In this document: positions 1 to 64,000 of the stretch, one piece after another
How positions within the stretch are numbered: position 1 is the first letter of the stretch
Layout: each line of letters starts with the position of its first letter
From: Lunularia cruciata
Taxonomy: Eukaryota; Streptophyta; Marchantiopsida; Lunulariales; Lunulariaceae
Direction of reading: 5' to 3'
DNA length: 64,000 nucleotides
Assembly: GCA_948567375.1 (NCBI GenBank)
Contig: OX419755.1
Span: forward strand, 55,818,291 to 55,882,290
Position numbers and translations under genes: made by a program
The notes under the pieces: model-generated
Database searches by the model: none
Seen by the model: the letters and a program-made list of their open reading frames with translations, nothing else
Told to the model about the DNA's origin: nothing

Positions 1-447
1 CATTTGGCCTAGATACTTTTCTATTCAGCACACATATTTCAGATTTGGTCTAAAAACCACCCCTTAACTTTAAAAACTCATGATTCCTTGTGTAAGAATG
101 ATCTCTCTCTAACTTTTGAGTCAGCAAGTAAGATACAATGCATTTAATTTTCTTGGAAATTTTCACAACAATCCATGGAAAATTGAAGAAATGGCAGATT
201 TGATACAATTTTCCAGAGAGCATGCAGTTGCGGGAGCAATTTACCCTATCAATTAAAAAAAAATTATAGCCAAGTGTGCATAATAGCTCTCACAATAATT
301 CTAAGTGTGCTAACTGAAAGATAACCCAAGATATCATGTGTAGAATTTTCAAGTTCAGATCTCAAAATTGAGATTTTACCCAAAATCACATTATTTCCCA
401 AAATCAGCACCACCTCGCACAATCTCTCAAATTCCTCTGATGTGTAC
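1..447 (-). mobile_element. Family A element A0, 5' leader (partial)
   Basis: This is untranslated leader of a family A retrotransposon read on the minus strand. It matches the leaders of A2 (about 45300-45725) and A1 (about 59560-59870), including the segment around 'gcatgcagttgcgggagca'. The rest of A0 lies left of the window. No coding frame is supported here. Confidence 0.8.
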
Positions 448-1136
448 TGTAAGCCGGCCTGTCTCTCACTTAGGATGAACCTCTAATGGCTATTATGGTA
501 GCACATCATGGACTAAGAAGGCAAGGAACCCCAACTCCATCATACTTCTCCAAGGCTAACACTCCAAGACTCAAGATATTGCTCACTAGAGAACTCAATG
601 AGAGAGAGATTTGCAAATGAAAGGATGATGAGTACTTCCTCACCCCTTTTTTATATACTTGTGAAATAGTTATGCACCAAAGTTACTAATTACCAAAGTA
701 ACTCAAGTTACTAGGCTAAAAGTCAAGTAAAGTCAAAAAGTATAAAGGAATATCTATCCACATGGGCATATTCCACTAAGCATGGGATCTAATCTTGATC
801 TAACCACTAAGTCAATGATTCCTTCACATAAGCTTTCCTTGGACTATAGAAGAATCCAAAACAAAAAGGTTTGCGGGCCCCAGAGTTCTCAACTCTTCCT
901 CAAAGCCAAACACCGAGGAATAATATCAAGTCAACACACTAGAATCCAAAATAGTGGTGCTTATCTTTTCCACTTCCTCTAAAGTAATGTCCTCTCTATC
1001 TTAGATATGACTAACTTTAGCTAATCATGACTAATGTAGAACCATCCTTTATCTCTATATAAATAATATCTCTAAAGTACTTGTAATACCAAGCTAAATA
1101 TCACAATACCACATACATACACAAATGGGTTTTATA
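448..1136 (-). mobile_element. Solo LTR, family A, inserted in the A0 leader
   Basis: A complete family A LTR of about 689 bp, element orientation minus. It interrupts the A0 leader exactly where A1 and A2 read without a break through 'tgtacaagatgtac'. The flanks are TGTAC on the left and GTACA on the right, sharing GTAC, so a target-site duplication of 4-5 bp remains. No internal sequence accompanies it, so it is a solo LTR left by LTR-LTR recombination. Its outer end has decayed (TTTTATA where other copies read TGTTACA). Confidence 0.8.
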
Positions 1137-1297
1137 GTACAAGATGTACAAAATCACCTCAAAGACATCATAATGAACTAAAGGGTATACAAATGGGTCC
1201 ATGTTCTCTAACATAAGTTCAGCCCTCTCCTCTCCTAAAGTTCTCTCCATGTGCCTTATCTTGTCTTCTAGAGAAGTCTTGACAGCAAAACCAAAAA
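1137..1297 (-). mobile_element. A0 leader continuation with degenerate primer-binding site
   Basis: The A0 leader resumes after the solo LTR. Just inside the next LTR, about 1278-1293 reads 'ttgacagcaaaacca' on the + strand, a decayed form of the tRNA-Glu primer site preserved in A1 (60055-60070). Confidence 0.7.
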
Positions 1298-1989
1298 TGT
1301 GAGCCGGCCTGTCTCTCACTCATGATAAACCTTTGATGGCTATTATAGTAGCACATCGTGGACTAAGAAGGCAAAGAACCCCAACTCCATCATACTTCTC
1401 CAAGGCTAACACTCCAAGACTCAAGACATTGCTTACTAGAGAACTCAATGAGAGAGAGATAGTTGCAAGTGAAAGGATGATGAGTACTTCCTCATCTCTT
1501 GTTTATATAATTGTGAAATAGTTACGCACAAAAGTTATTATTTACCAAAGTAACTCAAGTTACTAGACTAAAATTCAAGTAAAGTCAAAAAGTATAAAGG
1601 AATATCTATCCACATGGGCATATTCCACTAAGCATGTGATCTTATCTTGACCCAACAACTAAGTCAATGATTCCTTCACATGGGCTATCCTTGGACTATA
1701 GAAGAATCCAAAACAAAAAGGCTTACGGGTCCAAAAATTCTCAACTGTTTCCTTGAAACCAAACACCTAGGAATAATACCAAGTCAACACACTAGAATCC
1801 AAAAGAGTGGTGCTTATCTTTTCCACTTCCTCTAAAGTAATGTCCTCTCTATGTTAGATATGACTAACTTTATCTAATCATGACTAATGTAGAACCATCC
1901 TTTATCTCTATATAAATAATATCTCTAAAGTACTTGTAATACCAAGCTAAATATCACAATACCACACACATGCACAAATGAGTGTTACA
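1298..1989 (-). mobile_element. 5' LTR of A0 (family A)
   Basis: A 692-bp LTR, minus orientation, bounded by TGTGAGCC and TGTTACA on the + strand. It directly abuts the degenerate primer site, so it is the 5' LTR of A0. To its right 14 bp of family D element D2a (1990-2003) follow. The opposite LTR of A0 lies outside the window, so its TSD cannot be tested. Confidence 0.85.
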
Positions 1990-2003
1990 ACTCTAAGCCC
2001 AAA

Positions 2004-3908
2004 TGTGACAACCCAGCAAATATCACTTTTGCGGTAATCGGGTAAGTAAAGTTCGTTCCTGCAGAGATACGAGTCAGAAATGTCCAAATACAAAGCAAAG
2101 TAACAATTTTAGTTCTTCTTGAGTTCTTCTTTAGTCTCTCAGGTAGAAACCACACCCAAAAGAGAGTAACAAGCACTGACTCGCAATCTTGTCACAAATT
2201 AACACTCCATAATCACAACTTCATCAAATCTTTCCAAACAATCTTGATTGTGATGATTCAGGCTCTCCCGAAAACGGCACTTCATTGCAAAATGACTTCG
2301 CCTCAGAATTGTGTTCCACCCTTCCACTGAAGGCACAACTTCCTCGATCAAAATTGCTTCACATCAACTTCGCACTGCACTCACAAATGCAGAATACTAC
2401 CAACACTACACTTCCTCTCAGATCTGTCAAGGCATTGCTTTGATTGCACTTCACTCAGGATCAAACACACAGAATGAAGATCAAGGCTGTGGAATCCAAC
2501 ATCCAACAAGCCCTCTGACTTGCACTTCGAATTTCTTCAAACATTCACAAACACAATTACAAAGTTGATACTTGGAATCAAGCTCAAGCGATGAGCACTG
2601 CTTCACAGCACTTCGCTTTATCTATTCTTAGAAATAATGAGCACTGAACAACAATTTCTTGCGAATGCTACTCTTAAATAGTGAAGCAATCGACAATTCT
2701 AACAACTATATCGTTCTACCACAACTGTTCTAACCTGCAGATCCGAAATGACAATGCACCCTTTCATATTTGCCCCTTCAAATCTCAAATCAGTTACTAC
2801 TCCGATCCGATGTCTACTTCTTCATCGGCTTTCAACCCTGAACCCGAAGTAATCTTACTTCCTACTACATTTTCCTCGGGTTTCACAACTCCTAATTCCT
2901 CCACTAATTCTAACATTTCTCCTTCCTGATATGAAATTCCTATCATAGTTAAGCCTTCTAAATCTTTATCTCCCAACCCACTCTTCTCTAAAGTGTCAAA
3001 TGTCAAATCCGAAGACACTTGCACTCCTACCTCATCTACTTTGGGTCTAACTATTATCAATTTTTTTACTAATTCTACTATATCATCATCAAGAATTGTA
3101 ATTGAAAGCATGAATACACTATCTACACATTCAATTTGTAATCCACTTTCCCCTAATCACTCATGTTACTAACCCGAAGACACTTACTGTCTGATCCTAC
3201 ACTTCGGGTTTATTCACTACTGCTACTTCTCCTTCAATTCATGTTCCATCTTCAATTAGAACTGAAATTGAAGTCATGTGTATCCTAACTATCTTCTTTC
3301 TCTACTCTAACTTCTTCTAATCCCCTAGCAAAACTCCCCAAGTCACCTTCATTGCACTCCGAGGTCCGGCTACCTCTGATTTAGTCATCTTCATCTTGAG
3401 GCAAAGTCTTTAGACCCGAAGTCATGTAAACCCGAAGTACGAAGTACAAAATCCGAAGTCACATTGACCCGAAGACACTTTGACCCAAAGTACACTTACT
3501 CCAAAAACTTCAAATGCTTGTAACTTCTTCTACAGACCTCCAAACTTTGCGATTTTGGTGGCAATGGAAAGCCCTGAACAAGACGCTTCCAACGAGATAT
3601 AGCACGCTTGATTTGAACTTGTGGTCATTGAGATATGCCCCCCGCAAAAGTCCTGACCTGCAACTTCTATTTCTCCTTTGGGTTTGCACTCCTTAACGTC
3701 TTGTCTGAGTTTTTCCTCCTTTGACACGAAGTAAACTTCTTCAGGTCTGATCCAAACCAAACCTTTCTTTCTCTTACACAAAATTGACTTCCTCGGGTCT
3801 GATCAAAACACAAGTTTGCACTCATTTCTTCTCCATTTGGTTTCAATTTGGTTTCAGCAAGGCATTTCTTCTTCTAAACTCGTCCAAAATGAAAATGTGG
3901 GTACCACA
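2004..3908 (-). mobile_element. Solo LTR of family C, short form
   Basis: This 1905-bp unit begins TGTGACAACC and ends GGTACCACA on the + strand and is flanked by a perfect 5-bp TSD, CCAAA (1999-2003 and 3909-3913), inside D2a. Its left 757 bp match the ends of all other C LTRs. It then carries about 105 codons of the C-terminus of the LTR-encoded coiled-coil frame (2797-3111, minus strand) and the LTR's 5' terminal part. Most of the frame is missing compared with the 3.8-kb form. The copy at 4049-15692 has the same short structure. Confidence 0.82.
2797..3111 (-). pseudogene. C-terminal remnant of the family C LTR-encoded ORF
   Basis: A 104-codon minus-strand frame, acidic and rich in Leu, Val and Glu. 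It corresponds to the last part of the 877-codon ORF at 27040-29670: both contain similar 'LEKSGxGDKxLxxL' and 'LVEELxVVKPExxVVGSKI' stretches. The N-terminal domain and most of the coiled coil are deleted. It is a remnant, not a gene. Confidence 0.65.
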
Positions 3909-4846
3909 CCAAACATACTCCAATTGGTGTGAACCTTAAATGGTCATCCTCTAATCAGTCTAGTCAAATTAGGAGCAAATGTAAACCTCTCCTTGAGCTC
4001 TACAAAAGCTCTCTCTAGCTCATCTCCCCAACACCACTCTTGTGTAAATATGACAACTCGGAAAATATCACTTTTGCGGTAATCAGGTAAGTAAAGTTTG
4101 ACCTCGTAGAGATGCAATTCAGAATTGGTCAAATACAAAGTCAAAACAATAACAAGTAGTTCTTCTTGGTTACGTCTTTAATCTCTCAAGTAGAAATCAC
4201 ACCCAGAAGAGAGGAACAAGCATTGACTCACAATCTCGTCACAACAATTTGTCACACTTAATCACAACTTCATCAAATCTTTCCAAATAATCTTGATTGT
4301 GATGATTCAATTTCTCTTGAAAATGACACTTCATTGCAAAACAACTTTGCCTCAGAATTGTGTTCCACCTCTCCACTGAAGGCACAACTTCCTTAGTCAA
4401 AATTGCTTCATATCAACACTACGCTACACTCACAAATGTAAAATACTACCAACACTACAATTCCTCTCAGATCTGTCAAGGCATTGCTCTGATTGCACTT
4501 CATTCAAGATCAAACACACAAAATAAAGATCAAGGTTGTGGAATCTAACATCCAACAAACACATTGATTTGCACTTCAAAATTCTCCACACACTCACAAA
4601 CATAAACACAATGTTGATACTCAGAATCAAGCTTAAGTGACGAGCACTACTTCATATCACTTCACTTTATCTATTCTCAAAAATTATGAGCACTAAACAA
4701 CATATGACTGTGAATGCCACCTTTAAATAGTGAAGTACTTGACAATTACTAACTAATACACCATTCTATAACAGCTTTCCTAACCTGTAGATCCAAAATG
4801 ACAATGCATTCCTTCATATCTACCTCTTCAAATCTCCAAATTGATT

Positions 4847-5104
4847 CTAATCCGATCGGATGTCAATCTCTTCATTGGCTTCCAATCCCGATGTTCTTCC
4901 TATTACTTCTCCTTCTTGGGGTATATCTGATTCTACCAAATCCTTCACTATGTCTACTACTTCTTCACTATGAATTACATTTAAACTAGTGGGTAATCTA
5001 TCTAACTCTTTATCTCCTAACCCACTCTTCTCTAATACCTTAGATAACTGATCCAAAGACACCTGCACTCCTCCTCCTCTTACTTCGGATCTAACTACTA
5101 TCAA
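4847..5104 (-). pseudogene. C-terminal remnant of the family C LTR ORF (interrupted by D1)
   Basis: An 85-codon minus-strand remnant related to 2797-3111 ('LEKSGLGDKELDRLPT' is shared with the ORF at 27040). It is cut on its upstream side by the insertion of D1 at 5118. No intact product is possible. Confidence 0.55.
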
Positions 5105-5118
5105 TTCCTTTGCTAATT

Positions 5119-5566
5119 TGTCGCGCCATTTGTAGTGTCACATCTAGATGCTTGGACACTAGAGTTCTAGTGATAGTAGTTAGAGTTATTTTAGTAGTTT
5201 CTCAAAGACTACTTTTCGACGTCAAATTTTGTGTTTGGGGTACTGACTTTACGGTGGGTCCCACAATCACTTTGTACCATTTTCACAATCGAGTGTGCCA
5301 TCAGCGGGACCGTTAGAGTTCAGAACTAGCTCAAGTCTAGGGGGTATACTTTTGAAGTGCAGCTCCAAAGAGCTCACTTCTCTGATGTTGAGCCTTCGAG
5401 TTCTTGGCTATGGTGGACAGAGGCCGACGAGAGTCACTTGGATTCTCTATGTTGGAGTGGGTGTGGCTTGACTGTAATTAGTGCCCAGTTGTTGGTAGTT
5501 TATAGAGTGACAGATCAAGTATTGATCTGAGTTGAGTTGAGTTGAGAGTGGTAAACAATCTGATTA
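5119..5566 (+). repeat. 5' LTR of D1 (lacks its 3' 105 bp)
   Basis: It matches the 3' LTR from TGTCGCGCC through '...gtggtaaacaatctgatta'. The 3' LTR then continues with a 105-bp tail that is absent here. The next bases, 'catcagagaag', could be the remainder of a tRNA-Met type primer site (TGGTATCAGAG) after a deletion removed the LTR tail and the first bases of the site. That reading is an inference. Confidence 0.75.
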
Positions 5567-6600
5567 CATCAGAGAAGTCAAGTTAGGGGGAAATTGGATG
5601 CAAGAACTTTGAGTGTTGATGGATCGTTGGTAGCTCAATTCAAGTTCAATTTTCCCTCGTGTACAAAATCTTGTTCAACTGATGCAAATTAAGCAGTAAG
5701 GCAGACAATGTACGGAAGTGCTGGCTAATTTTGAGCACAAAAGGAGCAAATTTCAAGCAATGGTTGTGATTTTGAGCTCAAGAGGTGAAAGCATGACCAA
5801 TTTGTTGCGAGTTGGGCTCAGAAAGTAAAATTGAAGGTGGATTTGGGAAGCTATTATCATGAATTTGTGATTTGGAGAAACCTATGTTTTCAACTTGGCT
5901 TGAGTAAAGAGTTAGCGGGGGATTTGGCGGTTAGCCAACTTTAGGGTTTATGTCAGATTTTGGCTAGATTTTACGTTAGATTTTGGCTTTGAGGCATACG
6001 GCTTTGGGCTATGAGAGGCTACAAAGGCCTAGAAGGGCTAGCAAGCTAGCTTGCGGGCATGAGGCTAGCTAATTTAGAGTAGATCTTGGTCATTGGTTGG
6101 CAAAATCTGCCTTTCTTGAGATCGTGCACAATAGGGTTTGACCCCTAGATCTCTTGTTCCTAGACTGGTGCCCTAGCTAATTGGTCCACCCTCACTTGTT
6201 GTCCTAGTGACTATGCCATTGTTATTTATACACTTGTAGCTTTGGCTAAGAGAGGCAGTTTGATTCCATTCTTGGTGATCCTGGTAGCTTAGGGCTTAGA
6301 TACGAACTTCTCTTATGTCAAATGCCAAATGGTGGTAGAGTCAATCCCGTGTTGTTTTATGAGATGGAGTGTTTTTGTTTAGATTTCTTGTGATTAGACC
6401 CCCTCCATTCTTTGCTTCTTGTTTGTGCACCACGTTTGTGTGAGGTGCCTTGACTTTTGAGCATTGGTGCTCTGGTGTGCTCTTGGTAGTGAGGCTAGAG
6501 TGATGACCAATTAGACTACCTTTGTTTCTTTCCGATAAAGCAGGAAGTGATGACCTGTAGATTGTGAGAGTGCGTGTTATGATGGCAGGTTACATGTTGC
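5567..6600 (+). other. D1 5' leader, no gene seen
   Basis: About 1 kb between the 5' LTR and the first gag-like frame. It contains no long open frame on either strand. GC and base usage resemble the rest of D1. Treated as untranslated leader. Confidence 0.5.
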
Positions 6601-8200
6601 CCTTTCCCCTAGTGTTGTTATCTCAGTTAGAGTTACATTAGTGGGTGGTGTTCCGTGGGTGTTGGCACTTGGTGGTGTGGGTGCTTGTTGTTGCAATTTG
6701 TGGTGTGGTTGCAATTTGTGGTTCCGGTTTGCGGTTGCAATTGTGGTTACTTTGTCACAACGGAGTTTGTTGGAGATTCTAGAGGAGATAGCCCTACAAT
6801 ACACAGTGGGTTTACTCAGAGTGGTACTCAATATCAGCCTGTATCTTAGGTCCCAGTGAGGGAAGAGATTGACTTTGAGTTGGAGTTTGACACAAGAACT
6901 GATTCAGTTGAGAGTGCACTTGGTGTGTCCACTGTTATTGTGGGACATGGACAAGATTTATGGGGCCTCCAGAGGCCCTAAGCGTTACTCTGGTATAGTG
7001 GATACCATTGCATTGGCTGACTTCATCCAAGAGTTTGATAGTTGGTGTGATCTGTAGTAGATGTGGAACCCAACTTTGTTTACACCTTTCATGGCATAGA
7101 AGGGGTTGTTTCAGCATCTGGAAGGTCCACTGATGGATGACTACCATGAGTTTAGGAGAGCTCATTTGGAGGAGATTGAGTTATGGAGATAGTATTGGTC
7201 TCCAAACTATATCTCCATCACTTCAAGCTCGATGGCCAGGAGTAGATTGGATGTACTTACGAGTTCTAGCTCAAGTAGTGTTAGTGGAGCTAGTGGAGGT
7301 GCAGTAGTTGGAGATAGTGCTACTACAAGTGGATGTACCACTACAAGAGGTGGTGTGGTATTAGGGTTTAATCCCATGGTGGAGTTCTTCTAGTGTTTGA
7401 GGCAAAACTACCAAGGAGTACGGACTGACAAGCTAAGGAGCTTGCAAGCGTTCCAATGGATGGCTAGAGAGAGCCTACACGAGGCATACACTCGCATGAG
7501 GTGGCTGATCAGTTTCACTCAAGGAGTTACTGAGGCCCAAGTAGTCCAGTTTTGGTATGGGATACTAGACAGGGAGTTGCAATGTAGAGTTTGTGATGCT
7601 ACGTTGTTACAAGCTACTTTGCATACTTTGGCAGTGGTCTTTGGTTTGGCTGAGTGTATTGAGCTCAACATGGTGGAGGAGAGAGTGGTGACATTTGGAT
7701 TTGGTAGAGAGACCTCATCCACAACTGTGACTTCTTCTAGAGTGCAACAGAGTGCACCACGCTTAGTTGGTTTTTGAGGACAAGGTGGATAGCCTAGATC
7801 CTATAGAGCAAGTGGAGGGCCTAGTGGAGTTAGACCCTTACCTTCATTTTTGGGTCAACAGCAGCCAGTGAGTGGTGGTGTTGCTTGTTGGACTTGTGGT
7901 GGACTTCACCATTGGAGAGAGTGTACTCAGGGCAGTGGACCTGATACCTTGGGTGCATCATAGCCAACACAGAGGCAGTGTGAGCATTGCCATAGATTTG
8001 GTCACACTAGTGACCGGTGTTTTGACCTACACCCGGAGTTACGGAGTGGTAGGGCTGCTATGGTAGGTAGTAGAGGAGCTCCAATTCATCAAGGACGAGG
8101 TAGTAGAGGTGGTGGTAGAGGATCTACACCTAGTAGGAGTGCAGTACCTGCCCTTACTTTTGATACAACTATGGCTACTTGGATTGAGCAGTTGGAGTAG
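6600..8200 (+). pseudogene. Gag of D1 with two CCHC zinc knuckles
   Basis: Gag would form the particle that packages element RNA. The readable frame includes an acidic N-terminal part (about 6850-6960), a gag-like helical domain ('ADFIQEFDSWCDL' near 7017; 'HEFRRAHLEEIELW' near 7147; 7397-7720), then a Gly/Ser/Arg-rich tail. Two C-x2-C-x4-H-x4-C knuckles are intact: CWTCGGLHHWREC near 7887 and CEHCHRFGHTSDRC near 7980. Several TAG/TGA stops (for example after 'SWCDL' and before 'KGLFQHLEG') and one indel near 6960 disable it. The start codon is uncertain. Confidence 0.75.
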
Positions 8201-8203
8201 AGA

Positions 8204-8890
8204 TTGGCTAGTATGGCTATTGCTCAGCGGAGATCAGATTTGGGTGCTAAGGCTTCCACCTCATATGTTGGTGACAAAGATGCTTTGGACTTCATGTGCG
8301 GAGCAGCACAGGTGGATGCATCTACAACAGTGACTAAGAGTGCAATACGTGCTCCAGAGCCTAGAGGAGCATCAGTGGAGTTAGACCCACAAAGAGGAGA
8401 GGTTGGGAGACAGGTCAGACTTCCCCAGTCTTTCACACTATATGAGGCATTGCAAATAACATCCATGGTTCCTAGACGTCCCAGTGTAGGTGTGGTAGGT
8501 GGTGATGGAGTGCATGATGGACTACCTACTAGTCAGCCACCTACTACTACACAAAATGAGTCTAGCATGATGTTGGGGGCGGCTCAGCTGATTATGAGAC
8601 GTCCTTTGTTTTTGGCCAGTGATATGTTTACATTGGGAGTTGACCTATCCCTAGTGTTCCGGTTGGCTGCCATGCTTTGTGAGAGTAGGGATGATGGGGT
8701 TCCTACTACTAGAGCAAAGGTGGTTGGTAGTGGAGCTGACTTGGTTGAGGAGCATGGGATCCGTTCAACGACCAGTGGTTTATAGCAGGCAGTAGTGGCT
8801 AGATTGGAGGAGTTGCCAGCTAGACTGGCCTTTGAGAGAGCATGGTTTACCCCTTAAGTTGTCCTATTGGATAACTAGAGGAGGATTTTC
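8204..8890 (+). pseudogene. D1 gag-protease linker region
   Basis: This continues the gag frame for about 190 codons without a stop up to 8783, then with stops. It holds no domain I recognise. It is rich in Ser, Thr, Pro and Arg and lies between the zinc knuckles and the protease, where gypsy polyproteins often have a variable spacer. Confidence 0.5.
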
Positions 8891-9300
8891 CGTCTGGTAG
8901 GACCTTCAAGGAAGGTCTATACACCACAAAGAGTCTTGTTAGACTTTGGTGCATAGCCCCTTATGTTGGGGAAGGCTGCAGTTGTTGGTCTAGAGTTACG
9001 AAAGACTAATGTGGAGAGGTGTCCATTTTAGATCCAAACATCTCTAGGTGGTGGTTTGACACAATACATCACACTTGGGGAGCTTGTTGTCCAAGTTCAG
9101 CATGGTCACTTTACTGATAGCTTGGTGGTGAGAGCTCAGGCTATTGCGACAATAGCTGAGTTATATGATGTGCTAGTTGGAGGAACATTGTTATACCCCA
9201 TGGGTTTTAGTATTGACTATTGGGAGGAGACAACTTCCTATAGACCAGGTTGGCAGTCTGGTGAGGGACGAGTTTGTCGCCTACCAATACGCTTTAGTAG
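8891..9300 (+). pseudogene. Retroviral-type aspartic protease of D1
   Basis: The protease would cut the Gag-Pol polyprotein. The catalytic motif appears at about 8937 as 'LLDFGA' followed by a TAG and 'PLMLGKA' (family form D-S/T-G-A; here D-F-G-A). Downstream, 'LGELVVQVQHGHF' and the hydrophobic 'YDVLVGGTLLY' (about 9157-9195) fit the flap and the conserved ILG-D-x-L region of gypsy proteases. The frame is the same as the preceding gag segment. The stop in the active-site loop inactivates it. Confidence 0.65.
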
Positions 9301-9651
9301 TGGTAGTCTTGGCTCACTACAGTCGGGGACCATGGCAACATCAGTTTTAGCTTCAATGGTGCAGTTACTTGGCTTGGTGACTTGTTGGAGAGGAACACCC
9401 ATGCAAAAGATACTCCAGTACCAAAGGAGATCACTTAGATTTGGAGTACAAGTGAGATTGTTCCATCCACCTTGGATGTTCCATTGTGGAGTTCAGAGGA
9501 GGCATTGCAGCAGCATGTAGATTGGTTGGTGCAATAGGCTTGGAGGGGAGCCTTCGTACCATCAAAGGATGAGTGTGAGGATGAGCCTCCAGAGTTGATT
9601 GCTTTGACACCTCTAGATACCACACTCATTGCTTGGCAGTATCCGGTAGAG
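9301..9651 (+). pseudogene. D1 protease-methyltransferase linker
   Basis: About 115 codons joining the protease to the methyltransferase. The reading frame shifts here (protease in frame 2, methyltransferase in frame 1). From about 9430 the methyltransferase frame is readable, with acidic stretches such as 'PSKDECEDEPPELIALTPLD', and continues straight into motif I. No separate domain is recognised. Confidence 0.5.
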
Positions 9652-10608
9652 GGGATATGTCTATTGGAGTTGTTTGGTGGGATTAGCACCGGACTAGCTG
9701 TGGTTTTATAGGTGAGTATACAAGTACAGAGGTACTTGCATGTAGAGAGAGATGAGATTGCTAGGCGAGTCTCTCTACATCATATGGCACACTTGGCCTA
9801 TTGGTATCCGGAGTTATTACCAATGTCAGTAGTCAGAGGTTACCAAAAGGCCCTACCAGTAGACATTTCCTTATTGGGGGTGCATGACCTAGAGAGACAT
9901 GGGCCTATTCACTTGGTGATTTTTGGATAGCCATGTTAGGGACATACACATGCGGGCTGTGGTTTGGGTCTTCAAGATCCTTGTTTTGGTGTGTTTTGGG
10001 AGATGTTATGGATACTACAACATCTCCAGGTTCATCAATCCATTTCTCTAGCTTACTTTTTAGGGAATGTGCCTTTGATGGGTGATTCTTGCACTAGAGT
10101 GGTGGTAAGTACACATCATGTCCATTCTTGGATGAGACCTGCTATATTATTAGATGCAGCTAGAGTGGGATCATGGGCTCATTGTCTTTGTCTTTGGTGG
10201 ATGAACCTCTTACCTAGAGAGGTTCTACATTGTGCTTATGATGGGATTCATCAACTTAGACCACATCCTTGTTGATGATATCTTGGGCGTCAGTCACAGA
10301 TAGTGGTAGTGGCTGAGAGGTCACCTATGGCAATGGTGAACCTAGTTGGACAGCCTAGAGCCGCATTTCCCACACTCATGAGTTTCCCAGGCTCTCATGC
10401 TTTTTGAGAGGGAGGACCTGGACTTGTTTGGGACTCATAGTTACAACAATTGGTGGAGCCCAATGTTGATGAGAGAGAGCGGGTGATGGGTTTTCACACC
10501 GGTATTACCACTATTCCAATAGTGTCAGAGGCATCTAGGTGTCAAGTGTTAGGTCAAGCTATAGATCTGAACTGTTTGACCTGGATTGTGAGCCTTGGCT
10601 TGGCACAG
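9652..10608 (+). pseudogene. DNMT3-like C5-cytosine DNA methyltransferase domain inside the D1 polyprotein
   Basis: The family transfers a methyl group from S-adenosylmethionine to cytosine C5 in DNA. One frame of 319 codons shows the motifs in canonical (not DRM-rearranged) order. Motif I is LFGGISTGL at 9670-9696, followed by GIQVQRY as in DNMT3 proteins. Motif IV has catalytic Pro-Cys at 9931-9936 after 'HGPIHLVIFG'. Motif VI is GNVPLMGDS at 10063. Motif VIII is AHCLCLWWMNL (DNMT3: AHRxRxFWGNL). Motif IX is ERERVMGFHTG, and motif X ends 'LTWIVSLGL'. Length fits a DNMT3 catalytic domain (about 280 aa). This copy is dead: eight in-frame stops (five TAG, three TGA, no TAA), and ENV has become GNV. 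The module lies between protease and RT and has no own start, so it was expressed as part of Gag-Pol. Confidence 0.9.
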
Positions 10609-10960
10609 TAGCGTAGGATGCGCTTGATAGGCATCACCACTTGGACACTTGTGAGCCCTGTACCAATCAAGATGATTTAAGCACATGTTGGGAGCAATGG
10701 ACCGAGTGGACATGGTATTCTTGGGACACAACCAATAGCTACTAGGGAGAGTGGTCTACTTGGAGTCCATCCAGGTGAGCGTGGGCTACTTGGAGTACAT
10801 CCTTGGTCCACTTAGGATGCAGCTAGAGGACATGTGGAGCTTGCAGCCAGAGTGGAGGGAGTTTTTCACATAGAGGTTGGGACCTCTAGTGGTCGGGACC
10901 TCTAGTGGTCGGAGGCATGACACTATTGCTCCCAAGGGCCCAGTGTAGCAGCCAGTTAGT
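10609..10960 (+). pseudogene. D1 methyltransferase-RT linker
   Basis: About 117 codons between methyltransferase motif X and the RT N-terminus, with several stops and no recognised domain. It holds a 17-bp direct duplication at about 10878-10911 ('gggacctctagtggtcg' twice). D2a (33300-33931, minus) has the homologous linker, and its last 30 bp still match the end of methyltransferase motif X, which ties the methyltransferase to the family rather than to D1 alone. Confidence 0.55.
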
Positions 10961-11815
10961 ATGTCTTTTACTCCTACTACAGTTATAGAGGATACTTGGG
11001 AGCCAAATCTTGGACTCAAGCTTACTAGAGAGGAAAGACGGAGGGTTTGGAGGTTCTTGAGGAGCCATGCAAGTTGTTTTGCCTTCAATATGAAGGATTT
11101 GGGTGCTCTGAAGGGACATGGTATACAGATTGAGCTGACTAGCAATACACCAATTTTCCAACGTCCTTATTGCTATAGTGACATGGAGAGAACATTGATT
11201 TAGAGCCGGAGTAGTGACCTTTTTGAGGTTGGTTTGGTGGAGATTTCACATGGAGATTATGCATTAGCAACAATGATGCCAACCAAGAAGGATATGCATG
11301 GCAACTAGACAAATAGGTGGATGTGTGGAGATTACCGTCCTATCAACCGACAGACCAGGGCTGATCGGTATGCCATGCCTACACCAGAGGAGATTTTTGA
11401 TGCAATTGGGCATGCAAATGTCTTCAATACTTTGGATCTTTGAGCGGGATATCATCAATTGCCAATCAAGGAGGAGGGTAAGTCCACGACAACATTCTGG
11501 GCTATTGATCCTCACGGCAAGGATGTGTTATATCAGTGGAGGTTCTTACCGTTTGGGTTAAAGAATGCTCTTGCCGAGTTCTGGAGGGTCATGGATAGGA
11601 TCCTAGCTGGATTGGATTTTGCTCGGTGTTATATTGATGACATTTTGGTCTATAGCACTCATGTGGAGGAGCATGAGAGACAATTGTTGGAGGTGTTTGA
11701 GAGGTTGAGGTCTCATGGACTCAATTACATCCTGGGAAGTGTAGCTTCTTCCATGAGTAGGTTGAGTATTTGGGTCACACTATCTACCCCGGAGGACTTG
11801 GTGTTCAGTAGACCA
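10961..11815 (+). pseudogene. Reverse transcriptase of D1
   Basis: It would copy element RNA into cDNA. The readable features are the N-terminal 'LTREERRRVWRFLRSH', 'GDYRPINRQTRADRYAMPTPEE' with the conserved Pro-Thr, 'FNTLDL-AGYHQLPI' (a TGA replaces one codon), 'FLPFGLKNA' and the catalytic YIDDILVYS (YIDD at 11630-11641), followed by 'THVEEHERQLLEVFERLRSHGL'. These are the usual seven RT blocks of Ty3/gypsy. Stops at 11202, 11308 and 11442 and a frame change near 11800 break it. D2a holds a partial second copy on the other strand (33087-33296). Confidence 0.88.
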
Positions 11816-12480
11816 AGGTGGAGGCTATTGCATGTATTCCTTGGCCTACGGATGTGAGTAGAGTGCGAGCATTCCTTGGGTTGGTGAACTTCTATCGCCG
11901 CTATGTTAGAAGATTTAGTGCCATTGCCAGTGCCTTGACAAAGTTGACCAAGCTTACACATGAGTGGTGTTGGGAAGATGAGCAGGAGAGAGCTTTCGTA
12001 GAGCTCAAGGAGAGGTTGATATCTGCTCCTATTTTGAGGAGACCAATCAAAGGATGACCATTTCAAGTTCATACTGATTGGAGTATGTTGGGGCTTGGAT
12101 CGGAGCTCACCTAGCATCATGATGAGGGGAAGGAGTTTGTGGTGGCCTATGCTAGTTGCTCCAACAATTCAGTGAAGTTGAAGTATAGTTCATATGAGGA
12201 AGAGTGCTTGGCAGCAGTTTGGGCAATAATACATTTTTGATGTTACCTATTTTGGTAACCTCTTCACTCTCATCATTGATCATCAACCACTAAAGTGGTT
12301 GATAGAGTCGGACGAGCTTTCAAGGAAGCTTGCATGATGGGCTTTGATTTTACAAGAGTATGATTTTATGGTTGTTACAAACTTGGAGTGGTGAACCGTG
12401 ATGCAGATGAGTTGAGTAGAAACCCATGTCCCAGCCAGCAAGATCAGACCAGAGCATGTTAGCATGGTGAGATAGATGAG
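11816..12480 (+). pseudogene. RT connection and RNase H of D1
   Basis: The segment opens with 'VEAIACIPWPTDVSRVRAFLGLVNFYRRYVRRFSAIA' at about 11818 (conserved thumb/connection), then 'WCWEDEQERAFVELKERL', 'VVAYASCSNNS' and 'LIIDHQPLKWLIE', the usual RNase H landmarks of gypsy elements. RNase H would remove the RNA strand of the hybrid. Several stops (12054, 12111, 12238) interrupt it. Matching pieces occur in D2a (3909-4048) and D2b (48225-48797). Confidence 0.8.
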
Positions 12481-12796
12481 GAGATAGTGCCAAGTTGGCA
12501 TGCATTTGCCTTTTTATGTATATTTTCTGAGGCTTTGGTGGTATCTCTCTCAGCCTATACAGGAGGAGTTATTGAGGTCACAGATCTAGAGAGTGAAGAT
12601 ATTGGTACTGTTCAGCGAGACATTCATGATGATGTCTTAATGATGGACTATCTTTGCACTGGTGTTGTGGGTGACACAATTGGGGCCAAGGAGAGAGACC
12701 ATGTTCTTCAGCAAGCCCAATGGTTCAGATTGGAGGGTAGACACCTTTTGCGTGTATGGGAGCATGGTAGAGTGCGAGTAGTACTACTTCCATCTT
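12481..12796 (+). pseudogene. D1 RNase H-integrase spacer
   Basis: A 103-codon open stretch (12487-12796) in the same frame as the integrase. It covers the end of the RNase H region and leads into the integrase zinc domain ('QQAQWFRLEGRHLLRVWEHG' is the customary pre-integrase block). No extra domain is seen. Confidence 0.55.
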
Positions 12797-13890
12797 AGAG
12801 ACCACAGTTGGTCCGTAATGCTCATGAGGAGCTAGGACATTTTGGAGTAAAGCATACATATAGCTTACTCTAGAGTCATTATTGGTGGCACGGTATGTAG
12901 ACCAAGGTACAACAGTTTTTTGCCAAATGTGTGGTTTGTGACCAAGTTAGAGCATCATTCAATGCTCCTATGCCATAGTTACACCCATTACATATCATGG
13001 GATTGGGTTACTATTGGAGTTTTGACTTTGCTGGACCTTTACCACTGACTGTGAGACATCATTGGTATGTTTTGGTGATGGTAGAGCACTTCTCCAAGTG
13101 GATTGAGTTGGTGGCACTTCTTGACAAGTCTAGTGAAGGGACAACTTACTCGTTCCTAGATCAAGTTCTTAGTCATTTTGGTGCACCAGCTGAGGTTTTG
13201 ACTGATCAGGGTATAGAGTTCTTGGGGGAGTTTCAGGTCTTGTGTGATAAGGCTTTGATTGATCATTGTACTACATCCCGAGATCACCATGAGGTAGATG
13301 GCTTAGCAGAGAGAGTGGTTCAGACGATGAAGAGAGGATTGCAAAAGTATGGTTTGCAGAGAGGCCACTTGGGAGATTGGGATCTCCAGTTACCTTGGTT
13401 GGCCATGGGCTATTGGTTCAGCCGGCAAGCCTCCTTAGCATCCTTCTCTCTATACTTTCTACTCTATCGACAAGACCCAAATTTGCTTGCAGCCATTCAT
13501 TGAGATGCTACTGTAGTTTTGGACTTGGATGACCCTGATGTATGGATGATTGCATGTTCTCAACGGGCAAAGATCTTTTGGAGAGTGATGCTGATGGCCT
13601 TTGAGAACTTGGCGATTGCTCAGCATAGAGATACTTTATGTCATGCTACCACTCGAGGAAGAGGTTATAGACCCTTGATCCAATGATTTCATCTAAGAGA
13701 CTATGTATATCTATAGTAGACAACACCGATGACACTTGATGTTTTGACATGCCGCACTATCTTGAGAGTGCGTGAGGTTTTGCCATCTGGAGTCCTTGTC
13801 TTAGAAGGACGTGATGGTGTTGTTTGGAAGATCATGTGCGCCATGCTACCTCCCAAACATTGATGGTTCTATGGATCCAAGCTTGGCACT
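12797..13890 (+). pseudogene. Integrase of D1 (HHCC and DDE core)
   Basis: It would insert the cDNA into host DNA. The HHCC finger is readable as 'NAHEELGHFGVKHTY' and 'CVVCDQVRA'. The catalytic core has 'SFDFAGPLPLT' (first Asp, about 13021), 'LTDQGIEFLGEF' (second Asp, about 13202) and the Glu in 'HHEVDGLAERVV'. The C-terminal part contains 'LRVREVLPSGVLVLEGRDGVVWK', typical of the SH3-like GPY/F region. The stretch 12997-13500 is open for 168 codons; stops and a frame change near 13830 spoil the rest. D2b has a homologous copy at 34911-36100. Confidence 0.85.
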
Positions 13891-13900
13891 TGTACATGCA

Positions 13901-14047
13901 GGCTTGAGGTGTATGTTATGTGGCTCTTCTGGTGGAACTACTACTATGTTAGTGTGTGATAGCTATTTGAGAGGATGGCATATGGCATGTATGACTCCTC
14001 CCCTCATGGTGGTTCCTCAAGGACAATAGTTATGTCCTAGCTATACT
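13901..14047 (+). pseudogene. PHD-type zinc finger at the C-terminus of the D1 integrase
   Basis: PHD fingers are C4-H-C3 zinc modules that usually read histone H3 tails. The pattern here is Cys 13910, Cys 13919, Cys 13955, Tyr 13964 (Cys expected), His 13979 in 'RGWH', Cys 13988, then 'MTPPLMVVPQG', a TAG where Trp is usual, Cys 14033 and Tyr 14042 (Cys expected). Spacings match the PHD family, including the conserved G-W-H-x2-C and P-P-L-x2-V-P-x-G. D2b (34770-34910) keeps Cys at both positions that D1 has as Tyr, and loses a different one. The finger follows the integrase in the same polyprotein, where chromoviruses carry a chromodomain. Confidence 0.82.
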
Positions 14048-14219
14048 TGACCTAGAGCTAGTTCATTTTTTATATAGTATAGATTGAAGACAGACAACTA
14101 ATGATAGGGCTCCATAGCACCTGGCCTCCTAATCTTTGCCCATTATAGAGTATACCATATACTTAGAGTAGATGGTTATCTAGAGTTAGAGGGACCTAAC
14201 CGCCAGCTAGGGGGCCAAT
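14048..14219 (+). other. D1 3' untranslated region with purine-rich tract
   Basis: A short noncoding stretch after the PHD finger. It ends in 'agctagggggccaat' (D2b: 'ctaggaggaaat' in element orientation), a plausible polypurine tract. In both copies the tract sits just before a 107-bp extra copy of the LTR tail rather than directly before the LTR. Confidence 0.45.
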
Positions 14220-14326
14220 TGTGGCACTTTAGAGTCAATATATGACTTATGTGTGAGTTGCGCTTCTATAATGTATGATGTTGACAATGATGTATGTTGT
14301 GTAGTGATGTATATATGCACAACAAC
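14220..14326 (+). repeat. Extra 107-bp copy of the D LTR tail
   Basis: The segment TGTGGCACTTTAGAG...CACAACAA repeats the last 105 bp of the LTR (14778-14882). The same extra copy, also 107 bp, precedes the LTR of D2b (34488-34594), so it is a family trait and not a local duplication in D1. Confidence 0.75.
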
Positions 14327-14882
14327 TGTCACGCCATTTGTAGTGTCGCATCTAGATGCTCAGACATTGGAGTTCTAGTGATAGTAGTTAGAGTTATTTC
14401 AATAGTTTCTCAGAGACTACTTTTTGATGGTCAGATTTTGTGTTTGGGGTACTGACTTCACGGTAGAGCCCACTGTCACTTTGCACTGTTTGCACCGTCA
14501 AGTGTGCCATCAGCGGGACTGTTAGGGTTCATACCTAGCTCAAGTCCAAGGGGTATACTTCTAAAGTGCAGCTCCAGAGAGCTCACTTCTCTGATGTTGA
14601 GCCTTTGAGTTCCTGGCTATGGTGGATAGAGGCCGGCGAGCGTCACCTGGATTCTCTATGATGGAGTGGGTGTGACTTGAATGTAATCAGTGCCCAATTG
14701 TTGGCATTTTAAAGAGTGACGGATCAAGTACTGATCTGAGTTGAGTTGAGTTGAGAGTGGTAAACAATTTGATTAATTATGACACTTTAGAGTCTATGTA
14801 TGACTTATGTGTGAGTTGTGCTTCTATAGTGTATGATGTTGATAATGATGTATGTTGTGTAACGATGTATATGTGCATAACA
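14327..14882 (+). repeat. 3' LTR of D1
   Basis: A 556-bp LTR, TGTCACGCC...CATAACA. Its right end meets the resumed C LTR at AATTC, giving the TSD partner. D2b has an LTR of the same 556-bp length (33932-34487), which supports these limits. Confidence 0.8.
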
Positions 14883-15934
14883 AATTCTACTATATCTTCA
14901 TCAAGAATTGTAATTGAAAGCATGGGTACACTATCTACGCCTTCAATTTGTAACCCACTTTTCCTTAATTGCTCATGTAACTAACCCAAAGACACTTACT
15001 GTCTGATCTTACACTTTAGGTTCCTTCACTACTACTATTTCTCTTCTAATTTTGTCCTATCTTCAATCAGTCCAAAATTAAAATCATGGGTATCCTAAAT
15101 ATCTTCTTTCCCTACTCTAACTTCCTCTAATCCCTCTAGCAAGACTCCCAAAGTCACCTTCACTACACTCTGAGGTCCAACTGCCTCAAGTTGAATCATA
15201 TTTGTCTTGAGGCAAAGTCCTTAGACCCAAAGTCATGTAAACCCAAAGTCCAAAATCCAAAGTCCAAAGTTCAAAGTCCCAAAGACACCAACCCGAAGGA
15301 CCTCAACCCGAAGTCCTTCAACTACTTTGTACATCTACTCATGGAACTTCAAATGCTTCTAACTTCTTCTACAAACCTCCAAACTCTACAATTTTGATAG
15401 CAATGGAAAACCTTGAACAAGACAATTCCAACAAAATATGGCATGTATGATTTGGACGTGTTGTTATTGAGATACATCCCCCGTAGTAATCCTGACCTGC
15501 AACCTTCCATTCCTCCTTCGGGTCTGCACTCTTTTGGGTCTGATCCAATCCAAGCCCATCTTCTTCTAACACAAAGTTGACTTCCTTGAGAGCTTGATCA
15601 AAACACACGTTTCTCTTGGTTTCTTCTCCATTTGGTTTCAGCAAGACACTTCTTCTTTAAAACTCATCCAAAATGAAAATTTTGGTACCATAGTAAGCTT
15701 GGTTAGCTTTATCAAGGACTTGGCACTAAATCCTCTAACATGGCGGTGATAGAAGTTTACCATCCCAAGGAATGCTTGCACTATACTCACATCCATAGGC
15801 TAAGGAATACATGCAATAGCCTCCACCTTGGTTTGCTGAACATCAAGTCCTCTAGGGTAGATAGTGTGACCTAAATACTCAACTTGCTTGTGGAAGAACC
15901 CACACTTTCTAGGATGTAATTTGAGTTCATGAGA

Positions 15935-18900
15935 TGTGACAACCCGGCAAATATCACTTTTGCAGTAATTGGGTAATAAAGTTCATTCCTACAGAGATAC
16001 AAATCAGAATTGGTCAAATACAAAATCAAACAATAACATGTAGTTCATCTTGATGTCCTCTTTAATCTCTCAAGTAGAAACTACACCTAGAAGAGAGTAA
16101 CAAGCTCACAATCTTGACAACTTGTCACGCATTCACACTCCTTAATCACAACATAGCAAATTCTATCCAAACAATTCTTGATTGTGATGATTCAGATTCT
16201 CTTAAAGACTGCACTTCACTATGAAAACAACTTTGTCTCAGAATTGTGTTCCACCCCTCCACTAAAGGCACAACTTCCTCGATCAAAATTGCTTCACATC
16301 AACTTCACGCTGCACTCACAAATGCAAAATACTACCAACACTACAATTCCTCTTAGATCTGTCAAGGCACTACTCCGATTGCACTCCACTCAAGATCACA
16401 CATACACAATGAAGATCAAGGCTACAGAATCCAACATCCAACAAACACATTGACTTGCACTTCAAATTTCTCCCAACACTCACAAACATAGACATAGAGT
16501 TGATACTCGGAATTAAGCTCAAGCAACGAGCACTAAAAACAACACTTCACTTTATCTATCTTCAGAAATATGAATAATGAACAACATAACATTGCAAATG
16601 CCACTCTTAAATAGTGAAGCAAACGACAGTTCTAACAAAAATACCATTCTACAATAGCTCTTCTAACAAGCAGATCCAAATTGATAATGCAACCCTTCAT
16701 ATTTGCCTCTTCAAATCTCAAATCTATTTCTACCCCTATCCGATGTCTACCTCGTCATCGGCTTTCAAACTCAATGATCCTCCTATCACTTCTCCTTCTT
16801 CAGATATATTTGATTCTACCAAATCCTTCACTATTTCTACTATCTCTTCACTACAATATACAATTGAGGTCATGGGTAATCCATCTACTTCTTTATCTTC
16901 TGACCCACTCTTCTCTAATGTGTCAAATAACAAGTCCAAAGACATCTAAATTCCTACTTCTGCAACATCAGACTTCCTCTCCTCTATCACACTACTCTTG
17001 ATTCTCTCTAACTCTAACTTGACTAAATCTAATATGAGACTGACATTGTCTCCTACTTCTAAAATCTTCTGATCTTCTCGCTCCCTTAATTGGATCAGTA
17101 AAGTGTTCATATCCACATCTTTGGCTTTCCTCTTCCAAGTTTCTTGTACAAGCAACTTTAACCTGTGTAGACGTGCTTCTTCCAATCTCCCTTCAGCCTC
17201 TATACTCAAGATTGCTTGTAAATTTCTTGCAACTTCTCTTACTCATTCCAACTCATAACCTTGAGATGGCTTTGCCTTCAACTCTGCGCGGTACATCTTC
17301 AACTCATCTTCGTACTCAGCAGCAAGCATCTTCTTCTCCTCCGCATATTGTGAACTCTGTAACTCAGCACTTTGTACCAGCTTGTGCAATCTTTCTTCTT
17401 CTCGATGCTTGACTGCCAACTCTCTCTGCCATGCTTGATCCTTCTTGGCTGCACTCTTCCTCAAGCTTTCCAACTCCTGCTCGATTATTGCAGCCATTGC
17501 CTTCACATGAATACTTTTGATGTGCACATCACTGACCTCCTCTTTCATCTTGGTCAGCAACATTGCTTGCTCTTTCAATTCTTTGGCTTGCTTTTGCAGT
17601 TCCTTACCTCTTGACTCAAAACTTTCTTGCAACTTCTTGAAAGTCTTCTTCTTCAAGACTGCATCCACCTGAAGTTCTTCAACTTCTTCATCTCTTTGGA
17701 CTACATGCTCCTGCAAACTCCTCACTTCAACCAGTAGATACTTCACCACCTACAACTCATTTTTTGCATTCAAACAATCTTGGGGAGTTACCCTCTGGTG
17801 CTCCTTCAACAGTTCCAACAATGGAGTGATAACCTTTGATAGATACTGTATTCCGCCAAAGTTCTCTTCATCTTCAGCCCCATCTTTGTACTTCACCTCT
17901 TCTATCGGCTCCTTATGCCAAAGTTGTGATCTTTGTATCTTCAAAGATGCTGCTTTTGAGCTTCCTTCTTCCTTACCTACTGAACTTGGCACCGTAGAGT
18001 ACTCCTTCTATCTTTCAGCCCCCTTCTCTTCCACAACTAGGGCTACGCAATGATTTGTCTTTCATGGTACACTATCAATCATCTCATGACAAGCTTCACC
18101 CACTCCAACCAATTGTTGAACCTTGTGTTCCTCCTCACTCTCACTTCCAGATTCCTCACTTTGTAAGGTGAGTTTGTCTTCTTTTGAGTCCTCTCCTTGA
18201 GACTTTGTCTCCCCTTTAGACTCGGTTTCGGATGGTGCTTCTTTCACCATCTTCTTACTTTGCAGAACCAGTCTTTGGGTCTTTCTTTGTGCTAGAGGTG
18301 ACTTTGTATCTTTGGGTTTACTGCGCTTCTTCTTCTTTGGGCTTGTGACTTCTTCCATCTTCCATTGTCCTGTCCTCAAGAAGTGATCATCATTGCCTTG
18401 CAGGTGTGCCATATATTGTTGCTCTTCTTCATCCGCTTCTCGTCTCAAATTAGGATGGAAATGTGACACCATGCAACACCTCTCCTCTACTATCAGCAAG
18501 TTCAACCCAAAGTAGAAGTGTGCTGCAAACGGTGCAAAATAATGTGGAGGTAAACCTGTCCTCCAATTGACCACCATCTGCCTTGTTTGTTGGTGAAAAT
18601 ACTTTGCCCAGTTCACCTTCACTCCTACAAACATCTGGTGGAAAAAGACCGCTTGCTGCATGTTCACATAAGTCATTCATTCTGGTTTGAACATGGACAT
18701 TATTGTCCCCACAATACTTTGTTTAATTAGGTCCCAATAGGACTCCACCTTGTAACCATTTGTTGTACGCGGAGCAAAGAACAAATTTGGGATCTCTACC
18801 GTCTCCTTTGCAACATCACACTTCCGATAGAAGGTGATCCCCGTCAGTTCTCTTGCTTCCATCCCCAGCACTAACCTCCAATCTGACTCAATCTATCAAG

Positions 18901-19681
18901 CCGGATTTCCTCTCTTCCCTTTGACTTCGGGGCCTTCCTCACAATTACTAGCAGCTATCTCTACCATGACTCTTGGGAAACTAAAATTCCAGTTCCATGC
19001 TAAGAAAGTAATACAAAGTCTATTCAAGACTTTGATTCTTGCTAGACATCCAACCTACAATTAGAAATACTTTGCACTGCCAGAGCATTCGTGACCTTCT
19101 TTGCCATGATCTGCTCTCTTGTTCTTTGGCACTGGAAAACTATTCCCTCTCTTGGACAAGACACTCTAACCCCTTCTAGATTTTGGAAAATTTCACTCTC
19201 AATTGGCTTCCTGACATGCATTACTGCAAGACGACTACTCAGAGGGATTGGAAATTTACTTGACATATTCAAGTTGTCCATGTGCAATTGCAATTTTATA
19301 TTACCCCAAATTGTAGTCATTCTTCAGTCAATTTCAAAATTGACTTCCTCTTCTTTTGCGTGTTGCTGTCCTGTCACTATCAAGACATGCTTCTTCTGCC
19401 TCCGTTGCTTCTTGAAGTGTACTTTCTTGCCATGTACCAAGGTTGTTAGATAGTCTCTGTATTGGCCTCTATTTCCCAATCCAAAGATGATGCTCTTCAG
19501 ACTTCTTTCTTTGTACTCCTCTCTTGAGTACCTCCATCATCAGATCCAAAGTTGACTTCTTTGGATTTCCTCTGAAGACACTCCCATCCATTCCTTCTTT
19601 CACAATTCAGCTTTCTTTGCTTACTTCTTTTCCCAAATGCTAATAAACAGGAAAAAAAACAAAAAATATGAGTGTCCCTGC
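15935..19681 (-). repeat. 3' LTR of element C (3.75 kb, ORF-bearing)
   Basis: Left end on the + strand is TGTGACAACCC (15935). The right end is reached at 19681, where the minus strand reads TGCAGGGACACTCATATTTTTTG, related to the TGTGGTACCCACATTTT termini of the solo C LTRs. Its length, 3747 bp, agrees with the TSD-bounded solo copy of 3786 bp. The integrase C-terminus runs directly up to this border. The terminal 757 bp (15935-16691) are noncoding; a TATA-like 'ctatttaag' (minus strand, about 16606-16614) may mark the promoter. Confidence 0.78.
16736..19320 (-). pseudogene. LTR-encoded coiled-coil ORF (copy in the 3' LTR of C)
   Basis: Function unknown. This is the same protein as at 27040-29670. 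Readable minus-strand pieces are the N-terminus (19320-19042, 'MSSKFPIPLSSRL'), a domain at 18871-18450 with 'FFAPRTTNGYKVESYWDLIK', 'QAVFFHQMFVGVKVNWAKYFH' and 'PPHYFAPFAAHFYFGLNLL', a Lys/Ser/Glu-rich segment (18450-18062), then a long coiled coil (17992-16736) rich in Glu, Lys, Leu and Gln. Stops and frame changes break it. Lying in U3, it would be present in the 3' end of genomic RNA and could be expressed from a subgenomic message. Confidence 0.72.
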
Positions 19682-20852
19682 AAAAACCGACAACCGGTTC
19701 TTTATTCAAAGTTGGGTCCGTGGTCCAATATTTTCTAACCCTCCACCCGTTTACTCAAGTGGCAAAAGGATTGCTGTCCAGGTCTACAAGTTGAATAGAG
19801 CTATTGGCATATATGTCCATAACACGGTATGGCACTATCCACCCCAAATGTAGTTTCCTTGGAAAAAATATGTGACGATTGTCATATAACAACACCAAGT
19901 CCCCTTCTTGAACAGCCAAAGGCTTGATTCTTTTATTGTGCCTGACCTTCTACTGTTCTTGGACTTCCTTTGTGGTTTGCATTGCATCGTCCCTTTCCTC
20001 TTCTAACCACATCAGTTGATGGATCCAAAGATCCTAGCTTTCTTCCTCTGACAATCGTTCTTTGCAAAGAATCCAATATGTCGGTACTTCAAATTCAACT
20101 GGTAGTATGGGATGCAATCCGTATGTTGGGAAATAAGGAGTTTTCTTGGTAGTAATCTTTTCAGTTGTTCTATATGCCCACAAAGCTGTAGGTAACTTTG
20201 TGTCCCAATCATAGGTATAATTGATTGTCACCTTATTCAAAATTTTGCACAACAATCCATTGGCCTTCTCTGTGAGTCCATTCGCTTTAAGGTTGTAAGG
20301 CGTGGTCTTCCAATGTTTAATTTGGAAGTACTTGGTTAATGCTTCCACCATTGGGTTCAAAAAATGAGTTCCTCGATCACCAACCAATTCTAGAGGTCAC
20401 CCGTAACGCGAAATGATGTTTTGGAAGAAAAATTCTGCAACTGTTTTCGCATCATCTCTTCGTGTTGCCTCTGCTTCTACCATATTGGTTGCATAATCAG
20501 TGCATACCAAGATGTATCTCTTCCTCATGACTCTAATCATTGGTTGAATGGGACACACAAAATCAATACCCCATTTCTCAAATGGGGCCAATGGCAAAAT
20601 TTGTTTCAAAGGCCACTGGGAAGTGGCCGTCAATTTCCTTGTTCTTTGATAGGCATTACAACTCCAAATATATGCGTAAGTATCTTTATACATCGTAGGC
20701 CACCAATACCCTGCTGAAAGAATTTTCTTCACCGTATTTTTTAGGGCATAGTGTCCTCCCAATGCTTCAAAGTGTAAGGATTCAATGACTCCTCCGACTT
20801 CATATGCCTCCAAACATCCTCGAAGTACTTCATCTTTGCCCATCTTAAACAA
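19682..20852 (-). pseudogene. Integrase of element C
   Basis: It would join cDNA to host DNA. The minus strand shows the zinc-domain blocks 'HFEALGGHYALKNTVKKILSA' and 'CNAYQRTRK' (first Cys of the CxxC and a changed second), the core start 'KWGIDFVCPIQP' near 20580, 'CTDYATNMVEAEATRRDDAKTVAEFF', 'VGDRGTHFLNPMVEAL' near 20380, and 'NLKANGLTEKANGLL' with the third acidic residue. After about 20000 the C-terminal part reads 'HNKRIKPLAVQEGDLVLLYD' and 'NGSRVRKYW'-like sequence and ends at the LTR border. Stops occur at about 20396 and 19950. Confidence 0.8.
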
Positions 20853-20885
20853 AATGTTGTGTCTTAATTGGTACGGTCCTATCTT

Positions 20886-21372
20886 CTAGGGAAAGACTGC
20901 CCTTTGCTCCGGGTCTAGCCACTCAAGACAATGACACATATGCAGATAGTGATATTTGGCCGCATACCTTGTACTTTGAACAACCATTAGATGATATAGC
21001 TCTTCATCAGAAAACCGATCATCAACTTCCAAGTCTTGGTCTTGAGTTTCTAACCTGGATAGAAGTCTGCATTTGAATGCAAAGCTCCTTTCCTTACTTG
21101 TACAATGTATGTGAATTCTTGTAACAACAAGATCCATCTTGCAATTTGCTTGAACAAATCTGCATAATGGTCAACATAGAAGACAACTTGTATCCCAACA
21201 AGTAGTGGCAAAATTTCTTGCAAGCATACACCATTCTGAGTGCTTCTTGTACAGTCATTGAATAGTTCTTTTCTGAGAGTGATAATTGTTAGTTGGCATA
21301 ATCAACCGAATAGTCCTTCTTCTTCTTGTCCTTTTGAATTAAGACAACTCAATTGCCATGGACAAAGTGTCA
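20886..21372 (-). pseudogene. RNase H region of element C
   Basis: Decayed RNase H and pre-integrase sequence ('MDLVVTRIHIHCTSKERSFAFKC' and 'DRFSDEELYHLMVVQS' are readable at 21137-20886). On its upstream side it is cut by the solo A LTR at 21373-21996, which inserted just after the 'FHVYVD' block of RNase H. Confidence 0.55.
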
Positions 21373-21996
21373 TGTAACACCCATTTGTGCATGTGTGTGG
21401 TATTGTGATATTTAGCTTGTTATTACAAGTACTTAAGAGATATTATTTATATAAAGATAAAGGATGGTTCTATATTAGTCATGGTTAGCTAAAGTTAGTC
21501 ATAGCTAAGATAGAAGGGACCTTACTTTAGAGGAAGTAGAAAAGATGAGCACCACTATTTTGGATTTTAGTGTGTTGACTTGGTATTATTCCTAGGTGTT
21601 TGGCTTTGAGGAAAGAGTTGAGAACTCTTGGGCCCGCAAGCCTTTTTGTTTTGGATTCTTCTTTAGTCCAAGGATAGCCCATGTGAAGGAATCCTTGACT
21701 TAGTGGTTGGGTCAAGATAAGACCACATGCTTAGGGGAATATGCCCATGTGAATAGATATTCTTTTCTACTTTTTGACTTTACTTGACTTTTAGTCTAGT
21801 GAGGAGGTACTTATCATCCTTTCATTTACAACTATCTCTCTCTCATTGAGTTCTCTAGTGAGCAATGTCTTGAGTCTTGGAGTGTTAGCCTTGGAGGAGT
21901 ATGATGGAGTTGGGGTTCCTTGCCTTCTTAGTCCATGGTGCGCTACCATAATAGCCATAAGAGGTTTATCTTGAGTGAGAGACAAGCCGGCTCACA
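21373..21996 (+). mobile_element. Solo LTR, family A, with promoter-region deletion
   Basis: A + oriented family A LTR inserted in element C. It is 624 bp rather than about 690. The missing stretch is the part between 'tagtctagt' and 'gaggaggtact', which in other copies contains 'tatataaac', so the probable TATA box is gone. The flanks TGTCA and GTCCA are similar but not identical; a TSD is possible but unproven. Confidence 0.82.
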
Positions 21997-23427
21997 GTCC
22001 ACATACACATGAAAAGGGACGTCCCAATTTGGAGCCCTCATAATTGGTGCTTCAACCAGTTTCTGCTTCAATACTCGGAAAGCATCTTCTTTGGCGGCTT
22101 CCCACAAGTAGTCTTTGGACTTCTTTAGCAGCTTTGTAAGGGGTGCAGCAAGCACCGCATAGTTTGACATGAAGTGTCTAAAATATCTGACATGTCCTAA
22201 GAAGGCTCTCAGCTCTTGGATATTCTTCAGGGATTCCAAAGTTGAGATTACTTTAACCTTCTTCACATCAACTTCAATCCCTTGGCTTGAAATCCAATGC
22301 CCCAAGAGAATTCTCTCCTTCATTGCAAAGAAGCAGTTCTCTTGGTGTAATGACAAACCGGCAAAATGACACCTTTCAAAAGTTTGGCAAAGGTAATCCA
22401 AATGTACATCTCTTTGCCCAAACACACAAAAATCATCAATGAAGACAACCACAAATTTGTGCAAAAAATCCTTGAAGATTGCATTCATCATCCGTTAGAA
22501 AGTAGCGGGAGCATAACACAACCCAAAGGTCATCTGATTTTAAGCAAAAGTGCTCCAATAGGTGGTGAATGTAGTTTAATCCTTGTCCTCTTTTTGGATG
22601 GATACTTGATTGTACCCTAAAAATCCATCAAGAAAATTGTAACAAGGGTGACCAACTACTTGGTCCAAAATCATATCAGTAAAAGGCAAAGGATGATGAT
22701 CCTTCCTTGTCACTGTGTTCAACTTGCAAAAATCATGGCACACTCGAATCTTTCCAGTCTTCTTCTTCAAAATGATGACAATGGGGGAAACCCACTTACT
22801 GCTCAAGATAGGAAAGATTATTTGGGTCCCTAAGTACTTGTCAATTTTTTCTTTCACCAAGAGGGAGTACTTTAGGTTCAGGCGGTATTGTCTTTGCCGA
22901 ACCGGAACTGCACCTTCAACCAGATCAATCCGGTGTTCTCCAAATTCTTGTGGAATGCCTGGCATTTGATTAATAGACTAGGCAAATACATCTTGGAATT
23001 CTATAAACATGGCAATGTATCCTGCCAACTCCTCCGGAGTGACTGTCTTTGAAATCTTCAAAATTTTTCCTTCAATCAAGACAACATCTTGATAGTCATC
23101 GGGGTTGATGACACCTTTAACATGGCTTACTTGGCTCAATCCAACACGTATTGCAGTCAAACCCCCTTCTTCCAAGTCGTGTTCACCCAAGGCAATGTTG
23201 TATGGGTCTTTGTCTTTGACCTCTACCTCATAGCATTCCAAATAATTTACTTGGACTTTGTCTCCGGAGTCTTCGAATGACAAAGACAAAGAATCTTTGG
23301 ATTCATCTTTGTCTTCCAATGAAGTAGTTTCCCCAAGGTGAGGAACCTTTGTCCAACTCATGGTCACCAGCTTCTGATCTTTGGACAAAATGTCCTTAAA
23401 CCTTAACTTTTGCTGGTGCCAATCCAC
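21997..23427 (-). pseudogene. Reverse transcriptase of element C
   Basis: Minus-strand RT in pieces. The upstream part (23427-22978) is acidic linker. Then follow 'KEKIDKYLGTQIIFPILSSKWVSPIVIILKKKTGKIRVCHDFCKLN' blocks (22870-22720) and 'NFLDGFLGYNQVSIQKEDKD' (22640-22576). After a break comes the catalytic 'FVVVFIDDFCVFG' (FIDD near 22431-22445), then 'ELRAFLGHVRYFRHFMSNYA' and 'APIMRAPNWDVPFHVYVD', where the A LTR interrupts. The RT type, with F-I-D-D, is like that of family A and unlike D1's Y-I-D-D. Confidence 0.82.
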
Positions 23428-23433
23428 AATAAC

Positions 23434-23898
23434 CTAGACACTGTGCAACCATGGTCTTTTGATCAAGAGAGGATAACCAGTTTCAGTTATTGCTCGCAGC
23501 ACAATGTAATCTAACTTGAAGAGCACCCCTCCAATGATTGTAGTTATATTTGATAGCATGCCCAAGGGCCGACTGTTGGTTTGATCCGCAAATTTCAGAA
23601 TTCGGGGTGTTGGTTCAAAAGTTGTATACCCTAGTCGATGTGCGGTGTCTTCTGTCATGACATTCACACCCAACCCCGAATCAATGTGTATGGATGTGAT
23701 CATGCAGCCTGCAATCTCCACATCCACTTTGGGAGATCCCAAATCTTCATGTTCAATACAATAACTTGTGGGCAAGTCTTTCTTGGTCATCGCCCTTACT
23801 TTCTTGAGGGCTGAACTTAGCTGCTTTTTGTACAGCTTGTTGTCCTCCCACAATTGCTTAAATGTGATATTAGCACTCATAGACGCCATATCAGCCAT
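23434..23898 (-). pseudogene. Aspartic protease of element C
   Basis: A 154-codon minus-strand frame. The active-site block reads 'TSIHIDSGLGVNVMTEDTAHRLG', a D-S-G-x motif, and the C-terminal block 'PLLIKRPWLHSV' fits the gypsy protease I-L-G-x-P-W-L pattern. The upstream half is alpha-helical linker. This stretch itself is open, and the next stop lies before the RT linker. Confidence 0.72.
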
Positions 23899-23999
23899 AA
23901 TATTGTACTATGGAACTCCTCCTAATTTCACCTTCTTCACCTTTGTCTTTGGGTCCGAAGTCTATCCTTGTTCAAATCGGACTTTGGGGTGCTTCAGGA

Positions 24000-26239
24000 T
24001 GGTAATCGGTGTACAAATGGCCTTGACCCAATGATCTTCGGGTTGACCAACTTCAGCTTGGATCAAGTCTTTTACTTTGGACCTGATATCCGCTGGAAAA
24101 AACTGGAGGCTATGTCTTTGTGTTCTCCTCCAAACTCATCTCTTGCGTGCGGAGTACTGCTTTCTTGATTTCTTTTTGCAAGGCTTTCGCTTTAGCTTTT
24201 GCTAGAATCTTTTCCTCCTTAGCAAAAAGGATAGCTTTCGGGCATAGCCTCTTCGCCTTCCGTGAAGGCAAAGAAGTAGTACTCACTTCTTTGGGATCGT
24301 GCTTCTTCTTCCTCGTGTGTGTCTCTACCTTCAAAATTTTGAGGTCCGGCCATTCTCCTTCTGAAGCGGGACTCCCTTCTTGAGGCCTCTTTTCCTCAAG
24401 TGTTATACAATTTACATTTGTATCCCCTTTTGCTTGGAGCACAACACGCTCAATGGGGATCTATATAGACTTTACAGGTGGCTTTGGGTTAGGTGGTTAC
24501 GGGCATTGATTTCTTGTATGCCCCAATCCTATACAATTTCTGCAAAGGAGAATGTACCCAATTTGCCATCTAGGGTCCAAACAATTTGGAGACCAATGTC
24601 CGATCAAGCCACAATTGTAGCAAGCACCTAGTGCAACATTTTGAGGTCTATTTTGGCCGCCCATTGGTGGTCTTTGTGGGGAACATTATTGTTGTATTCC
24701 CTTGGTCCATACCTCGGACCTTGATATGATGTGCTCACTTGAGGCTGTACCCTTGGGTTTGGTACACAACCTCTTCTTCCTCACTTTGGTCCCAACCAGG
24801 AACCCAATCAATTTGTTGCATTGGAAATGTAGTGTGGGTCAAATACTCCATATTAGCGTGGCCGGATTTACCACATGTAGTGCACCATACATTTGGTTGA
24901 CCAAATGACGGAGGGTTTCTTTGGTCCTTAGCCCCAATCATCTGGATCTTGAAATCCACAAACTCTTTAATAAGAGTCTCCAGCTTCTGATTTGCCTTAG
25001 GTACATTCTTTGCTTGCAGTGTTACTGGTTTCTTTTCTTTGCATCTTTGTATTCTTCATGACTTTGATTCTTCTTTGGATTCCCAAGAAGAACTCGAAGA
25101 TGTGGAGGATTCTTCCAAAGAAGGGGATGTATTATAAGAAGCTCTCTTTCTAGGCTTCTTGCCTTTCTTCTCCCAATTTCTTCAGTTGCTGCATGAGTGT
25201 GAGTGAGCCACCTCATATCAGGCAATATGTTTGAGTACTTTGTCTAGGGAAGTTACATTCCTCTCCTTGGCAAAAATAAGAATCTTTGGTGAAAGTCCAC
25301 CAAGGAACTAGGTAATGGCTTGGGCATTGGAGTAACCCACCACACCAAATTGTTTTGGAACTCGGTTCAATAGGGCCATGAACCACTTGGAGTAATCTCT
25401 CAATTTTTCCTTCTTCCCTTGGTCCAAATCATTAAGTGCCGCAAAGACACTCGTATCATAATCCACTTCCCAGAATCGTTCCAAGAAGCCATTTTGTAAG
25501 TCTGCCCAATCTGGTGCTGTGAGCCCCTTTTGGGTTACATGGATATACCAACTAGCTTTCTTTCATAGAAGACTTAGGAAAATCCGCAGACAATCCACAA
25601 AGTCATGTTCCTTGTTGGCAAAGGAAATGACTTTGAATTCTTTGATAAATTCATCAGGATCTTTGTCTTGTTCTATCCCCTTATACTTCTGATAGGCGTG
25701 TTGGGTCACACGTAATGAAGTCATCATTTGGTTTGGCGGAATTGGCTGTGGTAAGTTTAAACTTGAGAGAACCAAGGAGCTGCTTGGTAGGGACGCCATG
25801 TTGTTGATCCAAGGGTTCCAATTAGTCAAGTTCAAAGTGGGGTCTTCTTTGACAATTTCTTGTTCTTTGGTTGTGTTGACTGTAACCTAAATAGAAGTAA
25901 GAGGTTCAAAACCTTCCAAGTGTTCTTCAAAATTCCTTTGAGACAACCGAGGAATCATGCATAAAAGATTTTGACACTCTTCTTCCGTAAGTGTTTGTGC
26001 CGTCTTTTCACAAACAAACTTTAATGAATTTAACTTCCTTTACAACTTTAGGGGAAGTTTGTGTACTAGGTCGTAATGAATATGTCTGCCTGCTTGAGTC
26101 TTTCTTCTTCTTGGAAGAGGGGGATGAAAAGTAGCCTTGCCACCCTCCTTCACGTTTCTTTTGCTCGAGTTCTTGCAAACCTTCATGAACTTTGTGGAGA
26201 AGTTGAAAGTCCAATGCCTCTTGTTTGGTTTTGTCAAAA
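24000..26239 (-). pseudogene. Gag of element C with two zinc knuckles
   Basis: Decayed minus-strand gag. The gag-like helical part is at 25835-25563 ('NQMMTSLRVTQHAYQKYKGIEQDKDPDEFIKEF'-type sequence) and on to about 25250. Knuckle-like motifs are 'CTTCGKSGH' (about 24890-24860, last Cys lost) and, near 24640-24550, two closely spaced CxxCxxxxH motifs. A basic Lys-rich tail follows (24442-24110). The upstream end is cut at 26239 by the solo C LTR at 26245-30030; the TSD GTAGA lies at the junction. Confidence 0.68.
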
Positions 26240-26244
26240 GTAGA

Positions 26245-29200
26245 TATGACAACCTGACAAATATCACTTTTGCGGTAATTGGGTAAGTAAAGTTTGTTCC
26301 CGTAGAGATACGAGTCAGAATTGGTCAAATATAAAGTCAAATAGTAACAATGTAGTTCTTCTTGAGTTCTTCTTTAATCTCTCAGGTAGAAACCACACCC
26401 AGAAGAGAGTAACAAGCACTGATTTATAGTCTTGTCACGAATTCATACTCCTTAATCACAACTCCATCAAATCTTTCCAAACAATCTTGATTGTGATGAT
26501 TCAAGCTCTCCCAAAAACGGCACTTCACTGCAAAATGACTTTGCCTCAGAATTGTGTTCCACCCCTCCATTGAAGGCACAACTTCCTTGATCAAAATTGC
26601 TTCACATCAACTTTGCACTGCACTCACAAATGAAAAATACTACCAACACTACAATTCCTCTCAGATCTGTCAAGGCATTGCTTTGATTGCACTTCACTCA
26701 GGATCAAACACACAGAATGAAGATCAAGGCTGTGGAATCCAACATCCAACAAACACATTGACTTGCACATCGAAATTCTTCACACACTCACAAACATAGA
26801 CACAAAGTTGATACTCGGAATCAAGCTCAAGCGACAAGCACTACTTCACATCACTTTGCTTTATCTATTCTTAGAAATAATGAGCACTGAACAACATGAT
26901 ATTGCGAATGCCACTCTTAAGTAGTGAAGCAATCGATAGTTTTAACAACTATACCGTTCTACAACAACTGTTCTAACCTGCAGATCCGAAATGACAATGC
27001 ACCTCTTCATATCTGCCTCTTCAAATCTCAAATCTGTTACTAATCCAATCCGATGTCTACTTCTTCCTCGGCTTTCAAACCCAAACCCGAAGTAATCTTA
27101 CTTCCTACTACTCTGTCCTCGGGTTTCACAACTTCTAATTCTTCTACCAGATCCAACAATTCTCGTTCCTGATCTAAAATTCCACTAGTGGGTAATCTAT
27201 CTAACTCCTTATCTCCCGACCCACTCTTCTCTAATGTCTCCATCGGTAACTCCAAAGACATTTGTACTCCTACGTTATTTACTTCGGGTTTTGTTTGAAC
27301 ATCTTTCCAAAGCTTTTCCATCTCTATTTTCACTAAGTCTAATCTAATTGAAATGTTGTCTTCTACTTCTAATATCTTCTTGTCTACCCAAGTTCTGAGA
27401 CAAATCAACAAGGCGTTCATATTTGTGTCTTTTGCTTGTCTTTGCCTTGTCTCCTCCACCAACAACTTCAACTCATGCAGCCTCGTCTCCTCAATCCGAA
27501 TACTGGCTTTTGTACTTAGCATTGCATTCATTTTGAGGACAATTTCCTTCACTGGCTCCAATTTGGTCTTCCTCTCTTGCTCTTGATCTGCAAGCCAGTC
27601 CTCTCTGTACATCGCCAACTCCTCCTCAAACTCAGCTTTCACCGTCTCCTTCTCCTTCTCCTTATGTACAATCTTCTCCTCCTGATTATGAAGTAATTCT
27701 TGTAGTCTTTTTTCTTCCCTATATTGTGCCGCCAACTCTCTTTGCCAGAGTTGCTTCTTCTCCTTGACACTCTCTATCACCTTATTGAGCTCCTGATCCT
27801 TTGCTGCTACCCTCGCCATAGCATGGATTACTTCTACTCTTGAATCAACAAACTACTACTTCAAGATCTCATACTCCGCTACTTGTTTCTCCCTTGCTAT
27901 AGCACTCTTCTTCACAAGATCCTCTTGATAATTTATTTCTCTCTTCAAGTCTTTGATTACCTGACTTCTTACTACTGCCTCCGCTCGCAGTACTTCTCTT
28001 TCTTCCTCACCTTGGGTTATACTCTTCTTCAACTCCGATTTTTCTTCTTTTGATCTTGCCAACACCTGCAATACAGTCTTTACCTTCGGACATGTTGACT
28101 GCATTTCCTTCTTCTTATGTTCTAACTTTACCAACAACGGACACACCACTTCCAGTAGGTACTCCACTCCATCACTCGGGATTACTTCTTCTCGTGTGGC
28201 CACTTCTCTTTGTACTTTGTGTTCATCCGATACTCGCCTTCTTCTCTGTAGTCTTTGTATCGGAAGTGACGCTTCACTTCCCGAGCTTTCTCCTACCTCT
28301 TCCTTCACTTTACTTGGCCCCGCTTCACACTTTGCCTTATGTCTCGAGCGAATTCCTTGCTGTACGGTGATCTTCTTTTCCTCGGGCATAGTTACTTTGT
28401 CTTCCAACTGTGTGTTGTCTTTGGCCTCCATCTCGGCTTGCACTTCTTCTTTGTATTTGTCAGCCGCCGGCACCGATGTCATCTCTCCCCCTTCATCACT
28501 ATCACTGCTCATATCTCCGCTTTGCAATGTTAGCTCAGGTTCCTCCTCATGTTTCGAGTCTCCCATTTTGAGCTCGGTCTCTCCTTCTGAGTCTTCGTCC
28601 TCCAACTCAATCACCATCATACTTCACCTTGGGTTACTTCTCTGCACCTTCCGAGGTTTCTTGCTGTCTTCGGCTTCTCCTTGCCGACTCCTCTTCTTTG
28701 ATTTTGGAGTGCTCGCTTCTATCTCCACGCTCTTACCCGTCTTCATGTAGTATTCATCCGTGCTACGGATTTGGAGAATGTACTGTTGTTCCTCCACGTC
28801 GACTTCTCTTCTCAAGTCGGGATGGAAGTGAGACACCATTCTGTTTCGCTCCGCCAAGTTGAGCAAATTCAACCCAAGGTAAAAATGTGCTGCAAATGGC
28901 ACGATGTAGTGTGGTGGCGACTTATCCCGCAAATTCCACACCATCTGTCTCGTCCTCCCATGGAAGCACCTCGCCCAATTTATAGGTTCTCTTGCAAACA
29001 ACTTATGGAAGAACACCGCTTGGTGTTTCATCACATAAGTTGTTCTCTCCGGCTTCAAGATTGCCATGAGAGCACTCACGATCCCTCTCTTCATTGGATC
29101 CTTGTAACTCTCAACTTTATACCCATTCTTCGTTCTCTTCAACGAGAAAGCGTCTCTCACCTCCTTAGTTTCTTGAGCTATCTCTCCTTTCCCCAAGAAC

Positions 29201-30030
29201 GTGGCTCCCTGCTCCGAGCCTACCTCCTTCCCGAGTACGAGTCTCCAATCCAACTCTGTCCAGCAAGCAGGATTTCCTCTCTTCCCTTCTTCCTTGGGTC
29301 CATCAAGACACTTACTCTCGATGATTTCTGTCATGAATCCTGGAAAACTTACATTCTAGTTCCATGCCAGAAATGTGATCCAAAGTCGGCTCAAGACTTC
29401 AATCCTTGCTATCACGTCTAACCTCCGAATCGCATGATTTCTTACTGTGAATTCGGAGTTCTTCTTTCCTCCTCCCATCTCTTCTACTTTCTCACTCTCT
29501 CTGGATTTCACTCTCGCAACTTCTCCCTTGCGCACTAACACGATTCCAACTCTATTTCCCTTCCTTGGATCACCTGCAAGACAACTTCTCAATGGCAAAG
29601 GAAAATTACTTGACATTTCGTTGTTGCAAGTTCGATTTTTATAGAGTTGCGCTTCTTCATCTTCCATCACTTTGAGTTTCTACCAAGAAATCACACCTCC
29701 GGCATGCACATGTCACTGTCAATAAACCTTCACGCGTATGGGCCGCCAGTTTTTAAACGGCCCTTTCTTGAATTTCTCGCCCCGACAAAAGGTTGTTAGA
29801 CTGTCTTTGCCTCGGGTTGAGCTCCCCCCCGATACGAAGAAATTTTACTTTAGGTTGTATGCTGACAAGGCATTTCCGAGTACTTTGCCTTATGACCTGA
29901 AGTCACTTTACTTTGGGTTTCACCCCGAAGACTCTTTTCTTCGCCTTCTTTGGCCATACAAGCGCAATCCGACTTCTCTATACACTTCTTCTCCTTTATT
30001 TTGAAAAAAAATAAAAATGTGGGCATCATA
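26245..30030 (-). mobile_element. Full-length solo LTR of family C (3786 bp)
   Basis: Bounded by a perfect 5-bp TSD, GTAGA (26240-26244 and 30031-30035), inside element C between its primer site and gag. The + strand ends are TATGACAACC and GGGCATCATA. There are no internal genes, primer site or second LTR, so it is a solo LTR. It is the best copy for defining the C LTR: 757 bp of terminal noncoding sequence (26245-27001), an 877-codon ORF (27040-29670) and about 360 bp of 5' sequence (29671-30030) that in the minus strand starts TATGATGCCCAC. Confidence 0.85.
27040..29670 (-). pseudogene. LTR-encoded 877-codon coiled-coil ORF (best copy)
   Basis: Function unknown. The minus strand stays in one frame for 877 codons with only three stops: TAG near 29355 (Trp in the other copies), TGA near 28623, TAG near 27855. 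There are no frameshifts. Residues about 1-105 are basic with 'SSNFPLPLRSCLAG'. Residues about 110-280 form a globular domain ('NGYKVESYKDPMKRGIVSALM', 'QAVFFHKLFAREPINWARCFH', 'HYIVPFAAHFYLGLNLL'). Residues about 280-480 are Ser/Glu/Lys-rich and low complexity. Residues about 480-877 are heptad-rich coiled coil. The domain vaguely recalls extra ORFs of plant gypsy elements, but I cannot name a family. ATG at 29670 is the furthest upstream; 29616 is an alternative. Confidence 0.75.
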
Positions 30031-30035
30031 GTAGA

Positions 30036-30183
30036 TTGGATCTTCAAACGTTCTTCTTCTTCACAATGCAATGTTTGTCTTCAAACTCTCTCTTCCCGTT
30101 GTTCTCTTGATGCTGAAATTCATATTGCTTTGACGCCCAGTTTCAAGATTGGCTTCGTATTCTTCCACTTCTGAGTGTTGTAT
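30036..30183 (-). other. Leader of element C
   Basis: A short noncoding stretch between the primer site and the inserted solo LTR. It continues at 26239 beyond that insertion. Nothing else is recognised. Confidence 0.5.
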
Positions 30184-30200
30184 CACCGGCAATGGCGCCA
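30184..30200 (-). promoter_or_regulatory. Primer-binding site, tRNA-Asp type
   Basis: The + strand reads 'caccggcaatggcgcca'. The 3' end of plant tRNA-Asp with its CCA is CCCCGGCAACGGCGCCA, so 15 of 17 positions match. The site lies 7 bp inside the LTR border at 30208, in the correct orientation for a minus-strand element. It fixes 30208 upward as the 5' LTR. Confidence 0.82.
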
Positions 30201-30207
30201 AAAATCA

Positions 30208-32876
30208 TGTGACAACTTGGAAAATATCACATTTGTGGTAATTGGGTTAGTAAATTTTGTTCCCACAGAGATACGAATCAGAATTGGTCAAATACTAAAT
30301 CAAACAGTAACATGTAGTTCTTCTTGATGTTCTCTTTAATCTCTTAGGTAGAAACTACACCCAGAAGAGAGTAACAAGCTCACAATCTTGACAACTTGTC
30401 ATGCATTCACACTCCTTAATCACAACATAGCAAATTCTGTCCAAATAATTCTTGATTGTGATGATTTAGATTCTCCTGAAGACGGCACTTCACTGTGAAA
30501 ACAACTTTGCCTTAGAATTGTGTTCCACCCCTCCATTGAAGGCACAACTTCCTTGATAAGAATTGCTTCACATCAACTTCACGCTGCACTCAGAAATGCA
30601 GAATACTACCAACACTACAATTCCTCTCAGATCTATCAAGGCATTGCTCCAATTGCACTTCACTCAGGATCACACACACAGAATGAAGATCAAGGCTACG
30701 GAATCCAACATTCAACAAACACATTGACTTGCACTTCAAATTTCTCCCACACACTCACAAACATAAACACAAAGTTCATACTCAGAATTAAGCTCAAGTG
30801 ACAAGCACTGAAATCAACATTTCACTTTATCTATCTTCAGAAATATGAATTCTGAACAACATAACACTGCAAATACCACTCTTAAATAGTGAAGTAAATG
30901 ATAGTTCTAACAAAAATACCGATCTACAACAACTCTCCTAACATGCAGATCCAAACTGACAATGCAACCCTTCATATCTGCCCCTTCAAATCTCAAATCT
31001 GTTTCTACCCCAATCCAATGTCTACCTTGTCATCAGCTTTCACCCGATGATCTTCCTATCACTTCTCCTTCTTCTGGTATGTCTGATTCTACCAAATCCT
31101 TCACTATTTCTACTATCTCTTCACTAAAATCTACAATTGAGGTCATGGGTAATCCATCTACTTCTTTATCTTTTGACCCACTCTTCTCTAATGTGTCAAA
31201 TAACAAGTCAGAAGACACCTGAATTCCTACTTCTGCAACATTGAACTTCCTCTCCTCTATCACACTACTCCTGATTCTCTCTAACTCTGACTTGACTAAA
31301 TCTACTATGAGACTGACATCGTCTCCTACTTCTAACATCTTCCGATCTACTTGCTCCCTTAATCAGATCAATAAAGTGTTCATATCCACATCTTTGGCTT
31401 TCCTCTTTCGAGTTTCGTGCACAAGCAACTTTAACTTGTGTAGACGTGCTTCTTCTAATCTCCCTTCAGCCTCTATACTCAAGATTGCTTGCAACTTTCT
31501 TGCAACTTCTCCTACTGATTTTGACTCATAACCTTGAGATTGCTCTACCTTCAACTCTTCGCGGTACATCTTCAACTCATCTTTGTACTCAACAGCGAGC
31601 ATCTTCTTCTCCTCCGCATTCTGTGAACTCTATAACTCAACACTTTGTACCAGCTTGTGCAATCTTTCTTCTTCTCAATACCTGACTGCCAACTCTCTAT
31701 GCCATGTTTGATCCTTCTTGACTGCACTCTTCCTCAAGCTTTCTAACTCCTGCTCCATTATTGTAGCCATTGCCTTCACATGAATACTTTCAATACGCAC
31801 ATCACTGACCTCCTCTTTCATCTTGGTCAGCAACATTGCCTGCTCTTTCAATTCTTTGGCTTGCTTCTGTAGTTCCTTACCTCTTGACTCAAAAATTTCT
31901 TGCAACTTCTCAAAAGTCTTCTTCTTCAAGACTACATCCACCCAAAGTTCTTCAACTTCCTTGTCTCTTGGGACTACACGCTCCTGCAAACCCTTCACTT
32001 CAACCAGCAAATACTTCACCACCTGCAACTCATTTTTTGCCTTCATACAATCTTGGGGAATTACCTTCTGGTGCTCCTTCAACAGTTCCAACAATGGAAT
32101 GACAACCTTTGATAGATACTATATTCTGCCAAAGTTCTCTTCGTCTTTTGACCCATCTTTGTACTTTGCCTCTTCCATCGGCTCCTTCTGCCAAAGTCAC
32201 AATCTTTGTATCTTTAGAGACGCTGCTTCCGAGCTTCTTTCTTCCTTACCTACTGAATCGGCCCCGCATGGTACTCCTTCTGTCTTTCAGTCCCCTTCTC
32301 TTCCACAACCAGGGCTACGCAATGATTTGTCTTTCCTGGTACACTATCAATCATCGCATGACAAGCTTCACCCACTCCAACTGATTGCTGAACCTCATGT
32401 TCCCCCTCACTCTCACTTCTAGATTCCTCACTTTGTAAAGTGAGTTCGTCTTCTTCTGAGTCCTCTCCTCAAGACTCTGTCTCCCCTTCAAACTTGGTTT
32501 CCAATGATGCTTCTTTCACCATCTTCTTACTCTGTAGAACCAGTCTTTGGGCCTTCCTTTGTGCTGGAGGTGACTTTGCATCTTTGGGTTTACTTGCTTC
32601 TTCTTCTTCAAGCTTGAGACTTCTTCTATCTTTCATTGTCCTGTCCTCAAGAAGTGATCATCATTGTCTTGCAAGTGTGCCATATATTGTTGCTCTTCTT
32701 CATCCGCTTTGTGTCTCAAATTAGGATGGAAATGTAACATCATGCAACGCCTCTCCTTTGCTGTCAGCAAGTTCAACCTAAAGTAGAAGGGTGCTGCAAA
32801 CGGTGCAAAATAATGTGGAGGCAAAATTGTCTTCCAATTGACTACCATCCACCTTGTTTGTTGGTGAAAACACTTC
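30208..32876 (-). repeat. 5' LTR of element C, truncated
   Basis: Starts TGTGACAAC next to the primer site and parallels 15935-18600 of the 3' LTR. It stops abruptly at about 32876 in the middle of the LTR ORF, where D2a resumes. About 1.1 kb of the LTR's outer end is missing. Confidence 0.8.
31033..32876 (-). pseudogene. LTR ORF copy in the truncated 5' LTR of C
   Basis: C-terminal two thirds of the LTR-encoded protein. It closely follows the 16736-18600 copy (for example 'KKTFEKLQEIFESRGKELQKQ' against 'KKTFKKLQESFESRGKELQKQ'). Coiled-coil heptads run from 32094 to 31033. Part of the globular domain, 'PPHYFAPFAAPFYFRLNLL', is visible near 32830. The N-terminus was lost in the truncation at 32876. 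Several stops and frame changes. Confidence 0.68.
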
Positions 32877-33931
32877 CATAATAGTGCTATAGACCAAAAT
32901 GTCATCAATATAGCATAGAGAAAAATCCAATCCTGCTAGGATCCTATTTATGACACTCTAGAACTTGATAGGAGCATACTTTAACCCAAATGGTTAGAAC
33001 CTTCACTTATATAATACATCCTTAACGTGAGGATTGATAACCCAAAATGCTATCTTGGATAATCCTCCTCCTTGATTGGCAATTGCTCAAAGATCCAAAG
33101 TATTGAAGATCTTTGCATGCCCAATCGCATCAAAGTTCTCCTCTAGTGTAGACATGGCATACCAATCAGCCCTAGTCTGTCGGTTGATAGGATGGTAATC
33201 TCCACACATCTGCCTATTTGTGTAGCTGCCATGCATATCTTTCTTGGTTGGCATCACTGTACTTGATGCATATTCCCCATGTGAAATCTCCACCAAACCA
33301 GCCTCAGAAAGGACTCTACTCCGGCTTTAAATCAATGCTCTCTTTATGTACTATATCGATAAGGACATAAAGAAACTAGAGTATTGTTAGTCAGCTCAAT
33401 CCAAATATGAGTTCCTTTTAGAGCACCCATATCCATCATACTTAAGGCAAAACAACTCATGTAGCTCCTCAAGAACCTCCAAACTCTCCATCTTTCTCCT
33501 CATGTATGCTTGGGTCCAAGATTTTACTCCCAAGTTTCCTCTATAATTGTCATAAGAGTGGAAGACATACTAATTGGCTGTTACATTGGGCTTTTGGAGA
33601 GCATTAGTGTCATGCTTCCAACTACTAAAGGTCTCAACCTCAGTGTGAAAAACTTCATGCAATTTGGTTGTAAGCTCCATACGTCCTCTACCTACACCCC
33701 AAGTAGACCAAGGGTGTAATCTAAGTAGACCATGCTCACCTGGATGGACTCCAAGTCAACCACTCTCCCTAGTAGCCATTGGTTGTGTCCCAATAATACC
33801 TTGTCTACTTGGTCCATTACCCCTAGCATGTGCCTGAATCATCTTGATAGACATAAAGCTCACAAGTATCCAAGTGGTGATGCCTATTAGGCACATCCTA
33901 CACTACTCTGCCAAGCTAAGGCTCACAATCT
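32877..33931 (-). pseudogene. D2a reverse transcriptase N-terminal part and linker
   Basis: Minus-strand family D pol corresponding to D1 10575-11665. It includes 'MVEISHGEYASSTVMPTKKDM', 'CGDYHPINRQTRADWYAM' and 'IFNTLDL' (33296-33087). Upstream is the linker. The final 30 bp (33902-33931) match the last codons of the D1 methyltransferase. The catalytic part of that domain would lie beyond the D2b insertion and is not in the window. Confidence 0.75.
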
Positions 33932-34487
33932 TGTTGTGCGTATATACATCACTACATCACTACATAACATACATCATTATCAACATCATACACTATAGAA
34001 GCACAACTCACACATAAGTCATACATAAACTCTAAAGTGCCATAATAATAAGTTTGTTTACACAATTTGACTCATTCTCAATCAAATCAGTACTTGATCT
34101 ATCACTCAATAATCTGCCAACAATTGAGTATTGATTACAATCAAGCCATACTCACTCTAGCTAAGAGAATCTAGGTGATGCTTGTTGGCCTCTATCCACC
34201 ATAGTCAGGAACTCAAAGGCTCAACATCAGAGAAGTGAGCTCTATGGAGTTGCACTCCAAAAGTATATCCCTTGGACTTGAGCTAGGTCTCAAACCCTAA
34301 TGGTCCCATTGATGGTACACTCAATGGTGGAAAGTGACAATGGGCTCCACCCTGAAGTCAATACTCCAAACACCAAATCTGATTGTAGGAAAGTAATCTA
34401 CAAGTAATTGCTAAAATACCTCTAACCACTATTGCTGCAAATCCAATTTAAGAGTAATCTAGATGTGATACTACAAATGGCCTAACA
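33932..34487 (-). repeat. 3' LTR of D2b
   Basis: A 556-bp LTR. The + strand starts TGTTGTGCGTATATAC and ends GGCCTAACA. Same length and structure as the D1 3' LTR. Confidence 0.8.
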
Positions 34488-34594
34488 ATTATCATGTGTA
34501 TATACATCAATACACAACATACATTGTTGTAAACATCATACACTATAGAAGCAAAACTCACACATAAGTCATACATAAACTCTAAAGTGTCACA
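34488..34594 (-). repeat. Extra 107-bp LTR-tail copy in D2b
   Basis: The counterpart of 14220-14326 in D1. On the minus strand it is preceded by 'ctaggaggaaat', the likely polypurine tract. Confidence 0.72.
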
Positions 34595-34769
34595 ATTTCC
34601 TCCTAGCTAGCAATTAGGTTCCTCTAACTCCATATAGCCATCTACTCCAAGTTTATGGTATACCCTATGATGCACAAAGATGAAGAGGCTGGGTGCTATC
34701 AAGCCTCATTGTTAGTTGCATGTCTGCAATCTATACCATATAAAGGATGAACTAGCTATAGGTCAAGTA

Positions 34770-34910
34770 CATCTAGCACATAACTATTGTCCTTGGGGAA
34801 CCACCATGAAGGGAGTAGTCATACATACCATATGCCATCCTCTCGAACAACTATCATACACTAACATAGTAGCAACTCCACCAAAAGAGCCACAGAACAT
34901 ACACCTCAAG
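34770..34910 (-). pseudogene. PHD-type finger at the C-terminus of the D2b integrase
   Basis: Minus-strand homologue of 13901-14047. It keeps the first CxxC, 'DSCSRGWHMVC' and a final CxxC-like 'LCARC'. It has lost the third cysteine (Tyr instead) and shares with D1 the TAG at the position where PHD fingers have Trp. It follows the integrase C-terminus ('LRVCEVLPFGVVVLEGRDGVVWKD') after about 35 codons. Confidence 0.75.
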
Positions 34911-36397
34911 CCTGCTCATACAAGTGCCAAGCTTGGGTCCATTATACCATCAATGTTTGAGAGGTAGCATGGCACACAATATTGCACATGATCCTTCCAA
35001 ACAACACCATCACGTCCTTCCAACACAACAACTCCAAATGGCAAAACCTCACACACTCTCAAGATACTATGGCCTTTAGAAACATCAAGTATCGTCGGGG
35101 CTGTCCATTTTAGATATACATAGTCACCTGGATGAAATTGATGGATCAAGGGTCTATAACCTCTTCTTTGAATGGTAGCATAACATAAGGTATCCCTATG
35201 CTAAGCAATCACCAAGTTCTCAAAAGCCATCAGCATCACTCTCCAAAAGATCTTTGCCCATTGAGAACATGCACTCATCCATACATCTAGATCATCCAAG
35301 TCCAACACTACAATAACATCTTGACAAATGGCTGCAAGTAAATTTGGATCTTGTCCATAGAGTAGGAAGTAAAGAGAGAAGGATGCTAAGGAGGCTTGCT
35401 AGCTGAACTGATAACCCATGGCTAACCAAGGTAATTGGAGATCCCAATCTCCCAAATGGCCTCTCTACAAACCATACTTTTGCAATCCTCTCTTCACCAT
35501 CTGAACCACTCTCTTTGCTAAGCCATCTGCCTCAATGTGATCTTGGGAGGTAGTAAAATGATCAATCAAAGCCTTGTAACACAAGACCCGAAACTCTCCC
35601 AAGAATGTTGTACCTTGATCAATCAAAACCTCAGTCGGTGCACCAAAATGACTAAGAACCCAATCTAGGAACAAATAAGTAGTCCCTTCATTGGACTTAT
35701 CAAGCAGTGCCACCAACTCAATCCACTTGGAGAAGTGCTCCATCAATCATCAAAACATACCAATGATGTCTCACAATCAATGATAAAGGTCTAGCAAAGT
35801 CCAAATTCTAATGGTAACCCAATCTCTTGATAGGTAATGGGTGTTATTGTGGCATAGGAGCATTGAATGCTCTAACTTGGTCACAAACCACACATCAAGC
35901 AACAAACTATTCTACATTGGTCTACAAACTGCACCACCAGTAATGACTCTAGAGCAAGCTATATGTATGCTCTACTCCAAAAGCATTCAAAATTTGGTCC
36001 ATCATGTTCCTCATGAGCATGACGGACCAACTGTGGTCTTAGAGATGGTGGTGGTACTACTTGCACTCTACTATCCTCCCATACACACAAAAGGTGTCTG
36101 TCCTGAACCGTCTAGCTTGCTGAAGAACATGGTGTCTCTCCTTGGCTCCAATTGTGCCACCCACAACACCAGTGCAAAGATAGTCCATCACTAAGACATC
36201 ATCATGAATGTCTCACTAAACTGTATCGCTATTTCCACTCTCTATCAATAACTCCTCTTGTATGTGTTGAGAGAGATACCACCAAAGCCTCAAAAAATAT
36301 AAAGAGAAAGGCAAATGCATGCCAACTTGGCACCATCTCCTCATCTATCTTACCATGCCAATGTGCTTTGTTCTGATCTTGCTAGCTAGGACATGGG
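34911..36397 (-). pseudogene. Integrase of D2b
   Basis: Minus-strand integrase homologous to D1 12797-13890. The core 'HFSKWIELVALLDKSNEGTTYLFLD' and 'DQGTTFLGEF' lie at 35746-35465, then 'DHIEADGLAKRVV'. The SH3-like C-terminus is at 35149-34916. Upstream (35750-36397) are the zinc domain and the RNase H-integrase spacer, with many stops. It is cut at 36397 by the solo C LTR. Confidence 0.78.
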
Positions 36398-37406
36398 TGT
36401 GACAACCCAACAAATATCACTTTTGCAGTAATCAGGTAAGTAAAGTTTATACCCGTAGAGATACTAGTCATAAATGTCTAAATACAAAGTCAAATATCAC
36501 AATGTAGTCCTTCTTGGTTTTGTCTTTAATCTCTCAAGTAGCAACTACACATAGAAGAGAGTAACAAGCATTGATTTGCAGTCTTGTCATAATAATTTGT
36601 CATACTTAATCACAACTCTATCAAATCCTTCCAAACAATTTTGATTGTGATGATTCAATCTCTCCTAAAAATGGCATTTCATTGCAAAATGACTTCACCT
36701 CATAATTGTGTTCCACCCCTCCACTAAAGGCACAATTTCCTTGATCAAAATTGCTTCACATCAACACTGTACTGCACTCACAAGTGCAGAATATTACCAA
36801 CACTACAATTCCTCTCAGATCTGTCAAGGCATTGCTCCAATTGCACTTCACTTTGGATCAAACACATAAAATGAAGATCAAGGCTACGGAATCCAACATC
36901 TAACAAACACACTGACTTGCACTTCAAAATTCTCCCACACACTCACAAACATAAACACAATGTTGATACTCAAAATTAAGCTCAAGCAATGAGCACAACA
37001 CTTTGCTTCATCTATTCTCAGAAATTATGAGCACTAAACAATATATGACTACGAATGCCACCTTTTAATAGTACAGCAATCTACAATTACTAACAACTAT
37101 ACCGTTTCTTAACTACTCTTTTAACTTGTAGATCCAAAATAACAATGCACCGCTTCATATCTACCTCTTCAAATCTCAAATTTATTACTATTCCGATCCA
37201 ATGTCTACCTCTTCCTTGGCTTCCAAACCCAATCTCAAAGTAACCTTCCATACTACTCTATCCTTGGGTTTCAAAACTATTCATTCCTCCACCAATTCTA
37301 ACACTCCTTCTTTCTGATCTACAATTCCCGTCACAGGTAACCTTTCTTATTCTCTATCTCCTGACCCACTCTTCTCTAATATCTCCAATGCTAACTCCAA
37401 AGATAT

Positions 37407-38116
37407 CTATACTCCTATGTCATCTACTTTGGTCTTTGCTCTTACATGCTTCCAAAGTCTATCTATCTCAAACTTTACTAAATCTAATTTGATTGTGATA
37501 TTGTCTTCCACTTCCAATATCTTCCTATGTACACAAGTTCTAAGACTAATCAGCAAGGCATTCAAGTCTTTATCTTTTGCATTTCTCCTCCTTGTCTCCT
37601 GCACCAACAACTTCAACTTGTGCAATTGCATTTCTTCAATTCTCATACTAGCATCTGTACTCAACATCACATTCATCCTCATGACAATCTCCTTCAATAG
37701 CTTGAGTCTCATCCTTCTCTCACGTTCTCGATCCGCCAGCCAATCTTCTCTATACATTGCCACTTTTGCCTCAAATTTGGCTTTCACAATCTCCTTCTCC
37801 TTCTCCTTCTCCTTCTAAACAATCTTCTCTTCTAGACTACAAAGTATCTCCCTTAATTTTTCTTCTTCTCTATATCTCACTGTCAGCTCTCTTTGCCAAA
37901 GCTGCTTCTTCTCTTCTACATTCTCCATCACTCTATCAAGCTCTTGCTCCTTCTCTGCTACTTGTGCCATAACATGAATGACTTCTAATCATGAATCAAC
38001 AAACTGCTACTTCAAGATTTCATACTCCGCTATCTGTCTTTCCCACTCTATGACATTGTGCTCTATTGCTCTCTCTCTCTATTCCCCACTTCTCTCTTTA
38101 AGTTCTCAATCACTTG
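37407..38116 (-). pseudogene. LTR ORF of family C, C-terminal half (left of A2)
   Basis: Coiled-coil segment on the minus strand ('REDWLADRERERRMRLKLLKEIV', 37787-37407), matching 'REDWLADQEQERKTKLEPVKEIV' of the 27040-29670 copy. It continues with stops up to the A2 insertion. The N-terminal half is at 46660-47813. Confidence 0.65.
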
Positions 38117-38121
38117 GTTCT

Positions 38122-38813
38122 ATGAGCTAGCTTATCTCTCACTCAGGATGAACCTTTGATGGCTATTATGGTAGTGCACCATGGACTAGGAAGGAAAGGA
38201 ACCCCAACTCCTTCATACTCCTCCAAGGCTAACACTCCAAGACTCAAGACATTGCTCACTAGAGAACTCAATGAGAGAGAGAGATAGTTGCAAATGAAAG
38301 GATGATGAGTACCTCCTCACCCCTTGTTTATATACTTGTGAAATAGTTATGTACCAAAGTTACTAATTACCGTAGTAACTCAACTTACTAGACTAAAAGT
38401 CAACTAAAGTCAAAAAGTAGAAAGGAATATCCATTCACATGGGCATATTCTACTAGCATGTGATCTTATCTTGACCCAACCACTAAGTCAAGGATTCCTT
38501 CACATGGACTATTCTTGGACTATAGAAGAATCCAAAACAAAAAGGTTTGCGGGCCCAAGAGTTCTCAACTCTTTCATCAAAGCCAAACACCTAGGAATAA
38601 TACCAAGTCAACATACTAGAATCCAAAATAGTGGTGCTCATTTTTTCCACTTCCTCTAAAGTAAGGTCCACTCCATGTTAACTATGAATAAATTTAGCTA
38701 ATCATGACTAATGTAGAACCATCCTTTATCTTTATGTAAATAATATCTCTCAAGTACTTGTAATACCAAACTAAATATCACAATACCACACACATGCACA
38801 AATGGGTGTTACA
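38122..38813 (-). repeat. 3' LTR of A2
   Basis: About 692 bp, + strand TATGAGC...GTGTTACA. Directly after it (38814-38828) the + strand reads 'tttacccccggact', that is 'agtccgggggtaaa' in element orientation, the probable polypurine tract, also present in A1 and A3. Confidence 0.87.
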
Positions 38814-38828
38814 TTTACCCCCGGACTA

Positions 38829-40218
38829 AGATTTCACTTTGTCCTCAAAGTGAAGGTTTCTCTACCTTCTATGATACATCTTCAACTTATTATGGTTAAT
38901 CCTATCAAAGTGTCTTCCTCCCAACTCCTTGAGATCATAGGTATAATTGCCCCACACTGTCTCTACTATGAAAGGTCCAAAGTACTTAGGCAAAAAATTC
39001 TTTTGCACTCTCATGAATCAAATAGAATGAAACAACATTGCCCAATCACCTTCTTTGAAAGGCTCCACCTTCTTCTTGCCTTGCCTCTTGTCATAGCTCT
39101 CCTTTTGTTTCCTTTGGGCTTGCTCCACTCAAACCATAGCAACTACTCTTGCCTGTTGATCTTTCCTTGACTTCTTTGCATTGCCTCCTTGTTCTTTCTT
39201 CAATCTCCTATGAATGCTTTGGAAGGTAGGAAGATCAAAGTGAATAGGTAAGGTAGACTCAATACCATATACCAATTGAAATGGAGAATATCTAGTGGAA
39301 GTCTTCATGGTTGTCCTATACTCCCACAAAACTGCATGAATCTTCTTGTCCCAATGATGTTTAGCCCTCTCCATTTCTATATCTTTGGCCAACATCATGC
39401 ACAAGGTCTGATTGGTTCTCTCTGCCAAGCCATTGAAATTTGGCTTATAGAATGTATTTACTCTATGTGTGATAGAGAAATGTTGTAGCATGGCTGTAGT
39501 GATGCTTCCTATAAACTCTCTTCCTCTATCAGAAACCAACTCCAAAGAGCATCCAAACCTAGTGATAATGCGTTCATAAAGAAATCTCCCAACTTCATCT
39601 TCATTCTTGTACCTCAATGGTCTGCCCTCAGCCCACTTGGTAAGATAATCAGTAACTACAACAATGTACCGATTTTTCTTTGGGGTTCTATTGAGTGGAC
39701 CTATACAATCAATTCCTCACTTCTCAAAAGGTCCTAACGATAGTATTGATCTAAGTGGTGGAGTGGAAGAAGATTTTCTAGCAAAAGCTTGACAAACATG
39801 ACAAGTTCTGCAATAACCATGACAATCCTTGAAAATCCCTCTCCAATGGTAACCTGCATCTAGAATCTTGAGAGCAGTCACCTTTCTTGCAAAGTGTCAT
39901 CCACACACTAAACCTTCATAAAACTCCTTTATAAGTAGGATAGACTCTTCCTTACCCATTTATCTTCAAAGTAGACCATCTGCTCCTTGGTGAAAAAGAA
40001 TATCCTCCACCATTGTGTAAGGTCTAGATCTTGCTGCAAGGGCCTTCCTCTCCCTAGCATGCATCCCTTTTGGAAAGTTACCTCTTGTCAGAAAATCCAC
40101 AATCTCCTTGTACTCCATTGGAACCTCTTGAGTGATTGAGATTGTAACGAGCTCCTCTTCTGGGAAGGAATCATCCACTGGCTCATTTCAATCATGATCA
40201 TAGGCTCTAGATAACAAA
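38829..40218 (-). pseudogene. Integrase of A2
   Basis: Minus-strand integrase. The HHCC part (about 39960-39780) reads 'CRTCHVCQAFARKS'-like sequence. The core shows 'FGCSLELVSDRGREFIGSITTAMLQ' (39560-39480), 'NGLAERTNQTL' with the third acidic residue, and 'VLWEYRTTMKTSTRYSPFQLVYG' (39330-39240). The C-terminal part reaches 38830. Stops and frame changes occur near 39630, 39960 and 39125. The separate piece 40178-39966 ('SITQEVPMEYKEIVDFLTRGNF') is the spacer to RNase H. Confidence 0.8.
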
Positions 40219-41462
40219 TCAGCATTTGCATGTTTCTTTCTTTCCTGACATATCTTCAATGGTGTAGTCATACTTAGACAAGAGTATCATCCACCTTGCT
40301 AGTCTCCCTTCAAAATTAGGCTTGTTGAAGATGTACTTCAAAGCCTTGTGATCTGTGATAATGGTGGCTTTCTCTCCAATCAAGTAGTGTCCAAACTTCT
40401 TGAGACCAAAGATCACTGCCAACCCTTCTCTCTTCGTGATAGAGTAGTTCTTTTTTGCTGAAACCATTTGCCTACTAGCATAAGCTATTGGATGATCATG
40501 CTCATCTTGGTGTAATTGACTAAGAATGCATCCTATAGTAGAAGCATCAATGTAAAGGATGAAAGGCTTACTCCAATCAGGTTTAGCAAGAATTGGAGCC
40601 ACAACAAGGGATTGCTTGAGCTCCTCAAAAGCTTTGAGAGCCTCCTTATCCTCCAAAATCACCATGTAATCTACAATCTTCTTCATGTAGATGGTCAATG
40701 CATAAGCCTTGTTGGAAAATGAGAATATGAACCTCCTATAGTATCCAACCATCCCCAAGAATTGGCATAACTTTGTCAAGCTTGAAGGGAATGGAAGGTC
40801 TGAGATTTTCCTCACCTTCTTAGGATCAATTGCTATTCCATCCTTGGAGATGATGTGCCCCAAAATTATACCTTCTTCACATCCAAAAATGCACTTCTCT
40901 AGGTTGAATGATGCATTTGCTTCATCCAAGCGTTGCAAGACCTTGATTAGGTGCTCAAAGTGCTCCTCTTTGCTCCCATAGACACAAAAGTCATCAATGA
41001 AGTCTCTCATAAATTTCCCAATGAAAGGTTTAAATACCTTGTTCATGAACCATTGGAATGTGGCTGGAGCATTGCAAAGCCCAAAAGGCATGACCTTGAA
41101 AGTGTAAGTTCCCCAAGATGGGATGAATGTGGTGAGTTGTTGATGCTCTAGTGCAATCTTGATTTGGTTATATCCACTTTAACCATCTCCAAAACTATAC
41201 CTCTCATGACTTGCAACCTCCTCCAAGATCTTACCAATGAATGGCAATGGGTAGTAGTCCTTCTTGGTAACAACATTGAACTTCTTGTAATCCACACATA
41301 CCCAAAGCTTACAATTTTTTTCTTCACAATGACAATTGGAGAAACCCATTCTGAATTCTCCACCTCAAAGATAAATCCGGTCTCCTTGAGCTCATCAATC
41401 TCCTCCTTCACAACCAAAGATATTGGTGGGCTAATGCAATGTTGCTTTTGGCGGATTGGTCT
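40219..41462 (-). pseudogene. RT palm/thumb and RNase H of A2
   Basis: A 290-codon open stretch (41091-40219) holds 'MPFGLCNAPATFQ', the catalytic 'FMRDFIDDFCVYG', 'LCQFLGMVGYYRRFIFSFS' and the RNase H blocks 'PFILYIDAS', 'PIAYASRQMVSAKKNYS' and 'IITDHKALKYIFNKPN'. The upstream part (41417-41148) has 'WVSPIVIVKKK'. It is frame-shifted relative to the rest and is interrupted by the solo LTR at 41463. Confidence 0.85.
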
Positions 41463-42153
41463 TTAACACCTATTTGTGCATGTGTGTGGTATTGTGATAT
41501 TTAGCTTGTTATTACAAGTACTTAAGAGATATTATTTATATAGAGATAAAGGATGGTTCTATATAAGTCATGGTTAGCTAAAGTTAGTCATAGCTAAGAT
41601 AGAGTGGACCTTACTTTAGAGGAAGTAGAAAAGATGAGCACCACTATTTTGGATTTTAGTGTGTTGATTTGGTATTATTCCTAAGTGTTTGGCTTTAAGG
41701 AAAGAGTTGAGAACTCTTGGGCCCGCAAGCCTTTTTGTTTTGGATTCTTCTTTAGTCCAAGGATAGCCCATGTGAAGGAATCCTTGACTTAGTGGTTGGG
41801 TCAAGATAAGACCACATGCTTAGGGGAATATGCCCATGTGAATGGATATTCCTTTCTACTTTTTGACTTTACTTGACTTTTAGTCTAGTAACTTGAGTTA
41901 CTACGGTAATTAGTAACTTTGGTACGTAACTATTTCACAAGTATATAAACCAGGGGCGAGGAGGTACTCATCATCCTTTCATTTGCAACTATCTCTCTTT
42001 CATTGAGGTCTCTAGTGAGCAATGTCTTGAGTCTTAGAGTGTTAGCCTTGGAGGAGTATGATGGAGTTGGGGTTCCTTGCCTTCTAAGTCCATGGTGCGC
42101 TACCATAATAGCCATCAGAGGTTCATCCTGAGTGAGAGACAGGCCAGCTCAAA
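41463..42153 (+). mobile_element. Solo LTR, family A, nested in A2
   Basis: A + oriented 691-bp LTR inside the RT region of A2, with a perfect 5-bp TSD, GGTCT (41458-41462 and 42154-42158). A1 reads without interruption at the same place (58407). The ends have decayed slightly (TTAACACC and GCTCAAA). It shows that family A stayed active after A2 inserted. Confidence 0.9.
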
Positions 42154-43016
42154 GGTCTTGCATGGGACTTCACCTCTATCTTGTGCTCCTCCAAGGTGAC
42201 TTCTTTCAAATCCTTATAATTGAAATCAATTACATGGATGAACTTGTGGAAAATCTTCTCAAATCTCACCTTCTCCTCCTTGGTAACATTTGGGCCATAC
42301 TTGAGGGTAGCTAACCTTCTCTCTACCTCCTCAAGTGTCAATGGTGATTTATCTAGGTCCTTCAAAACCTCTGGCTTAGGTGCAAAATCCATAGCACACA
42401 AAGGATATACATCTGAATCTGATTCAGATTCATCCTCCTCCGTAGAAGTCTCCTCCTCCATGCTTGTGTCCACACCTGAAGCTCCTTCTTTTGAATCTGA
42501 TTCCCAATAATCAGAAGATGGTGTATCTTAATGTGAAGTGTTGGTGGTGTTAGTCATAGGAACTATGACTCTATGGTTTGATGACCCAATCCTCAAGTAT
42601 CTTTTGTGCCATCTATCTATTGGGAGTGCTGCTCTCAACAATGGCCTCCCAAGAAGTAAATCATAGCTTGAATCCTCCAAGACTTAGAAAGTCATGAGAT
42701 TTTGAACTCCCATAACTGAAACTACCACTTTATCCATTACCCCTACTGGTTGAACTTGTTGCTTGTTTGCCATGCTCACCACAAATGTGAAAAGTCTTGA
42801 GGGTATCATACCCAACTTCTTTGTCAACCTTTCTGACATGGCATTTACTGTTGATCCTCCATCAACCAATGCATCCTTGATGTTGTGACCATTCACTCTC
42901 ACATCAATCTTGGAGGCATATTCACAAGCCTCCCATGGTGTTGGCTTGGCATCCACCACCACCATTGATACTAGAGCTCTTGCCTTCTTCTTCCTCTTGC
43001 TCCTTGTAGAACTCAA
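42154..43016 (-). pseudogene. Protease and protease-RT linker of A2
   Basis: The protease block 'NGHNIKDALVDGGSTVNAMSERLTKKLGM' carries D-G-G-S in place of the usual D-S/T-G (42900-42810). An acidic linker follows ('EEETSTEEDESESDSDVYPLCAMDFAPKPEVLKDLDKSP', split across 42473-42350) and then the start of RT up to the solo LTR. A stop near 42683 and frame changes interrupt it. Confidence 0.72.
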
Positions 43017-43028
43017 ACCACCTCTAAG

Positions 43029-44365
43029 CTACTTTCTCAAGGTGGGGTTCAAAGCAATTGATTGGCCTACTGTGATGTTAGCCTTGTGACTACCAACATC
43101 CTCCAACAGATTATAGTTCCATTGTTGCTTTGAAATCAAGAAATCCTCCATCTCCAACTTCTTCCTTGGAGTCTTTGTTGTTGATGGTGGTGATGTGCAA
43201 GTGCTCCTTGTAGACATAGGAGTATCCTTGCTTGGAGTGAATCCTTGAGAAGAGTGAACATCCTCTGCAAAACGAGCTCTCTTCTTCTCTTGTGCCAAAA
43301 GCTCCAAATTAAGACCCTTGGATTTTGGCCACTCTCCCTTCTCATACTTGCTCTCAACCACATCTATTGATCCTATCTACTTTCCTTTTTTTGGATTAGG
43401 AGCCACTTGGGTTTCACTACCTCCTTCTTTCCCTCTATTGGCTCCCTCATAACCCCTTCCTCCATGGTTAGTGGATTTTGGGCAATTCCTTTGGATATGG
43501 CCTCTTCCTCCACAACCAAAAAAATTTCTATCATCATTGAAATTGCTAGTTGGCCTCCTCTATATGGATAGTTTCCATAACCTCTAGGCCCTCTCCCTTT
43601 ATTCTGATCCACCTTTCTCTTCTCCCATAGTTGCACCACATTGATCTTGAGATCTGCAAGTTGTTCTGTGATAGTTTGAAGTGGATCCTTTGGTGGAGGT
43701 GCAAGAACTGGAGCAACTACTACCTATTGTGCAACCCTTGCCACCAAAGTATCAGAAGTTCCACCATACTTGTAGCCTTGAGGAGGATGCACAACCTCCT
43801 TCACCACCAAATCACTCTCATCTCCTTCCAAACTCTCCTCCATACGAATTGCGATCTTGATAGCTTCAACCTTGGAAGAATGTTTCTCATATCTCACCTT
43901 GCTTCTAATTTGTGGTCTCAATCCTCCCACAAAATTCTTGGTGAGCATGGCCCCTATGCCAATCATTGTTATCTCCACATCATCCCCACCCTTCCTCAAC
44001 ACTATGCAAAATCTGGACTCTAACTTTTCCACTCTTTCCACATAGACTCTCACTTTCTCTCCATCTCCTTGCTTGAGAAATGTAACCTCACTCATCAATC
44101 TCCCATAAATCTCATCTGGGAGAAAGTTCTCAATGAGTGCTGAAGGTAAACTCTCCCAAGACTCTTCTTCCCCATCTCTCCCCTCTCTCTTTTGGTATTC
44201 TCACTCATACCATGTAAGTGCTGCATCCTCAAAGAAATCTGGTAATAATGAGGCCCACTCATTCTTCCTCCTTTGATTGTTTCCTATGCAAGCTCTCTTG
44301 AAGTCTCTCACAAAGGCCTCCACATCTTCTCCATCCTTGCCAAAGAAAACTGGAAGTTTTCCCAT
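43029..44365 (-). pseudogene. Gag of A2 with CCHC knuckle
   Basis: Gag starts at an ATG at 44365 ('MGKLPVFFGKDGEDVEAF') and shows the retrotransposon gag domain: 'WASLLPDFFEDAALTWYE' followed by a TGA where Trp is expected, and 'VTFLKQGDGEKVRVYVERVEKLESRF' (44080-44000). One CCHC knuckle, CGGRGHIQRNC, is at about 43510-43478. The frame changes by one base at a T7/A7 run near 43523, just before the knuckle, which looks like a decay indel. The downstream region (43361-43029) is Ser/Thr/Lys-rich. A1 lacks this whole region. Confidence 0.75.
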
Positions 44366-44606
44366 CTTAACCCCTCACTATCTTTCTTTTCTCTCAAATT
44401 TTATTTTATTTTTCTCTTTTCTTTTCTCTCACTCTATTACTAATAGAGTATGTACATAACTAACACAATTTGTGAATAATCCACCTTAGAGAACACAAAA
44501 GGTTCAGGTTACTCCAAGATTTCTATAGCAACATCAAATCCTAGAGTGCATATTAATCTAACTCTCATGGATAGTTTATCCATAAGTTGAAAGATTATCT
44601 CCATCA

Positions 44607-45080
44607 CTAATCTTGAGAACTAGATGATGAAGGTGGTAGTATTTCTGTAGTTGTACTTAGACTCTCTCCAAGATCCTTCACCAAATTTTCCAAAAATGCT
44701 TTAACTCCACTACACTCATGTCCTTTTGGAAGTCCTTTCACTCCACAAACCTCACATAACTCCTTGGTCTTAGATCTTCTCCCTCCTAATCTTGGTGAAG
44801 AAGGTCCAACATGCAAACCCAAGTCAAGTAATCCTCTCCTTTCTCTCAATCTCTTGCTCTCAAAGGTCAATGGACATGGAGTTGCCTTATATCCCTTCTC
44901 TCCACATAGAAAGCACTTAGACTTACTCTTTCCTCCAAGTGGTGTAGGTTTTTGGATCCTCTCAACACTCTCTTCAAATTCTATTATAAACTCTCTTTTC
45001 CTCAAATACACCCCTAAAATCACCTCAAACCCTTGTGGAACCTTGAATAATCTGAGTTTCCATTCTTGATGACCCTCCAT
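44607..45080 (-). CDS. Small zinc-finger ORF upstream of gag in A2
   Basis: An uninterrupted 157-codon frame on the minus strand (ATG at 45080), unrecognised as a known family. It contains 'CFLCGEKGYKATPC', a C-x2-C-x4-[Y for H]-x4-C knuckle, and a second cluster, 'CEVCGVKGLPKGHEC', then ends in a Ser-rich tail. It lies between the leader and gag (about 240 bp before the gag ATG), in a different frame from gag. It could be an accessory protein (an ORF0), or an old gag-type segment carried in the leader. Only this copy is in the window, because A1 has it deleted. Confidence 0.45.
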   Translation of the reverse strand: MEGHQEWKLRLFKVPQGFEVILGVYLRKREFIIEFEESVERIQKPTPLGGKSKSKCFLCGEKGYKATPCPLTFESKRLRERRGLLDLGLHVGPSSPRLGGRRSKTKELCEVCGVKGLPKGHECSGVKAFLENLVKDLGESLSTTTEILPPSSSSSQD

Positions 45081-45908
45081 GTTCCCAAGATGAATCTAAA
45101 CACTCCAATCACACTGCTCTTTGTTGCTCTCAAACTCCTCATGAATGAGATCTCAACTCTGTAGAATTTACCTTTCCTCACAATTTCATTCAAATCTGTC
45201 AACTTGTATATGATAGTCCTCTGAAATTTTGCACACTTTATGAAAACTATAGGTTGTCCCTCTGTGAAAAATTTAAGGTCTTTGCATTGAGCTATTTGGC
45301 CTGGAAACCTTTCTATTCAGCACACATATTTCAGATTTGGTATGGAAACCACCCACCTCACTCTAAAAACTCATAACTCCCTGCTAAAGAACGATCTTTG
45401 TCTAATTTTTGTGTCCACAAGTAGGATACATCATACTGAATTTTCTTGGAAAGTTTCAAAATAATCTACTGAAAATTGAAGAAATAGAAGACAATTTTCC
45501 AAAGAGCATGCAGTTGCGGGAGCAGTTTACCCTATCGACTTCCAAGAATTCTAGCCTAATGCAAATAATAGCTCTCACAAAAATTTCAAGTGTCCTAACT
45601 GAAAGACAACCCAAGCTACTATTAACATCAAGTTCAGATCTCAAACTTGAGATTTTGCCCAAAATTACCTTAATCCCCAAAATCTGCAATCCACCTCACA
45701 CAATCTCTCCAAATCCTCTCATGCGTACAAGATGTAAAAAATCACTTCAAAGACATCATAATCAACTATAGAGTATACAAATGGATCTTGGTTCTTGAAC
45801 ATAAGTTCAACTCTCTCCTCTCCTAATGTTCTCTCCAAGTGAGCTCTCATAGCTCTTTTGCATAATGTAGAATTGAACACAAAACATTATCTTGCCTTCT
45901 AGAGAGGT
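45081..45908 (-). other. Leader of A2
   Basis: Noncoding leader, homologous to 1-447 plus 1137-1297 of A0 and 59560-60054 of A1. Confidence 0.7.
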
Positions 45909-45924
45909 CTCAGCAATGGAACCA
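45909..45924 (-). promoter_or_regulatory. Primer-binding site of A2 (tRNA-Glu type, decayed)
   Basis: The + strand 'ctcagcaatggaacca' differs at two places from the A1 site 'ctcggcaacggaacca'. It lies 4 bp inside the LTR. Confidence 0.7.
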
Positions 45925-45928
45925 AAAA

Positions 45929-46617
45929 TGTGAGCCAACTTGTCTCTCACTCAAGACAAACCTTTGATTGCTATTATGGTAGCGCACCATGGACTATGAA
46001 GGCAAGCAACCCCAACTCCATCATACTCCTCCAAGGCTAACACTCCAAGACTCAAGACATTGCTCACTAGAGAACTCAATGAGAGAGATATAGTTGCAAA
46101 TGAAAGGATGATGAATACCTTCCCACCCCTTGTTTATATACTTGTGAAATAGTTACGTACCAAAGTTACTAATTACCATAGTAACTCAACATACTAGACT
46201 AAAAGTCAACTAAAGTCAAAAAGTAGAAAGGAATATCTATTTACATGGGCATATTCCACTAGCATGTGATCTTATCTTGACCCAACCACTAAGTCAAGGA
46301 TTTCTTCACGTGGGCTATCCTTGGACTATAGAAGAATCCAAAACAAAAAGGTTTGCGGGCCCAAGAGTTCTCAACTCTTTCATCAAAGCCAAACACCTAG
46401 GAATAATACCAAGTCAGCACACTAGAATCCAAAATAGTGGTGCTCATCTTTTCCATTTCCTCTAAAGTAAGGGCCCCTCCATCTTAGCTATGACTTAATT
46501 TAGCTAATCATGAATAATGTAGAACCATCCTTTATCTTTATGTAAATAATATCTCTCAAGTACTTGTAATACCAAGCTAAATATCACAATACCACACATT
46601 CACAAATGGGTGTTACA
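45929..46617 (-). repeat. 5' LTR of A2
   Basis: A 689-bp LTR, TGTGAGCC...TGTTACA on the + strand. The flank GTTCT follows (46618-46622). Confidence 0.88.
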
Positions 46618-46659
46618 GTTCTATAATACTACATCCCTCTCCTCCTCACCTCAAATTAT

Positions 46660-47813
46660 ACTCCTTTTCAACTATGAGTTCTCTTCCTCTAATCTCGCTA
46701 ACACCTGCAACACAATCTTCACTTCTGGACACTTTGATTCCATCTCTTTCTTCTTCTGCTCCAACTTTGTTAAGAATGGGCACACAACCTCCCATAGATA
46801 CTCTACTCCTTCACTCTAATTTACCTTGACTTGCAGGCTTTTCTCCTTCTTGCTTCTTCTTCTGCTTGATACTCTTCTTCTTAGGCACAATCGCCATATT
46901 GGAATAGATTCTTTGCTCCCCAAACTTCCACTCTCTACTTCTCTCCTCCTACTCAATCCCACCTAACACATCGCTTTTCTTCTAGAGCAAACACCTCGCT
47001 GATTGATCACCCTCTTCTCCTCCTTTGCTGGAACTTCATCTTCAGGTCTTGGGTTATCTTCTTCTATCTCCAAATTTCCCTCTTCTTTTGTTGGAACCGG
47101 CTCCATCTCCATTCCATCTTCATTGTCATTGCTCTCTTCCCCACTCTGCAACATGAATTTGGATTCTTCCTCTCTCTCCGAGTCTTCTGACTTGTACTTG
47201 GCTTCCTTGCTTAAGTAGTTCACTCCGGCTTCAAGATAGCCATCATTCCCTATGATGCCTCTCCTCATAGGTTCCTTGTATCTCTCAACTTTATAACCAT
47301 TCTTTGTGCGCCTTGAAGAAAAGGCATCTCTCATCTCTTGGGTTGCCTCAACTACTTCTCCTTTCCCCAAGAATGTGGCTCCCTAAACTTCACCCGCCTC
47401 TCTTCTGAGTACTAACCTCCAATCCAACTCTATCCATTGAGCCAAATATCCTCTCTTACCTTCTTCCTTGGGTCCATCAAGACATTTACTCTTGATCATC
47501 TCAGTCATGAAACCTGGAAAACTAAGGTTCCAATTGCATGCCATGAATGTCATCCAAAGCCTGCTCAAGACTAGTATTCTTGCAATCACATCTAATCTCC
47601 GAATTGCATGATTTCTCATTGCAAATTGTGAGTTCTTCTTCCCACCTCCCATCTTACTCTCCTCCACTCTGGGTTGGTGGCTACTCTTCCGATTGACTCC
47701 AGGACTAAGTCTCCTAACTTCCTCTTGCACACCAGCGCATCTCTTACTACACTTCCTTTTCCATAGTCTCCCTCAAGATGACTCCTTAATGGCAATGGAA
47801 AATTACTTGTCAT
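46660..47813 (-). pseudogene. LTR ORF of family C, N-terminal half (right of A2)
   Basis: Minus-strand pieces match the N-terminal half of the 27040-29670 ORF: 'MTSNFPLPLRSHLEGD' (47813), 'RNHAIRRLDVIARILVLSRLW' (47620-47555), 'ESKCLDGPKEEGKRG' and 'FSSRRTKNGYKVERYKEPMRRGIIG'. About 400 bp of the globular domain (the segment with 'FFHKLF' and 'HFYLGLNLL') is deleted. The coding continues across A2 at 38116. Confidence 0.65.
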
Positions 47814-48224
47814 CTCTTCATCTCTATCTTGATTCTTATAGTGGCACGCCTCCTTTGTCTTTCTTCACTTTGAGTTTCTACCAGTATATCACACCTCCTT
47901 CATGCTCCTATCACTATCAATTTTCCCCCACTCATAGGCCTGCCATTTTTGTGTGTGGTACCTTCTTGAATGTCCAACCCCGAAAGGAAAGTTGTTACAC
48001 TGTCCTCATCTTGGGTTGAGCACCCCAAGCCAAAGTCTCCTTACTTTTGGTTGAATGCTGGCAGGGCCAATCTGAGTACTTCATCTTTTGACAAGAAGTC
48101 AGTTTACCTTGGGTTACAACCCAAAAATACTATTCTTCACCTTTTGATGTCATATAGGCATGATACAACTTATTCTCTACACTTCTTCAAAAATAAGAAA
48201 AAAAAATGTGGGTACCACAATGGG

Positions 48225-48791
48225 TTTCTACTCAAACCATCTGCATCATGGTTCATCATTATGGGTCTATGAACAACCACAAAATCATACTCCTATAAAA
48301 ATCAAAGCCCATCATGCAAGCTTCCCTTAAAGCTTGTCAAACTCCATCAACCACTTTAGTGGCTGATGATCACTGATGAGAGTAAAGGGGTTACCAAACA
48401 GGTAACATTGGAAATGTGCTATTGCCCAAACTATTACCAAGCACATTACCTCATGTGAACTATACTTTACCTCTGCTGAATTATTGGAGCAACTAGCATA
48501 GGCTACCACAAATTCCTTCCTCTCATCATCATGCTGGGTGAGCATTGCTCCAAGCCCCAACATACTCCAATCAGTGTGAACCTAAAATGGTCATCCTTTG
48601 ATTGGTGTCCTCAAAATAGGAGCAAACATCAACCTCTCCTTGAGCTCTACAAAAGCTCTCTCTTGCTCATCTCTCCAACACCACTCTTGTGTAAGCTTGG
48701 TCAAATTTGTCAAGGCCTTGGCAATGGCACTAAATCCTCTAACATAACAGCTATAGAAGTTTGCCAACCCAAAGAATTCTTGGAGTAAGCC
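48225..48791 (-). pseudogene. D2b RNase H and RT connection
   Basis: The minus strand reads 'FVVAYASCSNNSAEVKYSSHEV' and 'FTLISDHQPLKWL' (48563-48327), and 'ALTNLTKLTQEWCWRDEQERAFVELKERL' (48700-48600). All are homologous to D1 11860-12310, and the first two pieces are free of stops for 60-80 codons. It ends where the A3 fragment begins. Confidence 0.8.
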
Positions 48792-49830
48792 TTTCATCCT
48801 CTACGCTAATGCTTCTAATGTAGCTATATGATGCACTCTTAGTCAATTAGACCAAGATGTGCATGATCATCCAATAGCTTATGCTAGTAGGTAGATGGCT
48901 TCAGCAGAAAAGAACTACTTTGTCACCACAAGAGAAGGGTTGGTAGTGATCTTTGGTCTCAAGAAGTTTAGACACTACTTGATTGGAGGGAAAGCCACCA
49001 TTGTCACGGATCACAAGGCTTTGAAGTACATCTTCAACAAGCCTAATGTGGAAGGGAGAGTAGCAAGATAGATGATGCACTTGTTTGAGTATGACAACAC
49101 CATTGAAGATAGGCCAGGGAAGAAACATGCAAATGCAGATTTGTTATCTATGGCCTATGATCATGATGGAGATGAGCCAATGGATGATTCCTTTTCAAAT
49201 GAGGACCTTATGACAATCTCAATCACCCAAGAGGTTCCAATCGAGTACAAGGAGATTGTGGATTTTGTGACAAGAAGTAACTATCCAGAAGGGATGCATG
49301 CTAGGGAAAGGAAGGCCCTTGCAACAAGATCTAGACCTTACACAATGGTGGAGGATATTATTTTTCACAAAGGAGCAAATGGTCTACTTTGAAGAGCAAT
49401 GGGTAAGCAAGAGTCTATCCTACTAAAAGGAGTTTCATGAAGGTTTAGTGTGTGGAGGACACTTTGCAAGAAAGGTGATTGCTTTCAAGATTCTAGATGT
49501 ACGTTACCATTGGAGAGGGATTTTCAAGGATTGTCCTGATTATTGCAAAACTTGTCATGTTTGTTAAGATTTTGCTAGAAAGTCCACATCCACTCCACCA
49601 CTTAGATCAATTCCATTACTAGGACCTTTTGAGAAGTGGGGAATCGATTTTGTAGGTCTCCTCAATAGAACCCAAGGAACAATTAGTACATTGTGGTAGT
49701 TACTGATTACCTTACCAAGTGGGTTGAGGCTAGACCATTGAGGGACAAGAATGAAGATGAAGTTGGTAGATTTATATATGAATGCTTTATCACTAGGTTT
49801 GGATGCCCTTTGGAGTTGGTTTCACTTTAG
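48792..49830 (+). pseudogene. RNase H and integrase remnant of A3
   Basis: Readable on the + strand are RNase H 'VTDHKALKYIFNKPNVEGRVA' and 'YDNTIEDRPGKKHANADLLS' (about 49000-49150), the spacer 'SITQEVPIEYKEIVDFVTRSNYPEGMHARERKALA' (49220-49320), the zinc domain 'HEGLVCGGHFARKV' and 'CKTCHVC', and the core start 'KWGIDFVGLLNRTQG' (49640), ending at 'FGCPLELVS' where the deletion joins. Several stops (49070, 49390, 49566, 49698). The second catalytic Asp is lost with the deletion. Confidence 0.78.
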
Positions 49831-49861
49831 AGACAAAGTGAAAACTTAGTCTAGGGGTAAA

Positions 49862-50534
49862 TGTAACACCCATTTGTGCATGTGTGTAGTATTGTGATAT
49901 TTAGCTTGGTATTACAAATACTTGAGAGATAAAGGATGGTTCTACATTAGTCATGATTAGCTAAAGTTAGTCATAGTTAAGAGAGTGGGGACCTCACTTT
50001 AGAGGAAGTGGAAAAGATGAGCACTACTATTTTGGATTCTAATGTGTTGACTTGGTATTATTCCTAGGTGTTTGGCTTTGAGGAAAGAGTTGAGAATTCT
50101 TGGGCATGCAATATTTTTATTTTGGATTTTTCTATAGTCCAAGAATAGCCCATGTGAAGGAATCCTTGACTTAGTGGTTGGGTCAAGATAAGATCACATG
50201 CTTAGTGGAATATGCCCATGTGGATGGATATTCCTTTATAATTTTTGACTTTACTTGAAATTTAGCCTAGTACCTTGAGTTACTCCAGTAATTAGTAACT
50301 TTGGTGCATAACTATTTCACAAGTATATAAACAAGGGGTGAAGAGGTACTCATCATCCTTTCATTTGCAACTAGCTCTCTCTCATTGAGTTCTCTAGTGA
50401 GCAATGTCTTGAGTCTTGGAGTGTTAGCCTTGGAGAAGTATGATGGAGTTGGGGTTTCTTGCCTTCTTAGTCCATGGTGTGCTACCATAATAGCCATCAG
50501 AGGTTGATCCACATGAGTGATAGGCCAGCTCACA
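49862..50534 (+). repeat. 3' LTR of A3
   Basis: A 673-bp LTR, TGTAACACC...GCTCACA, preceded by 'agtctaggggtaaa', the family's purine-rich tract. Confidence 0.87.
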
Positions 50535-51750
50535 GATCAACCCTAGTGTGTTGGTGTCACGGGGATTGTTGGTCTCGAGAGTGCATTGTGCACCTGGTGT
50601 AATACCAAGAGCTAGCCATATGATCTAGATGTGAAATTTGGTTTGGTGACATCTAGAATGATGTTATACATGATGGTCAAAATATATAAGATAGAAGTAT
50701 CACCAAAAGTGTACTTCTACTAATAGGGCAGAAACCAAAATAGACTTGAGAACCTTAGAACCAATAGCTAGACATATGATTTAAAGGTGAGAATTGGTTT
50801 GGTAACATCTGGAAGGATGTTACACATGATGGACTAAACAGATCAGAAAGAGGTATCACCAAAAGGGGACTTCCATTAATAGAGTAGGAACCGAAATATT
50901 CCTGAAATCTTTGAAGGCAATTTTGGAGGCCTAAACGGATGAATTAGGCCTCAAAAATGTGCAAATTCCCTCCCCCCGTGTAGGCTAACCTTCACCCCTC
51001 CCTGCTTTGTCTTGTCGAGAGCTTTCCAATGGTACCTTACTCACGTGATTCTGAGATTCCTACAGGAAGATTCCCTAAAATATTCCCTCTGGTCAAAGCT
51101 TGTTTGACCAACCAGATAGGACCTAGACCAGACATGTCACCCATCCAAGCAAGTAATCCAAGGGTGGAGCTTGCTGACATGTCACCTATCTGTGTCCCTA
51201 ATCCTATTGTGGAGCTTCCTTGGAGGAGATCCTCTTTGTCTATATAATAAAGAGAAGGTGCTCCTTTGGGGCATTGAATGTTGGAGTGTGAAATCTGTGT
51301 TTTCTCTCTTCTCTTGTCCTCGGATTATTACACCTGGCTGCTTGTGCTTAGATTGTTCTACTTGTCAATGTCTCATAGCTTCTTGTAGCTTGACGCTTTT
51401 CCTACTATTGTTTGGATGCCAGTCTCATTTTTTATGAAGCATCTTGTCAAAAATAGCTCCCAATGGTGAGCTCTTCCTAAGGGCTTGCTATGTTGAATTC
51501 TGTGGGTCAATGTTGATCTACACGGGTTGCTTGGGACTGTTCATGCTCTATTGGTATATGGGGTTGTATTCTTTGGATATGGTGGGGTTTGTATTACATG
51601 CCACAAGTTATTTGGCTAGATTCAAACCAATGCCACTAGGCTCATGCTATGTTCAATCTACAAGAATTGGATTGGAAACAACCATGACAAAATTCCCTTT
51701 CACATGTCACTCCTTACAAAAAACAGTATTGAACTGATTTCACAACACCA
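50535..51750. other. Unclassified sequence with short tandem duplications
   Basis: No gene or known element is recognised. A diverged tandem duplication with a 156-bp period lies at about 50617-50900 ('catatgat' at 50617 and 50773; both arms contain 'ttggtttggtracatct' and 'agtatcaccaaaag'-type blocks). A second, about 44 bp, repeats around 51133-51220 ('gacatgtcacc'). A TATA-like 'tctatataataaag' at about 51237-51250 could belong to an unrecognised LTR or promoter; that is speculative. Confidence 0.4.
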
Positions 51751-52839
51751 AGAATCATGAATGCTTACCAAAGATCAAGCGCCAAAATTGGCAACTCCAA
51801 TTGAGGAACTCAAATAGCTTTAGGCCAGGGTAATGACATATTCTAAGTTCTCTACAATTTTCTTGCTAGTCCTATCTTTCTCTCCTTCTTTGAACCTTCA
51901 CCTCCTTCTACTTGAGTTCATAGTCGGCCGTTTCTTCTTGGTAATTGAAGTATTTTAGCTCTCTTCCTTCAATGCTGTTCTAACATAGCAACCTTCTCTT
52001 GTCTTGGACATCAAAGTGTCTTTCACTAAAGTCACTATCAAAACCCTTTGATTCTCTCTTCCCTTTCCTCTCCTTTAATTCCCTTCTTTTACCTTCTCTG
52101 ATCCGTTGCTCCTTTTTCTCTCTCAATTCCTCCTCAAGTTTTCTCTCAAAAAAACTCCTTGCTGCTCTTTTCAATTCTGAACCTTCTTCTTTGTCATCAT
52201 GAATTGCAAAAGAATACCAGAGTTCTCTACAGGTCTCCTCTCTTGCACACTTGGTTCCTTGAAAGTCTCCTGTTGACAAAGTCAAAGGTTGGCCTATCTA
52301 GATGCAAACAAAAGAAAAGAAAGCAATCAAAACCAAAATAAGACTGCTTAGAAGACCAAAATTATGACACAGAGGCTTAGAGGCTGCCTTTACAAGCCTC
52401 TACAGATCACTCATCTTGCACAAAGAAGAGAATTTCCAGAAAAAAAAACAAATTTATTTGCTTTTGCTGATTTGCTTTCAAAGAAGAGTGTACTATACTA
52501 TAAACTGTTTATGGAGTTGAGATCATCTATAGGTCATTGACTCTGCCCAGCAAATGTTGTAGTATCCGATGTCGTCGGGAAAATGATTCACGGTTATCAT
52601 TGGTGCCATTTGGTGAGCTCTGGAGTTTCCTTTTATGGTATCTAATCTCAAGAGTCTTTTTGTGTTACAAGACACTTGGAGCTTAAATTTGTGACACACC
52701 AACTCATGACTTTGTTTATAGTGCTAGAATCTAGGGAATATGTTATTTAGTGCCATTTGAGCAAATAAGTCTTGTAGGAGTATTTTAGTTAGGGCATTTG
52801 ATCCAAAGAGTTGCAAGAGGTATTTAGTTAGTGCTACCT
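51751..52839. other. Unclassified sequence, one short charged ORF
   Basis: No clear feature. The minus strand has a 101-codon frame (52285-51980) that is strongly Glu/Lys/Arg-rich ('LEEELREKKEQRIREGKRRELKERKG'). Such composition can arise from purine-rich DNA, and there is no homologue in the window, so I do not call a gene. Confidence 0.3.
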
Positions 52840-54960
52840 TGAGCAAATGAGTCTTGGGGAGGATTTTCATGTTTAGGAGTGACAAAACAAGAGAAGTGAA
52901 AAGAAGAAAGAGAAGAAAATTTAAGGGTTTGTCTAGACAAGAAGACAAGGAAGGAAGAGAAGGAATTTTTGAGGGTTCTGGCTTGGACAGGAGGAAGAAG
53001 AGAAAGGAGAGTTATTTTTCAAGGGTTTTGCTTGGGTTGCTATGGACATGAGGACAATGAAGGAAGAGAAGGAAAGTTTGAGGGTTTGGTCTGGACAAGA
53101 GGAAATGGAAGGAAGAGAAGGAATTTTTGAGGGTTTTGGCCTGGACACAAGGAAGAATAGAAAGGAGAGTTTTTTTTTGAGGGTTTTACTTGGGTTGCTC
53201 TGGACAGGAGGACAATGAAAGAAGAGAAGGAAATTTTGAGGGTTTGGTCTAGACAAGAGGATAGGGAAGGAAGAGAAGGAATTTTTGAGGGTTTTGGCTT
53301 GGCCAAGAGGAAGAAGAGAAAGGAGAGTTTTTTTGAGTGTTTTGCTTGGGTGGCTCGGGACAAGAGGACAATGAAGAAAGAGAAGGAATTTTTGAGGGTT
53401 TGGCCTAGACAAGAGGAAGAAGTGAGAGAGGAATTTTTTGAGGGTTTTGCTGGTGCCTTGATCTGTGACAGGAGGACAGAAGGAAGAGTAAAGGCTTTGA
53501 GATATTTGCCCTAGACAGGAGGACTGTGAAGAGAGGAGAGAAAATTTGATGGTTGGCATGGTCTCTGATAGGGATAGTGAAGAAAGAGAAGAGAATTTTG
53601 AGGGTTTTGGCTTGTGTTGTGGCAAGAGCAGGAGAGGAAACTCTCGAGTTTTGTTTGAGCTTGGACTAAGACAGAACTGGACTGAAGGAATGGTGTGGGG
53701 AATGTTCACAGGAATGAGAACTTTGAATCAAATGCAGAGCAGAAGTCTGAAGTGTGAGAGTAATGATGTGCAAGATAGATAGGAAAATTTTCAAATGAGC
53801 AAGAGTAAAGGAGGTTTTGAGTTTGCTTCAGCTTCATGAGTGACAGGAAAAGAAAGAGAAGACTTTTGAGGCAGGTTTTGCTTGGTTGAGACAGAAGAGA
53901 CAAAAGTGAAGGAAGAGGAAGATTGTTTTCTCTAGAGGGCAAGTTTTCTGCTTTGATTTGGACAGGAGTGCAAGAGTGAGGAAATTTCAAGGAGACTCTT
54001 GCTGAGCAGTAACAAGTGAGAAGGGGTTTTTTGAGTTAGGGTTGCTTTGGCTGGACAGGAGTTGGGGTGAAGGATTTGAGTTTGCTCTGCTGAGGAGGTG
54101 GCAAAAGAGCAAGAAATTTTGAGAGAAATCTATTGGCTGAGCATGGCAAGAGAGGTAGGGTTTGATGAGAAGGCTTTGAGAGAATGCTTTGTTGGAAATT
54201 ACAGACCAATAAGAGAATTGGAAATGCATCATAGGAGTTGGCGGATGAGTAGCCAGTAGAGAGGGTTTGATAAGGACAGACAAGTAAATGAATTGGAAAT
54301 GCATTGCAGGAGTTGGCTGATGAGAAACTTGTTAAGAGGGTTTTGGTAAAAGCAGGGAGAATTTCAAGAGTTCTTTTGTTCAGCCTTGGTGAAGTGACAG
54401 TGAGAAGAGAAGGAAAATTTTGAATTAGGTTTTGGCTTAGTCCTGGACAGAGGCTGGAGAGATAGTTTGGGAGTTTGGGCTTTACCTTGCCTTTGACAGG
54501 AGCAGGAAGGAGAGCAAAGAGAATTTCAAGAGTTCTTCTGTTCAGCCTTGGTGAAGTGATAGTGAGAAGAAAGGACTGTTGACAGTGAGTGTTGACAGAA
54601 ATGTGAAGTTCTTATGAAGTTTTTCTTGAGGTGAAGTGCAAGAGTAGAGGAGTGAAATTTTGAATGTAGAAAAGAACTGTTGTGAGTGTTGATAGAAGTG
54701 AGGGTCATCTAAAGGTTTCCAAAAGAGCAGCTAGAGACAAAGAGATTGATTTTTTGAATGAAGAAAGGACTACTATGAGTGTTGGCAGAAATGTGAACAT
54801 TCTATGAGGATTTGCCAAAAGTGCAACTGGATAGAGGAGTGAATTTTTGAATGGAGAGAGAAATTTTGAGGTTTGGTTTCAATTGCTGAATGCTCCAAGA
54901 GGAGTGAAGGAGAATCTCAAGTTGCTTCAACTAAACATGATCATGGATGACTAAAGAAGA
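52840..54960. repeat. Purine-rich minisatellite with higher-order period of about 157 bp
   Basis: The + strand is a run of related 45-60-bp units built on 'gaaggaattttTGAGGGTTTtggcttggacaagagg'. The block 'gagggttt' recurs near 53078, 53128, 53178, 53235, 53285, 53393, 53438 and 53597. Units of about 50, 50 and 57 bp alternate, so the closest match recurs at about 157 bp (53078, 53235, 53393, 53548). Order decays to the right of 53600 but the purine bias and motifs persist to about 54900. The strand asymmetry leaves long artificial frames on both strands. Confidence 0.75.
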
Positions 54961-55047
54961 TCAAGTAGTGAGTCGCCTTAAATGTTGCTGAACAAAGTGT
55001 ATGCAAAGCGCCTTGGCTAATTTGACATTTAGTTGAGACCTTAGAAT

Positions 55048-55739
55048 TTTGAGCCGGCTTGTCTCTCACTCAGGATGAACCTCTGATGGCTATTATGGTA
55101 GCGCACCATGGACTAAGAAGGCAAGGAACTCCAACTCCATCATACTCCTCCAAGGCTAACACTCCAAGACTCGAGACATTGCTCACTAGAGAACTCAATG
55201 AGAGAGAGATAGTTGCAAATGAAAGGATGATGAGTACCTCCTCGTCCCTTGTTTATATACTTGTGAAATAGTTACATACCAAAGTTACTAATTACCGTAG
55301 TAACTCAAGTTACTAGACTAAAAGTCAAGTAAAGTCAAAAAGTAGAAAGGAATATCCATTCACATGGGCATATTCTCCTAAGCATGTGGTCTTATCTTGA
55401 CCCAACCACTAAGTCAAGGATTCCTTCACATGGGCTATCCTTGGACTAAAGAAGAATCCAAAACAAAAAGGCTTGCGGGCCCAAGAGTTCTCAACTCTTT
55501 CCCTAAATCCAAACACCTATGAATAATACCAAGTCAACACACTAAAATCCAAAATAGTGGTGCTCATCTTTTCTACTTCCTCTAAAGTAAGGTCCCTTCT
55601 ATCTTAGCTATGACTAACTTTAGCTAACTATGACTAATATAGAACCATCCTTTATCTCTATATAAATAATATCTCTTAAGTACTTGTAATACCAAGCTAA
55701 ATATCACAATACCACACACATGCACAAATAGGTATTACA
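55048..55739 (-). repeat. 3' LTR of A1
   Basis: About 692 bp, + strand TTTGAGCCGG...GGTATTACA. It is followed on the + strand by 'tttacccccggact', the polypurine tract in element orientation. Confidence 0.9.
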
Positions 55740-55751
55740 TTTACCCCCGGA

Positions 55752-58700
55752 CTAAGTTTTCACTTTGTCCTCAAAATGAAGGTCTATGTATCTTCTATGG
55801 TACATCTTCAACTTATCATGGTTAATCCTATCAAAGTGTCTTCCTCCCAACTCCTTGAGATCATAGGTGTAATTGCCCCACACCTTCTCCACTATGAAAG
55901 GTTCAAAGTGCTTAGGCAAAAACTTCTTTTGCACTCTCTTGAATCGAATGGAATCAAACAACATTACCCAATCACCTTCTTTGAAAGTGTCCACCTTCTT
56001 CTTGCCTTGCCTCTTGTCATATCTCTCCTTTTGTTTCCTTTGGGTTTGCTCCACTCAAACCTTAGCAACTGCTTTTGCCTCTTCCAACTCCATGAGTTGA
56101 TCCTTCCTTGACTTCTTTGCATCACCTCCTTGTGCTTTCTTCAATCTCCTATGAATGCTTTGGAAGGTAGGAAGATCAAAGTGAATAGGTAAGGTAGACT
56201 CAATACCATACACCAATTGAAATGGAGAATATCTAGTGGAAGTCTTTGTGGTTGTCCTATACTCCCACAAAACTGCATGAATCCTATTGTCCCAATGATG
56301 TTTAGCCCCCTCCATTTCTGCATCTTTGGCCAACATCATGCACAAGGTCTGATTGGTTCACTCTGCCAAGCCATTGGAATTTGGCTTATAGGATGTAGTT
56401 ACTCTATGTGTGATAGAGAAATGTTGTAGCATGGCTGTAGTAATACTTCCTATAAACTCTCCTCCTCTATCAGAAGCCAACTCCAAAGGGCATCCAAACC
56501 TAGTGATAATGTGTTCATAAAGAAATCTACCCACTTCATCTTCATTCTTGTCCCTCAATGATCTAGCCTCAACCCACTTGGTAAGGTAATCAGTAACTAC
56601 CACAATGTACCGATTGTTCCTTGGAGTTCTATTGAGAGGACCTATAAAATCAATTCCTCACTTCTCAAAAGGTCCTAGCAATGGAATTGATCTAAGTGGT
56701 GGAATGGATGTAGACTTTCTAGCAAAAGCTTGACAAACATGACAAGTTTTGCAATAATCAAGACAATCCTTGAAAATCCCTCTCCAATAGTAACCTGCAT
56801 CTAGAATCTTGAAAGCAGTCACCTTTCCTGCAAAGTGTCCTCCACATACTAAACCTTCATGAAACTCCTTTATGAGTAGGATAGACTCTTCCTTACCCAC
56901 TGCTCTTTGAAGTAGACCATCTGCTCCTTGGTGAAAAAGAATATCCTCCACCATTGTGTAAGGTCTAGATCTTGCTGCAAGGGCCTTCCTCTCCCTAGCA
57001 TGCATTCTTTTTGGATAGTTACCTCTTGTCAGAAAATCCACAATCTCCTTGTACTCCATTGGAACCTCTTGAGTGATTGAGATTGTCATGAGCTCCTCAT
57101 CCAAGAAGGAATCATCCACTGGCTCATCTCCATCATGATCATAGGCTCCAGATAACAAATCAGCATTTGCATGTTTCTTTCCTGGCCTATCCTCAATGGT
57201 GTAGTCATACTCAGACAAGGGTATCATCCACCTTGCTAGTCTCCCTTCAACATTAGACTTGTTGAAGATGTACTTCAAAGCCTTGTGATCCATGACAATG
57301 GTGGCTTTCCCTCCAATCAAGTAGTGTCTAAACTTCTTGAGACCAAAGATCACTACCAAACCTTCTCTCTCCAAGATAGAGTAGTTCTTCTCTGCTGAAA
57401 CCATCTGCCTACTGGCATAAGCTATTGGATGATCATGCCCATCTTGGTCTAATTGACTAAGGTTGCATCCTATAGCTACATTAGAAGCATCAGTGTAGAG
57501 GATGAAAGCCTTACTCCAATCAAGTTTAGCAAGAATTGGAGCTACAACAAGGGATTGCTTGAGCTCCTCAAAAGCTTTGAGAGCCTCCTTGTCCTCCAAA
57601 ATCACCATGTAATCTACACCATTCTTCATGTAGATGGTCAATGCATAATCCATGTTGGAAAATGAGAAGATGAACCTCCTATAGTATCCAACCATCCTCA
57701 AGAATTGGCATAACTTTGTCAAGCTTGAAGGGAATAGAAGGTTTGAGATTTTCCTCACCTTCTCAGGATCAACTACTATTCCATCCTTGGAGATGATGTG
57801 CCCCAAAAGTAGACCTTCTTCACATCCAAAAATGCACTTCTCTGGGTTGAGTGATGCATTTGCCTCATCCAAGCGTTGCAAGACTTTGATTAGGTGCTCA
57901 AAGTGCTCCTCCTTGCTCCCATAGACACAAAAGTCATCAATGAAGTCTCTCATAAATTTCCAAATGAAAGGTTCAAATACCTTGTTCATGAACCGTTGGA
58001 ATGTGGTTGGAGCATTGCAAAGCCCAAAAGGCATGACCTTAACAGCGTAAGTTCCCCAAGGTGTGGTGAATGTGGTGAGTTGTTGATGCTTTGTTGCAAT
58101 CTTGATTTGGTTATATCCACTATAACCATATCCAAAAATGTACCTCTCATGACGTGCAACCTCCTCCAAGATCTCATCAATGAATGGCAATGGGTAGTAG
58201 TCCTTCTTGGTAATAGCATTGAGCTTCTTGTAATCCACACATACTCAAAGCTTGCCATTCTTTTTCTTCACAATGACAATTGGAGACACCCATTCTGAAA
58301 TCTCTACCTCAAAGATAAATCCAACCTCCTTGAGCTTATCAATCTCCTCCTTCACAACCAAAGATATTGGTGGGCTAATGTGATGTTGCTTTTGGCGGAT
58401 TGGTCTTGCATGTGACTCCACCTCTATCTTGTGCTCCTCCAAGGTGACTTCTTTCAAATCCTTGTAACTAAAAGCAAACACATGGATGAACTTGTGGAAA
58501 ATCTCCTCAAATCTCACCTTCTCCTCCTTGGTAACATTTGGACCATACTTGAGGGTAGATAAACTTCTCTCTACCTCCTCAAGTGTCAATGGTGATTTAT
58601 CTAGGTCCTTCAAAACCTCTAGCTTAGGTGCAAAATCCATAGTACACAAAGGATATACATCTGAATCTGATTCAGATTCATCCTCCTCCATAGAAGTCTC

Positions 58701-59621
58701 CTCTTCCATGCTTGTGTCCACACCTGAAGCTCCTCCTTCTGAATCTGATTCCCAATAATCAGAAGATGGTGTATCTGAATGTGAAGTGTTGGTGGTGTTA
58801 GTCATAGGAACTATCACTATATGATTTGATGACCCAATCCTCAAGTACCTTTTGTGCCATCTATCTATTGTGCATGCTGCTCTCAACAATGGACTCCCAA
58901 GAAGTAAATCATAGCTTGAATCCTCCAAGACTTAGAAAGTCATGAGATTTTGAACTCCCATAACTGAAACTACCACTTTATCCATTACCTCTACTGATCG
59001 AACTTGTTGCTTGTTTGCCATACTCACCCCAAATGTTGAAGGTCTTGAGGGTATCATACCCAACTTCTTCGTCAACCTTTTTGACATGGCATTTACTGCT
59101 GATCCTCCATCAACAAATGCATCCTTGATGTTGTGACCATTCACTCTTACATCAATCTTGGAGGCATATTCACAAGCCTCCTATGGTGCTGGCTTGGCAT
59201 CCACCACCCCCATTGATACTGGAACTTTTGCCTTCTTCTTCCTCTTACTCCTTGTAGAACTCAAACAACCTCTAAGCTCCTTTCTCAAGGTAGGGTTCAA
59301 AGCAATCAATTGGCCCACTATGATGTTAGCCTTGTGACTACCAACATCCTCCAACACATTGTAGTTCCATTGTTGCTTTGAAATCAAGAAATCCTCCATC
59401 CCCAACTTCTTCCTTGGAGTCTTTATTGTTGATGGTGTTGAGGTGCAAGTGCTCCTAGTAGACATAGGAGTATCCTTGCTTGGAGTAAATCCTTGAGCGA
59501 TCCTTGATGATTGGCACAAGAACAATCTTTCTTTAATTTGTGTGGCAGCAGGTAGGATACAATGCACTGAATTTTCTTGAAAATTTTCACAAAAATTCAC
59601 TGAAAATTGAAGAAATGGCAA
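55752..59621 (-). pseudogene. Pol of A1 (protease-RT-RNase H-integrase), one frame
   Basis: All readable pieces lie in the same minus-strand frame over 3.9 kb, interrupted by only about six stops. Protease has 'FVDGGSAVNAMS' (about 59110). RT starts near 58350 ('EWVSPIVIVKKKNGKL') and includes 'MPFGLCNAPTTFQRF' and the catalytic FIDD (57933-57944). RNase H has 'AFILYTDAS' and 'IVMDHKALKYIFNKSN'. Integrase has the HHCC finger ('HEGLVCGGHF', 'CKTCHVCQ', about 56850-56720), 'ELASDRGGEFIGSITTAMLQ' (about 56480) and a C-terminal 'FKEGDWVMLFDSIRFKRVQKKFLPKHFEPF' region. The block 58238-56658 is open for 526 codons. No chromodomain or envelope-like ORF follows. Confidence 0.9.
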
Positions 59622-60054
59622 ACTCTATACAATTTTCCACAGAGCATGCAGTTGCGGGAGCACTTTACCCTATCAACTTTCAAAAATTCTAGTCTAGTGC
59701 ACATAGTAGCTCTCACAATAATTTCAAGTGTGCTAACTAAAAGATAACACAAGCTATCATGTGTAGAAATTTCAAGTCCAGATGTCAAACTTGAGATTTT
59801 GCCCAAAATCACCTTAATCCCCAAAATTTGCAATCCACCTCACACAATCTCTCCAATTCCTCTCATGTGTACAAGATGTACAAAATCACCTCAAAGACAT
59901 CATTATGAACTACAGGGTATACAAATCGATCTTGGTTCTCTAACATAAGTTCAGCACTCTCCTCTCCTAATGTTCTCTCCAAGTGAGCTCTCATTGCCTC
60001 CTTCTGCCTAATGTAGAATTGAACACGGAACATTATCTTACCTTCTAGAGAGGT
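59622..60054 (-). other. Leader of A1
   Basis: Noncoding leader shared with A0 and A2. It joins the deleted gag region near 59500. Confidence 0.7.
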
Positions 60055-60070
60055 CTCGGCAACGGAACCA
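60055..60070 (-). promoter_or_regulatory. Primer-binding site of A1, tRNA-Glu type
   Basis: The + strand 'ctcggcaacggaacca' matches the 3' end of plant tRNA-Glu with CCA (CCCGGCAACGGAACCA) at all but one position. It sits 4-6 bp inside the 5' LTR in the correct orientation. Confidence 0.85.
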
Positions 60071-60074
60071 AAAA

Positions 60075-60766
60075 CGTGAGCCGACCTGTCTCACACTCAG
60101 GATGAACTTCTGATGGCTATTATGGTAGCGCACCATGAACTAACAAGGCAAGGAATCCAAACTCCATCATACTCCTCCAAGGCTAACACTCCAAGACTCA
60201 AGACATTGCTCACTAGAGAACTCAATGAGAGAGAGATAGCTGCAAATGAAAGGATGATGAGTACCTCCTTGCCCCTTGTTTATATACTTGTGAAATAGTT
60301 ACATACCAAAGTTACTAATTACTGTAATAACTCAAGTTACTAGACTAAAAGTCAAGTAAAGTCAAAAAGTAGAAAGGAATATCCATTCACATGGGCATAT
60401 TCTCCTAAGCATGTGGTCTTATCTTGACCCAACCACTAAGTCAAGGATTCTTTCACATGGGCTATCCTTGGACTAAAGAAGAATCCAAAACAAAAAGGCT
60501 TGCGGGCCCAAGAGTTCTCAACTCTTTCCTCAAAGCCAAACACCTATGAATAATACCAAGTCAACACACTAAAATCCAAAATAGTGGTGCTCATCTTTTC
60601 TACTTCCTCTAAAGTAAGGTCCCCTCTATCTTAGCTATGACTAACTTTAGCTAACTATGACTAATATAGAACCATCCTTTATCTCTATATAAATAATATC
60701 TCTTAAGTACTTGTAACACCAAGCTAAATATCACAATACCACACGCATGCACAAATGGGTATTACA
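60075..60766 (-). repeat. 5' LTR of A1, with TATA box
   Basis: A 690-692-bp LTR ending TTACA at 60766. In element orientation it contains 'agtatataaacaagggg' (about 60274-60290), a good TATA box that marks the likely promoter. All full-length A LTRs here keep it; the one at 21373 does not. Confidence 0.9.
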
Positions 60767-61041
60767 GAACGGACCTTGTCTAGATCAAAACTGTTTTGCT
60801 TGACCAACACTTGTGAGTTTGCTATTGAAATTCCTTGGAATGATAAATTTGGAAGCGGATGTGTGTTATGAATTAGGATTAAAGTCAAATAAAGCTCCAT
60901 TCTAGGAGCCCTTAATCCGGTCTACTTGAGAGGTGTAATACAATAGTCTGGGTGTCGGGTTTGTGTCAAGTTAGAACATTCTCTATTTTTGTAGAGATCA
61001 CCTTAACTAGTTTCCCAAACCTAAACCTCATAACAATAGCC
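60767..61041. other. Unclassified 275 bp between two family A insertions
   Basis: No gene or known repeat is seen. It is the target DNA between A1 and the solo LTR at 61042. Confidence 0.4.
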
Positions 61042-61734
61042 TGTAACACCCATTTGTGCATGTGTGTGGTATTGTGATATTAACCTTGGTATTACAAGAA
61101 CTTGAGAGATATTATTTATATAGAGATAAAGGATGATTCTACATTAGTCATGATTAGCTAAAGTTAGTCATAGCTGAGATAGAGGGGACCTTACTTTAGA
61201 GGAAGTGGAAAAGATGAGCATCACTATTTTGGATTCTCGTGTGTTGACTTGGTATTATTCCTAGGTGTTTGGCTTCAAGGAAAGAGTTGAGAACTCTTGG
61301 GCCTGCAAGCCTTTTTGTTTTGGATTCTTCTATAGTCCAAGGATAGCCCATGTGAAGGAATCCTTGACTTAGTGGTTGGGTCAAGATAAGATCACATGCT
61401 TAGGGAAATATGCCCCATGTGAATGGATATTCCTTTCTACTTTTTGACTTGACTTGACTTTCAGCCTAGTAACTTGAGTTACTCCAGTAATTAGTAACTT
61501 TGGTACGTAACTATTTCACAAGTATATAAACAAGGGGTGAAGAAGTACTCATCATCCTTTCATTTGCAACTATCTCTCTCTCATTGAGTTCTCTAGTGAG
61601 CAATGTCTTGAGTCTTAGAGTGTTAGCCTTGGAGGAGTATGATGGAGTTGGGGTTCCTTGCCTTCTTAGTCCATGGTGCGCTACCATAATAGCCATCAGA
61701 GGTTCATCCTGAGCAAGAGACAAGCCGGCTCACA
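61042..61734 (+). mobile_element. Solo LTR, family A
   Basis: A complete 693-bp LTR, TGTAACACC...GGCTCACA, + orientation. TATA box 'tatataaa' at 61523-61530. The flanks TAGCC on the left and AGCCG on the right share AGCC, so a TSD of 4-5 bp remains. It is one of the best-preserved family A LTRs in the window. Confidence 0.9.
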
Positions 61735-62174
61735 AGCCGAGCTTGATAGGGGAATATATCATGATACCAGCATAGGTAAGGACCTTAAAACCATACAGCC
61801 ATGACATGCCCTGTGCTGAGAAAGCCAAGAACAAACAAGAAACCTTTGGAAATATTTGACCTCAAGGGAAATTACAACAAGAAGTTCATATAGGGACAAA
61901 TTCCCAACAATCCAGGAGTAGGGAAGGAATGTCAGTCTACGGGAAAAATCCAAAAGAAAGACAGTAAGGACAAACTGAATACAAGCAGCTATGTGCCCTA
62001 CACACTCTCAAGACCAAACATTCCCCGCAACACCGGCAATTCCATTCCCTGAGACAGAGGATCTTCCATCCGTTGCACCACATCTCTTCATCATTTTCTA
62101 TGATCTGACCGGGACAAGGAGCTGCCCATTGCAAGACCTTAACATTCAAGACTTTCAACCCAAATCTTCTTTCT
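61735..62174. other. Unclassified sequence
   Basis: No coding or known repeat structure is recognised. Short frames on both strands have no internal support. Confidence 0.35.
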
Positions 62175-62488
62175 CCTGCATGGCTGACTGCCATTCAGAC
62201 CCTACTCATTCCCGATACCCTTTCTTGAGAAGGGATCACCCGGTAAACTTCTCTAGTCGTCAATGTTAAGGCCGGATGCCCTTTCTCACACCTTGTCTTG
62301 ACATATTCCTGACTTGAAATATTTCACAATGCCTGCATGGCTGACTGCCATTCAGACCCTACTCATTCCCGATACCCTTTCTTGAGAAGGGATCACCCGG
62401 TAAACTTCTCCAGTCGTCAATGTTAAGGCCGGATGCCCTTTCTCACACCCTGTCTTGACATATTCCTGACTTGCAATATCTCACAATG
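62175..62488. repeat. 157-bp tandem duplication
   Basis: Two adjacent copies, 62175-62331 and 62332-62488, starting 'cctgcatggctgactgcc'. They differ at only about five positions. Both contain 'gagaagggatcacccggtaaactt'. The high identity means the duplication is much younger than most of the window. Confidence 0.88.
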
Positions 62489-63999
62489 CCAACCAGCCAC
62501 CCATCTGCCTCATCTCACACAAGCTTCAAGACCCACACACAAATTGTCACCTCTCCTTGATTCTTTTATATTTTCTCATCTCTGTAGCTTCTTTGATATC
62601 TCTTGATTTCTTGTCTTTGATCCTCCTTCTCCTGATTTCTTTTTGATTCCTCTCAAGAAAAAAGATCCCTTCTTGTTTTTGATCCTCCCTCTCTTGATTC
62701 CTCACAAGAACCCTTTCCCGTCTTTGATTCTCACCTTGAATTTGCCAGCCCTTCCCTTTGAAATTGCCCTCTCTCCTTTATATTTAGGCAGGCCTTTTCT
62801 CCCTTGAGAAAATCCCTGGTCAATTCATGTCCAAATCCTCTGTTCAGCTGGTGGTCTTCTCTCAAAAAACTTTCCCTTACAGCCCTGTCACTCTTCAACA
62901 AGATCTCCTCTCAAACATTTTTCATTCCCTTACAGCCCTGGTCTTCCTCTCAAGGCCTACTTTCAAGAAATTATTTCCCTGACTCTCCCTTCCCCTTCTC
63001 CCCAAGTCACACTTCTCCTTTTTCTCTTCTTCAAGGCACTCCCTCAAAGCTAAATAAAAAGTCTTTTGCTCTACCACTAATGAAATATACTCCTAAGGCC
63101 CAGTAGCACAAACAAAGTCCTGAACTCATGTAACATAAATTTAAGCTCCTTTTTTGTAAGACACAAAGAAACTCCTAGCTCAAGCAAATTAAACAAACTC
63201 TTGAGCTTACATCAACAAAAAACTACTTCTGGCCTTTACAATAATATAGAAAATATTTCTGGGACAAGGTAGCATAAACTGCTCATGTAGCTTTTTTATG
63301 TCAATACACATTGACATAAAAAATCCAAGTTCCTTGCAACAAGAAGAAGAGGAAAAACAACTTTTACACCAAATGGTATCAAAGGTACACATGGGCTATT
63401 TTCTCGACAACATTGGTTGATAGGACGGTGTCGTGTTGTGGTTTATGCAGCTTGTAAAAAAAAACTATCATGGTTATCTCTACATTAGTGGAGTAGGTTG
63501 TATGATAGATCTAACATATGAGATGTTGTCATGTGAGGAATCTATGGACATGTATATGATTGGCCACATGGGTTACAATCTTATCATGTTTGAGGGCTCT
63601 AATGTATATAAGTGAGGGAGAGTGGAGAGACAAGTATGTTTTAGTTGAGGAGTCTTGAGTGGGACGAGGAAATTGGGAGTGAGAGTTGTAGCCGAGCACA
63701 AGTGTTAGAGCATCAGAGGAGGCATTTGAGCATGAGATGTCCCAGGCTCCCAATATGCCACTCTTGAATCCTTTTCTCATCAAGCTTAAGATTTTACACC
63801 GTGACGGCTTACGGGATTGGATGGTGGCACATTTTGATGCGGTATTCATGGAGTCAGTGATAGGAAACCCAGATCCTATCATCCTTTCGGTGCTTACTTG
63901 TGAACATAATGTAACTTGAAAATCTATGTGCTTCTATAGTTGGGGAATACCTAAATTTTTGCTCATAAGCTTCAAGGTGGAGTTATGGGGTCCATTTGT
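62489..63999. other. Unclassified, pyrimidine-rich sequence; no gene supported
   Basis: The stretch 62540-63060 is strongly C/T-rich on the + strand, with repeated blocks such as 'tttcccttacagccctg' (twice, near 62870 and 62930) and 'ttgattcctctcaagaa'-like runs. The remainder is ordinary AT-rich DNA with short frames only. Confidence 0.4.
63374..63386 (+). promoter_or_regulatory. Possible tRNA-Met type primer-binding site
   Basis: TGGTATCAAAGGT resembles TGGTATCAGAGC, the initiator-Met primer site common in plant retrotransposons (10 of 12). If real, an LTR would end near 63370 and an internal region would run right out of the window. No paired LTR is visible, so this is weak. Confidence 0.25.
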
Positions 64000-64000
64000 C

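Follow-up and report, generated by a model that had tools for sequence, protein, structure and literature searches.

The window analysed here, a stretch of 64,000 nucleotides from Lunularia cruciata, contains at positions 5119-14882 a Ty3/gypsy element with four repeats (A1, B1, A2 and B2) and an AATT target duplication (Table 1). Between its protease, marked by LLDFGA, and its reverse transcriptase (RT) lies a C5-cytosine methyltransferase (MTase) domain in which LFGGISTGL, Pro-Cys, NVPLMGDS and a DNMT3-like motif VIII follow in order, much as the initial annotation had described from the letters alone; one of its motif strings, GIQVQRY, is SIQVQRY in the window, and the open frame of 319 codons that it reported is interrupted by seven in-frame stops. 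Five of these stand where a younger copy, L010, has CAG (three), TGG and CGA, and each is a nonsense change of the C>T or G>A kind; the other two (10273 and 10276) stem from a local frame shift. A chance run of motifs is ruled out by the 61 proteins that match the window domain at E <= 1, the best at 9.9e-125.

Table 1. Features of the window, by position in the 64,000-nucleotide stretch.
Feature	Position	Strand	Remarks
Target-site duplication AATT, left	5115..5118		equals 14883-14886
Repeat A1, left terminus, begins TGTC	5119..5566	+	against A2: 397 matches, 51 mismatches, K2P 0.126
Decayed ORF1 (Gag, protease, MTase), frames broken	6660..10945	+	start approximate, by eye against L010 ORF1 1624-5907
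Gag with two CCHC knuckles, and protease, both in decayed ORF1	near 7886 (knuckles); near 8936 (protease)	+	frames read
DNMT3-type C5-cytosine MTase domain, 7 in-frame stops	9652..10608	+	protein search, L010 comparison
TAG CAG CCA, conserved ORF1 stop, TMV-type readthrough context (UAG CAR YYA)	10946..10954	+	context rule as given in PMC2754532
Decayed ORF2 (RT, RNase H, integrase)	10949..13500	+	rve 6.3e-12 in 12982-13500
Decayed PHD finger after integrase, some zinc ligands lost	13907..14047	+	read from frames; L010 matches PF00628 at 5.2e-11
Repeat B1	14217..14325	+	repeat comparison
Repeat A2	14327..14775	+	repeat comparison
Repeat B2, right terminus	14775..14882	+	end AACA here, GACA in young copies
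Target-site duplication AATT, right	14883..14886		equals 5115-5118
Rearranged fragment, second family member	32875..36398	-	RNase H to B2, then MTase end-to-RT piece; no MTase body
Repeat copies of ~690 bp	448-1134, 1298-1989, 21372-21997, 38120-38813, 41461-42154, 45929-46619, 49864-50535, 55050-55739, 60076-60766, 61041-61736		window search
Other Gypsy elements, open RT-RNase H frames	56661-58931, 40222-41178	-	used as RT outgroup

The assignment to the DNMT3 type was borne out, DNMT3A and DNMT3B being the nearest solved structures in both sequence and fold by profile and structure comparison, although the rows of the latter (VIA-align) omit some MTase families, none of which is thereby excluded. 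Identity to DNMT3A and DNMT3B in the structure alignments is 19-26%. The profile alignment to DNMT3A (6w89; profile 68-381) is collinear, with motifs I to X unrearranged, and DRM2 matches one part only; a DRM-type rearranged enzyme is thus ruled out. The proposed search with PF00145 succeeded for the family and failed for the window copy, which matches no Pfam family at E <= 10 because it is decayed; the profile is matched by L010 (5.2e-7) and by the homologues P0001 (6.2e-11) and P0004 (1.1e-7).

Younger copies were sampled by taking about every fifth of 111 genome matches (n = 20, 10 kb each), and as they were chosen by MTase similarity, counts that concern the MTase are biased. In L010, ORF1 runs for 1428 codons from stop to stop and holds Gag, protease and MTase, its stop lying 107 codons past the MTase; RT, RNase H, integrase and a PHD finger are encoded by ORF2, which continues in the frame of ORF1 and has one more stop within RT. 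The Gag model gives L010 no more than a weak match (0.054, below its cut-off), and Gag is assigned by position and zinc knuckles. Among solved structures, the PHD finger is best matched by CHD4 (E 6.2e-17). As differences from DNMT3A and DNMT3B, Pfam finds neither ADD nor PWWP in L010 ORF1 or the scanned part of ORF2, and the PHD finger stands on the integrase side. Chromoviruses, the chromodomain Gypsy elements, likewise carry a domain of histone-reader type after the integrase; the present family has a PHD finger in place of the chromodomain, together with the MTase and split repeats.

Elsewhere in the window, the second family fragment comprises a 3' end including B1-A2-B2, followed by an internal piece that runs from the end of the MTase to RT, and has TAA CAG CCA at its ORF1 stop site. 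The two other Gypsy elements gave no MTase match in a search of the 64-kb window. The ~690-bp repeat occurs in some ten copies in both orientations at ~88-98% identity, and perhaps represents the terminal repeats of another element family.

The order of RT, RNase H and an rve integrase is that of Ty3/gypsy elements, but an identical LTR at both ends was not found: A1 stands on the left, A2-B2 on the right, and B1 before A2. Among the 20 sampled 10-kb stretches, 18 hold B1/B2 pairs and 16 hold A1/A2 pairs; in these 16 copies with both read, most of which have A1 cut by the stretch edge, A1 and A2 are 95.4-99.5% identical, against a K2P distance of 0.126 in the window copy. The outer ends read TGTC...GACA, and identical 4-bp duplications flank 16 of the 17 copies examined, the window copy included, with agreement at three of four positions in L017. 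DIRS elements are defined by a tyrosine recombinase and the lack of a target duplication; the rve integrase and the duplications rule out a DIRS element here. The B1-A2 junction recurs in 18 of the 20 sampled copies, 13 of them with the exact palindrome GACAGCTGTC, and a purine-rich tract precedes B1 in the four copies inspected.

Given the split repeats and the target duplications, the form that is integrated may be a circle with two [B-GC-A] units, which the integrase would open at the palindrome. Conventional reverse transcription would yield [B-GC-A]-coding-[B-GC-A]; were the ends to join and one B-GC-A palindrome to be opened with loss of GC, exactly A-coding-B-GC-A-B would result. The replication scheme is incomplete, since inspection by eye revealed no canonical tRNA primer site after A1. 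In L020, A1 is followed after position 458 by CATCAGAG, which we take to resemble an initiator-tRNA site only in part. L011 carries at 1226-1359, in its 5' part after A1, a partial extra B-GC-A junction, possibly a circle or template-switch by-product.

The ORF1 stop reads TAG CAG CCA in the window copy and in 19 of the 20 sampled copies, the remaining one (L013) being without the region. It is in frame with ORF2 and fits UAG CAR YYA; a CAR YYA requirement, and readthrough of 32% at the TMV site, are described in passages of PMC2754532. This conserved stop is, to judge by its context, probably leaky. Since the MTase lies upstream, it should be made with Gag and protease at Gag levels, RT and integrase forming a minor product. 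The fixed position in the family is upheld, but the suggestion that the enzyme was packaged with RT and integrase has to be modified accordingly, the MTase being on the Gag-protease side of the conserved stop. A point against this scheme is that some relatives (P0163, P0167, P0171 and P0055) have no stop between MTase and RT.

Within the genome (565,766,749 bases in 74 contigs), the query P0001 gave at least 111 copies as scored matches from 13,361 first-look candidates, and the window domain at least 125, the window itself included and the others 80-83% identical to it; the site pattern around the ORF1 stop had 747 exact matches, likewise a lower bound, against 0 for the reversed control. The concern that other copies might lack the domain is thereby allayed for the family. 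For variants shared by two or more of 19 copies (L013 was dropped), N/S is 0.16 in the MTase and 0.10 in RT; singletons give 0.55 and 0.74 (post hoc Fisher p 0.008 and 0.0002). Picking the copies by MTase similarity biases against change in the MTase. The linker after the MTase gives 1.06 (3 N : 1 S), and the integrase, with 10 N : 3 S (1.02), has no look of constraint; in RNase H, the shared variants come to 4 N : 1 S once C>T and G>A changes are set aside. Conservation in four Marchantia proteins, which the N/S count does not affect, is 70-74% for the MTase and, in three of them, 26-31% for the linker; RT is 68% conserved over 273 amino acids (P0144) and 81% over 72 (P0145). The MTase domain thus bears signs of purifying selection, in line with long-term retention; the initial annotation had proposed a dN/dS test across the domain.

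Compared with the agreement of four young copies, the window copy differs at 610 of 7622 sites (92.0% identity), and 441 of the differences are C>T or G>A, distributed over 134 of 409 CG, 184 of 780 CHG and 123 of 2682 CHH sites. The CpG observed/expected ratio is 0.24 in the window copy and in the rest of the window, and 0.45-0.47 in the four young copies. Singleton C>T changes in 16 of the 20 young copies (L013, L016, L025 and L027 dropped) affect 73 of 293 CG, 143 of 547 CHG and 202 of 1981 CHH sites. CG plus CHG is the plant silencing pattern, and the element is therefore probably silenced by its host whatever its MTase does. As C is lost at CG and CHG from the window copy and the young copies alike, any self-marking fails to protect them from host silencing, and the notion that the enzyme helps the element to tolerate silencing is disfavoured.

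Relatives extend well beyond Lunularia. The named matches among those listed include Calypogeia, Marchantia, Riccia and Sphagnum, together with Haematococcus lacustris (among the best 120 of 130), a record labelled Chrzof1, read as Chromochloris zofingiensis (among the best 120 of 270), and two bacterial metagenome labels that may be misbinned, P0079 (best 120 of 270) and P0232 (best 120 of 130); many matches are unnamed environmental sequences. Neither a vascular plant nor K. nitens is named among the matches listed (best 120 of 270; best 120 of 130), and viral contigs yielded no relatives in a search that may omit records near the source genome. The vascular-plant setting assumed at the outset is thus not upheld, the window genome's copies grouping with Calypogeia and Marchantia elements. 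Among 257 collected proteins, 39 show protease-MTase (type I ORF1) and 56 the order RT-RNase H-MTase-integrase-PHD (type II), with only the MTase visible in 116 and other or partial combinations in 46. Sampled type I rows keep Pro of Pro-Cys in 26 of 29, the catalytic Cys in 28 of 29 and the motif VI Glu-Asn in 29 of 29; over both types, the Cys is present in 58 of 59 (the other being a gap), Glu-Asn in 59 of 59, and the two Arg of motif VIII in 57 and 59 of 59. In motif IV, 24 of 30 sampled type II rows (e.g. P0109, P0111, P0118 and P0141) have Glu-Cys in place of Pro-Cys, Cys being retained.

An RT tree of six type I rows and the 19 of 56 type II rows with long RT, with four window Gypsy RT stretches (two overlapping) as outgroup, unites all MTase-bearing rows (100) and all type II rows (100); type I as one group would need two changes. 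The MTase tree, built from 29 type I, 30 of 89 type II and four unassigned rows (those of Sphagnum being too short to include), parts the two types at a single branch (99), and the window genome's copies fall with the Calypogeia and Marchantia elements. Cellular DNMT3 is represented there by one distant DNMT3A row, a very long outgroup, and by no cellular green DNMT3. The trees fit descent of MTase and RT together with one change of position, but because the outgroups are so few, separate captures from related sources may have occurred instead.

Elements of this kind are already known. The precedent that the initial annotation named for charophytes is confirmed by PMC5890265 (de Mendoza et al. 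2018), which reports DNMT3 in retrotransposons, including KnitGypsy-Dnmt3 of Klebsormidium nitens, and PMC12344493, citing the 2018 paper, mentions such elements in streptophytes and dinoflagellates. KnitGypsy-Dnmt3 shares with the present family a DNMT3-type domain in a Gypsy polyprotein, the DIRS-like layout A-coding-B-A-B and purifying selection on the domain, but its acquisition is described there as having taken place in the K. nitens lineage; the words 'PHD' and 'readthrough' have 0 occurrences in that main text. When tested in yeast, the KnitGypsy MTase produced no methylation, a result its authors deemed inconclusive; the SymbioDIRS enzymes methylate CG in yeast (PMC5890265). SymbioDIRS-Dnmt3 and SymbioLINE-Dnmt of Symbiodinium are likewise retrotransposon-borne cytosine MTases (PMC5890265), but belong to tyrosine-recombinase or LINE elements rather than to Gypsy with a DDE integrase. 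In the open-licence main texts searched, we did not find the context UAG CAG CCA between Gag-protease-MTase and RT-RNase H-integrase, a PHD finger after integrase in such elements, 4-bp target duplications around DIRS-like split repeats (the split layout itself being published), or MTase-element relatives in liverworts, Sphagnum and chlorophytes with two domain orders. Among the papers that these searches listed, we recognised only the 2018 paper and those citing it as bearing on the family. Judged by these searches, the additions to what is published are the breadth of the family, the stop that puts the MTase on the side of Gag, the PHD finger after integrase and the duplicated target sites around the split repeats.

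What the enzyme does can be read from this arrangement in several ways. Most likely it methylates the element's own cDNA at CG. ORF1 would supply Gag, protease and the DNMT3-type MTase, and ORF2, behind the UAG in readthrough context, RT, RNase H, integrase and the PHD finger; the MTase, made at Gag levels, would enter the particle and, no later than integration, methylate the double-stranded cDNA, probably at CG. A new copy would thus enter chromatin already marked, and the PHD finger may read a histone tail and steer integration. Taken as a whole, the balance tips slightly towards this self-marking model, with the window copy as an old, methylation-decayed member of an abundant Ty3/gypsy family. 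That a single copy once captured a fragment of a host gene is hardly credible: the domain is indeed confined to this copy among the pieces found in the window, but the 125 scored genome matches and the homologues in other genera refute a one-off event. More room, though still a doubtful place, is left for a stop that is a plain terminator, with RT-integrase coming from a spliced or internally started transcript; MTase and RT are joined in several Marchantia gene models, which could reflect splicing or annotation, but the stop's frame shared with ORF2 and its UAG CAR YYA context argue against this.

An enzyme directed at host chromatin or other mobile DNA, for instance to silence competitors or to hold back the element itself, is unlikely. 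Expression at Gag levels would provide much enzyme, the authors of PMC5890265 consider a slowing of retrotransposition, and PMC6338049 proposes that accessory domains of polyproteins serve in defence. However, nothing in the sequence data points to targets in trans, and retention within the polyprotein would be more directly explained by a cis role in the particle. Likewise, the position on the Gag side of the stop and the Glu-Cys of 24 of 30 sampled type II rows would suit a structural or nucleic-acid-binding part of Gag with catalysis unused, but the retention of the catalytic Cys (58/59), Glu-Asn (59/59) and the motif VIII Arg (57 and 59 of 59) makes this quite improbable.

More tentatively, and at somewhat less than even chances, this family may belong to one ancient Gypsy clade spanning the green lineage, equipped with a DNMT3-type writer and a PHD reader, in which a leaky stop in land plants made the writer a Gag-level product and the circle is cut at a palindrome. 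If so, the Klebsormidium case would be one member of that clade and not an independent capture. That relatives occur among green algae and peat mosses as well as liverworts widens a phenomenon earlier described from few algae, and copies in Marchantia and other bryophytes are open to study. Three features, namely the context of the stop, the PHD finger and the unusual terminal repeats, each yield a prediction of their own that can be checked, on what the particle contains, how insertion is targeted and how integration proceeds. DNA methylation usually acts against transposons; a family that is widespread and both carries and conserves such an enzyme makes it possible to test why an element would mark itself.
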